From: Siderastrea radians
Taxonomy: Eukaryota; Cnidaria; Anthozoa; Scleractinia; Rhizangiidae
NCBI GenBank assembly: GCA_964017195.1
Contig: OZ024890.1
Location: 54,307,841-54,371,840, forward strand
Length of the DNA stretch: 64,000 nt
Reading direction: 5' to 3'
Made by a program: the position numbers and the translations under genes. Below the pieces are notes generated by a model that saw only the letters and a list, made by a program, of their open reading frames with translations, searched no databases and was not told the origin of the DNA. Positions 1-64,000 of the stretch are shown piece by piece (within the stretch, counting starts at the first letter, position 1; the number at the start of each line of letters is the position of its first letter).

Positions 1-1184
1 TGACTGAAGAAGAGGTGGATTTATCCAAGTATAATGATGAGTCGGAAAAAGGATTGGTATTAGAGGTTGATTTGGAATATCCAGAGGAGTTGCATGATCT
101 CCACAACGACTATCCACTGGCAGCAGAAAAAATTAAAGTAACTGAAGATATGTTGTCACCGTATTGTCGAGAAATTGCTGAAAAATTCAAAGTAAAGGTT
201 GGACTGGTTGAAAAGTTGGTGCCAACGTTGTTGAATAAAGAGAAATATGTTTTACATTATCGCAACTTGCAACTCTATATGTCTTTGGGGTTGAAACTGA
301 CGAAGATTCATAGAGCTCTCGAATTCGATCAGAGTCCATGGTTGAAACCTTACATCGATTTTAATACAAAAAAGAGAGCAGGGGCAAAGAACTCTTTTGA
401 GAAGGATTTTTTCAAGTTGATGAATAATTCAGTGTTTGGAAAGACGATGGAGAATCTGAGAAAGCGACAGGATATCAAACTTATAACTGATGAAGAACAA
501 CTATTAAAGTGGGCCAGCAGGCCGAGTTTCATAAGCTGCAAAATATTTAATGAGGATTTAGTTGCCGTTCATAAAACCAAACCAACTTTGACATTAAACA
601 GACCGGCATATGTTGGAATGTGCATCCTAGACTTATCAAAAACATTGATGTATGATTTTCATTACAATTACATCAAAAATAAGTATGGTGACAAAGCCCG
701 GTTGCTGTTCACAGATACTGACAGTCTGATGTATGAAATTGAAGCAGATGATGTTTATCAAGATTTTTGGAAAGACAAACATCTTTTTGATAACAGTGAT
801 TATCCAAAGGATAGCCCATTTTTTGATAGCACAAACAAGAAAGTCATTGGTAAATTCAAGGATGAAGCAGCAGGAATACCAATCGTGGAGTTTGTTGGTT
901 TGAGGTCAAAAATGTATTCTTATATGAAAGGTAATAAAAAGGGTAGTCGCACAGCAAAGGGAATAAAAAAGAATGTGATAAAACAAAAAATAAAACACGA
1001 GAATTATAAGGATACGCTTTTCAACCAAAAACAGATGCGTCATATGATGAGACTAATCAAAAGTGAAAAACATCGAATTGGTAGCTATGTGGTGAATAAA
1101 ACATCACTCAGCTGCTTCGATGATAAAAGATATATTCATGAAAATGGTGTGACAAGTTATGCTTATGGTCATATAAGACTTTGA
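1..1184 (+). CDS. Protein-primed family B DNA polymerase, C-terminal part (Polinton/adintovirus-like element)
   Basis: The frame is open to the left edge, so the gene is cut by the window and the GTG at 15 is not a real start. About 394 codons are visible, ending at TGA 1182-1184. Seen: a PolB motif B region (KLMNNSVFGKT, about codons 135-145 counted from position 15), motif C with the catalytic pair in LLFTDTDSLMYEIE (about 228-241), and a basic tail with GLRSKMYSY and an AKGIKK block. The motif order and the compact palm/thumb region match protein-primed polymerases of Polinton/Maverick and adintovirus-like elements, which copy a linear element from a terminal protein. The reading frame is undamaged, so this is not an old fossil in the part seen. 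No integrase, ATPase or capsid gene is visible here; they would lie to the left. A linear-plasmid PolB is the main alternative. Confidence 0.8.
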   Translation, partial: TEEEVDLSKYNDESEKGLVLEVDLEYPEELHDLHNDYPLAAEKIKVTEDMLSPYCREIAEKFKVKVGLVEKLVPTLLNKEKYVLHYRNLQLYMSLGLKLTKIHRALEFDQSPWLKPYIDFNTKKRAGAKNSFEKDFFKLMNNSVFGKTMENLRKRQDIKLITDEEQLLKWASRPSFISCKIFNEDLVAVHKTKPTLTLNRPAYVGMCILDLSKTLMYDFHYNYIKNKYGDKARLLFTDTDSLMYEIEADDVYQDFWKDKHLFDNSDYPKDSPFFDSTNKKVIGKFKDEAAGIPIVEFVGLRSKMYSYMKGNKKGSRTAKGIKKNVIKQKIKHENYKDTLFNQKQMRHMMRLIKSEKHRIGSYVVNKTSLSCFDDKRYIHENGVTSYAYGHIRL

Positions 1185-1215
1185 AAATTTAACAGAAAAG
1201 TTTTCTGTTAAATTT
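1185..1215 (+). terminator. Perfect hairpin directly after the PolB stop codon
   Basis: Positions 1185-1199 and 1201-1215 are perfect reverse complements (15-bp stem) separated by one G. The stem starts on the base after the TGA. Hairpins after genes act as transcript-end signals in several large DNA viruses and related elements; that role here is inferred. Confidence 0.5.
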
Positions 1216-1455
1216 AGCAAAAGATTTTGACAGCTGCGCTCGTACCCCCATTATAACTTTGAGGGAAATTTGGTGATATTTGACTGAAAAGTTTCGCTAA
1301 AGATTCACCGCTGCGCTGGTATACTTTGACTGAAAATAATTTCTCTTTAATTTGACTGGAAATTTGACAGCTGCGCTCGTATACTTTGACTGGAAATAAT
1401 TTCTGTTTAATTTGACCAAAGATTTTGACAGCTGCGCTCGTACCCCCATTCTATA
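1205..1455. repeat. Short tandem array next to PolB (core GCTGCGCTCGTA)
   Basis: Four diverged copies of a core, (a)GCTGCGCT(c/g)GTA, lie at about 1231, 1309, 1369 and 1429, roughly 60-80 bp apart. Each sits among variants of TTTGACTGAAAATAATTTCT. The array lies just beyond the polymerase gene and may be the subterminal or noncoding part of the same mobile element. Confidence 0.6.
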
Positions 1456-1956
1456 AACTTCCGGGCACCCAATTTTACGTCAAACAATTGCACAAGTTTC
1501 ATTTACAAAATCGTTGTTTTTTTAATTCGGATAATGGGCTGTTGGACTTTTTGGGGGTCCATTGTTAGCTAATTTGAATTTTGGGGGTATAACCGACATT
1601 GGCCCCATTTAGAACCTCCCTGTCACTTATATTCCTGTGTACCCTCCCCCTGGGGGGTTATACTAAACAGAAACAAGGGAGGGTTAATAAATTTTAAGGA
1701 AACTAGAATTTTTGTTAAAAAATTGTGGAAAAAAATGAAATTTAAAGTTGATTAATAGATGAATAGATGAACACCAAAACTCCCTGCTAACAACACGAAG
1801 TGGTATGTAGAAAAAATTTTGTCCCTTTTTTATTTCTAAAATCCGCACATCCTATTAGCGCCTATTCATGATAAAAAAAGCCGCTTTATTGACCCCTTAA
1901 CTTAATGTAATGTAATGATTAAAATAAAGGAATACCGAAATCAAATTAAAAACATT
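1456..1956. other. No gene seen
   Basis: AT-rich sequence with short G and C runs. No exon, RNA gene or clear repeat boundary was recognised; the distal end of the PolB element may lie here but no terminal repeat could be identified. Confidence 0.4.
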
Positions 1957-2221
1957 TACCGTATTTTCTCCATTAAACGCCCCGGGCGTTTACTTCAAAC
2001 TTGGCATGGTGGACCCGGCGTTTGTTTGAATCAGCAGTTTATTTGGGCCCGCCATTTTTTAAGAAAGGATTATTATTTGTTTTTGTTGGCAGCGGTGTAT
2101 TTTACCCTTAAAACTTAAGTTTATTATACAACAAATAAACGTCTGAAGGGCTTATTTACAATTCCCTCTTTGATACTCGGCGTTTATTCGGGGCCCGGCG
2201 TTAAATCCAGAAAATACGGTA
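1957..2221. mobile_element. MITE with TACCGTATTTTCT terminal inverted repeats
   Basis: Positions 1957-1969 (TACCGTATTTTCT) are exactly inverted at 2209-2221. Inside, AAACGCC/CCGGGCGTTTA on the left is mirrored by GGGCCCGGCGTTAAA on the right, giving longer imperfect arms. About 265 bp, no coding capacity; TA could be the duplicated target. Confidence 0.7.
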
Positions 2222-2931
2222 ATCAGATTTTTGCTCTTATGCCGCTTCCCCGCCTCAAGTGATTGTTTCGTTTATTATAGGACGACGCTTAGCAGAGACT
2301 GAACTCTATTTGCTGGCGGCAAAGGTAAGGGGGGGAGGGGGCGTGGGGATGACAAATGCATGAAAAAATAAACTTAAGGGGGTGGATGGGAGAGATAATT
2401 GTAAACAGTTGGGGTGAGGTTGATTTCTTCTTTTCCAAAGTGAAACAAAAGTCACCTGTCACCATTTAATCGTATACGAAAATTGAATATAGTTACCCAG
2501 TTTGTATCATCCGAAAGCGTGCGTTTTGATCCCTGAAGAAACGTCTTATACTGGCATACGTTCCCGGCTGGGAATAGCTTTTAAAAACGAACCTATTTAT
2601 ATAGATTAAGAACTCCAAACTAATTTACCACTTTTCACTTGTATATTTTGATTTTCTGTTACTTTCGTAACTTTTTGCCATATAATTGGTTGTTTTGCTT
2701 CTAAAATGAATACAAGGAGCGGTAAAGGGAGGTTCTAATTAACGCCTCGTAAAAATGCATTCGCTTTAATCACAGTTCACTGCGACAAAATCATTTCATG
2801 CGAATAATGATTCTGGCGAATCACTGCTCACAGTTATATCGTAGATCACGTTTGTCGAGAAACAAAGCAGTCATTTCACATTTTTTAAATTGACCGTGAG
2901 TATAACCTATACCAGGCTCAAATATGTGCGT
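2222..2931. other. No gene seen
   Basis: Ordinary AT-rich sequence with one G-rich run near 2328-2345. No coding or structural signal recognised. Confidence 0.4.
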
Positions 2932-3066
2932 CCTGGGGCGAGTTGCATAAAACTGAACGTCCGGCGTAACTTCTAAAGTCAGACGTTCAGTCCAGTCACA
3001 GTCACAATTTTAACGTCTGACGTTAGCAGTTAGTCCCGGCGTTAGGTTTCATGAACCTCAGCCCTG
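2932..3066. mobile_element. Fold-back MITE, about 135 bp
   Basis: Nearly the whole unit is an inverted repeat. The left arm contains GAGTTGCATAAAACTGAACG and GTCAGACGTTCAG; the right arm, reversed, contains GAGGTTCATGAAACCTAACG and GTCAGACGTTAAA. The arms are about 58 bp each with scattered mismatches. Non-coding. Confidence 0.6.
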
Positions 3067-3253
3067 TTTCGAAATGTTCACTGCTCATACCTGTTTGTTT
3101 TCATTTGAAATAACAGATCATTCAGCGCTTTGTGTTGGAATACCACGAGGAGCCTGTTGGATTGACAAGTGAATTTCTAATAGTTCCTGATCGACCAGTT
3201 AGAATCAAGTTCATAGACCGCGAATGAAAGGAATGATTCCATCTATATTTAAA

Positions 3254-3400
3254 CAATGGAGTTCTTCTGTCGAACGCACTATCGTGTGATAGGTTGCCCG
3301 AGGAAATTTGATGTTCACAACAAACATTATATGAAGTTTGAACATCAAATTTTCGAGGGAACCTATCACATATAGGGCCTGAGACAGAAGGGCTCTATTG
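3254..3400. mobile_element. Palindromic MITE, about 147 bp
   Basis: The left arm CAATGGAGTTCTTCTGTC... through GTGATAGGTT and AAATTTGATGTTCA is mirrored on the right (CTCTATTG outermost; TGAACATCAAATTTTCGAGG and AACCTATCAC inside). The short loop is centred near 3326. Non-coding hairpin element. Confidence 0.6.
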
Positions 3401-3538
3401 TTTTCATTGTATAACGCTAAATCTTGAGCGAAAATTTCCTAAAACGGGCACTATGCGCTGATAGGCGCCCGCTGAGGAGAGACACTATCGCGTCACGTGA
3501 TCGATTTCGTCCGTTGAACTATAAAGCACTGATGGTAT

Positions 3539-3670
3539 GGGCTGTTCCGAAAACGCGGGGTCGGGGTGCGGGGTCGGGGTGCGGGGTGCGGGGTGCGGGG
3601 CCATTAAAAAAACCGAAAAATTATTATGACCCCGCAGTCCGCACCCCGCACCCCGCGTTTTCCGAACAAC
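3539..3670. mobile_element. Palindromic element with GGGGTGC minisatellite arms
   Basis: The left end GCTGTTCCGAAAACGCGGGG is mirrored by the right end read in reverse, GTTGTTCGGAAAACGCGGGG. Each arm carries repeats of GCGGGGT, about six on the left and three on the right. The centre is AT-rich. The structure is a stable hairpin with a variable-number repeat in the stem. Confidence 0.6.
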
Positions 3671-4859
3671 CAATTAGTATGCACCAAACGCTACATTTAA
3701 TGTGATCTCGTACCCACTTTCTTGTAATGCCCTACACTTGGTGTAATAAATGATTTTGAGTAACGAAAGTGTCACACTATTTCATTACTTTGAAAAGTAC
3801 TCTTTTCTATGTCTGATTTGAAAGAATGCAATTTTTACTTTTGCACTTGAAGGCAGAACTACGTCTTGGAATTTTCATTAGATCACACGGTTATCTCCCT
3901 GCCTCGTATCCAGGCGCTTCTTTTAATCTTCTACTGGGGATTTTGGCGAAGCGCAACGGGGTCATGGAAAAGTAGTTTTTCGTTGTCTTCCCTTAGTGCC
4001 TTGCGATCTCTGTGAAGCCTTCCCGTTGGCCTTCGCTCTCGTGTCAAAAACCTCAGAAGCCCCTGGGTAACTGTCGAAGAACGCATCCCCTTCATTTCAC
4101 GTTCACTGAAGTTGTGCCACATCGTTTGTTTAAAGAGATCTAATTTGGATTTGACGAGAGCCGCCTGGTTGGCCGAGTCAAATGTTGGTACTGCCGGGAG
4201 CAAGTCTAAAGAGTGGTGGAAGGGGGGGGGGGGGGGGGGGGAGGAGAGAGAAACGAGCGGAAGCTTCGGCCCTATGCAACTTTATTTTCCGCCCGATTTC
4301 GGCTTTCCCGTCTCCCTGGTTTTCTGCGGCTTAGTCTCCGAGGGTGTGTTAGTCCTGGCAAAACTAAAATGTTTTCTATAGGGTATATTTGTTGCTTATA
4401 GTGGTTGAATAAAGTTTTTTATCAGTCTTTGCCGAAACAGCTTGTCGGGCGATCAACAAAATAAGATGGAAAAGCCAAAAACAAAAATTCACCAACTGAC
4501 CATAGAGGTCCACTAAACCACCGCAAAATCCAGGGGGGGGGGGGGTCACCAAGTAAAAACAACTTCCACAAACAGCACCACTGTACTGCCTTCGCCTCGG
4601 CCAGAATCACACTGATTGTAAATGAGACATGCGACGCTCGCCTACCAGTGGAAAATTTCCATTTCAATCAACGGTGAATAAAACAGTGATTTTCTTTCGT
4701 ATAAGCGAAATTGTAGCGAGATCATATTGAAAGACTGGAAATTTTGATAACTACGGACGTTTTTTCGTTGTTTTGTTAGGGCAGCGTTATGAAGAATTTC
4801 TCAACGCGCATGCGTACAAGAGATACGTAGAGGTTTCTTGGTCACCCTATGTTCCGACT
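3671..4859. other. No gene seen; contains a 20-base G run
   Basis: No exon was recognised on either strand. Positions 4222-4241 are a pure G20 tract and another run of at least 11 G lies near 4532-4546. Apparent open frames across these tracts are low-complexity artefacts. Confidence 0.4.
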
Positions 4860-4860
4860 A

Positions 4861-5203
4861 AGGGGCCGTTCACAGAACGAGTTCATTCCATCCCCATATA
4901 TTTCTCTGAATCTGTTTACATGATACCGAGACGAAAGTTAGGTCCCGCACAAGTCATTCCGGTTTTCAATCCGAATGAAATTCTCGTTCTGGTATGACAT
5001 TTCATTCTGGTATCATGTAAACTGAAAACGCGTAGTCTGGGGTAAGTGGCGCATGCGTATCGTTTTCAAGATGGTGGATAAAACGGTCGTTTTCAAGATG
5101 GCTGAGTCGGTCGATTTTGTCATGTGAATGCAGTACGAACTTCATTCTGGAACGAAACTCATTCCGGAATGAAACTCATTCTGGTATCATGTGAACAGCC
5201 CCT
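4861..5203. mobile_element. MITE with AGGGGCYGTTCAC termini
   Basis: The left end is AGGGGCCGTTCAC at 4861-4873. The right end is GTGAACAGCCCCT at 5191-5203, its reverse complement with one mismatch. Inside are repeated GATACC, ATTCTGGTATCATGT and ATTCCGGAATGA blocks in both orientations. About 343 bp, no coding potential; a TA-rich target flanks it. Confidence 0.7.
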
Positions 5204-5204
5204 A

Positions 5205-8197
5205 ACAAACCTCTGCTAGCCTGCATAACAGGAGTTCGCGCTCATGTCTCGCACTTCGCCTTTGGCTATAAAAACGCCTGTGAAAGGTCGTGCACCAAGC
5301 CTCGCTTTGAAAAAGAGGCACAAGACAACTCGGAAATGGCCTAATCCAGCGCTCGCTGGCACTGCAGGCTACCCTAAGGGCTTGGGAGTGTGATTACGAG
5401 TACCTGGGACGTTCGAGAATCGCGCGCGAGAATCTGATGATCTGATAAATACTTACTATAGAATCGACCTTTTATTGCTCCTCTCAAAAATGACACCGAT
5501 CCCCATATCGATCATCAATTATTTGACCCAGACTCTCGAGGGCCAAATTTCGCCGAGTACCCAGGCTTTTCCTTCTTTCTGACTCAACTAGTGACGTCAC
5601 AAACTGTTCAAAGTCAGAGTCCTTCTTGGACAAAATGGTTGGAGAAAAATAGTTTCAAAAGCACCCTCATAAAGAAACTTTGTGAGACTAGTACTCAACA
5701 GCAGGGATGCAAGAAACATACTCCCTAGACCGACGAATGTTTAGGTGAGTCAAATCGCACAATTGTAGCTACAACCAAGTGTGAACAACCAATCATTTGG
5801 ATTTTGCATGATAGTGTAACTGTAACAATATATAAGCTTTGTATATTATTATTATTATTATATTAACAATCAGCAAAACTGCTCCCCACCCCAGGAGTCA
5901 TAGCTGTCAAGGCCTCTTGTATTATCTGCATGCACCAGCATTCTATTAAACTAATAATGTTGAAACCCACACATTCTTAGATCATTCTTAGATTGCATGA
6001 CGAGCTGTGTTGAAAGCTAACCAATTACTGTCACGCAAAATTCATTGAATTTATTAATCAATATCACGAGACACAGTCGCTAGCCGGTACCATATCTGGG
6101 ATTTTATTGGTGGCTCATATTTCATTGTACCGTTATTTATTCCATGATTATACTACATTTATATTTATTCTACTAACCAACCCTAGATAACAGGCTAGGC
6201 TTGGCACTTCACTGCCGCCATAAGCCAAAGCACATGTTACCTCCCATACTCCATTCAGATCACCCTGAAACTCACGATTACAAGAAAATAATAAAGGAAG
6301 CTGATATTCCGAGCAACAATGAAAAATATTTAAAAGCAACCATTAGACCTCTGTTATAACTAAATCGAACAATTTCAAACAATCAGCAAAACAGCTCCCC
6401 ACCCAATACCCTGCAAAAAAGAAGCAAATTTGTGAGTTTCAACCTTTCCACCTCCCCTTCAATTTCCACTAACAGTAACTTACTAAAATAATTAACCATT
6501 ATATCACCTAATTATGTAATAAACGCGTACTCAGCTATCCAATGCTACATTTATTCTGCTAAAATCAGGCTCTGAAATTTGGCACCGTTTGCAGTTTGTT
6601 GTCAAATTGTAAATAGACTTCTCTCTGTTGGCATCTTCAATGGAACTCAAATTTGTGAATTGGGGACTTCAAAAACGTCTTTTCTCTGTTTTCACCCCCG
6701 GTGAATTTTTTCCTTGTTTTACACCAGTATTAGAATAAACATCCTATACACAACGTTAATTGCCACCGGAGTAAAACCTTTTATTTTCGATTCACAATTC
6801 AAGAGGCTAAAAGGAAGGCTGGACATGCTGATTCATTCCACAGTTCTCAAGAAAACTAAGCCCACAAATTTTTTGGAAGTACTGCTGATTAGTGACAACG
6901 AGCAGAAGTGAAGGTCACGTGATGACTCAAGGTGTTTAACCCTTGTTTTAAGTGTATAATCACCAGCTTCTTCCTTTCAGCAACTTGAATAGCATACCAC
7001 AAATTCCAAGCAATTTTATAAAAGAATTCATTTTTAAGAGCATTTGAACTGTACACGAAATGGCAAGAACCTTGCGATGAAAATATACAAAGTGCTTGGG
7101 CGAACGATGTGTGGTGAAATAATTGCACAGAATCGTGCAAGGGCATTGTCCGGCATTCTATTCAGAAAATTCAAACCTCAATTCTCATTGGTTACCCAGG
7201 TAAAAACCATCAAGCAAGTGGTTAAACCATAATGAAAGCACACAAGATCAACATGGACAATGCTTACACAAAATCCTGCGGTACACAACACGTGTACATT
7301 GCAACAAGTGTACATTGCGTGCATTGAAAATACCTCAAGGGCAGCATATTTTGAGTATTTACACCAGTTCTCAAGCGTTAAGTTCCATAAGACCAACAAT
7401 GAGCCCTGTGTTTGTCTATAAATATCTGAGTTTTCTCTAACAAAAATATAAACTAAAACTCTTTTCTTCTCTCTCTTTTCTCTTGACGACTTAAAATGGA
7501 CAAAGTTATAAGACAATAAAATAGCGAATAGGACGCAGGTATGAATAAATTTATAATATGGAAATATGCTTTGCCTGTGACTCTTGGCTATTCTTTTTAA
7601 ATTCTTGTAAAACCATGAATTAAAGCAATGAAAAAAAATCACCTCAAAAACAGATCATAAAGCTAGTTCTAACAAAATCAATGTGAAGTAAAATGAGCTG
7701 TCTTTCCTTCTTCCAGATACACAGCTTTAAATTTGATTCTGACCATACGGTTTGTCAATTCCGTCATAACATACACCTAAGATGACTGTCACTGGAAGAA
7801 ATATGCAATAATTTTGACAGAACCCTCTTTTAAAATAACAGTTTTCTATGAGTAAGACATTAAAACAAATACCTTGTTCACAGAACAAAACAATGCCACC
7901 ACCCCTATCCCATCCAACATACAACAGACAAATATCTTTGGTTATGAGGCAAAAGGCACAATTAAAAGTATTCAAAGATAAACCACCAAAAATATAAGCC
8001 AAATTTCATGCCACCTTTTGTTTAACCTCCTTCTCAATATTCAAAAATAACGAAAAGATGGTAAGGACAAATTGTAATTGGTTTGCAAAACACCAGTTGC
8101 AACGATTTGTTTCCCTTGAATTTTAATTTCCTGGTACCTACTTGCCCCACTTTCCAAACAAAATATCTGTATTATTTATCACTAGAAATTTCAGCAT
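5205..8197. other. No gene seen; 3' flank of the A1CF-like gene
   Basis: No exon with family similarity was found. A phrase, CAATCAGCAAAAC(T/A)GCTCCCCACCC, occurs near 5869 and again near 6380, probably from a dispersed repeat. A short (ATT)n run lies near 5848. The part next to 8198 is likely the 3' UTR of the minus-strand gene; its polyadenylation site was not fixed. Confidence 0.4.
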
Positions 8198-8445
8198 TTA
8201 ATACTGCTGGTAAATATTCTGCGGATAACCTGCTTGTTCACTGGGAGGGTATCCATCATAATTGCCATACATTCCACCGTCCTGATTGGGGGGCACCCCT
8301 CCAGGCCACGAGCCTTGCAGCTTAGCCACCACTGCCGCAGGTGCGACACTGCTGGGAGCATTACTGATTGGTACATAGCCTGAAGGATAGGAGCCAGCCT
8401 CAGCACTGCTAATTGGACGGCCAGAATTCGGGAGGCTGTACGCCC
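8198..8445 (-). CDS. A1CF: A1CF-like exon 9: terminal exon
   Basis: Acceptor TTATTCCCACAG. It encodes an 81-residue Ser/Pro/Gly/Tyr-rich tail ending PQNIYQQY then stop. Repeated Tyr-Pro and Gly-Tyr suggest a disordered region. Confidence 0.85.
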
Positions 8446-11400
8446 CTGTGGGAATAAAAGCAATCAAACTCATAAGCCCATGGTGAAACGACTTGTCATT
8501 CTTTACTACAAAGGTGGATTTTGAATGCTGCATAGATATAATCAAGAGAAACGGCAAGCTGATTTGCCTTAGTCACTAACTGCTGTCTTCTTCAACAATG
8601 GTGTAACATGCAGCTCCAGAAAAAATTCTTAGGGGAGTTGGAGGGGTGGGGGGAGGGACTCCAAAGGCACCAGGAAAATATACAGAAAGCTTAAGGTGTT
8701 ACAATTGGCTAAAGGTCCAAAAAAAATTTTTCTTGTTATTTCGCTTATTGTGTAGTTTATGTATTGTTATGTTGTTATCTACAAAATAGTGGCTCAGTGA
8801 TCGCTAGTTTCCAAGAAAGAGAGGGTTGAAATTCGTTGTCAAGCGGCCATTTTGAGCCGCCATCTTGGAATTTTGCGTGTACACTCCCTTCCGGTCTCGC
8901 GCACGGCTGGATGTCTTTGAATCTACTGCGGCGAAGCTAAAGGTATCGAGAGTAAATGAAAACATAACGAAAAGCTATATCAACCTGAATACTAACAGGC
9001 TTTTTGGTGATATTCAATTGATATTCCACGCATCAGAAAAAAGCAAGCTCAGTTTATCATAAATACCCGGGCATATTTAAGCTCACACATAACAAGGCGA
9101 AAAGCGTACCGCGCATTCATCATGATTCATGCAGCAACGTAAAGTTGACAAATCAAAGAGCAATATTACAATTGCCGGCTACAACTACCTCATACTAGAA
9201 GTATTACCCAGGTACACAAACTCCTCTTTCATCAAAGTATCTCCATAATTATTAAAACCGTTAAGATCTTCAATCTTTGGTTCAAAATTATCTGAATTAT
9301 GCATCCTCACGCGGTCCACAGCTGAATGTTTCCGCGATAAACTTCCGATATTTACCCTGGCGACATTGACATATAACTACCCTGTGAACAGATTTATATC
9401 ATATACAAATAAATCTACTGCATCTTTGAAAGTTTTAGAATCTCTTTCAGACAAATGTGAGCTGCCTACTTCTTGCACGCTTACGAGCCAGCCAAAATAT
9501 CATCACGTCTTCGCATTTGATCGTAGGATAATACGAAAAATAAAACTTCTTGAGTGCTGTAAACGCGAGAGAAGGCCCACGATTTCACAGACGATATTGC
9601 TTCCCATTCAAAGTCCATTCAACAAGAAAAAATGCACCCGATAAACCAAAGAAACACTGTTTCGATCGAATCTGTTTCGCCGAGGAAACCAAACACCCAT
9701 GTAAATACTCAATATCTTTCTCGAACACGCGCGACATATGTGTGTAATGACTTGTGCGCATTGTCACCGCTGACAAAAAGACCGAAGTGTCATTGTTTAT
9801 CGTGGTTGCTAGGGACTCTGCGAGTGTTTGATTCTAGGACGCGTTACACGCTCGAAATATGCCATTTTCCGCATTTCTTCCACGAAATGAGTGTCCCAGA
9901 AGGCAATGCAACTTGTAACACAGAAAACAAACATGGCAGACTCGAATTGAGCAAACGAAAGCGTAAAGACGTGCAAAATTCGACGGATTATCAGCACGTG
10001 TGAGGTGAAAATAGGAATATTTTCCAAGCATTTTAATCAATTCTGCTGAAAGTTGCCAGAGTTAACAAACACAAATGGAGCTATTTTGCCTGACTTAGCC
10101 GCAGTTTCCCGTTGCATCAGAACGATATTGTGACATGTCACGTGCCTGGTATAGAGGTCTTCGGTTTTTTCCTGTAGGATTTCTACTTGGGTTGCGGCTA
10201 AGTCACACAAGAATCCCTTTTATATAGGTGTTTGATAGTGCAAAGAAGAAAGCTTTCAAACAAGAAGAAACGAAGAAAAGAATATATTTATAAATTTGCG
10301 TGACATTTTTAGGTGTTAATTTTCACACCTTTCTGACTGGAAATTCAAAATTTTGACTTGAAATTCGGATTCTACGGGAAAAAATACTAGTGAATGGTTA
10401 TGTTTGAAATTTAAACAAAGTGGATTAAGTATTTTAGAAGACTCCATTTAGAACGCATTTTAGCCAATTGTACCACCTTAACTGGAATTTGTCGGGTGTT
10501 CAAACCATAAAAACCTTCCTTAGGGAAGGAGGAGGGGTATTGCTATTTTCTGGAAAAACACATTTATTTGAATGAGCACTGTTTGTGAAGCAAGGGAAGT
10601 CACGAGTAGACTAGTATTAGTCCATATTTATACACAAGCAGGATGTTGTGCACAAAAAAGGTCTTAAAGGCCCAAAACAAGTGTCAATGTGGAGAAAGAA
10701 CAATCTTAGATGACCATGGACCGATCTTACAAGTTGCGAGAATTTCTTTAACATCAAGCCATTTCATCTTTGGTGATCATTTCCTTTATTCTCTTAACTG
10801 TATGTTTAAGCATGCAGTGATATTGTAAGGTGAAGTTAGATACTTATCGTGAAGACAACTAGGAGAAACCTACCCGGGGGTAAAGGGCGGGCTGCAAAGG
10901 TTGCTGTAGACGGAACTGGGGTGCCAGTAGTGGGCGGGATATCCGTTGCTGCTGTTGTCGTCACCACTGTAAAAAAATAATAACACCAATAAAATTAGGG
11001 GGTGAGTTCTTGGGTCTAACTCCCTAAAAATACCGCATTCATTACCTAGACATACCCTCTATTGGCACACCAAGTTGCTGGAGTGTGTACTCTGCAGCAT
11101 AACTCTTTGCTTCTTCAACTGAGCGGCATAGTTTTGGTGGCTGGTACTGGGTGGCTAGCCCAGGGATGGACACCTGTAATGGAAATCAACATGCACATGT
11201 GTAAGTCTGTGGTGGAGATAATTTGCAACAACAAGAGTAGATCACTTGTCTCTTCGATTTCCTTTTGCCCTCCCTCTCTCTTTTGCCTTTAGAATGGAGA
11301 ATATTACTTTAATAGCCCTTTTAAGATGATTTCCACTCAACGTTTGAGCAGTAAGTGCAAAAATTAAGTTACCAAAAAAATAATTATAGCACGGTCCAGG

Positions 11401-14400
11401 GCTCGAGACTAACATTTCAGCTTAGTAGCCTAGTGGCTAGTGAGAGGTTTGATTTCACTAGCCAAAATAAATTTTCACTAGCCAGACTTTTTGCATGATC
11501 TCATACTATGTTCAATATGTCTAATTTTTAGCCGAGTTAAGTACTGTAAACACGCCTCTCTGTAATCTCAAGAGTGAAGAACTTGAATGCTGACTATTCT
11601 TTCGAACAGTTAAAGATAAGTACTTTGTGCCTTCGGGGCAAATTGGCAGACGCGATGTAGTTCTCTTTTCCCTTTCAGTCAGATCATGATGAATAACTCG
11701 AGCAGTTAACCTTATATGAGCATGTCATTGTAGGGAGAAACGTTGGGAAGACAAGACTAACATTATATGAACGTTGTAAGGTACAGAGAAACCTCAAAAA
11801 AACAAGACTGATACAGCACTCAACACACATATGAAAAAACGTCTACAAGAGAGACTAGTAAATTATAAGCGTATTTAAGTGTGGAGAAAACATTGAACAG
11901 AAAAAACTAATAAAGGTTCGAACTTACTAAGGTATGGAGAAACGCTGAGAAGTCATATCAAACACGTTGGTTGCAAATGCACTACAGTAGGGAGAAACGC
12001 TGCCAGCGTACCAAGATACAGAGACTAATAAGATACCCAACTACTAACTTACGGAGAAACGTTGTTAGACCGAACTAATTCATAAGAATGTGTGTGACGT
12101 ACGGAAGAATGCCGAACAGACAAACTGAACTATTACAGTGGGACAATAAATTATGGAGAAACGTAAATGAGACAACTAAAATTGCACTAACGTACCGATA
12201 AACATTGAGAAGACAAGGCTTATACCGTATGAAAATACTAACGTACAGAGAAATGCTAAGCAGTGTCGACTTATCGTACGAGAGTACTCACACTGAAAAC
12301 CTTAGGAAGAGCAGAACAATGTCGTGCGGACGTGCTAATGTACAAAGAAACGTTGAGAAGGCTAGACCAATAAATCGACGACCCTTGTTACATACGGAGA
12401 AACATTGTGAAGACGTTACGTAGAGAGAAATGCTTGGAAGAGAAACTATTGTACGAACGTTTAAATTTATGGCAAAAAGTGGATAACAGAAGACTAAATA
12501 ATTGTGTGAACCTACTAACGTGTAGACGAATATCATATGAATGCACTAATGGACCTTTCAAGGAAACGTATCGTGAAACATTCTGAAGACGAATTTGTAG
12601 GGAAAATGTTTAGAGGACAACACAAGTGTCATACAAACATTATGATATCCTTTTACGGAATAAGTTTTAGTTTCTGCTCACTCAATTTGCTTTTGGGATC
12701 CGATCATCAGAAGCAATATTAAGTTGGGTTTCCATCCGGTGCTTTAGTGCTTTGAAATTTTCACTCCAAAACTTACTAGCCAAAACGGAATTTCTACTAG
12801 TCTGTGACTAGTTGGCTACCGTTAGTCTCGAGCCCTGACAGTCACATTTTGAGAACAGATAAGAACTTATTGATACTTTTGCTCCCAGGCTGACCCCATG
12901 AGAGAAAATTGGATTTGCAGTTATTCATATTTCAATTAAAAAGACGGCTCATGTCAGTTCAAAACAAAATGGTGCCCATTTTAGCATATTTTTACGATAC
13001 GAGATTTGATATTAATTTTCTCGAGAATGCTTGAGAATTTAATCACGGGGTCACTTGGGGAAGTGAATTAAAGTGAGATGTTTCAAATAGCGTTGAAAAT
13101 GTTACCGTGCTAAGAGTAGTTTTTTAGTAAATATTTTTTGCACTTATTGCTCAAACATTCAGCGGAATCCGTCTTTAGTTAATAGCTTTTGAAGAAGGAA
13201 ATTTATCTTAAATAACAAGCAGTGGCTGAGGTTTGTTGTGAGAGAGAAGAGGATGAATTTCATTCATAGTCCTTCCTACATTAATATGATTCATGACAAG
13301 AAAGCGGCTGCCTTCACTCGCCAAAGTAGCCAATGCTTTTCATGAGTGTTGGCGCTTACTAAACGGATTATTCTGACCTTGTGAAGAAACAACTGAATGT
13401 CCTGGGGACCCACAGTACTATGCAGCGTGTAAAGAGGACTTCCCCACTGGTTTTTTTGACACACGTCCTCTAATATCTGTGAACAGGAAACACAAAGACA
13501 ATCACTTAAGTCTGCTTTCACATCTTACAGTCCTTGGGTTCAAAAACTAAAGAGTCAAGGCTTACGTTGTTTACTGCAGTTCTACTTTTTAAGACTTGGG
13601 ACAAACCGCCAGAGTGACACCTTCAAATGAAATCTCTTGAATAGAAGTTACAAATTTTACCCCCAAAATGGTTAGGAGGTGAAAAAAAACTTTGTGCACG
13701 TGACACCCCGTACTATTGTTCCATGACATCCTTTGAAATGGCTTGAGAATCAGCCGGTTTAACACATCACTGATTTCACTCTCTCATTAGAAAAACACTA
13801 TCAGGAACAAAATATTGTTGACCACAGTAAGATTGCAGATCAGTAACTTTGAACTTGCTATGATAGAATTTTAACCCTTTCAGCCCTAAAAGTGATGAAA
13901 ATGAAGTTTCTCTTTACATTATCACTACTTGTTCAAACATCCAAGTGTTGAGAATAAAGAATTTGATCACCAAGGATGAGATGTCTTGATATCTAGACAA
14001 ATTCTTCTTACTAGTTCCATAAGAAATGTATGGAGAACAGTAAAGAGAATATGAATTTTGTATCAGAGTTTAAAGGCTTAACTCGCAGTTGCCACTCCTC
14101 CCCTCAGATAATATCAGTACTTTTTCAGATGTGTCCTGGGTCGAATTTTTTTCCAGGCAGGACCTCACCTCTGTCTGTGGGAACTCAGGTTACTGGGTGT
14201 CGAAATTCACTCATCACAATATCAAAGTTATCTTGTGGTCAAAAATAAGTCAAATATCCATATTTTTAATCTGACTCTTCAGGCACCAACAGTGAAATGA
14301 GCTGATTTTCAATCCACCTCAAAGGTCATTTGAGACCAATAGCATCTGCGCGTGGTTGTTTGTTCCAATTAACCGGCAGTGAGGCAACAGAATTCTGAAG

Positions 14401-17400
14401 TGAATGAGAGTGTTAAATTTCCCACCTGGGCTGGAGATTTGAGAGCATGTGGCTTCAAAGTCATGGGGTTTGTGGGAGTCAACTCCATTCCCGGCACCAG
14501 ATCAAACATGCGTTCCTAAAGCAACAACTGTAATTAAATCACTTATGTAACACCCTTATACTACCCATAATAAATTTTGCTCTTGCCTGGCTTTTGCTTT
14601 TGGTATTTCTGTACATCATTAAAATGTCGGAAAATGACACTGCAGATCAAGATTGATCTACTAATAAACTAGTTCTTTACTGCAATTTGCACGCTACTTC
14701 TTCTTAACCAGTAATTTAAAAAAAGTTGCATAATTTTTATCTTTTTTAAGCCTTTAATACAAAAGGCATCATCATATGCTACCACATATACATGTATAGC
14801 AAATTAAAGCACAATAGAAAGTTTAATCTCAGGATTTATTACGTTTTCCTTCCAAAGGTTTGTGGACAGTACACACTTTCTCAGTTTACCTTTTGTCAAT
14901 TACCTTCAGAATTGCTAGATATACCATGTACACTTTGCAGTCAACAGTTTTATTTTGCAGAAAACATTTTTTTCACAAGGAAACAAAATAATTGCTTTTT
15001 CCTTGTATTTAATTATTAATACAATGCTGCAAGCCACACTTTTGCTGCTTGCACAAGGTTTTTGGTATCTTTTTGGCAACTTTTTTTATGGCCTCCACGT
15101 GAATGGTCAATTTAAATGAAAGAGCTGTGAAAGACAGATTCATCAAGTTTCATGTTCACAATTGCAACTTCTTCTCTCATGATTCTAGGTTTTGTTTGGT
15201 CAGTTGAAATAAAAAAAACCATCAGAATGTTTGTCAGGGAGATTTGCAACAGCTTTCTAACACTAATAAAAAACTTGGTGGCAACCAAATGGCACTCAGC
15301 AATATAATTCATCAAAACAAAAAATATCTTTGTCAAGCCTATATAGTGAAACAGTTCTCAAGGATAACTTTAATGCAAGAAATTCTCTCCACTATTATTG
15401 TAACAAGTCTGTAGTTCCAGACAAGGAGAATTGTGAGTTCAACATATATATATATCTACCTCCTGTCTCCCTGCTCTCTTGCCATACCCCTCGCCATACC
15501 ATCCTGGCCTCATTGTGGGGTAGTAACCTCTGAAGCCATTGAATGGATAGCCACCACCAGGTGCCGGTAAATACAGGCCCTTATTTCCTGCAGCACGGCT
15601 ACCAGCAGCAGAGCGTCCTCGTCCTCTAGCCCGCACCATTCCAAAAGGAGGCCTGACACCACTAATAAAAACATTCAAAAAACTTGTCAACTAAAAAATT
15701 ACCAATTTTGTCATACATTGAAGCAACTCAGTAAACTATTACGACCAATTTTTCTTGGCCTAAAGAAAAACTCAGTCATTTTCTGTTACTTAAGGAGGCT
15801 CGCAACAGTTTTTTTGGCCTTGGGGTGTATCTTTTGAAGTCAAAATTTCGCATAGAAGATAAACTTTGATTTCCTTGATACTACACCACCTTTTCAAAAT
15901 ATGATCAAAGTTTATTTTCTCACTGGTTCCCTAGCAACAGCTGTCACCATAGCAACGGTAATGGACAACCCCTCATTTTAAATAATGTCGAATATCTCGA
16001 AAACTAGTCAGACACTTTACGACGAAACTTAAAATATTTGAACTACTCAACCTACACAACTTGTATGCGAAATTAGGGAAAAATCTGTAAGAGCGTTTTC
16101 ACGTAAATCATGATTCATTTTTTACGGGCTGATTTTGGTCATTCCTGCAATTGTCTCCAATATTTCAAGAAAGATAAAACTTAACACTTTCTCTTTTCAG
16201 TTGAAGGATCTTTTATGATATCAAAACATTCTTAATGTACATTGAGCTTCCTAGGTGGCTGCGATTTTAAGATATTTATATTTAAAAACTGCTAAAATGC
16301 AGTACAAATCAGCCAAAAAGTCCGTAATTTGCATAAGTAGAAATATTTCTAAACTGCCCTTACAGATTTTTCTCCTAAGTTGATTGACGTTAGAATAATA
16401 ATTCTTTTTGATGTTCCATTAAGTTTTAGGCTGAATAAACATTTCTGTTATCAGATAAGAAGGCTGAATCTTGGTCAAGTTTCAGTCGTTATTAACTTTC
16501 AACGAGCAACAATTTTATTTCATTTTTTGCTGGTCTATTTCTCGGTTATTCACGTGCAATGAATATTAATACATGCTGCGCTTGTGTCCTCTCGTGCGTT
16601 TATAATTCTTTCTCATAATAATAAAAAAATATTCGTCTTCTGAGCTTGTTTCTCGTCATTTTTCGGCCCCAGTGTAACGCCATCGTGGGCGTTAACATGT
16701 ATGCAATCCGTAATTAAAAAACCTAACACCTCAGTCAGTATTTAAAGAACAATGGCAAAGAGTCTCCAGGAAGAAGCTCAGAAGATGAAAATTTTTTATT
16801 GTTATGAGAAGAAATTATAAATGCATGAGAGGACACAAGCACAGCGTGTATAAATATTCAGTGCACGTGAATAACCGTGAAATAGACCAGGAAAATCAAA
16901 ATAACACTGTTGCTCGTTGAAAGTTAAAAACGACTGAAACCTGACCGAGATTCAGCCTTCTTATCTAATAAACGAAAGGTTTATTCAGCCTAAAACTTGC
17001 TGGAACATAAAAAAGAATTATCATTCTAACGTCAATCAATTTAAGAGAAAAATCTGTAAGTGCAGTTTAGAAATATTTCTATTTATGCAAATTACGGACT
17101 TTTTGGCTGATTTGTACTGCATTTTAGCAGTTTTTAAATATAAATATCTTAAAATCGCAGCCACCTAGGAAGCTCAATGTACATTAAGAATGTTTTGATA
17201 TCATAAAAGATCCTTCAACTGAAAAGGGAAAGTGTTAAGCTTTATCTTTCTTGAAATATTGGAGAAAATTGCAGGAATGACCAAAATCAGCCCGTAAAAA
17301 ATGAATCATGATTTACGTGAAAACGCTCTTACAGATTTTTCCGTAATTTCGCATACAAGTTGTATAGGTTGAGTAGTTCAAATAGTTCAAGTTTCGTCGT

Positions 17401-20400
17401 AAAGTGTCTGACTAGTTTTCGAGATATTCGACATTATTTAAAATGAGGGTTTGTCCATTACCGTTGCTATGGTGACAGCTGTTGCTAGGGAACCAGTGAG
17501 AAAATAAACTTTGATCATATTTTGAAAAGGTGGTGTAGCATCAAGGAAATCGAAGTTTATCTTCTATGCGAAATTTTGACTTCAAAAGATACACTCTGGG
17601 CCAAAAAAACTGTTGCAAGCCTCCTTAAAAACTCAGTCAGTTACCTTTGAGCAACTAATTATTGCGAACATGTTCACAGCCCACCATGTGAACTGTGTTT
17701 CACTGTAATTCTACAGATATCACTGGATACTTGAATGTTTCTTGCATACACACGTGCTGGTGTCAGAAGTAATGGGAAAAACAAAATAACTGGAAAAATT
17801 CAGTGTAGAAATGTTTGCAAACTTCGACAAGCTACAATCGTAACTACTTAGATGGTACCACTAGTGATGCAAAACAAATGTTAATCAATTTGTATGAACA
17901 TGATGTACAACAAAAAATTTTCGTTTCATTGTCTGCTTCTTTTAAACATAGTGATTGGCTTCCATTTCTTATAATAATTACAGAGAGACACTCCTACTTC
18001 TTACCCCATTCCTGATGTCACTGGAGATCCATACATGAAGTACTGACTGCTGTAAGCTGGGAAGCCATATGTTGCAGAGTTTGCAGGGTAGTCATAGGGT
18101 GTATAGCTTGGGTACGTCGTCGTACTCATCAAAGCCTTTGCTGCTGCCTTGGCTTGCCGATGGTCTTTGTCGACAGGCTTTGCAAGAGTTACCTCAATCT
18201 CATTTCCATCAAGTTCTTTGCCTGGATAAAAGAAAGCATTTGCCAAGTTGATGTTGCTCTTCAGAATACTGCCATCAAGGTCAAGTCAAGTTTTGTTATT
18301 TCACACTTACACACAGTACACAATTATGTAACCATCCACAACTAGCAAGTGCTAATCATGTGATTATGAACAGAAATTAAGGTTCACCGTACAACATTAA
18401 TCACTTAGTGTTACAAACTAGTAACCTTAGTACCTCAGAACCTCAGAAAAAAAAGAAAAACAAGAAACAAGTTGTGTTTTGAGGGAGGTGAGATTCAACA
18501 ATCATTTGTAAGTGGTAGGCAGCAGTGCACTTGCTACAAATGGTTTTCCTGACAGTTAATGTTGACATGGTTATCAAGAACAACTACACTCTTACCAAGA
18601 CTTTCCGCGGTAACACACATCGGAAAATTGCTCAAATTAAGAATCACAAAACAAGTGACAATAAGGCATTTGGGACCTGAGCTGTCAATGTTCCTAACTT
18701 GCAGAGAAATCAAACTTGGCTTACGAAACCTTGCATCTACCATCCGAGTTACCAAGCCAAGATGGGTACAATTTATAGCTCAGCTGGTAGGCCAGTGGAC
18801 TAGTAACTAGAAGGTCACCAGTTTGAATCCCATCTGAACTGCTGAATTTATCTGCATGGCATATTCCACTTTTATGATTTACCTATTAAAAGATGATTTT
18901 AATTCAAGGGTTTTAACTTTTGCCTCCTTTTCCACCTTTTCTCCCAAGGAAAGGGAGAAGGACCTAACCCCCAAGAATTGAAGCAATCATGGCTATGTCT
19001 CACGTGCAAAGTTTTCAGTCAATTTTTTTTCTCTTTGGTGTATTATTTTATTATTTTTTAAAAAACAAACAAAGTGTCTGCACTGGCTTAACATTAAATA
19101 AAATTCCCAGAAATGTGGTTGTTATCTTTGCAATATTTTATTATCCTAAGCAGTTATCACAAAATAAATGCCTTGACTATCTTTTGTTTTTTTTCTTAGT
19201 TGATTGAAATTGAAGTTAAAACTTTTTTCACCCAAACTACAAAAAATACCCTTGTATACTTGTGTTCTTACAACGTGGTTGTTGGGTTTTTTTTTTGGGG
19301 GGGGGATAGTTATTACTTTGACATTTTGCACTATTCTCCATCATACTTGCTTGTATTTGTGTGCAACTGTTGCTTTACCATTTATTACTTTCTTGACATA
19401 AAATGTCATTTTGTATTTTTGTGTGGCTGTTTTTTTCACCTTTTTCATTATTTTCCTGGAGTTTTTGCATTTTTGTGCAGCTGCAGTTATTTTTGTTTGA
19501 GTCATTACTTTTCTCAGCTTTATAGACCATACTCATACTTTTTATATTTGCATATTTGAGTGGTTGCTATATTTTGGTTGACATTTTGGACAATTCTCCA
19601 ACTATTTTCATTTGCAATTTCTTTCTAGATTTGACTTTAATTTTAATAAATTATTGGCTATGTTCTTGACATTTGCACAGCTATCAGCCTTTAATAATTT
19701 AAAGTATTTCACCTTAGATTTGCTATTTCTACATTATCACTACACATGCATTTGTAAAATTATTTTCTGACACTTATGCAACCCCCTTTTTACTTTTATA
19801 CATCCACTAAGTCATTGAATTACAACTTCCACTAATATTTATTTTCTGCCACTCCTCTAGTAGAAAGTGTGTGTAACTTTGCTGCTCGAATTGTGCCTTA
19901 GTTGCCCGTGTTCCAAATGTGAGCAAATTATAAAACAGTAAGGGTTTAAGCATGGCAATAACATCTACAACAGCCCTTTTAAAGCAGCTGTTGACTGACA
20001 AATTACAGAAAGCAAATCAATAAACAAGTCACCTACAACTTGCCACCAGAAAAGAGGTATTGCACAGTAACTTAAAAAATTAACAGTATGTGGCACAACA
20101 GGTCTGTTGTCACAGAACTGGGCAAGCCAATATTAAAGTAAATAACGTGACAACACCGAACACTAGGTTGCTCATAATGTTTACCTCTGGACGTCGTAAG
20201 TACACTTAATGAAATAAGGGCATAACAGCAGAAAGAGAACCACTGGTGTTACCTCACATACTTAAATTGTAAATTATTTTTTAGTTGTCATGCGAACAAT
20301 GATGAAAAAATTAAGGAGTTTGGAAAGGGAAATTACAAATAGCTGCTGTAGTCTGATATTTTTGTAACATCTGACTCATTTGTTTAAAACTGAGTTATAA

Positions 20401-23400
20401 AGACCATTCACTATGTAGTCCACTCAAAACTAAAACACTCTTAAACCCTAAAATGTAAAGTAAACAAATTTGCTGGTACCAGAAAAAAACACAGAGTGAT
20501 TGTTACATATGTTGCTCTTTTTTTTGTTGTAAAGTGAATGGAAAACAAGTTCTAAGCATAGCACCTCAAATAAAGGTAATCTTGGCAAAAACAAGCATCA
20601 CTGTGAGAACATTATCATGAATAAACTTAGCCTCAGAAATAGCTTAGAACCCATTATGTCTGGCATCAGAAAAAAACAAGAAAGTGTTACATTTAATTTG
20701 CCTTTAAAAAAAAGAGAAACAAAAAAATTTCCTTCTGCTTTGATCTGCTAAAAACAGGGTGAACTAAAAGCACTTAATTTTTAAACACTTTTTTTTAAAC
20801 TCAAAGTAATGAAACGATTAAAATCCTGCAGTTGAAGGAACGTTTTTACCTTCTACATCTACAAGCATTCAAGGATTCTCTGCGTTTAATTCAGAAGCAG
20901 TACATAATCGATCCAAAATGAGATCTTAAATAGAGCAGTTGCAATTACTTGATTAACCCCAGAAAAGACCCAAACTGTTTGGACACAATGAGATGCTAAA
21001 AGAAATCAGGATCACAAGCCAACCGGTAACAGCCTGGAAGGAAAAAATTATCCTTGGATACACCAGAAACACGACAGCGGAAAATTTCTCAAGGTCAAGT
21101 CTAAATATGGCAAAAATTAATCTCAAATGTGTGAAAAATGAAACGGGAGGTACAGGAAAGGATCTATTATTAGCGGCATGGGTGCGAGATAGAGTTACGT
21201 GTATCACTTGTGACAAAAAGGCTTCCGGTGTGTTGAAGTTCGATCGAGTAGGTCGTAATATTTCAAAACACAAAACTGCAGCCAGGAAATTACATAAATG
21301 AAAATAATTACAATCAGTTATAACAAAGTATGCCAGCACTACGCAGTTTGAATTACTTTTAAACAAGACGTTTGATTACACGAAACGATTAAACCGCCAT
21401 GGGAGTTTTTTCATTCAAGAAAGTATAACGCTGGCTAGATTTCACTAATCTCTAGTTCCCAATTCAAGGCGCTACATTGCTCCAGGAAGAGAAAACAGTA
21501 ACAAATCACTGAATTTACTCTACTGCTTAAGATTACAATTTTAGAGTGGTTTACGCTACTGGCCGACAGCACGGAAAGATCAAAATGTTGGACCTCCAGT
21601 TAGAAATAACATCTGGATCAAATGACCCAAAAACATAAACACAAGGCACGTTCTGAAGTGGAGTGTTCGATTTCACAATTCGCATCACTAGGGTAACTGA
21701 TAAAAAGGAAAACACACGCTAACTACAAAAACTTCAAGCTGCTAACAGACAAGCAAGAGCGCTTATTCTACTTTAATCTACCCTTAGAATTGTTTTTCTT
21801 TCCTCGAACTGCAAAAGGAAGCGATCAAAGGCTCGGCATTTACAAGACACAACATTGAAAGCCGCTTCGCGCGGCCAAATCGATCCCCCGGGAAATTTTT
21901 TCGCAACACCGCGAAGAAACAAAAGTTGGTAAATCAAGTGTGAAATTTTACATTTAACTCTAACAATGGAAAACAGAAAACAATTGATTCTGGTTACTAG
22001 AACGAAGCGGGTTTCCGTTGACATACCGCGGGGAATGCATTCACTAGCTTAAAAAAAACCCTCCTTGTACCTGTAAGAAGTTATCGATCCACAAAACATA
22101 AACATGAAACTTTTATTACCGTTCATGGCTTCCAAGGCCGCCCTTGCTTGCTCCTTGGTTCGAAAGTGAATAAAGCTATAGTCTTTGATCTTCTTCACGC
22201 GCTCTACCTCCCCAAATTTGCTGAAGACTTTTTCTATGGTATCTTCAGTCGTGCTTAATAGAAGGTTTCGGGCGTAGAGAACTTTCACCTTGAAAACAAA
22301 GCGAAAATAAAAAAGAATTAAATCGATATCTTGCGGTTCTATTGAAGTACAGCGGCTGCTTAAAGCTTTTGCATTACATCGCACCCCCGACATAATCGTC
22401 GTTAAACGACAAAAGACTGCAAAGAGTAACTAATTACTTCAATAAAAAGCTAATGCTTAACAACGACAAAGACAAGCTTCGTTGAACAAAGGAAGTGAAA
22501 TAACACGACATCAACAAATAAACTTCTCTACACGACGCTGAACATAACATAAAGAAGCACCGACTGTGTTGCTATAAACTCCTGCAAGGGCTAAATCTAA
22601 ATAAACGCAGGGTTTATACGCTAAAACTAAACGAAGAAAAAGCAACGAAAGCTCGGAGATATCGCAAGCACCCTTCGCGATTGGGGGAGGGGCCACATTT
22701 GGGTAACGATGTATTTCAGTCGTAAATAAATCTCACCTGATCCATAATTTCTTCGTCGACTTCTTGCTCCGGTTCAGCCCAATCCACAGCAATCTGATGC
22801 CCCCAGAGCTGAATTTTACCTGTCATAAGTTTTCTCCTCGCCATTGCAGCATCGCGGTGCGTACTGTACTCAACAAACGCAAAGCCACGGTTCTTCGTCT
22901 TGTCTTGAGCCGAGGGGTAAACAATTACATCCACGACGTTGTCTGTAACTTTAAGCATTTCAGTCATGATTTCGTCCTTCTTAACCTTCTTGGGGATGCC
23001 TCCTACGAATAATCGGCAATTATCCACCGAGCTGCAAACCCCGATACATTTTCCCTTGCGAATTTCGTAATTGTTCAGAGTCTTGACACTTTTCTTCGCG
23101 TCTTCCTTATTAGTGTAAACAACGAACGCGTAGCCGCGATTTTGTCCGTTGAAATCCATCATGAGTCGGACTTCGTAGATTTTGCCTAAAGCCTCAAATA
23201 CAGGAACCAATTCATCCTCGTACAAATCTCGAGGAACTTTTCCTACGAAAACTTCGCAGCCACGTGGAGGGGGAGGTGCATCCCAGGACGGAGGAGGCCC
23301 ATATCTTCGTTGGCCATTGAATTGACGGATCGGATATTTCGTTCTCTCCATCAGCTCGCGTAGAGCTGCTTCTTTAGGCGTCCCTGCAACTCCGTCTGTG

Positions 23401-23486
23401 CTGCGTTCGGAGCCCTCATCGATCTTCGTTGCCATTTCTTCTCCCATCTGAGAGCCCCGTTCCGCTAGCGAATTCACAGTCATCAC
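8198..23486 (-). CDS. A1CF: A1CF-family RNA-binding protein (three RRMs and C-terminal dsRBD-like module), nine coding exons
   Basis: Coding exons in transcript order: 22737-23486, 22120-22288, 18005-18221, 15460-15661, 14426-14515, 13378-13476, 11056-11173, 10874-10966, 8198-8445. Every junction is GT-AG and every phase fits, giving 661 residues. RRM1 is about 77-152 (RNP1 RGYAFVVY), RRM2 157-236 (NRGFAFVEY), RRM3 251-323 ([15 protein letters not shown]). An Arg/Gly-rich stretch follows near 382-400. [12 protein letters not shown] is at about 452, and a dsRBD-like module covers 477-547 ([12 protein letters not shown] to [13 protein letters not shown]). The order and wording match vertebrate APOBEC1 complementation factor, which binds AU-rich mRNA and supports C-to-U editing and mRNA regulation. 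RBM46 and RBM47 are close paralogues, so this may be a co-orthologue of all three. An editing role in a cnidarian is not implied. The start at 23486 is the first ATG of the frame; a 5' UTR exon is possible. Confidence 0.88.
8691..10481. mobile_element. 1.8-kb non-autonomous DNA element with TTAA ends, in the exon 8-9 intron
   Basis: TTAAGGTGTTACAATTGGCT at 8691 is mirrored at the right end (AGCCAATTGTACCACCTTAA, ending at 10481), giving TIRs of about 23 bp flanked by TTAA. The interior has no credible ORF. It includes an inverted pair TGACTTAGCCGCA / TTGCGGCTAAGTCA at about 10092 and 10193. TTAA targets are typical of piggyBac; the assignment is tentative. Confidence 0.6.
10874..10966 (-). 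CDS. A1CF: A1CF-like exon 8: Thr/Ala/Pro-rich tail
   Basis: Acceptor TTTTTTACAG, donor GTAGGT, 93 nt. The phase from exon 7 selects the frame reading [15 protein letters not shown]; one alternative frame stops at once. Low sequence constraint is typical of this tail. Confidence 0.8.
11056..11173 (-). CDS. A1CF: A1CF-like exon 7: dsRBD second half
   Basis: Acceptor CCATTACAG, donor GTATGT, 118 nt, ending in phase 1. It encodes FTPPKL-like [20 protein letters not shown] followed by [11 protein letters not shown], the C-terminal helix of the module. Confidence 0.88.
11397..12837. mobile_element. 1.44-kb element with CAGGGCTCGAGACTAAC termini, in the exon 6-7 intron
   Basis: CAGGGCTCGAGACTAAC at 11397-11413 is exactly inverted at 12821-12837. 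Subterminal CTAGCC/GGCTAG words occur at both ends. Flanks ACGGTC and ACAGTC are similar but not a clean 8-bp duplication. CAGGG-type termini are common in hAT-derived non-autonomous elements. No transposase ORF. Confidence 0.7.
11700..12620. repeat. Degenerate tandem array (GGAGAAACGTTGAGAAGACAA type)
   Basis: The interior of the surrounding element is a run of about 15-20 diverged units with the phrases GTACGGAGAAACGTTGAGAAGA and CAAGACTAATA, spaced roughly 50-70 bp. Conserved GAGAAAC alternates with variable sequence. No ORF. Confidence 0.65.
13378..13476 (-). CDS. A1CF: A1CF-like exon 6: dsRBD first half
   Basis: A 99-nt exon, phase 0 at both ends (acceptor TGTTCACAG, donor GTCAGA). It encodes [20 protein letters not shown] and IQLFLHK, the first helix and strands of the dsRBD-like module. 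Confidence 0.88.
14426..14515 (-). CDS. A1CF: A1CF-like exon 5: LVPGMELTP block
   Basis: A 90-nt exon, phase 0 at both ends (acceptor GCTTTAG, donor GTGGGA). It encodes 30 residues including [20 protein letters not shown], a block conserved before the dsRBD in A1CF. Confidence 0.85.
15460..15661 (-). CDS. A1CF: A1CF-like exon 4: RG-rich linker
   Basis: Acceptor TTTTTATTAG, donor GTAGAT, 202 nt. It encodes [17 protein letters not shown] and Gly/Tyr-rich sequence ending GRQE in phase 0. The donor is the one that keeps the frame into exon 5. Confidence 0.85.
15790..17628. mobile_element. 1.84-kb fold-back element with arms of about 850 bp, in the exon 3-4 intron
   Basis: Sequence from TTAAGGAGGCTCGCAACAG (15790) to about 16645 is mirrored, with few mismatches, from about 16775 to CTGTTGCAAGCCTCCTTAA (17628). 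The unique centre is only about 130 bp. Flanks carry AAAAACTCAGTCA on both sides (about 15765 and 17628). The arms contain no coding sequence. Confidence 0.8.
18005..18221 (-). CDS. A1CF: A1CF-like exon 3: end of RRM3 and Tyr/Pro-rich linker
   Basis: Acceptor TTTATCCAG, donor GTAAGA, 217 nt. The first bases complete the Asn-Gly-Lys junction, then [11 protein letters not shown] closes RRM3. A Tyr-, Pro- and Ala-rich stretch follows. Confidence 0.9.
18761..18840 (+). repeat. tRNA-derived SINE head
   Basis: GATGGGT at 18761 pairs with CCCATC at 18829-18834 as an acceptor stem. A-box-like TAGCTCAGCTGGTAGG and B-box-like GGTCACCAGTTTGAATCC are well placed. The anticodon arm (around CTAGTAA) is poorly paired, so this is a SINE promoter region or tRNA pseudogene, not a working tRNA. 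Confidence 0.55.
18841..22119. other. Intron 2 of the A1CF-like gene, no further gene
   Basis: T-rich and low-complexity sequence (19000-19800) including a T/G run near 19282-19307, then ordinary AT-rich intron. Open frames here have biased composition and no family similarity. Confidence 0.45.
22120..22288 (-). CDS. A1CF: A1CF-like exon 2: most of RRM3
   Basis: Acceptor TTTTCAAG, donor GTAATA, 169 nt, ending in phase 1 after ATGAACG. It encodes [16 protein letters not shown] and the rest of RRM3 up to EAMN. Confidence 0.9.
22737..23486 (-). CDS. A1CF: A1CF-like exon 1: RRM1 and RRM2
   Basis: 250 codons from ATG at 23486 to MDQ, then donor GTGAGA (phase 0). It holds the Pro-rich lead-in [16 protein letters not shown] and two full RRMs with intact RNP motifs. 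Confidence 0.9.
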
Positions 23487-26400
23487 GTGTAGTTTGAACT
23501 GGTAGCTGTACGCAAGCGCCTGGGCTAAATACGAAATGAGTCACGTGAGAGTTGACAGGATGTTGCGACCCCATCAAGCGTCAACCAATGACCGCGCAGA
23601 TCTCTTTACAAACTAAATGTAATGTAATTTGGTTATTACACAGGCCAGTTTGTGTTTGTTTGCTCGGAAAATTGCGGGTTGTGACGCTAAGAGCGTTAGC
23701 GAGTGTTTAATTTTCTTCGTTTGCCAAAGATTCAAAGTTTTGACAAGCTTTGCAAACCAATTTTGGCATTTTGCGACGCTTAGAAAATCACTTAAGACGT
23801 CAGTTTAAAGAGCTGCCATGACTTCTCTTGTAAAGATAAGTTGATACACGTCCAATGCAAGAATTTAAGCCACAAAGAACAAACAATTGATGTTTTCTTT
23901 TAGCTTACAACGCATTTCGTCTTCCTATTGTTTATTCATCATAAAATCTCGAGATCTTGGGTTCAGCCAGTATTATTTAAAGTGACCTTGCATTTCGAGT
24001 CCGAACGTGTTTGAAAATCACTAGACCTCGTGATTTGTGGTCATCTGTCATTTATAATAATACAACGGGTAAATCCCTCACACCACAAAACTTCCGAGAA
24101 AAAATTCAAACTTTGCCCCTAATACATTTTTCCTTCAAAAAAGGAAACGCACTATATTCCGCGTGAAAATTGCATAATGTTGTATTTTTTGGGGGGTGAC
24201 TCACACAGGCACATAAGACGTCCTTTTGACAAAAAGTTAAGACGATGTGTTGAATGACACATCCCTTAATTTAACCTGCGAAAAGTGGATCGGATTTCCC
24301 TAAGCCTTTCCTAAAATGGTACAGTTAAGAAGTCAGAATAAACTTCTTTTAAGGTTTGGTTTAATATTGCCGATAATTCAAACAACTTTAGGAAACATTA
24401 TTATAATATAAAAGCACTTTCGCTATAAATTAAAGTGTTCTTAAAGAGCAAACATATAGGGTTCGTTTGCGATCTTTTGAAGCTTAAAACGTGTCCTTTA
24501 AAATTTAAAATCGGTTATTTAGTGGCTAAAAAGCACGAAAGCTTTCTTTGAGGAGTTTTCAACTGATTTATTCTCGGAAAATCTATCGAAGAAAACCGCT
24601 AAATACCTCTCTGGACGAGGTAACATGTCATGTTTGAACATGACAACTACTCAAAACGTTTTACTGTTATTTGAGATAATGAGTCATGAAGATTGTAAAA
24701 CGTCAGCAGTTGCATAACTAGGTGACCTTTTTTCGCCCAGACCTACTTGCGTTAAGGCTTTATTTGCTAGATCTAAAAATGAAAACAAAATCGCAGGAGA
24801 CTGAAAATATCGAATGTACAGGAGAAATCATTTTTCCGGTGGTCACACTTAATAAGTTATTTACGAGTCATTTTACGAACATCGATCAATAAACGAAACA
24901 ATGGACTTTTCTTTTTGCATGTGGCTAAGTAATCAGGGCATGTGCCGGGGGCGTGTGTTTTGGCCACCGAACTGTTGGAGAGAAACTCATTCGAATTGCC
25001 ACTTGCCTGTCTGCATTGAAATTTATCGGCCGTAACGCTGAATATACTGATTCCGAATTTTGTACTAATTCCTGGGTGTCTTTATAGTTTAGAATATGTT
25101 TTGTTTGTTTACTTCGCAATTTCGTACTTCAGTGCGGCAAGCACACACTACACTGAGATGAGCTTGAGTTGGTAGTGGGTTCAACCAAATGAAATTCATA
25201 ATCAGTATTTTTTTCCGTCATGGCTCAAGTTCTTGCTAAATTGAGTCAGCTAAAACAATCGACTTACCGATAGAACAAGTGCATGGTCAAACTTGTTTCG
25301 TCTTGTTTTGTTTTTCCGTTTCTCTTTTTCTTGCCTTTCTTTAATGGGAGACTATTTCCTCCAGGACTAAAAGACGTCTTATTGAAAACCTTCAAAATGA
25401 AAAACCGCCACATTCACAAAACGCAAATTATTTTGTAACAAAAATTTAACGATTGAATAGGTCTATAAAACATTGGCAAACTAATGTCAAGATTAAAAAG
25501 CGTTTTTTAGATGCGAAAAAAAATTTTGTTGTAAGAAATCATTATTAAACTTGGCTATTGGCAACCCATAAATTTTGACCTAGAACTTTATGGCTGGCTC
25601 CAAACTTCTGAAATTAGGAGCTTCGCTAAACTTTTAAAATTGAATATATGAAAATATCGCGTGCATTTGAGTGTGGAAGGGTAGGAGGGGAGCGCGAAGG
25701 TGGATGAGATACTTTAGTAGTCTGTTTGGCGGGGGACATAAATTATTCGCGATTGATTGAAAACAAAAACGCGAAAATTTAGTGCGGAGAAAACTGTGTT
25801 AACAAAAGTTTCAATCAAAACTGAGAGCGAAAAGTTAAGGTTCAAATGCACTTGAACTGTGCTTTGTTTTTGGGCTATCGCAGTGAGAGATAGTAGTATT
25901 ATTGACATTGGTGTCCGGGATAGAGAAGTACAATCTCGAATCCTGAACGAACGCAAAAGTTTCGTCAAGCGAGTAAGGAGAAGTTGTTTAATAGATTATC
26001 GAAATAGCGAAAATCGAGTGATATAGTAACAAATCGCAGCTACTATAAAATAGAATAAAATAAAATAAAATAAATAAAATAAAATAGTGTTGACGTTCAC
26101 GCGAAAACTTGTCTCAGCAGGTAACAACAGACCGACTACAATCTATCCTACTTAGTGTAGTTTTCTAGGTGTAACAATAAAACAGGATTATCAGTGTCAG
26201 TGATAAGGAGCACAAGAACGAACACACCACGAAATTCCGTTCATCTGGCCATATTTTCATTCAGTTACTGAGTACTTCGGGAATAAACAGCACCTCAGTA
26301 AAGCGACTTGTGCACCATAGCTAGATGGTGTTTGCTGTCAATGTTAGCAGTTATGCTGACGGCTGGTCCCTTGCTTCTCATTAGACTTCCTTTAAATCGG

Positions 26401-28194
26401 GTCTCTTCATGACCTTGCCTCGGTAGAGATTCACGTGCATCATACGACTTAGGGATTGACATAAGGCTTAGAGGGTTGAGAGGGTTAAACAGGCCCTTAG
26501 CAAGGCTTAAATGACTGGGGGGGCGAGCAAATTGGCCTAGTCAAAGCTCCACCCCCCTGTCAAAATACAGACGTTAACAAATAGGTAATAAGGCATACAA
26601 AAATTCATGTCAGACAGATACTAACATTGTTCACAATGCCACGGTTTGTGTCTATTTCGCAAAAGGGACACCTTTGTAGGACATCGTTCGTTGAAAATCT
26701 GCCAAAAACCTGCTTCCTGTTTGCTTTTTCGCCGACAAAGTTGTTGGCAACATCCACCAGATTCATAGCATCAGTTTTAAAAAAGTATCCTTAAAGCAAC
26801 AAGGTTTGCTAAAATTCAAACATTTCGACAGCTAAGCTTTTCACTTTAGACCTGTTTTACCTAACCCTCGTAAACGTTTAATTACGTAGTTTGTCACTCG
26901 ATTGATCAGATAAATATAATTTTTTTCCTTAGGCGCGTTTTACAACAATTGGCTTAAAGCTTGCAGCAAATACACCTCAGTCGCTTTTAGCTATTTAATT
27001 AAAAGGGTATTTAAAAGGTCCTTCACAGTCTTATAAGTTATACTGCCAGGGTCAAGGTGATATGGGTGAAGAAAGACTTTGGTAAGGAACCTGAAATGTG
27101 CGGTGGGCTAGCTAGTAGATTTTTGAAGCCCACTTGCCCGGTGGCTAGTGATTCAACTCAACAGATGTCGAGCCCTGTTAAAGGCTGTGATATTATAAAA
27201 GGCACTTTTAGCATCAGCATTCAAGACTGATTTTTGCACGTTAATCTGTTTTAATTGCATATTTTTTGGCACATTAATTGTAATGTTTTTTTTCAACTTC
27301 CAAATATTCTGGGGGGGGGCTCGAACCCCCCTGCCCCTCCCCCTGCTACGGGGCCTGTTAAAACTTGGTCAACCCTTGAAACAAAGACACTGTTTTTTAT
27401 CTTAGCATTTCACTTTGACATGCTTGCCGGGTCGTGTTTCAGGTGATCTTCACCAAAATACGCAAGTTTTGCAATCTATATTGGCTGTTTTAACATAATG
27501 AGATTATATCTCTCTAAAAAGAGATTACATGTGTTAAGTGACCGTCAAAGCTAAAACGTTCAAACTTCAGAGGAGCGCGTCCACTGGAATCCAATTCTCA
27601 GCCCTGGCCTTCTTTCGCTGGGGACCTACCTGTATTCTCTTTCCAGAATAAACGGAATATTGTGCATTTATAAATTATAAATTTTGGCTACAGAAAAAGA
27701 AAGAAAACTCGGGAGATTTAATTTTGATATGGACGATGTCAGTGTAAACTGAGTAGCAGGCAGACGATTTGACCTGCTATCAGGAGCAGTTGCCAAGAAA
27801 GGTCACAGAAAATTTAAACTTTAAAGCGGAAGGGAGGATTGCAAAAAAAAAAATTTTCTTTATTTATTTCTTTTTGTTTATTAACAATCAAAGGTTATTT
27901 TTGGAGTGGGAGATTTGTCTCTGTACGCGACTTTTCTGACTAGATTACCACATTATTCAATTTTTGTGTTCCATGCAGTCAGTCCATTCTGTTCACTTCA
28001 ATTCATAAATTAGTGAACAACTGTTCTACAGTACATTTCCGAATTTATTGGATAGATTTTGTTCCTGAATTTGTTGCACTACTGTTGTTGTTGATGTCTG
28101 TGTTATTCTAAGTTTGGAGTGGATGATTTTTGGCCGGTATAGACAGTGATTTCTGATTTGAGACAAATAACATTCATCTCAGGTGCATTTAGTA
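23487..28194. other. Intergenic; promoter side of the A1CF-like gene, no other gene seen
   Basis: The first few hundred bases upstream of 23486 presumably hold the promoter; no TATA box or clear initiator could be fixed. The rest is AT-rich. An (AAAAT)n-like run lies at about 26050-26086. No exon recognised on either strand. Confidence 0.4.
27100..27177. mobile_element. Solo end related to the CAGGGCTCGA element
   Basis: The stretch ends GATGTCGAGCCCTG at 27177, the same terminus type as the element at 11397-12837, and carries GGTGGCTAGTG just inside. No partner terminus was found, so it is a truncated copy. Confidence 0.4.
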
Positions 28195-28310
28195 CACCTG
28201 TGTATTACCATTACCCTTGTCATTAGTATTATCGTTATCATTATTGTTTTTATTATTGTTATTATTATTATTGTTATTATTATTATTATTATTATTATTT
28301 ACTCTAATGA
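28195..28310. repeat. (ATT)n / (GTT)n microsatellite
   Basis: Imperfect ATT and GTT triplets run for about 100 bp. Read on the minus strand they give a false poly-Asn frame. Confidence 0.85.
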
Positions 28311-28859
28311 TCATTTTATTTTCAGTGGTTGTTGTTGTGTTTATGTAAGTTTTTGAGTTGTGTGTGTTCCTGTTTTTAACGAAATCGCTCGGGGCCGTAA
28401 AAATGTTTTCGCATGAAACGAGATCGGGGAGAACCACGCTTGCGAAGTTCACGTGATATACTGACTCGTGAACAACTTGCCTAATGTAAACCCGCCTTTT
28501 TTCTTTGGAGACGAGGCGGCTTCTCCCCGGAGGGGGGGGGGGGACTTAGCTATAGTAGTGACGGGAGGTGTGAATATATACAAATGTGTTTTTTGGCCTT
28601 TCAGAGAGTGACAGAAAACGGAAGATAATGTCCTTTTAATATTTTTCCTTAGTGAGAGTGTTATCTCTTGGTGAACGGTGAAACTGGAAAATTTATTGCG
28701 TGATGCATTTGATTCATACAATGCAGTATTTTAGTTATACTGCTCCCTTCAAGGGCCGGGGCGGGGCTTTTCAGTATTTTATTGGACGTTAAAACTGAAT
28801 AGTCTACAGTTCCTACCACAAAAGTTACGAAACTACAAACTACAAAAAGGTTAGCAAGT

Positions 28860-29460
28860 AAATTAAAAACTGACTTAAGTCGGGACTTAAGATTAATGCT
28901 AAACTCGATAAATTCCTGAACGTTTTCGGTGGAATCGAGACGATTAAAGAGCTTGTGACAAAATTAGATGAGGAGTATAAAAGACTAAAGAAGGAGCGGC
29001 TGATGCTACAGCTGTGGACATAATAAAACTGAAAACTAATATAGTTTTCAGACGTTCCAATATGGAGGCCCACAACAACGAGCTGAAGTCTCTCAAGGAG
29101 GAGCTCACCAATCTAAAACGTCGCAACATCAAGCTTGAAGCCTACCCAAGAAGAGAAAATGTAGAGATCTTTGGGATCAAAGAGCCTGTAGGTGAGTGAA
29201 ATGATAGGGACTGAAGAATTACTTCGTAACATAATGCAGGACAAGATGAAGATTCCCGCGAAAGAAGACGTTGAAAGTTTTCGATTTGAGTGTGTGCACT
29301 GAATCCCATCCCGAAGTGACGGGTCGCAGTCTTCCGAACCAAGACCTACAATTTCCAAATTTAGCTTCTTTCAAGATAAGGAATATACGTGGACCTTTGT
29401 AAAAACTCTTAAGGGAACAAAGCAGATTGCAGTTGCGAACGATCATCCGTCTAGGAAAGT
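28860..29460 (+). pseudogene. Decayed LINE ORF1 fragment (L1/transposase-22 type)
   Basis: Broken plus-strand frames spell a coiled-coil part (EAHNNELKSLKEELTNLKRR) leading to an EAYPRRENVEIFGI block, typical of L1-type ORF1p at the start of its RRM. They continue after frame breaks with FQDKEYTWTFVKTLKGTKQ and a AVANDHP-like segment. Stops and frameshifts interrupt it. The ORF2 part is missing, so this is a dead fragment. Confidence 0.6.
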
Positions 29461-29967
29461 TGGCAAGTCGGGAGTACTTTTGCTTAAGTTTATGCCAATG
29501 TTGAGAATGTTGGCATCAGTGCCCCTTAGGTACAAAAATGGCATGCGATCTCTAGCTGGGCTTAACTGTCCAAAGCACGCGTACGATTAAGCTAATCCAG
29601 GCTTATCTTTACAGAGAACGAATTTTAACAACTGCTAATCGAATAAACCGGTTTTTTTTTTCTCGGAACTACGTTCTGCTCCGAGAGCCGAGACGATTTC
29701 TCCTTTTACTTCTACCTTAAGTAAAATATCAAGTAAAAGAGAGAACTGTTTCCAATTTTATTGCTTACACTGATTTGTTATTTTCAAATCGTAGGCCCGA
29801 TCAGCGTGGAAATTGTCTAAGTTTTGCTGTTCGATTAAAACTCCCGGGAAAAGACTGCACACCAGCCAGACATTCTTCACCCAAATAACCGCAATGAATC
29901 CTGTCTAATCCAAGAGATGACAAATAATTCATTAACCTTAGTCACGGGTTCATGACAGGAAATTCCG

Positions 29968-29999
29968 TGTTATTGCTCGTGGTGAAACGAGCAATAACA
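29968..29999. other. Perfect 13-bp hairpin, 6-nt loop
   Basis: TGTTATTGCTCGT at 29968-29980 is exactly inverted at 29987-29999, with loop GGTGAA. No gene borders it. Confidence 0.7.
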
Positions 30000-31193
30000 T
30001 CCGCAGATTAACAGATTAACTTGGGTGGCCAGAGGTTTAAGGTCAGGCTATCTTTGAAAATCTTGTTGCTATTTTCTCATGATGTAAATGTAGGATCGGC
30101 AGCCTCGTGATAGGTAAGGTAGGGTAAAGTCGCACACGAGCGGCCAAGGAGGTCCACACGGTCGGAGCTTATCCCGGTTTCTAGGCAGCCTCGTGAACTT
30201 CTCTGGAAAATGGGTAGATAAAAAAGTTCCAAAAGTGTAAATGACCGTGTAGTGCAAACAAAACAAGATAAAACAAAAGAAATAATAAATAAGAAAGTTT
30301 TGTTGAAAGAATCAAACAATGAGACGGTGAATAACAGTACCAAACTACGCTCTCTTCCTTACTAGTGTGCAAGTGAATCATAAACAAAATCGAAAACGAG
30401 AGTTGCTTTCGTTCTCTTGTTTCAGCGGCCTGAAACTCTCGTGCCTTCTCGGCGACTATCGTACCCTCTCGAAAGGTTTGAATTTGTTCAAATGTTAATT
30501 AGATCGATGTAGATTTAACCTCTGTCTCTCGTTTTGCCTAAATTCTCATGCACTCTCACTGACTGTCATGTGCCCTAAAAAGTTTGATTTCTTATCAACT
30601 CTCGACGACTCTCGTTCGCGATTTGGCCTGCCTTTAAAGCAGCACTGAATATCTCGGTTTTTATATTTTTTTCTGGCAAAATGTGTGTATTAATATAAGT
30701 ATTTCGCTCAAATACAGGGGACAGTGGATTTTACAAAAAGAACAAGCAATAGTCAGTTTCACCAGATTTTATAGGAGACAAAAATTCAGAACTTGAAACG
30801 TCCCCTCGACACTTGGCTATGGAAAGCCAAAGGTACTTCTTAATAGTTTCAGTGAGATTTTTAGCCGAACTGAACCATTAGTTTTAGGCTTCCATTTTTG
30901 CAGTTGTGTTTTGTTTGTTTGTTTTCTTTTTTTTGGTGAGGGGTGGGGGGGGGGGGCGTCTTTGCCCAGAGATACTTAAAATAGATTATAGTTTTCCTTT
31001 CAAAAGCTTGTGCAATGGCAACGCCAGGTTGCGTCCGCCTGCGGATACAACAATCCTATTTTTGCTCTGCAGGGGTATTGCTTGACTTCCGGGCCTACGG
31101 CTGTACACTTTGTGTCATAGGTAAGTCTATCCACTGCAGGGTAAAGCTCTCTTCCCGTTGTCACCAGTACGCGCCATCCTGAGCATTTCTTTT

Positions 31194-31420
31194 TCATGGT
31201 GGTTTCTCAAACGTCCTCTCCGGCCAAAAGGACGGCATCTTGTGCGTTTTCCTGATCTTAGCCGCCAACCTGCATGTCAATCCGTGCCTCCATCGGTTGT
31301 CTTCCATGCGTGCCACATGCACGAGCCAAGTCCATTTTACGACAGCAGTACACTCAGTGTCTTGCAGAATGTCTACCAGAACTCGTGTTTGTCCTCTGAT
31401 GTCTCCATATCGAACCCGAT
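31194..31420 (-). pseudogene. Decayed LINE reverse-transcriptase C-terminus
   Basis: A minus-strand frame reads DIRGQTRVLVDILQ and then VVKWTWLVHVARMEDNRW. The KW-W-HVARM-DNRW signature is found at the end of RTE/Jockey-like ORF2 proteins. The reverse-transcriptase core is absent and surrounding frames are broken. Confidence 0.55.
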
Positions 31421-33302
31421 ACGCGCTCCAACAAATTTACCATCCTTCTTTCGATAGCCCGCCTTTGGGAAGAACTAAAAGAAACCAAGACTATTTCGTT
31501 TTATCAATTTTATCACTGTACGATCGAAGCCTGAGGGGTACCCATCACAGCGGTTCGGTGGAATATATTGGAAGGTACCAACCGCCTTGGAAATTCCAAA
31601 TTAATTGCGATGAAAAACTAGAACTTTCCTTGGCTCAAACTTGCGCCCTGATAGTGACCATTCGATAATCTCTCCTTACATCGACGCCTGATGATCAGAA
31701 ACAATGCTCGCGAGAAAAAAGAAAATGATCACCAAAGGTGAATTGTCCTGACTGCTAGACACATTCTCCCAACTTTTACCAAAAGAAATATATGTCAGTC
31801 ATTTAGGAGAAGATCCAAGTTGAGATTAGGTTTTAATAAAGGAGGGTCAAATGTGTCGTTTAGAGTGCAAAATAAGGTCAGCTAGCATTTTCGGGAAGCC
31901 GATAGCAGCTACGAAATTCGGGGAATAAGCCTCCATTCCGTAAGATCCTGTGTGGCTTAAATTTTCCGCTAAAAAATCCGAACAGATCAATCTGTTACAC
32001 TGCAGCATACTCCAATTTCCCCTTTAAAAGGCAATGAAACAATCTAAGAAAACAGAAGACTACGTTTTAAGAACTTCCTTAAATTTTCTCAATGGGCGCC
32101 CCCGCCGAAGATCAACAAAAGCCACCGGAGATTTTTCTCGACCGCTTTGGGGGTCAACACTGTCGGACTGAAACATGCGAACGAATGAAATCAGTCCGTT
32201 GGTCAAAACGAGGAGGCAATTGTCTTTCCACAAACAAATATTAAGGATTTAAATATTTTCCATCTCACAAGAGAAACTAACGAATTATTTTGGTGGGATA
32301 TCCGCTCTGAGAGCCTGGAATATGATCGCATCACTATCGAGATATTAGGTTTCCATTGACTTCATTGTGCCAGATGAAAAAGTGGTTTTCTTAGCGAAAT
32401 TTTACTTTACACTTTCGTGACTCAAAGAATTGTGTCTTCTGTTTTAGACAGGATAAAAATGTAATTTTTGGCACGAAAAAATTCCGGCTACGATTGAACG
32501 AAGAGGACGAAGATGCCGTTCCCGACGGCGTGGTTCTCCTAACACTGGTCGACATACGTCACTTAGGGATTGAGAAAAACGAAATCTCTTCTTTTGTCAC
32601 ATAACCTCCTAGGCCAAGTTGCTGCTGGCATCCCAAAGCAGGGCTACCCTTAAAATTCTCTCTGCCTTTCTTATCTTTAGCGACATTTTGAATGGATGAA
32701 TTTCAGCGTAATTTAGCGGCATAAAAAACCCCTGGATGTGCATGTACAATTCCGAGCGCTGATCGGCTGTAACTGAATCAATATGCATTCCATTCCAGTA
32801 GTATTCAATAGAAAACTACTTTATGAACTAGTAGTAAACTCAATCCCTTCAAGCGCAGATAAACAACACTGGTGAAAAATTTATTTTTGCTTTTCAAAGA
32901 ACTTTTTACATTGCAAAGAGCTTTACTCACAATCGAAATGTGTACAATTTACTACTGACTTGTAAAATCTACATTCACAATATCATTATTACATTAAAAT
33001 TAAGTTCAGCACGGTAAAGTCAAGTTGCGTAGGGTGGTATTAAAGGCAGTGAAAACAACTTGCGTCGAAAAGCGTGCGGATTTACTGTACCCAAACAACT
33101 AATGGTACAGTCACAACTCTAGTAACGCAAGATGTAATTTTGCGCTGACTTGTGACTCCGTTTAGCCAGGCCCAAAGCATAAGAAAACATCCGTTTCCTT
33201 TGGCTGGTATTTCATTCCAGTCAGCAAACCTTCACATGCTTCAAACACTACAGCTGTACATTGTTCTTTCTATATACACACATTTGCCACGCCAGTCATA
33301 CA
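31421..33302. other. No gene seen; 3' flank of the EF-hand gene
   Basis: No exon recognised. The part next to 33303 is probably the 3' UTR of the minus-strand EF-hand gene. Confidence 0.4.
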
Positions 33303-33515
33303 TTACTTTATTTTGTCCAAGAATTTGGTGTATCTGATTTTATCTCCATTCTTCTTCTCGTCAAATTCAGTTAAAATATGATAAATATCTTCTTCGTCCA
33401 ACACAACGTTGCACAATTCTAGAACATGGCGGAATTCTTGCAGTGTGAGAAACTCATTGTTGTCTTTGTCTAGCTTTTTGAAAGCTCGCATTAGATTGAT
33501 CCACTTCCCAGACAA
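33303..33515 (-). CDS. EFCAB6: EFCAB6-like terminal exon
   Basis: Acceptor ATCTTTCAG, 71 codons with the stop at 33303-33305. FKKLDKDNNEFLTLQEF is the most canonical EF hand in the gene (D, D, N and E ligands). The protein ends RYTKFLDKIK. Confidence 0.85.
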   Translation of the reverse strand: MSGKWINLMRAFKKLDKDNNEFLTLQEFRHVLELCNVVLDEEDIYHILTEFDEKKNGDKIRYTKFLDKIK

Positions 33516-36500
33516 CTGAAAGATACAAAGCGAAGCAAAACGTTTAAAGGTAATATCGAGTGACAGTATTTCCTCCCCAATTCTACTGTGTTAAAAGCGA
33601 AACGGGCTATTTGAGCAATTGTAACTGCAAACTGTAAGCAAAGTCGTAATGATAAATATATCGCTGAAAATTGCAAAAGAATGTGCTCTCTAGTATATTG
33701 TAAGGCATGAAACGAGCAAGTATCAACTAATAATTTTTTTCTACAAACTGCAGAAAAGATCGTACGGTAACCCCCACCCCCCCCCCCTCCAAAAAACAAA
33801 CAAGCAAACAAACAAATATAAAACTCTTTGGATATAAGCAAAATCGCGTCTTTTGATGCTTCAACTTTTATGCGTATAATTAAGTCGAAGGGTAAAAATT
33901 TAATTCCTCCTAACAACAAAATTAGACCCAATGAAAAAACCTTCAGAAATAGATCTCCCTGCCCGACACCACCACGCCAGAACGGAGAACCAAGCCCCCC
34001 ACCCCCCCCCCCAAAAAAAATCTTTCTCCTTGCTAAGACCAAAATGTCAAAATCTATATCTGATCTTATCTTAGCCTTAACATATTAAATAAATGCTAAC
34101 ATCTCGGCTAACAACACTTCGCTCATCAATTCAATTGAGAATTGAGAATAAATTATTCAGCTGGTACCTTGTCTCTGAGTTTAGCTGTGACCGTTGACAA
34201 TCCCTTATTTGGTTTCTGAACGACATCATCCATAGGCTGTTAAAAATGAAAACAAAAAACACTTTTGTCACTCAGCAGCTCACAAGTTGCAACCTACTAA
34301 AGCTTTTCCGATTTTATGTTTGTTTCTCAAACATTTGATCCAATTCTGCACTAAAGGCTACGCTGAGATCGAGAATGAAAATAATAATCCATACCATGAT
34401 GTTTGGGTCTGTTTGAATTTGCTTTTTACATGTAGTATACAACACGAGGCGTAGGAGACTGGTGGTTAGTTTTGATGACTTCACAGGAACTAGAAGATGG
34501 GTACATGTGCTTAAATATGCTGAACAACAAGAAAAATCTTGGAAGGCTGGAGTAAAAGCGAGGGTTACATAGTGGCAGTTCTATACTTTCATCTATTCCT
34601 ATGGCCGGTTTTGTTTGTGTGTGTCTTTTTGTGTGTGTGTGTCTTTTAAGTTTTAAATTGAGATTAGTCGCTAGGGCACAGCTTAAACCTATACAGCTAT
34701 ATGTCCCCAATTAGCACCCTGTCTTTACACGTAAATAAAGTTGTTATTATTGTAGCGTGATTGACAAAAATTACAAACAGATTTTTAGGAGAATATAACT
34801 CAGAAGAGCATTTGCTGAACGATTTGCTTCCTTACCAGTTCAGCCTGTGGATGCTTCATGACAGCTTGCATATTGTGTCCCTGTCGATAGCCCCTGCGGT
34901 GTTTGGAGTAGGGTTCTAAAAACTTTACATAGTTGACTCTGTGAAAGAAAAACAAAAAAAACCAGACGCTCCAGTTGAAAGAAACCAATGACTCTAACGT
35001 ATGACTCTTGTCTGCTCAGTAAAATTACTGTAGTTGGTATTTTTGAAGGCAGGTGATCTTTCTATGAGCACATACAGTATTCCTCAAAGACTTAATGCAG
35101 ATATTCCCTGAATGGGGCAGAAGGCAACTGTTAAAATAATACCAACGATTTAAGAAAACAAACAAAGGGTCTTTTACTACATATATTTTTTTAGATTTCA
35201 TTTTGTTTTCATGAATTGTGTTCTTGTGAACTCGCAACGTGACCAGTCTCCCACTGTCCATGGCTCAAGATCTGTCTATCAGCTCAAGTCGAGTATAGCG
35301 TTTGCAAAGGTATCACAAAGGTCATGGGTACCAACCACGTTTAAGTCTGAAATCTTTTCAGGCTCTATTCGAAATTCTTTAAGTTGCTTAAAACTCTGAT
35401 ATCTTTCTATTCAATTCTTTATTGCCCCGTTCATATAAATTCCACTATTACACACTTTATAGTATTAACTTGCTTAGTTGCTATTGACGCTAATGTTTTT
35501 CCACTTCGAATAGTCTGTGAACAGGCTCCTTTAGGGGATAGGCTACGAGCAGAGCGAGGGGAGACTGGGAAGAGGGGCAGACTCCCCGTCTTTTCGCTCG
35601 CTCTCGCCCTTTGTTTTCTTTGCCCTTTCCCCGAGTAGAGAACCTGTCAGGCTACACTTCGAATAGCTTAGTGTGCAAAATGCGGGTGGCAGTGATCCCT
35701 AGTAGTAGTAGTAGATTTTTGAAAGGAGTAAAACTTAGTATGTTTTTCTAAACAGATGTGTAAGTTCTCGGGGGTGCAGGCAATCAATGTTCGAAGAAAT
35801 ATGATAACAAGAAAATTATAGGGTAAAGTAAACGAACAAATAATTAAATGGTGTTTTGCGTCACTCACCTTCCTTCTTTCTTGAGGTCAAACTTGTCACA
35901 CAATACTCGACTCTCATAATCCGTAAGTTCGACACACATATCTTGCAAAATATTCTACCAAAATAAAAAAGTTAAAAGGCGGCGTTATACTCAGCAATAC
36001 ACTTATCCCTTTCTTTCATTTATTGCCAAAATACATTAAGATCACAAAGGCTACTGTTCTTGCTCGAGTTAGCACTCTTTTTTTCTGCTCACTGTGAAAA
36101 GCAGCCGAAGACTAGTTTAAACGCATTCCAATAACTGCGGAAACTAGCTGTAATTATGATTTAAGGTGACTCGATCGAAATGAATAGTGTTCAACAAAAG
36201 CAAAAATTAACGCCAAATTAACGAACAGTACATCTACGCGTTGACATACGTATTATTCCTCGATAAATTGTGTGTAAAATGCGAAAGTTTCAAGGCAATC
36301 GAGTAAGAAATGACGATGTTATTAGAGTTTTTAGAGAGGCATAGAGCGCGTCATTTATTTCGATCGAGTCACCTCTAAGAGAGGACCGAATTTCGCACGA
36401 ACAGAGCATTATTTGCGCTTTATTGCGCATTAGCAGATTATTATTCAAGGCAGGCATTTGCACTGACGATTTTTTTTCTCTAACAATAAAAACACCAGAG

Positions 36501-39500
36501 GAAGTAAGTTGAACGACTATAAACCTTGTGCGAGTGCTTAATGACGAAAATTCATCCTTATATTCGTAGATTCGAACTTCAGTTAAAAGGGCGCTTTTGT
36601 TTCGCTCTTGTCTTTTCACTCTCTCCGTAACTAAGGTGAAACAGATTTCATAGAAGCTTTATGATTAAACTTGCCTAAGTAACCAGGTGAAGCTTGCTGG
36701 AAATTTGGGAATTTTAGCTAAATGGTAAGCACCCAGGTGACGTTTCTTGGATGAAATATGTAGAAAGCTTGGCGACTAGTTACAAGCTTACCTTGAAATC
36801 GTTCCTTGACACGGTTCCAGAGCCCTGGCGGTCAATGGAGGTAAACTCTTTCCAGAGCGTCTCCCAGTGCTGATCAATGTTGGTTTTCAACAGATGATGC
36901 AGTAAGTGCTTATCGCTGTTGAGTTTATTGGAGCGCATCATAAAATCGTTGTCGCCTCTTTTGGGCGGGGAAACTTTAGCATTTGGAAAAGCTGAGAGAA
37001 ACAAAGAATAAAATCAAGGAATTAGTCCTTATACCTGGGCTATGTGGAGGGAATTTTGCTTTATTTTTATCAACAGATTACTTAAATAATGTTTCTTTAC
37101 CAGAAAAAGCTTTAAGGTGATGTAGCCAGAACTGATTACTCCATCACCCAATGTTCTCAAGTTGCAATCCTTTAAGAAACTTGCCAATAGTTTTAAGTGC
37201 ACGAGTATCATTTTTAGAAATCTGAACAATTACTTGTAGGTTTCTGTTTAAATGAACGTGGCTTCATTATAACAATGACCCACTTTAAACAGAACCGTTT
37301 CGTTATGGGGTGCAATTACTGATGTTTGCGGTAGAATATCACTGTGGTCTATTACGAATACCCGAATTTGATAAGTTGATCCTCATTGTATGCGGTATAT
37401 TCGCTGAAAGCCAACGATTGGCGCGAGCTGTGTCCTTGGAAATTTTGACTTCTTTTTTCTTTTTCGTACGTTTTCAGATCGAAAATCTTATTTGTTTTCT
37501 AGCAAAACTATTAGACTACGCGTTTCCTATTAACACTAGCCAACACAAACTGCGCCTGTTTGGATTATGGTTTACATAGAACTCGTCCTCAATTTGGGAA
37601 AACTTCCTAACCTTCCTAACCCCGGTAGGGGCATTCCTTGACAGGCGGGAGACATGCTGAGAAGACGCTGGTATTTGTGTCCCCACATTAGTATGGGACT
37701 TGTTTTCCTAAGCTATAAGGTCTGACACTCGAATAAAGATTGTACTTCTACTACAACTAGTAAACGTGCTGTTTTCATCCAATCCAAAAACAACTATGAC
37801 TTGGCGTGCGTGTTTCCCACCCTAAGCACGGTTTCATGTTTCCTCTCTAACTTCCTTTAAGTTAATGGCGTTATTTGCGACTTTCGACATGCTGTTATTG
37901 CTCAGATGTGATTTCAAAACAAGCTCTGCTTTCTAAGTGTCATGAAAGGCGTTATTTTTTCACTGTCGTTTTAACAGTTGTAGAATAACTGAATTACCTG
38001 CGGAGTCTAGTGAATATCCAAATGTTCGTACAAACTGCCAGTATTCCAGACAGCCTCGCTGGTCAGTGATGAGCGTATCCCACAGTCGCTTGACCTCATT
38101 ACGAGTTACAGTCACGCCAAACCTGACGGAGATACACTGATTATTATGGATTGATTAAGACCACAGAAGTCAAACGAAAAAGAAACAACAACAGCCGTTT
38201 CTTAAAGCCTTCAAATATGTGGCCTGTTCAAGGCTCTCAGATAGTGGACTCGGCAAAAATGAAATGGGACCGTGAGATAGAAGACGTGCGGGAACTGAAG
38301 AAAAAGGGGGCGGCACGTTTTTTGCGCTCGTTTTCTCATTCGCTTCTCCTACTATCTCGGAGCCTGGGACAGGCTAAGAAATTTGAGTAAGTTTAAACGT
38401 TTACGAGCGTGAAGTTCGTAAGAAAACGATCCAAATAATGCCCCGATAAGCAGAATTTCACGCCGATAAAACATGGGTGACGCTTTCTTCATTTAGAACA
38501 CACACTCAACGTGAAAACCTTAAAGTTCTCCGAAATGACGTTAAGTCTTGAGGTAAAACTGAAATTTTCCACATTTGACTATTTTTCTTTGTAAAATTAT
38601 GGTGGGAACTGCGCACGCGGAGTAAGTTGGGCCGCTGTGCAGCTTGCGCCTGGATCAGGGACTGCGTCTAACGCTTGTGCTTGAGCATACAACAATGAAG
38701 GCACCAACTCCTTTGCTTCAATGTTCACACCCAGCCCGGTAAAAGCAGGGTAGGATCCAGGCCTAAACGAGCTGGGAGTACCTAGAGACTACGATGGGTC
38801 ACCTATTTTAACAAAAGTCAGAACTAACTTACGGCGTTATAAACTATCCAACAAGAATGTATCCATCAATAAATTTCATTTGAAAAAACCGAAAACCGTG
38901 GACAACTTTATTAATCTTTGAAATAACTAATAGAAAAAATAGAAGACAAATTTGAAATCCAAGCGGCTCCGTCAGCTTATACGTCCTGTGATCTCTCTTA
39001 TTCAGTGGGCAGCTACGAAAATTGGCACATCAAAGCCAAATAACAGTGTTCACGGTAAAAACAGTTTCTCACCTTTCCACTAGTTTAATCATCATATTCT
39101 GTGTCATTCTTTTGCTGTTGACTTCATCAAGTTCGTAGAAAGCCTGCAAACAACAAAGAAAATTCGAGAGGTTTCTCTCAAAAGCGGTTACGTGTTTACT
39201 AAGGTTTTAGGTTGGCTGAGCACAAAAATGAGTCCCTAAAACTCCTTTAATCTGGTCCAATGAATCCCCACGAATATGCTGTCGTGTATCCAGTGAGGTG
39301 AATACGCACCTTTTTGCCGCGCTTGCAACTGGTTACAAGCTGAACTTGTGTTCGAACTGGTTCATAAGGGACCTTCACACGACAAACTAAAGTTTGCAAA
39401 ATCATGTTGACAAATTCAACTGCATGGCAAACTCTTGCTTTTCTAAGACAAACCTGCACAAACATAACATCATTGTCTAATTTCCACTTTGGTGGCAATT

Positions 39501-42500
39501 AAGTCCAAATCTTTCCACTACTTGGAGCTTTAGAGTAGCTAAAGAGATCCTCTTCGACATACTAAAAATTCGCGCCACTTTCTCGCGTTTTCCAGCGCTT
39601 GCCACCAGTTGGACGTACTTGCTTCGAGTTCTGGTTGGTTCTTTGTGTTGTTTGCATCTATTGTGATTGGTCAGAGGGATGGATAACTTTGGTTTTTGTT
39701 TTGCGATACTCAACTGAAAATCGCCGCTTACTTGTTGGTCAACACAGCGTTGAAATCAAATGGTAGGCCATTTCCATAAAATGGTTGGTTTCCCAACGCC
39801 CTCTCTCTCGTGAAAGTGGGTCGGTTGGTCGGTTAAAAAAAGGAAAGCAAAGCAAGGTCGAGAAAAGAAACATGGACAAATTAATAAAATTTCCCCGTGA
39901 CTGCTACTTTGTAATGAGCGACTATCACTCTACGATGTCGAAAGATGTGTTCCTGATTTAAATGTCAGAGTCACTCTGAGATGTGCAAAAAGCGTATTAA
40001 ACTGGAAATACGCGAGAAAAGGGAGTAGGTTTTGGAAAGAAGTAGGTCTGTCGGGCGGTGGGAAACGAAACTTCTTATCGGGATGGCCTTCACAACTAAG
40101 AAGATTGTGTAATCTTACCTCTTCAAATGCCTGGTAATTATTCTGCAGCACTTTCTTGATCAGGGTTTTCAGTTCTTCCACGCTGCGCCCTTCCTGGCTG
40201 TTATAAGAATCCATGGACTTGATCGGTCGAAGTTGTTTCCTAGGCGACATCGGTGGGCTGTCTTTTTCCGGTAAGGGAGGGAGAGTTTCTTTCCGGTCCA
40301 TCACGCTGGATCGGTCAAACAGGCTCTTTGTTTCACTGTTTAAACAAAGCAAAGCAGTGTATCATTAAAACATGGTAAATTACGTATTTTTGTATTAAGT
40401 ATTAAAAGTGTAGTTCAGTATACATAATTTGCTCGACCGGAAGTAAACGCGCAGCAGATTCTCATCTATATTAGTGATATATGTATAGGCCATCCCTTGA
40501 CATCCCAAAAATGGGTATGGAATTGAAAAACAAGTTTCTATGGTAACAGGTTCAAAGAACAAATTTCAGCATTCAGCAATTTCAGCAAAATTTTCCAGGC
40601 ACTAGAAGAGGTGGCTTCTTACACTACTTTATTCTCCTCCTTTTGTAAATCGAAAACCAATTTTTGCTTAAGTATTATTTTCAGCCGGTCTGCTCCCTTT
40701 TTTATCCTGCTCTCCATTTACTTCGCCTTAAATTTGTTCTCCCCCCCCCCTTTTTTTCTTTCTTTTATTTAATTATTTATTTATTTATTTATTTTCTAGT
40801 CATGTGAACCTGTGTAAATGTGAACTGTTACAATAAAGTGTTAAAAAAATGGCTGTGGAAGGTGCGAATTACTGCATGAAAAATATAATCACCCGGGCCG
40901 AGACAAGCAAAGATCTTCTCTGTATATCTACACTGACGAGATGAAGTTAAGGCATCGAGATGTTAGCGGAATAAACCCATCCAAATTCCACGATAAAGCT
41001 TCAAAGAAATTGATTGCTTTGGGCGTAGTTGAGTTGACTTGGATTTAGAGCGACATCGAATGACGAACTGAATTTATTGAGGCAATTTTTTTGAGAAGTG
41101 CAAGTTCTGTAAAAATACATGTAACAAATTTTCAACAAAAGGAGAAAAAGGTTAATTGCTTTTAAAACTGTGGGCTGCGTCACTAGGTCAGTGTAACGGG
41201 CAAATTTAGACGAATAATTAGACAATGAAAAGCTTTATATATTCGCGAAAACGAATGAGCTGAGGAAAGGGATATGGGGACTGTTCTTTGACACAGCGTT
41301 GTTTTGACATTGAGAAAACCAGGCAATTTTTTTTATTTGAAAAGAAATGGTAAAGAACGGTATTTTCTCATGTTTCATTCCCCTTTCAAAATTCGCAAGG
41401 GTTTCTTTTCCAAAACCGACCACTAAGACGGATTAAAACTTACAAAGTGTCAAACTTGGACATGAACTCGACGTATTTGACCATGCCATCGCTATCGATT
41501 GGAACTTTCCTCAGAAAGGCATCAAACTCTTCGTCCGTCATATTTAAGTCAAATCTTCCCTCAACGGCTGCACGGAACTGTTGTTGAGTAAGAAGACCTG
41601 AATCCTTGCGGTCAATATTGCTGTAAAGAAAAGGCAATGATAGGATTAATAAAGGCGTGCTGAGATGATGTTAATGTCGAGTCAGAAGAAACAAGTTCTA
41701 GGGATAAATCTTGCTTAGTAGCGAAGACAATGACAATAATTAGTGTGGTGCTAATATGGCACTAATGTTGAGTCAGAAGACACAAGTTCTTGGGATAAAT
41801 GTTGCTTGTTGGCAACAGCCTGCGCGCAGACGTCTACTAATAGGAGACGTCTGCGCGCAGGCTAAAGGCTTAGGCAAAACTAGGAAGTTAAAGCGATATT
41901 GTACACCGTAATAAACAGTGTCATAGGACAGTACCGTTCAGTAGCTTTCCGATAACACAAAAGTTTAGAACCATCTGGTGCAGCATAATAAATAGACTTG
42001 CCACAAGTCGACCTTCGTTTTTAGTCATCCTCGAGCAAAGCGAGAGGAGGAATTTCGAGCAACAGGGGAAACCAACACAACAGATGGAAGAACGAAAACT
42101 GACTTACATGAGGAAAATAATATTGGAAAAAAACTTTCTGAAGCTCTACATAATAAACATAACCGCTGAATGGTCACATTTAATGATTTAATTCACAGAC
42201 TCAAGAATTAGATCAAACCACACGAGCCCAGATAAGACTCTGGGAGTCAAATGTTTGGCGGATTTAGAGTCCGCGAAAATCGCGCATGATTGGACGAATG
42301 TCGTGCTATTTGACGGTCCGCCGACAAAACCGAGGAAAATGTAAGGCTTTTAGTACAAGAAATAAGAGTTTGAACGTACAAGACATCTGTATAACCCGAA
42401 ACAAAGCTTTATCGGTGAAGGATTGGGTTAATTACCCCACTAAATCAGTGTCATGGCAAACAAGAGAGTGGCACCATGTACCTATCCCATCTTAGGATTA

Positions 42501-45500
42501 ATTTGAATCGCGATCGTTTGACGATGCGCGAATATAACACAATTAAAGCCATCGCGAAAATAAAAGGCATTAGGGTAGAAGACTAGAAAAGATATGAGTA
42601 CTGTTTTACACCACTGATGTGCAGACAGAAGGGCAAAGCCTTCAAGACACCTCTGTAGCGTCTGTTATGAAAGGTAAAATACTTTTGTATGCAGAAAAAT
42701 ACTCTTGAAAGTTTTCTCTTTTTTATTTAGCAGACATGACTCCTCGTAGCCTCGTTCATTGAATATATCAAGTAATCAGTACTTACTGAAATGTACCCAG
42801 TAGCGCCAGGAAGTCTCTCTGAAACAGGTCCATTATTCTGGCTTCGATCGCTGACGTCGTTGAATAGTTACTTCCTACTTCACTGTGATGATACCTAATA
42901 AATAACGACATACGAATAAGCGTGTAAGTAATTGACACTTGGTTTGACGTCCTATGTGTTTTATTAGTTGATTTCATGAAAAGAATCAGAACGTTTAACC
43001 CTATAGAGCGCTTTTCAAATGAGTGTCGTAAAACCAAAACCAAAGTAATTACCCCAGCCAATCACAACAAACACAAATTACCCAATGAACCAATCAGAAC
43101 TCGACGCTAATACATGTAACCAGCGCCAAGCGCGGGTAAACGCGTGCGAGCAAGTTGCGATTGGTTTGAGTTTTACTTCTGATTGGTCGAGAAAGTGGCG
43201 TGAGATTTTTTAACCAATCACAGAGCGAAGTAAAGCAAAACCAAGTCAAAACGCCAATTACTTTCGACACAATTGAAAACCACTCTAAGCCCTACCATTA
43301 ACATGCATATTCTCCTTACTAGCATTCACATCTTTCCTTGTGATACACGTTGGGAGAATTTGTTTAGACATCAAGACATTTTGTCTTTAATGATCATTTC
43401 AGTTGACCATCATGACCTGAGGAACTGTGCTTTGTGACCACCGCGGGTATGACTACCTCGATATCACGGTCACTTTACAAGGACATTCAAGTCCATTTGT
43501 TGCAAATGTAACACATCAAGAAGTCTAATGCGCCCAATTACGTGTTGTGTTTAATTTTCAACTTGTAAATTGCTCCATGTTTATATCTTAGTTATATTTC
43601 TGTTTTTATATCCTTGGGCCCGTGCCTCCTACTTTTGTTAGTGTTAACGTGTTATGTTTATTCTTTGGCGAAGTTAATGAAATAAAATAAAAAACAAAAT
43701 GAATGGCAGCCATTTTCTTATCTAATAACCTCGTTTATCCCCCCTCCCCCGGCGTTAATACGAACCCATCTTAGACCGCCGCTGATCGTATTTACAGAGT
43801 TCCTGCCAACATACTTTCTTATCGCCAACACGACATCCCCCGCCACTAAGCAGGCAACGCGTGAGTTTCTTGGAATTTCCAACATGTTTGGTCACAAGCC
43901 GATTATCGTTAGGCCAGTTAGCCCACGTTTCTTGTTTCAAAGTATTTTTTCAGTTACTTTTACATGCAAGCAAATGAACTAAGTTAAAGTAGAATTTGAA
44001 GTTGGTTCCTTTACATCTCCAAACAAATTCCATTTGGCCGTGTATGTGTACTAAAATAAACGTACAGATCATGTGACGTCAAACGTGCTAAGAACAAAGA
44101 AGCCCGCTACGAGCCGCATGTTAGTAGCCACTGATGCTCTTACCACGTTTTGGCGTCATCTGTGCGCTATCAGAGTACACATGCACGGACAAATGGGATC
44201 TATTTGTTTGATACATTGTTTTGATATCGGTTGTCCTACACAGAATTAGAAATGCTTTTAAAAAATTCTCGTAGTAATGATTTGCGCGAGCAGAACTTGC
44301 GACTCATTACGTCATTCGCACATCTGTACTTCCAGTCAAAACGCACGTTTTACTCTGTCCATTGTATAAATACCGTGTGGCACTAAATTTTTGCGGGTTC
44401 TAATTTTTGCGGGCTTTTTTACGATCCGCAAAAAAAAGTTCCCGGGGAAAAAAACTTCCCGCAAAAACTTTCTCAGCAAAAAGTTTCTCCACCGTCGATC
44501 GCCTTTTACATCTAATGTAAAAACATTTTGGTGGCTAGCTACTTAAATCGTCTATTTCATCCAGAAACAAAACGAAATTAAAAACAAAACCGGCATTCAA
44601 AAATGAAAAGATGAAATTGCAGTCGGTACACTACAAGTATTTATCTGATGAAAGCTTTACGGTGATTCCATTCAATTGCATTGCGCATCCTTTCTGCGCA
44701 TCATTTTTTGCGTGATTAGCGTGCGCACGAGCGCGCGCGCGTTCAGAACTTGATAGGTTTTCTATGGAAGCTGAGCTGTTCAGAGAAATAAATGGTCGTT
44801 TTCTCCTAAACTAACTCGGTGACCCCACTTTTTTATTCCATTTATTTAAGGAAAATACGACTTTACATGATATATTCAAATTTGAAGAACTTTTCTTTAT
44901 TCAATTTTGAAATATTCCGGTTGATTCACTACTACAGCCAGATTTTAGGCGTTTCACTGGAACCGTGCGGACGCTCGATTTGCCTATTATTTCAAATTAG
45001 TTTCCTTGTTACGGCAATTTTAAGACGTTTACTGTAACATTGTACTTCTATCATAAGAATAATGCTTATATTTCATTGCTAGTTATAACTTTGTTGAAGT
45101 AATGGGTGTCTCTAGTACAAGGATAGGTTTTTTTAATATTGCTGTCTAAAGATAGCAAAGTACCTATATACTACAGCCCCGTAGCGTGAAATCAGACCCG
45201 GTGACCCCCTCTTTTTATTTTATTTTTTTAATGTACTAGGTGTAATTAGTAACTGTGCAAAGTTTCAACAAATTCTCATTACAACTTCTTTTTCGATGGA
45301 ATCACCTTAAAGGAGAGGGTCGTCTGAGGGTAGTGTATTGATTAACTGAAAATGTGTTATACACCTGCATGTTGTTCGCCCAAGAGCCAATGATTACCTA
45401 CATTCGATTGTTTCTACTCAAAAAACGAGAATGTTGTAATTCCAAACGGAAGGCGACTTTCTGACAATCGCAAAAATTAATTCCCAGCAAGAAAAACCAG

Positions 45501-46687
45501 TTTTTCCCGATCGCAAAAAATTAGTTTCCGCAAAACACACACACATACACACAAAAATCGCCCATTCCCAAAATTACTCTCGCCAAAAAAATTAGTGCTA
45601 CACGGTATATTTAGACAACATGCTGGGTACACTGTAGTTCAATGAAGAATATCAGTGTAAACTACTCATACAGATTACCTGTGTAGTGGATTGGCCAAAA
45701 TTTTGTGGGGCATTCCTTGTTCACTGCGGTCCTGAAAGCGACGAAGAAACTCCTTGTACGAAATCTTGCCGTTGGAAGGCTCAACACCGCACCTGTAAAA
45801 AAACGTTCAAAAACTTGTGAAAAATGACAGCAAAAATCTCACATATATGCTAACAGGTTTTGTTACAGTATTCCAGAGTGTATCGCAAAGCCTAATCAGC
45901 CGTTTCGTCAAATCTAGTCATTAAAATTAATTGGATTACCCAAAAAACAGTGATAATTCAAAGAAATTTCAATAGCCAAATGTTTTGACGAAACAGGCAT
46001 TTTTACCTCTTTTTTTTACAATAACGGATGATTAAGTTCGCATTCTGGGGAGTAATAAAGAATTTTTTTTATACACATAAGCCTCGACTGTGACTCAAAT
46101 TTACAAGAACCTTTAAACTCTTCCAAACTCCCTCTCTGTGTTTGCATCAGGCTATGAAAGCACAAAACGCTCATTTTTTATTCCGCTGTCGAACTGGACC
46201 TTAGAATGAAGTTTAGGACAATTTGCCCACCAACCTAGCCAGGAAGTCATCCAGTTGCTTGTCCGTGCTCAAACGCAATCCAAAGTCTTCCATAACCCGC
46301 CTGAATTCATCTCGACTCACTTTACCAATCCGATCTAAATCCAGCTCGTTAAATGCGTGTTTCATGTCGGAGAATCCTTCGCGAAACTTCCTTTTCAACC
46401 ACCTCTCCACATCCAACGATTGCTTTCTTTCCACTTCGAGCTTTCTCGGAGAGCTCGCTTCGTCCCTTGAGCTGTTTTCTCGCATGGCAATTCCAAGTTT
46501 GCTCATTAGTCTCTCAGCTCGAATCGTTCCGTAGTTTTCAGTGTCATATTTTTGCCACAGTTTTTCAAACTCGTCATCTTCCATATAGAATCCCATTTTA
46601 TTGAGGACGTTTCTGAGCTCGGGTTTAAGAATTCGTCCCGAGCCTCCTGGGTTCATCTGCGGGATAAGATCTGCTACATCCAGGAAC
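33303..46687 (-). CDS. EFCAB6: EF-hand repeat protein resembling EFCAB6, last twelve exons
   Basis: Exons in transcript order: 46235-46687, 45679-45792, 42787-42894, 41444-41620, 40119-40335, 39073-39143, 37998-38122, 36792-36991, 35869-35954, 34836-34938, 34168-34236, 33303-33515. All junctions are GT-AG and in phase, giving 644 residues and a stop at 33303. About six EF-hand pairs are visible, for example FNELDLDRIGKVSRDEF, LYSNIDRKDSGLLTQQQF, FTSIDRQGSGTVSRNDF and FKKLDKDNNEFLTLQEF. Only the last keeps most calcium ligands; the others are degenerate. This layout matches EFCAB6 (DJBP), a long protein of many weak EF-hands linked in mammals to DJ-1 and the androgen receptor and expressed in testis. 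The first exon enters in phase, so 5' exons lie further right, outside the region that could be read. Another large EF-hand family is possible. Confidence 0.75.
34168..34236 (-). CDS. EFCAB6: EFCAB6-like exon k
   Basis: Acceptor ATTTTTAACAG, donor GTACCA, 69 nt, phase 0 at both ends. Encodes PMDDVVQKPNKGLSTVTAKL plus RDK. Confidence 0.7.
34836..34938 (-). CDS. EFCAB6: EFCAB6-like exon j
   Basis: Acceptor TTCTTTCACAG, donor GTAAGG, 103 nt. VNYVKFLEPYSKHRRG ends the EF hand and a His/Gln-rich linker follows. Confidence 0.75.
35869..35954 (-). CDS. EFCAB6: EFCAB6-like exon i
   Basis: Acceptor TATTTTGGTAG, donor GTGAGT, 86 nt. Encodes NILQDMCVELTDYESRVLCD and KFDLKKEG. Confidence 0.75.
36792..36991 (-). 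CDS. EFCAB6: EFCAB6-like exon h
   Basis: Acceptor TTTCTCTCAG, donor GTAAGC, 200 nt. A basic linker (AKVSPPKRGDNDFMMRSNK) leads to HWETLWKEFTSIDRQGSGTV, an EF hand with loop DRQGSGTVSRND. Confidence 0.85.
37998..38122 (-). CDS. EFCAB6: EFCAB6-like exon g
   Basis: Acceptor CTCCGTCAG, donor GTAATT, 125 nt. Encodes FGVTVTRNEVKRLWDTLITD and CLEYWQFVRTFG, the second hand of the pair. Confidence 0.8.
38222..38374. mobile_element. MITE with GCCTGTTC-AGGCTC termini, in an EF-hand gene intron
   Basis: GCCTGTTCAAGGCTCTCAGA at 38222 is mirrored by ...CTCGGAGCCTGGGACAGGC ending at 38374. About 153 bp, non-coding. A related, weaker copy may lie at about 35525-35655. Confidence 0.6.
39073..39143 (-). CDS. 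EFCAB6: EFCAB6-like exon f
   Basis: Acceptor TTGTTTGCAG, donor GTGAGA, 71 nt. Encodes AFYELDEVNSKRMTQNMMIK, a degenerate EF hand. Confidence 0.75.
40119..40335 (-). CDS. EFCAB6: EFCAB6-like exon e: Ser/Pro-rich linker
   Basis: Acceptor TTTAAACAG, donor GTAAGA, 217 nt. A basic, Pro-rich disordered linker (LPPLPEKDSPPMSPRKQLRP) is followed by VEELKTLIKKVLQNNYQAFE, the first helix of the next pair. Confidence 0.8.
41444..41620 (-). CDS. EFCAB6: EFCAB6-like exon d: EF-hand pair
   Basis: Acceptor TTCTTTACAG, donor GTAAGT, 177 nt. NIDRKDSGLLTQQQFRAAVE and PIDSDGMVKYVEFMSKF form an EF-hand pair. Confidence 0.85.
41668..41815. repeat. Diverged direct duplication, about 55-bp unit
   Basis: GAGTCAGAAGAAACAAGTTC near 41680 recurs as GAGTCAGAAGACACAAGTTC near 41770, both followed by GGGATAAATNTTGCTT. 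The copies are about 90 bp apart. Confidence 0.55.
41817..41863. other. Perfect 19-bp GC-rich palindrome, 9-nt loop
   Basis: AGCCTGCGCGCAGACGTCT at 41817-41835 is exactly inverted at 41845-41863, with loop ACTAATAGG. Each arm also contains the self-complementary words TGCGCGCA and AGACGTCT. Confidence 0.75.
42787..42894 (-). CDS. EFCAB6: EFCAB6-like exon c: linker helix
   Basis: Acceptor TTTATTAG, donor GTAAGT, 108 nt. Encodes YHHSEVGSNYSTTSAIEARI then MDLFQRDFLALLGTF, the entry helix of the next EF hand. Confidence 0.75.
43004..43287. mobile_element. MITE with TAGAGYGSTTTTCAA termini
   Basis: ATAGAGCGCTTTTCAAATGA at the left is mirrored by ATTGAAAACCACTCTA at the right, extending through GTGTCG and AAGTAATT. 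About 284 bp, with several CCAAT/ATTGG words inside. Non-coding. Confidence 0.65.
44371..45607. mobile_element. 1.24-kb element with TACCGTGTGGCACTAA termini
   Basis: TACCGTGTGGCACTAAATTT at 44371 is mirrored by AAAATTAGTGCTACACGGTA ending at 45607 (one or two mismatches). A second inverted pair, GGTGATTCCAT (about 44660) and ATGGAATCACC (about 45297), lies inside and suggests a nested insertion. No transposase ORF. The TACCGT start resembles the element at 1957-2221. Confidence 0.65.
45679..45792 (-). CDS. EFCAB6: EFCAB6-like exon b
   Basis: Acceptor TTTTTTACAG, donor GTAATC, 114 nt. Encodes CGVEPSNGKISYKEFLRRFQ, completing the EF-hand pair started in the previous exon. Confidence 0.8.
46235..46687 (-). 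CDS. EFCAB6: EFCAB6-like exon a: two EF-hand pairs
   Basis: Acceptor TTGCCCTCAG, donor GTTGGT, 453 nt. Starts FLDVADLIPQMNPGGSG and ends LDDFLA plus two bases (phase 2). A charged linker (SSRDEASSPRK) separates two EF-hand pairs. Confidence 0.8.
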
Positions 46688-46829
46688 CTGAGGGCAAAAA
46701 GGTAGCAGTGAAGGTCACAACAGTCGGCAAAGTTGGAGTCGCGACCGGTGCTTAACTACGGATTCTGATTTCTATGAGTATTACTTTCGACCTAGATGGG
46801 AAGCTAGTTCATCGGACGGTAATTAGTCC

Positions 46830-47010
46830 CATCATTTTTCGTCGGTTCCCACATACACACCTAGCTAGAGATAGACAATATGAAGTTAAGTTTCTTGTCC
46901 AAGGAAACAGCACACTTTCACAGCAATGCACAGTTTCGTCAACCTATACTCGAACCACTGACCCTGTGATCTTCGATCAAACGTTGCCACACCACGCACA
47001 AATTAAATGT
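46830..47010 (-). repeat. tRNA-derived SINE remnant
   Basis: Read on the minus strand, a B-box-like GGTCAGTGGTTCGAGT is followed by CCTTGGACAAGAAACTTAAC, a phrase common in metazoan SINE bodies. The A-box is weak. Non-coding. Confidence 0.4.
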
Positions 47011-47114
47011 CGCGGCAATGAACCTTTGTTTAAGTGAGTTTGAAAATTGCCATTTCTGAGGCGGTATGACTGACATGGTGTTTTTTTTGTGCCAAACTGT
47101 AGATGAGGCTTGTA

Positions 47115-47292
47115 CAGGGGCGGATTCAGTGGGGTGGATTGGGTAGCTAGCCACCCCCGTCTTTGGGGTCGTTTAAGCAATTAAATCAAGAAAGGGAACA
47201 TTAAACCATCACTGAGGCGATTTTGTCTCTGATGGTTCCGATATTATTGTCAGGTCAGCCACCCCCTTTCAAAAATCCTGGATCCGCCACTG
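47115..47292. mobile_element. MITE with CAGNGGCGGATYCAG termini and TTGTA duplication
   Basis: CAGGGGCGGATTCAG at 47115 is mirrored by CTGGATCCGCCACTG ending at 47292, with TTGTA immediately outside both ends (47110-47114 and 47293-47297). About 178 bp; the interior carries CCACCCCC runs. Confidence 0.7.
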
Positions 47293-47297
47293 TTGTA

Positions 47298-48082
47298 AGT
47301 AAGATTTTACGGTAGTGTGTTCCTAACTCAAGCAGAATTTAAAAGGAAGTAACAAGTCCCGTCCACACGTAAACATTTGTTCGTTTTCATCTGAAAAAGA
47401 GATTTTTAAAATACTGTCTACAAAAAGTTTTTAGTCAACTTGTTTGCGCTTTCATTCACTTTCGCTGTCTACGCGCAATCGGGGGATGAGGACGAATAAA
47501 GGAATAAGAATAACGGAAATCTCTTGAAGTGGAATAATGGCTTTAGTTTTCAGGAATAATGGAATAAAGATTTCTCTTGGAATAACCATCGACGGTTACA
47601 GTACCCTACTAACAGTGTACTTTTGCCCGTTAGAGTAGGAATAATGGGGTAATCAACACTCCATTATTCCTCTTCATCCAAGCGCAAAGTATTGAAAACG
47701 ACCAAAAACTCTATTTGTGGCTTGCGCGGACGCTGTTATGAGATCATCCTCAAAACATCCGTTTTCGACCCTTTTTGCTCATTCATGTGCAGACTGGAAA
47801 AGCACAACCGTATAAAAAAACCGTTTTCGTCCGTTTTCACAGTTTGTACGTAAACGATGACAATTCACCAATTTGTGTATTTTGCTTGCCTCAGCCTTCA
47901 GCCAACATTGTCGCATTGAACCGGATTTACCTCTTTTTCTGACGTAATACGCCCGTGAGTTTTTTCGGTTTTTGCGGGGTTTGACGGATTTACAAGACAG
48001 AATTTCCCCTTTGTTAGTGAATAACTCTTTCAAAAAGGGTCTTTAAAAGACGTTTGAAGGTGCCATTACGGCATATCTCTCT
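47298..48082. other. No gene seen
   Basis: A loose inverted pair, ACGTAAACATTTGTTCGTTTTC near 47368 and GTCCGTTTTCACAGTTTGTACG near 47830, suggests another old MITE. No exon was recognised, although 5' exons of the EF-hand gene must lie somewhere to the right. Confidence 0.35.
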
Positions 48083-48577
48083 TGTGGTCGCAGGACCGCC
48101 TTCGCTGCGAGGAAACGGACCAAGACGTCTAATAACAAATAGAATCCATTTATTACAGAGTCGTTACGCACGTTCGTTGAAACAAATAGGTGTGATTGTG
48201 TGGTAACGAAAACTAAAAATACAAAGGAAACAAAGAACCAGAATTACAACGGCAGGTAGAGCGTCGAATTATTACAACAGAAATAATATTACAAGAAAAC
48301 GAATCATTACAACTGGCCAAAAAACTTACATCTGTGTCCTTATAACCTTGCCAACACCTTAGAGTCCTTGAAAGCCGTTATTATGTCCGTTAAGCCGTAA
48401 AACCGTAAATTATAACATAAGCTAAACTCTTCGACCGTAGAAATCTAACGCCAAAATGTTCACTAGTCAATCGAAAAACTAGCGTGGTCATCCGGGACCC
48501 AGCACTCGGTCCAGACCGCCGCAGTTCGGAATTCAAAGTCACGTAATACAAAGTCACGCAAATGTTCTGCGGTAACA
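48083..48577 (-). repeat. 3' LTR (about 495 bp) with adjacent purine tract
   Basis: On the minus strand it begins TGTTACCGCAGAACA and ends GCGACCACA (TG...CA). A purine-rich tract, GGGGCCGGGAA (48578-48588), lies just before it. The gag-pol stop is only 30 bp upstream. The half at 48083-48336 is shared with the 5' LTR. Confidence 0.75.
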
Positions 48578-48607
48578 TTCCCGGCCCCTAAACGCCCGAA
48601 GGGGGGT

Positions 48608-51600
48608 TTACTTCTCTTGATTTCTCTCCTGCTCTTCCTTGGGTAGGATCAGAACCAGCTTATTGATTGGTCTTCTGAGAGTAGTTGATTGTGTCTTAAC
48701 AACAGCAGACCGGACAAGGCCTTGGCCGTCTGGCTCTGCTTGCACAACTACGGCCAGTGACCAAGCATTGCGTGGGACGTTCTCTTCTCGGAGTATCACA
48801 ATATCTCCTTCAACCAGGTTTCGCTGAGGATGCTGCCATTTACTTCTTTCTTGCATCACTACCAGATACTCCTTCTTCCACCGAGACCAAAATAGATTCG
48901 CCAAATACTGCACTCTCCGCCACCGGCGGCGCATGTACACATCATTCTTCTGAAACTGCCCAGGGGGAGGCAATATCACAGTTGACTTGGTTGTCAGGAT
49001 ATGGTTGGGAGTAAGCGGTTCGAGGTCATCAGGCTCGCCAGAAACTGTCGTCAGGGGTCTTGAATTAATAATAGCTTCAACTTCACACATAAGGGTTTGG
49101 AACGATTCTTCGTTCAAGGAGTGACCGTACTCTTCCATTAGGCCAGCAAGAATCTTCCTTGTGGTCTTAATCTGCCGCTCCCACACACCGCCCATGTGGC
49201 TGGCAGCGGGTGGATTGAAGAGCCAATCGATGTTTTCTTCCCGTAATTTGGCTCGGATCTCTTCGTGATCCATCTCCTCTATGGCTTGGAGCAACTCGTT
49301 CCGTGCGCCGATGAAATTTGTGCCGTTGTCACTCCTTATTTCTCTTACAGGACCGCGGCGGGCTATGAAACGTCGGAGTGCTTGAATGAATGAACTTGAC
49401 TCGAGCGTACTTGCGACTTCGATGTGGACTGCTCGGCTGACTAAACACGTGAAAAGGGCGCCATACCTCTTCACCTCCCTGCGTCCTTCCTTAATAATGA
49501 ATGGCCCAAAGTAGTCGACACCCGTGTAAGTAAATGGCGGTGCTGGTGAAATGCGATTCTTTGGTAGGTCGGCCATCTTCTGTTCACTTGGTTTGCTGTG
49601 GTTACGGCGACAGAAGACGCACTTTGATATTACATGGCGCACTGCTGCATTCATCTTGACGATCCAGTACTTCTCCCGCAGGGTTGCGATAACATGTCCA
49701 CGTCCAGCATGACCTAACCTTTTATGGGCGTGGCGGATGAGTAGCGTTGTAACATGACTTTTCTGTGGCAGAATTGCTGGATGCTTTGTTTCATGAGGCA
49801 AATCTGCGCGCTTGAGACGACCTCCAACCCTGAGGATACCCTCTTCTAAGAAGGGGTCAAGACGGTGGATAGGGCTGTTATTCTTTACAAATGCTTTCTT
49901 CTGCCCTCGCAGCTTCTTTCTGTCTAGATTCATCTCATTTTCCGTCTCTCTGAGGACATGGATTTCTTTGCTGAAGGCCGAAGACTGGGCAAACTTTAGG
50001 ATGGCAAGCTCAGCCTTTACTAAGTCTTGCACTGTCAAAGGCAGGCGTGGTCTTTCGATACCCTTAGGCTTCAGCATCTTGATGGTCGAAGATGACCTTT
50101 GGTCCGTAAGGTTCTTTCCATCACTTGAGACCTCATCCTTAACTTTCAAACGGTCATTACGTCGGGTTTGCAGTATGTTCTTAACTCGCAGAAACACAGC
50201 CACAGCTCTCTTCAACTGATACCAATTGGAGAAGTAGTTAATCAGCTTGCTTGTGGCGTCAGCTGACTGATTAATGATGACTGCGCTGCTTGTGGTTGTC
50301 CTTTTCACTTCCGGGTCATCCTCTGGGACCTGGCTTGCCGTGAACGGTTGATGTGGCCACTCACTTTCGGGTTTCCACAAAAATGCTGGGCCCTTTAGCC
50401 AACGCCGCCCTCCTACAAGAGCAAGTCCATCCAAGCCCCTAGAAGCATCATCTGCCGGGTTCTCTTTCGTGTCTACATACTTCCATTGGTTCAGGCACGA
50501 ATGGTCACGAATGAGCTGCACCCGATTTGCGACAAACACGTGAAAACGTTGCTGTTCATTAGCGATATAACGCAGAACAGTTGTGGAATCCGTATGGTAC
50601 ATGAACTCGGGATTACCATCTATCTCTTTCTTCAACAATTCTCCAACTCGAATAGATACAGTGGCAGCTGTCAACTCTAGACGCGGTATTGTAACCGGCT
50701 TGATTGGAGCCAGACGTGCCTTCCCAATAAGGAATGTACAGTGGATACGGTTGCTGTCATCCTGGAGTCGCAAATAAGCAACAGTGCCATATCCAATGGA
50801 GCTTGCATCAGAGAAAACATGTATTTGTCGGGACATTACAGTTCCAAACTCTGCTGGTATGACGCACCTGCTAACCTTGAACTGCTCCAACAGGGGAAGC
50901 TCGCTCAGCCATTTGGCCCACTTTATTTGGTACTGGTCAGGAACAGTGTCATCCCATCCTATCTCTTCGCGGCATAGGTCCTGGAGTATCTTCTTTGCTG
51001 GGAGCGTAAATGGTGCGGCAAAGCCCAGTGGGTCATAAACTGAGGAGATTACTGACAATATGCCTCTTCTTGTCGGCGGCTTGCAGTTAACAATAATACG
51101 AAATTCAAAGACATCAGATTCCACACACCATTGTACCCCAAGGGCACGTTCAACGGGCAAACGGTCATGACCCAGGTCGAGATCCTTAGCTTCCTTAGAA
51201 CGCTTCTCTGTCGGAACGGATTCCAGAACAGCGCGGCTATTGCTTATGAATTTGGTCAAATTAAAACCTCCATGGGTACATGCTTGGTGGAGACCCTGGA
51301 TCAGCTCAATGGCAGTTTGTTCATCTTTGACGGAACGGAGACAATCGTCCACATAGAAATTTCTACGGATGGTTTCGGCTACGAGTGATCCACGTTGGGG
51401 CTCTGTGTCTTCAGCTGTCTGCTTCAAGGCAAAATTACAGCAGCTCGGAGAAGAGGCTGCTCCAAAGAGGTGTACCGTCATCTGATATTCCTGTATGGCC
51501 GCCTCCAAATTCCCATCAGGCCACCAGAGAAATCTCAGGAAATCGCATTGCTCATCAGGGACCCGTACTTGATGAAACATGGCCTCTATATCTGCCATGA

Positions 51601-54600
51601 ACGCTACACGATCTTGCCGGAAGCGTGTGAGAACTCCGACCAAGGAATTAGTAAGGTCTGGGCCTTGCAACAGTTGGTCGTTTAAAGATGTACCTTTATG
51701 CTTGGCGCTGCAGTCAAAGACTACACGTATTTTATGGGGCTTCCTTGGATGGTAGATGCCGTGGTGTGGTATGTACCACACCTTCCCAGGGTTAGCTTCC
51801 AGACGGTCTTCTGGCACCTTTCGTGCATATCCCCTTGCTATCATTTCATTTACGAAATTGACATAATCGTTCCGGTAGTTCTCATCATGCAACATCTTCT
51901 TTCGTTGCCAATTTGCTCGTTTTAGCGCTTGGTCACGGTTGTTTGGCATTGTCAGCTGAGGTTCTCTGAACGGCAATGGTATCACATAATAACCGTCTTG
52001 ATGTCGAATGCCTTGCTTTACCTCCCTGATGAACTTCTTATCTTCTTGAGAGTAACCGTATTCGTCGGGGCCGTACTTGTGGTCGTTGAAATCCAATTCA
52101 AACATTTGCTGAATGGCTTGGGGCGATACCACCTCTTTGATTGACTCCACCTCCCGAACCGTGATCCTATGGCAAGTAACATTATCAGGAATTGGAGAGT
52201 CCTTCACTGGCAGAGGTCCAGTCAGAGTCCAACCATGACGCAATCGCATTGCATAAGGTCCTTTGTCACCACTTGGTACTACCTCTAAAGGTTCCATTGC
52301 TGCAGGACAATTACTACCGATCAACAACCCAACTTCCAAGTTCGGTATAAACTCTGGCATCCTTTCGGCGACACCACGGAGATGTTCCCACTGCTTCACC
52401 ACCTCCGGAGTAGGAATTTGCTGTTCGGTCACAGGTATTTCCATTCTTGTATAGGATCGGGGTATCTCGATTGGGTTTTTATCCTCCAAATCTGTTACAA
52501 CTAAATCGTTCACAACGGTAGTGGTTACAAGGCTTTGGCCATGCATGGTGCCAAGCTGTAATTCTGTTCTTTCACCGTCCACGCCAATCTGTTGTTTGAG
52601 ATTCTCCGTTAAGAAGCAGCCACCGCTACCGTTGTCATAGAAAGCATAAGTGATGACACTTTCAGTGCTGCCTTTCTTCCTTACCCGCACAGGCAGGATG
52701 GCATGTAGAACTGCCTCTGCATGTCTGGTGGCATGGCACGAGGTTTCTTGGGGATTAGTACAGGCGTTGCTCATTGGCCTTTCTTTTCCTTGCTTAACAG
52801 AGCTGTTATTGTCTTTCTGCGGTAGTTGGAAACCATCAATGTGAAGCGCAGAGGGGTGGGACTTCCCACAGTGTTTGCACTTTCTTCTGTTCAAGCAATT
52901 TCTTGAGAGGTGGTTTGTTCCATAGCATCCAAAGCACATATTCTTCTCTCGCAAGAAGGCTCTCTTAAGTTCAGGTGTTTTCTTACTGAATAATTCACAA
53001 TCATCCAGATCATGAGCATGACTGCAGAAAAGACATGAAGGGTTACCATGGTTACTTGGAGACCCAGCCCCGTCTGAGAATGGGGGTTTGATGGCTCCAG
53101 AAGAACTTGTCGCGAAACTGCTTTCCTTGTATTTCCATTGATTTCCAGAGCTCTTTGGTGGTGTCTTCACCTGATTGGGTGGCTCTTTCACTTTGGGAGG
53201 TTTAACGTCTTCCTTAGTCTTGTTTAAGGCTTCTTTGCCAAACACCGGGTCATTGGCTGACTCGGACGCGTACTCCACGAATTCAGCAAGGTCCGCGAAG
53301 CATATTAGGCTGCTCTCCCTCTTCTTCTTCTTAAAGACGTGATCTCTCCATTTGGCTTGTAAGTTGGCTGGAAGCTTAGAAACAATTGCTTGCATGTTAG
53401 GCGCATGATCGAGTACACGCATGTATGAAATGTTCTTCATAGCGACAGTGCATTTTGTCAGGAAAATCGACAATCGCTTCAAGCCTTGATTATCGTCAAA
53501 CCTTATAGGAGCCCAACGTAGGATCTTGTTGAGGTAAGCGGTAGAAATCTTAAATGGGTCCCCATATTCCTTCTGTAGTAGCCGTCGGGCTTCTACGTAG
53601 CCTTCATCGGGGTTCATGTGTAGGCATCCTTGAATAAGATCTGCAGGTTCGCCCTCAAGATGCTGATTTAGGTAATACAGAAGATCAGCACTGTTGGTTG
53701 CTTTAGAGCGGATACGTGCATCAAAAGCCATAACAAATGTTTTGTACCCGATTGGATCACCCTTGAACTTAGTTATGGTCGGTTGAGGCAATGTCATAGC
53801 AGCAGTTAACTGTTGATGGGTCGCGATAATTGTTTCATTTTGCTTCTGCTGTAATTCTATTACACTCTGGAAGGTACGTTCTGCTAGCCGAGGTGACTGA
53901 ACCTCAGAGACTCCATGACTGATTTGCTCAGGGGTTTCTGGACCATGACCAGTCGGTGTAGATGAAATTCCGTTCTCAAATGTGCCAGGGATGAACTTTG
54001 TGACCTTAGGATTAGGTAGGGAACTCTCTGTAGCTGCATCTGTAGCCCCAGTGTTTCTTGTGCCTTGGAGGGTTGACTTTTCCTGCGTCTCTGCAAAAGC
54101 TGGATTATGAGCAGTAGAGTCAAGAGCTTTAGGGCTAAATGCGAGGACGTTAGGCAGTGATGTCGGCACAGATGATACCACAATTGGTGAGAAGGATGCG
54201 ACGACAGATGGTGGGCCTGAGCTACACGACGGCGGAGGAACTTCTTGTTCTCTATCTATTTCATTTAATGCCTTCTCTCTTGCTTCAGCCTTTACTATTT
54301 CTAGTTGAAGCTCCAGATCTTCCTCTGCAGCTCTGAGGGCCTGCTTCTGTTTAAGCATTGATCTCTCAGCCTTTAGCTCTGCCAAACGGACTCTCTCTCT
54401 GTCTCTGGCAGACAACCGGGAACTTGCTTTTGATGCTTTAGATCCTTTGCTGCTGGCCCTTTCTAACTGATCAGCCAAACGGCCCTCGGCTTGGGATACC
54501 CACGCATACACTGGGTGTAGATATGCCATTATATCTTTGATCTTCTCATCATGACGGGCGTGCTCACGATCCTTATCTCCACCATCAGTTAACTCTTCAT

Positions 54601-54937
54601 GGTAAGCATGGAAGGCATCCTTGTACTGCTCTATTAAATCATTTAAATTAATCAGTTCATTTTTGACTAAGTGCAAATTGTTAATGTCGACCATAAACTC
54701 GGATACTTCGGTTCTCTTCCTAGACACAGCTCGCAGAGCGTTTACCCGTTGTTGCTTGAGCCAATTAAGTCTTTCTTCCTTGCCTTTTTCCGTTAAAATT
54801 CGTTGCCGTGGTCCTAAAGAATCCTGAGAATGGCCAGTATCCAGCAATTCGCTTGAAGTTTGTTCCTCGTTCCCGTCTATGGCCTTTTTTTCATTCGACA
54901 TCTTCGAATTTTTGCACGTTAAGTTCGCCTGGAACAT
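48608..54937 (-). CDS. BEL/Pao gag-pol polyprotein (2109 aa, intact)
   Basis: A single undamaged frame. Approximate positions: gag with a charged coiled-coil region (about 60-215) and a retroviral-type gag domain near 385-550; CCHC-type zinc knuckles at about 635-695 (CLFCSHAHD to CKHCGKSHP); aspartic protease with YDNGSGG near 768; reverse transcriptase near 1060-1260 (FMADIEAMFHQVR, YVDD at about 1193); RNase H with VFSDASS near 1376; integrase zinc-binding HKRLGHAG-CVFCRR near 1730-1770; DDE core near 1800-1920 (GVDYFGP, RSDNGTNF, HMGGVWERQ); and a C-terminal DUF5641-like domain. Gag and pol share one frame without a stop, as usual in BEL/Pao. The catalytic motifs are all present, so it is potentially active at protein level, though the broken 5' LTR would cripple transcription. 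Confidence 0.95.
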   Translation of the reverse strand: MFQANLTCKNSKMSNEKKAIDGNEEQTSSELLDTGHSQDSLGPRQRILTEKGKEERLNWLKQQRVNALRAVSRKRTEVSEFMVDINNLHLVKNELINLNDLIEQYKDAFHAYHEELTDGGDKDREHARHDEKIKDIMAYLHPVYAWVSQAEGRLADQLERASSKGSKASKASSRLSARDRERVRLAELKAERSMLKQKQALRAAEEDLELQLEIVKAEAREKALNEIDREQEVPPPSCSSGPPSVVASFSPIVVSSVPTSLPNVLAFSPKALDSTAHNPAFAETQEKSTLQGTRNTGATDAATESSLPNPKVTKFIPGTFENGISSTPTGHGPETPEQISHGVSEVQSPRLAERTFQSVIELQQKQNETIIATHQQLTAAMTLPQPTITKFKGDPIGYKTFVMAFDARIRSKATNSADLLYYLNQHLEGEPADLIQGCLHMNPDEGYVEARRLLQKEYGDPFKISTAYLNKILRWAPIRFDDNQGLKRLSIFLTKCTVAMKNISYMRVLDHAPNMQAIVSKLPANLQAKWRDHVFKKKKRESSLICFADLAEFVEYASESANDPVFGKEALNKTKEDVKPPKVKEPPNQVKTPPKSSGNQWKYKESSFATSSSGAIKPPFSDGAGSPSNHGNPSCLFCSHAHDLDDCELFSKKTPELKRAFLREKNMCFGCYGTNHLSRNCLNRRKCKHCGKSHPSALHIDGFQLPQKDNNSSVKQGKERPMSNACTNPQETSCHATRHAEAVLHAILPVRVRKKGSTESVITYAFYDNGSGGCFLTENLKQQIGVDGERTELQLGTMHGQSLVTTTVVNDLVVTDLEDKNPIEIPRSYTRMEIPVTEQQIPTPEVVKQWEHLRGVAERMPEFIPNLEVGLLIGSNCPAAMEPLEVVPSGDKGPYAMRLRHGWTLTGPLPVKDSPIPDNVTCHRITVREVESIKEVVSPQAIQQMFELDFNDHKYGPDEYGYSQEDKKFIREVKQGIRHQDGYYVIPLPFREPQLTMPNNRDQALKRANWQRKKMLHDENYRNDYVNFVNEMIARGYARKVPEDRLEANPGKVWYIPHHGIYHPRKPHKIRVVFDCSAKHKGTSLNDQLLQGPDLTNSLVGVLTRFRQDRVAFMADIEAMFHQVRVPDEQCDFLRFLWWPDGNLEAAIQEYQMTVHLFGAASSPSCCNFALKQTAEDTEPQRGSLVAETIRRNFYVDDCLRSVKDEQTAIELIQGLHQACTHGGFNLTKFISNSRAVLESVPTEKRSKEAKDLDLGHDRLPVERALGVQWCVESDVFEFRIIVNCKPPTRRGILSVISSVYDPLGFAAPFTLPAKKILQDLCREEIGWDDTVPDQYQIKWAKWLSELPLLEQFKVSRCVIPAEFGTVMSRQIHVFSDASSIGYGTVAYLRLQDDSNRIHCTFLIGKARLAPIKPVTIPRLELTAATVSIRVGELLKKEIDGNPEFMYHTDSTTVLRYIANEQQRFHVFVANRVQLIRDHSCLNQWKYVDTKENPADDASRGLDGLALVGGRRWLKGPAFLWKPESEWPHQPFTASQVPEDDPEVKRTTTSSAVIINQSADATSKLINYFSNWYQLKRAVAVFLRVKNILQTRRNDRLKVKDEVSSDGKNLTDQRSSSTIKMLKPKGIERPRLPLTVQDLVKAELAILKFAQSSAFSKEIHVLRETENEMNLDRKKLRGQKKAFVKNNSPIHRLDPFLEEGILRVGGRLKRADLPHETKHPAILPQKSHVTTLLIRHAHKRLGHAGRGHVIATLREKYWIVKMNAAVRHVISKCVFCRRNHSKPSEQKMADLPKNRISPAPPFTYTGVDYFGPFIIKEGRREVKRYGALFTCLVSRAVHIEVASTLESSSFIQALRRFIARRGPVREIRSDNGTNFIGARNELLQAIEEMDHEEIRAKLREENIDWLFNPPAASHMGGVWERQIKTTRKILAGLMEEYGHSLNEESFQTLMCEVEAIINSRPLTTVSGEPDDLEPLTPNHILTTKSTVILPPPGQFQKNDVYMRRRWRRVQYLANLFWSRWKKEYLVVMQERSKWQHPQRNLVEGDIVILREENVPRNAWSLAVVVQAEPDGQGLVRSAVVKTQSTTLRRPINKLVLILPKEEQERNQEK

Positions 54938-55129
54938 TTAGGCCGTCCGTGTAATCCTGGGAACCAGCTTCTGCCATGCATGCGAAGAATCAATTTCCCG
55001 TTCTAGGCGATTTAGAGAGCGAATTTCCACCACAAATACAAACAAAATCCAAAGACGATTAATGTAGATCCTGTAAATAACTCCTTTGAAGTACGTAGAA
55101 CGTTAGTGTGAAGATTTTTCGTTACGAAA

Positions 55130-55383
55130 TGTGGTCGCAGGACCGCCTTCGCTGCGAGGAAACGGACCAAGACGTCTAATAACAAATAGAATCCATTTAT
55201 TACAGAGTCGTTACGCACGTTCGTTGAAACAAATAGGTGTGATTGTGTGGTAACGAAAACTAAAAATACAAAGGAAACAAAGAACCAGAATTACAACGGC
55301 AGGTAGAGCGTCGAATTATTACAACAGAAATAATATTACAAGAAAACGAATCATTACAACTGGCCAAAAAACTTACATCTGTG
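55130..55383 (-). repeat. 5' LTR, R/U5-side 254 bp only
   Basis: Matches 48083-48336 base for base as read by eye. It then diverges abruptly at 55384, where unrelated GGCGTA-rich sequence replaces the expected U3. Confidence 0.85.
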
Positions 55384-55716
55384 CCAGGCTGCATTCTGCG
55401 TACATTTCTCGGAAGATCTTCGGCGTGGGTTTCCAAATCTCTCGGCGTACTGGCGTACAATCGTGGTCTTTGGCGTAAAGCGGCGTAAGACCGAGCCAGC
55501 GCGGCGTAGGAGCCGAGGGTGTAAGCTTACCTCATATTAACGATATTGTACGTTGGCGTGTAGCTGAGACTGCCGAGTGCACGTGAGTGAAAATTTTTAG
55601 CGTTAAAATAAACTTGTGGGCACCGAGTGATATCCCGGATTTCACCATCTCTGGCTCTGGATTTATAGTCCACGGGCTCCTCGATCAGCAGTTGGCGACT
55701 AGAGTCCTCAGGCTTC
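55384..55716. other. Short unique stretch between retrotransposon and transposon, GGCGTA-rich
   Basis: GGCGT occurs about seven times between 55420 and 55560. A minus-strand frame here (SYAALARSYAALRQRPRLYA) is a consequence of the repeat. Origin unknown; it could be host sequence, or a different U3 joined by recombination. Confidence 0.4.
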
Positions 55717-55724
55717 TTGGAAAG
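55717..55724. repeat. Left 8-bp target-site duplication
   Basis: TTGGAAAG, immediately outside the left terminus; identical to 63986-63993. Confidence 0.85.
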
Positions 55725-55757
55725 CAGAGCACGCGGGCATTTTGTCTGCGCATGCGC
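55725..55757 (+). repeat. Left terminal inverted repeat
   Basis: CAGAG, CACGC, then GGGCATTTTGTCTGCGCATG, then CGC. It matches the right terminus except for the five-base insertion and one C/T change, and contains an NRF1-like GCGCATGCGC. Confidence 0.85.
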
Positions 55758-55865
55758 TGGAGAAATTGGAATAAAGAATTCGTCCCGCCATTTTGTCGCC
55801 TCGAGCTCGTTGCGAGGAGTTTCAACTGACTGATCAACGCTTGAAAATCGATTCCATCAAACGCA

Positions 55866-56066
55866 ATGAACGCGCACGTTATGTCTGCATGCAGTACTAA
55901 CACCATGGGCCGTTGTAGTATTTGTCATCGATTTGGCTTACGAGAATTAATCCGTCAAATTGCTACCGTGGAAGGAAAAGAGCGCAAAGCCACGAGAGTT
56001 TACATCGACATCGCTCCACATTGGGAGGCTTACACAAGAAGGCAAGGGATACAGGCAAGTGTCTAG
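55866..56066 (+). CDS. Small Cys-containing ORF at the left end of the transposon (possible second gene)
   Basis: 66 codons, or 54 from the inner ATG at 55902 (MGRCSICHRFGLRE). It is basic, with a CSICH cluster, and not recognised. A possible following exon with a good acceptor (TCTTTTCTTTACAG before 56262) and donor (GTATTT after 56418) exists, but no frame joins convincingly: one stops at once and another needs an alternative donor. Its symmetric position relative to the main gene is the chief reason to list it. It could be noise. Confidence 0.25.
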   Translation: MNAHVMSACSTNTMGRCSICHRFGLRELIRQIATVEGKERKATRVYIDIAPHWEAYTRRQGIQASV

Positions 56067-56418
56067 ACATTGAAGTTCCAGTTTTTTGAAAGACGATGCT
56101 ATATCTCGAAACGATCTTTAGATATATGGCTCTGTTTAGATATGATTTTTTTGTTCTGAGCTGACTTTGCTTCACCTTCGATGTCAATTTGATTGAAATT
56201 GTGACCGTCCCCCAAGATTGAAATTACCACAGGTAACATTGGCTTTCTCTTTTCTTTACAGTGACACAAGATTCCAGTCTTCAAAAAATGTTCCACCTGC
56301 GTGATTGTCATTTTGTTTCTTGGCTGTTCGGGAGAGTTTTCGTACGGCAATCTTTTGAATATTTGCATGTCATGGATCTCGGAGATCTTTGGTCGAGTTG
56401 CTGATCAAGTCTACAGCA

Positions 56419-58120
56419 AAGGTATTTAGCTACATACCTACACAATTGTCATAATTACATTTGGTTGCACTTTCTTTATGGCGTATTTTTCAATTGGTTT
56501 TTGTTTCATTTGGCGTCGAAGCTCTTTTTCGCTAAAAGTACTAGCTCGACGCGAAAATCAACTGTAACTTTTTTATTTCACCGTCCCCCAAATCTCGTAC
56601 TACCATCAGTGTATGTTTTATTAATTATTGTTTCATTTTATCAAGTTAATTTGCACCAGAAAATTGCGTGCTCTTTACTTTCTAAGTTTAAACAAGTGAC
56701 CATTTTCATTCCAAAATGGCCCCTAACTACGGTTCATTTGCTGACGCGTACCAATGGCAAAATAATTTGACCTTACGTTTGGTTCATAAAATAGTTTGAA
56801 GTGCAGATACTTTGGTTGTGAACTGTAGGGTATTTTAAATGATTTTTCGTAGTTGTCACAAACTTTCTGCAGTACTCGGTTATGCATGGTTTAATTCCTC
56901 CCTGAGGCCTCGGGATCTGCCAAAATTTTTTCCTGTGGTCGTGTTAATTCCCCACCCTTAGATATGACTGTATATGTAGAAAGAGAAATTTTCCCAGCCC
57001 TGGGGCACTTGACACCAATATAGCTGACTGCTTCTTTTTAAAATGAGCCAAGTTATGATTTTATTTCTTTATTCAAGCAAAACCTGTCAGAAGTTTCACA
57101 ACAATTAAGTGTATCAAAATTCTCTGCCATTCTAAGCCAAGACTATTCGTCTTAACGTGGGCTATACAGGCTGTTATATTTAAAAGAGTATGCTCCTCAA
57201 CCAGTTACCAGTGTGCTGCGTACTTTTGATGCCCTTGCCAAAGATTTCCAGTATTAATAATAATTTTATAAATACACATAAAGTACATCCTGGTCTTACA
57301 GTTCATGCTTTTCAAATACAAGTAAACTAGCTAAAGCATGATGTATATATCCAAAGGAAATCCTTATCAAAACTGCAGCAACTTGATATAAAGATAAGTA
57401 TTTTGTGTTTGTTTAAAATTAATAACAAATTATTGAATTATTTGTTACTTGCAATGTCAGGTACAGATTTCTGCCTGGATAAATGATTTCTTTCAATTTA
57501 AGTACTTACAAAATTGAAAGATTTTCCAGGAGAGAAGCTGGCCTTGTCTATGTGGTTTAGCACCATTTTCTTTTTCATCCCATGAGTCTTTTTGCCAACA
57601 GATAACATGCATATAAATTATTATATATCCTGTGGACTATACAGCTACTTTGATTTTCAAAACTTCATCTGTACGACTATTTGCTAGCCCTGAGTTTGTG
57701 TAATTTTCCTAGAAACTGCTGCAGTTTGTTAGATACCAATTCCTTTTTTGGACATCAGTGCATTTACCAGTGAATAGAAATGTCACAATTTTACTGAAAG
57801 CTCTAAAAAGGAGCAGACTCTAGATAACTTTTTTAATATGCTTCAGTTGTTAACTTTCACACGTGCATGACTCCAATAACTGACCCCGAACAGTCAGGTG
57901 AAAAATAAGCCAGAGACTCAAAGGATTGTGCAGTGTCCTGGATATGGACCTCCCTGATTGAAATCACACACCTGCCCAATCATTTGACCATATGTTTTGT
58001 GGAAGTTTGTTTTAGCCAAGGAAATTAATTTTTCATTCTTGGCAGTTAATTTTATTTTTAGTAACAAATTGGGACAGCAACCATGATTTATGAATTCCTT
58101 GCAAAGGTGCAATATATCTG
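56419..58120. other. Transposon interior without a recognised gene
   Basis: AT-rich sequence; no exon with clear similarity on either strand. Confidence 0.4.
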
Positions 58121-58129
58121 ACATGATAC

Positions 58130-58260
58130 TTTGATGTGCTTTTCTCGTAAATGTATACAGCGTGATCCTTAAATTTGTTTTTCTCGCAAATTTATGTAAC
58201 ATGATACATAAATTTGTTTATCTTGAAAATGTATGTCATATGATACTTTAATTTCTTACA
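58130..58260. repeat. Diverged tandem repeat, about 40-bp unit
   Basis: Three consecutive units of the type CTCGYAAATGTATGTAACATGATACTTAAATTTGTTT are seen, with further fragments (AAATGTATGTAACATGA, TATGAAACATGATACC) at about 58383 and 58455. Confidence 0.55.
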
Positions 58261-58480
58261 AATTTAGCATGTCAGTTGGTAATTCCTTGCACAGTAGTTT
58301 CCTATTCTTCACATTACTGTAATGTATGACACGTACCTTTTGCATACCAACGTGTGTACACTATACTTTTCTTTAACCCGCAAATGTATGTAACATGAAA
58401 TGTTTTCTTTGCAATTTAATGCAATTCAACGTTTTTGCTGAGGTTTCAAACTTATGAAACATGATACCTTTGTATTTGTG

Positions 58481-58740
58481 CAATCCTGGCCAAAAGGGTT
58501 TGGGGCACTTCCCTTTTTTCATGCCTTCTAATGTGAAAATTGCAAGTAACCAGCAATGTACACACCTAGAAATAGCCTTGCAAAGATATCTCCCCCACAC
58601 TAAACTGTAGATTTATGACACATGGTTGACTCCTGGCACCCAACATTATTGCACCCAAGGGGGGGGGGGGAGGGGGAGTAAATAGAATTGCTGTTTTCAC
58701 TGAAAGATGACAAAGTGTCCCAAAGTTTTGGCCAGGATTG
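58481..58740. mobile_element. MITE with CAATCCTGGCCAAAA termini
   Basis: CAATCCTGGCCAAAAGGGTT at 58481 is mirrored by AAAGTTTTGGCCAGGATTG ending at 58740. TGGCCAAAA-type ends recall Tc1/mariner-derived MITEs. It sits just past the stop codon of the transposon gene, so it is either nested in the element or overlaps its 3' UTR. It contains a G-rich run near 58661-58677. Confidence 0.55.
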
Positions 58741-58760
58741 TAGCTCTCAAATTGACATCT

Positions 58761-61700
58761 TTATGTAAGGCTAAACACAGCTAAGTTAGATCCTTTTAAT
58801 TGAGTCTGCCAGTCACGCATCACCATTCTTTCCAGGTATCTGACAAAATACCTGGTATTACCAGACAAGCTTGTTGCTATAATACCACCTCGAAGGCCAT
58901 GTGTGTGGCTTTCAAAAAGGGAAATGCTTCTTTGGTTGAAACACAGCAGCATTGATTTGTCTGGTGGTACAATGAGAACTGCAGCAAATTTTGGATGTTG
59001 GTTATGATACTGCGCAAGGAAGTCTTCCAGGTCTTGAGTGGAGACAAAACCCGTATCTACATCAATCTGGATTTTCTGAAACTCTTCATGATTCTGCTGT
59101 AGAACATTTTGGGCGTCAAGGTTGAGTTGTTGGGCTGGTAAATTGAAGGTGCTGTAAATGTGATTGCCTTTAAAGATCAATTGGCTATAGATTGGAATTG
59201 TCTGGTTGAGATCTTTTAGTTGGTTCGGAATTGGTAGTGTTCCTTCGAGAAAATGGCGTCCAGTTAGCAATGCAATGACTGTGCAGGCATTACTTCCACC
59301 CACTCTTCCACCAATGGTTGATTGTGAAAGGTAGTTTGGCAAGAGCCACTCACTTACATCGAAGTGTTGGTTTGCAACAACAGTTATACAGGTGCGTTGT
59401 ACAGGTGTAGTTGCTGAAGGGGTTGACTGAGGTTTATTTGCTGGCTGACGTTGATTTGCTTGTTGTTGTTGTTGTTGTCGTTGTACAGGTGCAGTCGCTG
59501 AAGGGGTTGACCGATGTTGATTTACTTCTTGTTGTTGTTGTTGGTGCCACTGGCAAGAACATTGAGATGAAATTGCACGGACTGTGCAGGTGTTATTTGG
59601 ACACAAATTACATTTAGTGACTGAACTGTTTGCTCTCTTATGTCCTCTGACAGGGTGATGACATTTGGTGCAATGTGGTGGTGCTTTGGATGCTGATGAA
59701 TTAGTATTTTGGGTTAGTTCTCGGCTAGTGTTAGAAGTGATACATGGTTGTTGTGGTGGATTTAGATTAGCAAGCTCATTGTTCAGTTGTTCAATTATGT
59801 TTTCAAATTCTTCTCTCTCCATTTCTCTCACACCATTACTACATGTGTCTTCATCGTGGGCATCATCTGTCACTGGTGCTGTTGTTTCATTGCTGTCATC
59901 CATGATAGATGAAGGGTGTAAAATGGCTTCCTTTGCAATTTGACCAAGCTCTTGTACTTTCTCTTGCAGGAAATCTTTGCAGAGTGGACAAGAAGTTGAC
60001 TCGTTAAGACATTTGCAGTGAAAGGAATGAAAGCAACCAGTCAGTATTTTCCAGGATTCATCAGGGCTAGAGATCTTACATTCTGGTAAGTCGCATTTCT
60101 TGGTTGGGTCAGGCTTGATATTGCAGTGGTAACCAAGAGGCAAAACAGTAGTCTTTGTAGGAATGTTAGAGCATATAGTAGGTAATGTTACATGACTTGG
60201 GTTACGTGTAGTTGCATTGTTTCTACTTGAAGAGAAAGAACTCTCTCCTGGGGCTTGAGCAATTTTTTTAAACATTAGAGAGAGTACTTGAGCACATTTA
60301 ACTTTGAGGAATTGAAGTTGACTGTGGGAAAAAGAAAACTGTTTAGGTGATGTGAAAAATGATCTGAAGTTAGACTGCTTTTCTTTAGATTGAAAGATAG
60401 CTTTTGCTTTTTTCCGTAATTGATCAGCAGTGTCAGAAGATTTTGTTTGTGCTCGCAAAATACTGTGTGTATTTTCAACTGGATATTCATCAAAGATGGT
60501 AATGTATTTACGAAGTAGTTCATAAAGATGAGGTGAATACTTTCCCCAGTGTAAACACATATTTATCCAGACTAGTGGGGTTTTGTTGTAATGACGTCGT
60601 CGTAGGCAAGTAAACATAATCCAGATTCTTATGATGGCTCGAAAGTACTCTGAAAAGTGGTTAAGTTTAAAAGAAATACTGTAAATAGAAAGGACCAGTG
60701 GTATATAGTTATCCAGTAGATTAAGAAGGGTGCCATATTGAACATCTTTAAATTGAGAGAATTTGTGCATGACAGTTCGTCGAATAAGTGTCCAGCCTCC
60801 ATAAACTATTTCTAAAATAAGACTCACCCTCCAGGGTTTAGGTTTATCTGCAAGTTTGCTGCTTGGGAAGATTGCCTGATATACTGATTTAAAAAAAGGA
60901 TGAAAAGAATTGACAATGTGTTCTCTACTGTTTAAGGAGATATGAAGAGGACCAATAGTTGGAACAATTGACAAAATGGATGGCTGTTGATTTGTACTCC
61001 CAGGAATTGTAGTGTGGATGTGACTGTCAGTGGGATATGAATATGAAGAGTGATCATCACAGATGCGGGGATGTTCCTGAAGAGCACTGGTCAACCCTGG
61101 AGCACAACTGCTAAACTTATTAAGACATTGGTATATGATTTGCCTGCAGTAGAATTGGCAGGGCCAATCACCAGGCTGAAGAAGAACAAACTTTCTCATG
61201 TATGCAGCTAAGCCTGTACTGAGTACTATGTCATATGCTGCCTCAAAGTCATGTATTGACTTCAGCCGCAACTCCACAAAGTCTAACAAGTGCAGATTGT
61301 CCATTTTCCTCATAGTCCTTACATTGTCACTTTCGCAATACTGATGTGTATTGATTCTCTGCCGTTGAAGATCAGGATCAAAAAATGCTTGTGTAAGCCA
61401 GTCGGGCATTTGAGAAGCATAAGTTTGACTTATATCGTGCATGCAAGAAGCAGATGTAATAACTCCTTGGCAAGATCCTATATCTATGCCATTTACGTCA
61501 TGGATGACATTTGCCTGTTCCAGACTTATTGCTGGGATGTTGAAAGCTTTAACTACCATTGTGCACATAGTCTTAGCCTCTGATGGCTTTTCGTTCAGTG
61601 GCCTCCTTTTTGAATGGACAGATGTGTAATCGTCGATCACTAGGACCAACAACCACTTGTGCTCTATTGCTTCTGTCACAAAATGTTCAAATGACTGGAA

Positions 61701-62095
61701 ATGTGTTTCTGCCATGGTTTGTATGATGTTGTTCACTGTTCTTCTAGCACAAGAATGCCCCATGATGTGCTCAGTTTCCATCCCTTCTTGGTTAACGTGA
61801 CTACTTCTTAGATATAATGCAAAATCAATTTGTAGGGGATTACATATTTGACTGAGACAATAGCACATATTGTAAATGACTGAAACAACTCTCTTTTTGT
61901 TAAGTTCTGTGCGGTCTGTTGATTGCCTTGGAGTTGTCATTGCAGCCAGGAGTGTATCAAATAGCTTTTTGGCACCAGCAGAAATACAAAACTCCCTGAA
62001 TTTGTCCGGATCATACACATTGCTTTCCTTTTTCTGTACCAGTTCATGGTAGATTTTGTCTTTCACCAAGGTAAGCTCTTCTTTCATGTCACATC
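58761..62095 (-). CDS. Transposon gene exon 3: core, RING and peptidase-like domains
   Basis: Acceptor TTTCCCATCTAG. The first two bases complete an Arg codon from exon 2, then CDMKEELTLVKDK. 3335 nt without a stop, ending at 58761-58763. The lack of damage over this length indicates recent coding constraint or recent insertion. Confidence 0.85.
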
Positions 62096-63849
62096 CTAGA
62101 TGGGAAATAAAATTTGTGGAGAAAACCAAAATCCTGGTTTTATAGAAAAGTGGTTTTATTTATACCTGGCTTACAATAACCTTCAACAATTAAACGACTG
62201 TAAGCAGATGTAGCTGTTTATACAAATCTTGTTATCACAGGTAATCATGTGTTAGAAAAAATAAACCAGCAGCGTGAAAAGTTGTGGCCACTGTTAATTC
62301 TGTAATGTAATGATAGCTGTCATGATTATTTCGTTTTGGCTATTAGAATGTTACTTTTGGATGGAGATAATTTTGTGAGAAACCAAGTTCATTGGTTGCT
62401 TTTTCTGATGTAGCCTTGAGAGGTGCAACCATTTGGGCATTGGGGCACTTTATACTTTCCATGAGGTAGTATTGCACTCTCAAAATGTGTGTTAATACTA
62501 TTATTATTACCATTCAGTTGCATCATAGGGCTCCTTGCCATTGTATAATAATGTGACTTTGTGGTTTAAATTTTTTCAAACCAGTTTTATTTTTATTTCC
62601 CTTTGTCTCATGTTCATTATCATAATCTGAGACAAAGAAAAAAATCAAACTAGTTTGAAAAATGTTAAACCAAACGTAATTTTAAACCACAACATAAATG
62701 CAATATGTCAAGAATTTACAGTTTCTTAAGACATTTGTCTAAACAAAGTTGATAAATGACATGAAACGCTGGTTTGCTTGGTTGGCCAGCCAGCCAACTG
62801 AATTACACTATATGAACTACCACCAATTCTGTGTCAATTTTTATCTTTGTCAAGTAAACAATGCAGCTGATGCAGGGAGAATGTTGATTGACTTTTGGAA
62901 AAAGTACTAACTGAACAAGGGGTTATTTTGTTTCAGTAAATATGTGTTTCTATCTTTGCTAAGTTATTCATATGTTAAAAAGTATCTTAAGGCAAGATTT
63001 TACTAGAAGGTGAATGATTGGAGCCCATTTAACCTGGAGACCGAAATCTAGGTCGGATTTCACTCTCTGATCTTGTGCGAGTGTTCCAAAAAAATCCCAA
63101 ACTGTGGACTGAATGAAAGCTGGAAAAAATTTTCCGGCTCTGTACTCTGAGTGATACCTTCGACTATAATTTATCAAGGAAGGAATAACGAAAGAAGTTT
63201 GTAAAATGACTTTATTTCGAAGTATTGCAAATCTACTTACTTTCTGATAAAATCTTTAAATTTTCTTCCATTTCTAAATACATTTGTTTCGGTAAAACTA
63301 CCATCTCTTCCATCTGCCTATCACTAGAAACACATTCTGCGCTGTCTGCCTTTGTACTGAATTTTTTTCTGGAAGCTCTTCGTCCTCTGTGGTTGAGATT
63401 CATGCCAACAAACTTTTCAAATAAACAAACAAAAGCTTTATGTTAACATTTTATTTTGAAGTGCAAAATTACGTAACATAAGCTCCAATAGGAGTAGTAT
63501 GTTTTCATGCAGAAACTTTAGGAGTACAGCAAGCAGTACAAACGTTTAATATTCTACTAACGTGATGAAATGTCTTGCCAGTCATTCTGTGCTCCTGTAC
63601 TGCTCGTCTGCAGCCTTCACAAATTTCCCTGTGGGTTGTTTCTTTCAAAACACCGGTGCCGAAACAAGATACAAAATCGTCGGCGTACGCGTCTGCATTT
63701 TGAAAATTACAGGGTTGAGACTTCCTGCCACAAATGACACAACCTTCTTTCGACCTTTTTAACACACACTTAACGTGAGGAACAATAAGCAAGGCAACAA
63801 GTTGAAGTACAACAAAAAGACATTTAACCGCAAAGCCGGCCATCTTCAT
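58761..63849 (-). CDS. Transposon-encoded 1264-aa protein: Cys-rich module, transposase-like core, RING-H2, cysteine-peptidase-like domain
   Basis: Three exons: 63562-63849, 63241-63412 and 58761-62095, with phases that join exactly. Residues 37-80 form a Cys cluster (CVIC to ICEGC). Residues 160-730 look like a transposase-type core, with candidate catalytic acids in VIDDYTSVH (308/309), KMDNLHL (419) and PVENTHSILRAQT (E694). Residues 821-859 form a RING-H2-like finger (CDLPEC, CFHSFHC, CPLC). Residues 962-1000 hold a second Cys/His cluster. Gln-rich linkers with two STPSATxPVQR copies lie near 1005-1054. The C-terminal 180 residues have GGSNACTVIAL (Cys1091) and LFESHTHG (His1217/1219), resembling a Cys/His peptidase active site. 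Similar multi-copy genes are common in cnidarian genomes as far as I recall. The first ATG gives a hydrophobic stretch (5-27) that may instead be the end of an intron, so the N-terminus is unsure. Functions are inferred from motifs only. Confidence 0.8.
62559..62692. mobile_element. Hairpin MITE in intron 2 of the transposon gene
   Basis: TTGTGGTTTAAA at 62559 is mirrored by TTTAAACCACAA ending at 62692. The arms continue through TTTTTCAAACYAGTTT and CTTTGTCTCA. About 134 bp, non-coding. Confidence 0.6.
63241..63412 (-). CDS. Transposon gene exon 2: basic/helical linker
   Basis: Acceptor TTTGAAAAG, donor GTAAGT, 172 nt, leaving one base. It encodes MNLNHRGRRASRKKF and a helix, MEEMVVLPKQMYLEMEENLK. 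Confidence 0.7.
63562..63849 (-). CDS. Transposon gene exon 1: Cys-rich N-terminal module
   Basis: 96 codons from ATG 63849 (a second ATG at 63843) to donor GTTAGT after TTTCATCAC, phase 0. The module includes EGCVICGRK and REICEGCRRAVQEHR, then TGKTFHH. The pyrimidine-rich start would also fit an intron end with AG near 63770. Confidence 0.65.
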
Positions 63850-63957
63850 GAAATTATTCTTCTGCCAAAACAAAAACAAAAAAATTGGCGGGAAACGGAC
63901 GCGTACGCGCAGAGCAGGCTCATTACAGCGGTTACTCCTATGGTAGAAATTTGCTAT

Positions 63958-63985
63958 GCACATGCGCAGACAAAATGCCCCTCTG
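63958..63985 (-). repeat. Right terminal inverted repeat
   Basis: Read inward on the minus strand: CAGAG, GGGCATTTTGTCTGCGCATG, TGC. It lies 108 bp upstream of the putative start codon and may include promoter sequence for the transposon gene. Confidence 0.85.
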
Positions 63986-63993
63986 TTGGAAAG
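63986..63993. repeat. Right 8-bp target-site duplication
   Basis: TTGGAAAG, immediately outside the right terminus and seven bases from the window end. Confidence 0.85.
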
Positions 63994-64000
63994 CAGGAGG

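Follow-up and report, generated by a model that had tools for sequence, protein, structure and literature searches.

A Probable Cnidarian DNA Transposon Whose Predicted Transposase Carries a RING-H2-like Finger and a Putative Viral-Tegument-like Deubiquitinase Domain

An element of 8,261 bp, with inverted CAGAG...GGGCATTTTGTCTGCGCATG ends, occupies positions 55725–63985 of the window (the whole 64-kb stretch of Siderastrea radians DNA that was analyzed). In our judgment it is likely to be a complete cut-and-paste cnidarian DNA transposon, encoding one spliced protein in which a DDE core is joined to a C-terminal ubiquitin-handling module. Such a combination of a transposase, a RING finger and a viral-tegument-like deubiquitinase (VTD) could place a mobile element's ubiquitin marks under its own control.

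By direct reading, the left end is CAGAG CACGC GGGCATTTTGTCTGCGCATG and the right end, once reverse-complemented, is CAGAG GGGCATTTTGTCTGCGCATG. Because CACGC stands between CAGAG and GGGCATTTTGTCTGCGCATG, the left terminal inverted repeat (TIR; plus strand, 55725–55757, CAGAG plus the five extra bases CACGC plus GGGCATTTTGTCTGCGCATGCGC) is five bases longer than the right one (63958–63985, CAGAGGGGCATTTTGTCTGCGCATGTGC on the minus strand). The 23-nt arms at 55735–55757 and 63958–63980 are 96% complementary, and the 20-mer core of the TIR, with up to three mismatches allowed, has exactly two matches in the 64-kb window; two matches were obtained in none of 100 shuffled sequences. An inverted match of 20 bp between the 1-kb end segments arose in 0 of 500 Markov resamples, and one of 12 bp in 74 of 500. 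Direct reading also gave the same 8 bp, TTGGAAAG, immediately outside the left end (55717–55724) and the right end (63986–63993), a target-site duplication (TSD) that fits nTnnnnAn in this one insertion. These observations bear out the first-pass annotation, which had proposed a complete transposon of about 8.26 kb with inverted CAGAG ends at 55725 and 63985, bordered by the same 8 bp, and had judged a chance palindrome very unlikely. Beyond the right duplication, seven bases of flank (CAGGAGG) are left in the window.

The gene model comprises a single minus-strand gene with three predicted exons (63562–63849, with the ATG at 63849; 63241–63412; 58761–62095), GT-AG introns and matching phases. 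The predicted protein spans 1,264 codons without internal stops, the stop codon lying at 58761–58763, in agreement with the earlier claim of a spliced gene of more than 1200 codons. Its description as an unusual multi-domain gene also held, the domains newly named here being the VTD, the RING and a FAM60A-like finger. From the N-terminus, the order is FAM60A-like finger, DDE core, RING-H2-like finger, Cys/His cluster and VTD-fold domain, the last four being encoded by exon 3. Where exon 2 ends and exon 3 begins, the protein resembles, as judged by eye, the Exaiptasia protein P0016.

Residues 29–84 of exon 1 (about 63598–63765) match the N-terminal part of Pfam PF15396 (FAM60A) with an E value of 1.2e-7 and 32.4 bits, above the curated cut-off of 27; the match covers only profile positions 7–59 of 206. 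This likeness to FAM60A/SINHCAF, a Sin3-HDAC subunit, is thus confined to the N-terminal part, the remainder of the profile being unmatched. According to PMC13254352, FAM60A has a GATA-like zinc finger in residues 1–95. Exon 1 gave no sequence match in the PDB at E up to 10, nor any to P-element or THAP Pfam profiles. The finger suggests a connection, open to test, between the DNA-binding domains of transposases and a subunit of a chromatin co-repressor. Separately, a plus-strand ORF with a Cys-x2-Cys near the left end (55866–56063) gave no Pfam match.

Residue numbers from here on refer to the 1,108-aa ORF of exon 3, whose structure was predicted in two pieces that left out residues 651–859 (the RING and the second cluster). 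Predicted fold and conservation assign residues 145–547 (60447–61655, minus strand) to an RNase H-like catalytic region with a helical insertion, modeled by AF2 with a pLDDT of 88.5. Its candidate catalytic acidic residues, D152 (61632–61634), D307 (61167–61169) and E538 (60474–60476), are kept across the aligned relatives. The solved folds nearest to the predicted core were those of the P element and Hermes (hAT), which gave the best VIA matches, and transposases filled all of the first 43 rows of the fold comparison. The core model fits a DDE-type transposase. That the element is a TIR/DDE transposon we hold with high confidence, a conclusion that rests on its ends, its duplication and the predicted folds.

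Several other affiliations were considered. As regards a Helitron or Helentron, there was no Pfam match in the ORF to a RepHel protein (HUH nuclease plus helicase), and the element is bounded by inverted repeats flanked by a TSD. In RAG1 the RING is N-terminal, whereas that of the element is C-terminal, and Transib makes 5-bp TSDs rather than 8-bp ones. Coral MITEs with TTAA sites (PMC2872659) were rejected as representing this element, since they are piggyBac-like. Comparison of the core with BFVD yielded no viral match with E below 0.001, and a scan of five proteins against NCBIfam gave no match. A Pfam match of the window ORF to DUF4476 (E 0.17), as well as COX8, AAA and other weak matches among family members, were taken as due to chance.

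The superfamily had earlier been left open between hAT, P, KDZ/Zisupton-like and new; the nearest folds narrow this to the neighborhood of P and Hermes, without closing it. The comparison of the core with hAT, P and KDZ profiles that had been suggested was run in Pfam, and none was listed. Members of the hAT superfamily have 8-bp TSDs, short TIRs starting with CAG or TAG and the site rule nTnnnnAn; P elements and hATs alike combine 8-bp TSDs with TIRs. The one insertion at hand has just such a duplication and CAGAG termini, and its predicted core may share with both groups the RNase H fold with a helical insertion, so that a divergent hAT or P lineage, drifted beyond profile detection and having acquired a RING and a VTD, would explain these features along with the two best-matching folds. 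However, hAT and P Pfam profiles were matched neither by the window ORF (E up to 1) nor by the core and six relatives (E up to 10), and did not appear in the 25 families listed, out of 30 that matched, in a scan of 50 family members. Furthermore, the core has conserved motifs of its own (IDDY, DWPxQ, GPLHISLNxRE and YxVENxHS), common even to a 30%-identical relative, L001. On balance, we find this lineage somewhat unlikely. That the element belongs to a divergent branch of KDZ (Kyakuja-Dileera-Zisupton) in animals seems improbable to us, even if the 8-bp TSD, the spliced gene and the long protein all recall this group: Zisupton and a Dileera family are described as making 8-bp duplications (PMC12730594), and Zisupton genes as multi-exonic and encoding long proteins (PMC9297572). 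The KDZ model PF18758 exists in Pfam, yet it was absent from the families listed for the window ORF, for the core and six relatives, and for the 50 members (25 of 30 listed), KDZ being compared here by Pfam listings and descriptions only. A further reading, which we put somewhat short of an even chance, is that of an undescribed eukaryotic cut-and-paste superfamily, with the IDDY/DWPxQ/GPLHISLNxRE/YxVENxHS core and CAG-starting TIRs. Its transposase would combine a RING writer and a VTD eraser of ubiquitin in a single polypeptide, which would also have an N-terminal finger in common with FAM60A, the Sin3 subunit.

The RING-H2-like finger (residues 665–703; 59979–60095, minus strand) reads C-x4-C-x14-C-x-H-x2-H-x2-C-x6-C-x2-C. 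All the ordered zinc ligands (C-C-C-H-H-C-C-C) are present, and the ligand columns are kept in 43–44 of 50 rows; the first pair is C-x4-C, where the usual RING has C-x2-C. The family RING profile reached Arkadia/RNF38-type RINGs with E of about 0.003, and the window ORF itself gave no match to Pfam RING at E up to 1. Judging from its sequence, the finger is a putative ubiquitin ligase. Alignment column counts revealed a second Cys/His cluster (residues 805–848; 59544–59675, minus strand), which probably binds zinc.

The predicted fold of the C-terminal domain (residues 904–1108; 58764–59378, minus strand) matches herpes tegument-like deubiquitinases of the VTD type, and contains Q922, C935, E1059 and H1061. 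A VTD ancestry of the C-terminus seems to us very probable, and the modeled domain is a putative deubiquitinase. In its predicted fold, as in its Cys, its x-S-H motif and an invariant Gln placed 13 residues ahead of that Cys, it agrees with the VTDs described in PMC9741609. The Gln and the Cys are kept in all 37 aligned rows, and the His in 34 of the 35 that have a letter there. Of the VTD catalytic triad (Cys plus Asp-x-His), the element has the Cys and the His, but the Asp that Erven et al. (2022, PMC9741609) call invariable is replaced by Glu in 18 of 37 rows (the element and 17 others), 16 of 37 having Asp. The transposon VTDs described in PMC9741609 belong to Helentron-type rolling-circle Helitrons; the same authors proposed that VTDs spread via transposons, the carriers that they found being mostly Helitrons, whereas here it is a TIR element, built around a DDE core, that carries the VTD. 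Cnidarian VTD fusions to 'transposon-associated domains' had been noted earlier, and no report of a VTD inside a TIR/DDE element was found in the literature searched. Fusion to a DDE/TIR transposase thus adds a second carrier class beside Helitrons. Since the protein, the ends and the putative activity sit within one 8-kb unit, the question of why a transposon needs a deubiquitinase becomes directly testable. A region search with residues 830–1108 returned 12 proteins, all of the same family as the element's protein.

The regulatory domains exceed what transposition needs, and the VTD genes of animals are regarded as products of transposon domestication (PMC9741609), which might suggest a domesticated host RING/VTD gene lying by chance between inverted repeats. 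We deem this highly improbable, given that an exact 8-bp duplication adjoins the matching ends, that the catalytic acidic residues are kept, that there are 154 divergent relatives in cnidarian and unnamed data, and that one relative also sits between inverted repeats. Capture of gene pieces by transposons is frequent, and the RING and VTD might instead be a passenger, picked up as a fragment, irrelevant to transposition and decaying in the element's lineage (Asp to Glu). The Glu found in about half of the rows and the lack of a VTD in L001 point that way; the near-complete retention of the VTD Gln, Cys and His and of the RING ligands, and the presence of a RING even in L001, speak against it, making a passenger doubtful in our opinion.

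Starting from the observed ends, duplication, intact predicted frame, predicted folds and conserved residues, we infer the movement of the transposon and the order of its steps. N-terminal parts of the protein, the best candidate being the FAM60A-like zinc finger, would probably bind the element ends, and the transposase would pair the two TIRs. The RNase H-like DDE core (D152, D307, E538), whose helical insertion would be of the P-element/hAT/RAG1 type, would then cut and join DNA; insertion with an 8-bp stagger would generate the TTGGAAAG duplication from an expected empty site reading GGCTTCTTGGAAAGCAGGAG. The RING and VTD module most probably regulates ubiquitin, either that of the transposase or that of host factors located at the element's ends; it might, for instance, protect the transposase against proteasomal degradation. 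That the module serves such self-protection is a tentative proposal, short of an even chance. If the new-superfamily reading is true, the element would represent a self-contained control system for transposase stability and a TIR-element route for the spread of VTDs among animals.

All relatives with a species name are cnidarian, and by themselves they point to a cnidarian host, probably a stony coral. In the rows seen, the names of the family proteins go no further than hypothetical, uncharacterized or RING-type; a predicted fold, candidate catalytic residues and element ends can now be attached to this large cnidarian family. One protein, P0001, is shorter than the window ORF on both sides. 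With A1, A4, the L001 protein or the TIR 20-mer as query, no relative was found in viral contigs. By pattern, 60 of 115 core-complete relatives are without a RING, and a midpoint-rooted tree places 54 of them on the same side. We dropped the idea of a 'short class' of transposases without RING and VTD: in 44 of the 60 the sequence ends in a common motif immediately ahead of the RING, 34 of the 44 stop directly after the junction residue, and this residue is R, K or M in 43 of 44. Codons for R, K and M can end in G. Since these stops look like an unspliced donor, G-TAA, the short sequences probably represent proteins truncated at a conserved intron. Taken alone, the codon argument is weak, because the long window protein also has Lys there. 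Accordingly, we claim neither gain nor loss of the RING or VTD among relatives. L001, the one relative among 41 pattern matches in the genome contigs searched, comes from a soil contig filed under a soil Bacteroidetes MAG, where it lies between inverted repeats beginning with CAGGG, with no target duplication found. The contig has 22–25% GC per kilobase, and this composition, together with the RING, leads us to guess that L001 is probably a eukaryotic contaminant.

The transposon lies where the first-pass annotation had placed it: the same 8 bp, TTGGAAAG, occupy 55717-55724 and 63986-63993, the two copies being 8,261 bp apart. The proposal that the ends are inverted copies was likewise confirmed, each end consisting of CAGAG followed by GGGCATTTTGTCTGCGCATG, with five extra bases (CACGC) after CAGAG in the left TIR (55725-55754) that have no counterpart in the right TIR. 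Complementarity between the 23-nt arms is 96%, and the TIR 20-mer occurs twice in the window at up to 3 mismatches, a pair of matches seen in none of 100 shuffles. Since the CAG after the right duplication is also repeated, the direct repeat extends over 11 bp; we prefer an 8-bp duplication because this reading leaves equal termini. The symmetry of the result, with CAGAG at both ends plus the 8-bp duplication, supports this choice of boundaries.

The coding strand of the element is the minus strand, with a long frame running from 62159 to 58761. A predicted three-exon model (exon 1, 63849-63562; exon 2, 63412-63241; exon 3, 62095-58761; all minus) has GT-AG introns of 149 and 1,145 bp in consistent phases and encodes an intact frame of 1,264 residues. 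By eye, the junction of exons 2 and 3 resembles the N-terminus of the Exaiptasia protein P0016. Exon 1 matched Pfam FAM60A at an E-value of 1.2e-7, above the cut-off, the match being confined to the N-terminal finger. FAM60A was absent from the families shown in a Pfam scan of 50 family members; the inspected proteins seldom extend upstream of exon 3. Near the left TIR, a plus-strand ORF (55866-56063) with a Cys-x2-Cys start gave no Pfam match; it may represent an exon from a second gene carried by the element.

Residue numbers hereafter count from the Met at 62087, that is, within the 1,108-aa part used as the search query. Downstream of the transposase core, the RING-H2 ligands (residues 665-703) are conserved in 43-44 of 50 aligned proteins, and the family profile matches RING-H2 ligases at E about 0.003. 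A second Cys/His cluster spans residues 805-848.

The C-terminus (residues 860-1108) was predicted to fold with a pLDDT of 90.1, and all six Foldseek matches at E < 0.001 were chains of viral-tegument-like deubiquitinase (VTD) entries: 8adc, 8adb, 8add and 2j7q (murine cytomegalovirus M48). From the structure table of Erven et al. (2022, PMC9741609), and from the sequence common to 8adb and 8adc, we infer that these two are Waddlia VTD1 and that 8add is the zebrafish Helitron VTD. A VIA comparison of the predicted C-terminal model to 8add gave Z 18.5 over 179 residues at 2.8 Å. The element's own ORF had no Pfam match in the C-terminal region. Among the families shown in the scan of 50 members, Herpes_teg_N appeared in three (best E 5e-4, under the curated cut-off), and a profile search of the family reached 8adb at E 0.008. 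Such sequence evidence is weaker than that of the fold, is independent of it and points in the same direction.

Gln922 and Cys935 are conserved in all 37 aligned VTD rows, and the His in 34 of the 35 having a letter at that position. At the third position, 18 rows have Glu, 16 Asp and one Gln, while two have no residue. The activity of the Glu form is in question, because Erven et al. call Asp-x-His invariable and describe a complete loss of activity when Ala replaced Cys, Asp or His in the zebrafish domain.

Among 5.8 billion predicted proteins searched, 4,696 were scored as candidates, and 154 of these were relatives at E ≤ 0.001. Among the matches listed (the best 120 of the 154), all 11 rows named to species by NCBI are cnidarian, from Oculina, Desmophyllum, Acropora, Exaiptasia, Dendronephthya, Paramuricea and Rhopilema. 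P0001 is a relative of 1,042 aa that is shorter than the element ORF by 23 residues at the start and 43 at the end and differs from it at 10 of 1,041 compared residues; it may stem from either a second locus or another assembly of this one. That the element's protein lies so close to those of stony corals suggests that its host is a coral. Proteins P0144-P0192, retrieved with the relative P0102 as query, cover just 10-31% of P0102, and 47 of all 192 proteins collected had no transposase-core match; gene prediction may have joined two different elements into P0102. Of the 192, 145 had a core match and 115 were core-complete. Thirty of these 115 continue for at least 350 residues past the core; all 30 carry the RING pattern and 27 the VTD pattern. 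The RING pattern is absent from 60 of the 115, and 54 of those fall on one side of the tree. Forty-four of the 60 end in one common motif that directly precedes the RING; in 34 of these the chain stops at once, and in 43 the junction residue is R, K or M. These endings resemble what an unspliced donor would give, and for this reason we do not claim that the module is absent from the RING-less relatives.

The sole match in prokaryote genome records was a DNA contig, L001 (4,276 bp; 22-25% GC per kilobase), filed under a soil Bacteroidetes MAG and probably a eukaryotic contaminant. Its 920-aa protein is 30% identical over 707 columns, with the RING present and the VTD absent. Inverted repeats starting CAGGGCGGACAT flank the gene at 122 and 4004, and the subterminal TGCCGATCAT occurs in three copies inside the left end and in two, in inverted orientation, within the right one. 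No such GC-rich 14-mer match arose in 2,000 resamples (any 14-mer match, 14 of 500). An 8-bp duplication at the L001 ends was not found (best 2 of 8), which counts against reading L001 as a TIR element.

As for mechanism, the ends, the duplication, the intact predicted frame, the predicted folds and the conserved residues make up its observed part. The DDE core would excise and insert the element with an 8-bp stagger, the N-terminal parts would recognize its ends, and the RING and VTD may serve to regulate the transposase, or host factors, through ubiquitin. By analogy, the idea put forward in PMC9741609 would suit this element too, as our leading guess rather than a result. That paper already reports VTDs in transposons and, from corals and sea anemones, VTDs fused to transposon-associated domains; its main text never uses the word DDE. 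The CC-licensed literature searched yielded no example of a TIR/DDE element that carries a VTD, of a transposase that combines RING and VTD, or of one with a FAM60A-like finger. The family may possibly be catalogued elsewhere, e.g., in Repbase, and a new superfamily would be a bold reading of the element.

Some 340 bp from the transposon ends a BEL/Pao-type LTR element (48083-55383), with identical 254-bp repeats at 48083-48336 and 55130-55383, no clear duplication at its ends, and an intact minus-strand frame of 2,109 codons (Pao peptidase, RT, integrase and DUF5641). At the window start, an open frame (3-1184) without a Pfam match at E ≤ 1e-4 encodes a protein that on visual inspection resembles a protein-primed family B DNA polymerase of the Polinton/Maverick kind. 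Two minus-strand frames are probably host genes: one at 22716-23540, with two RNA recognition motif stretches, for an RNA-binding protein, and one at 46213-46755 with EF-hand motifs.
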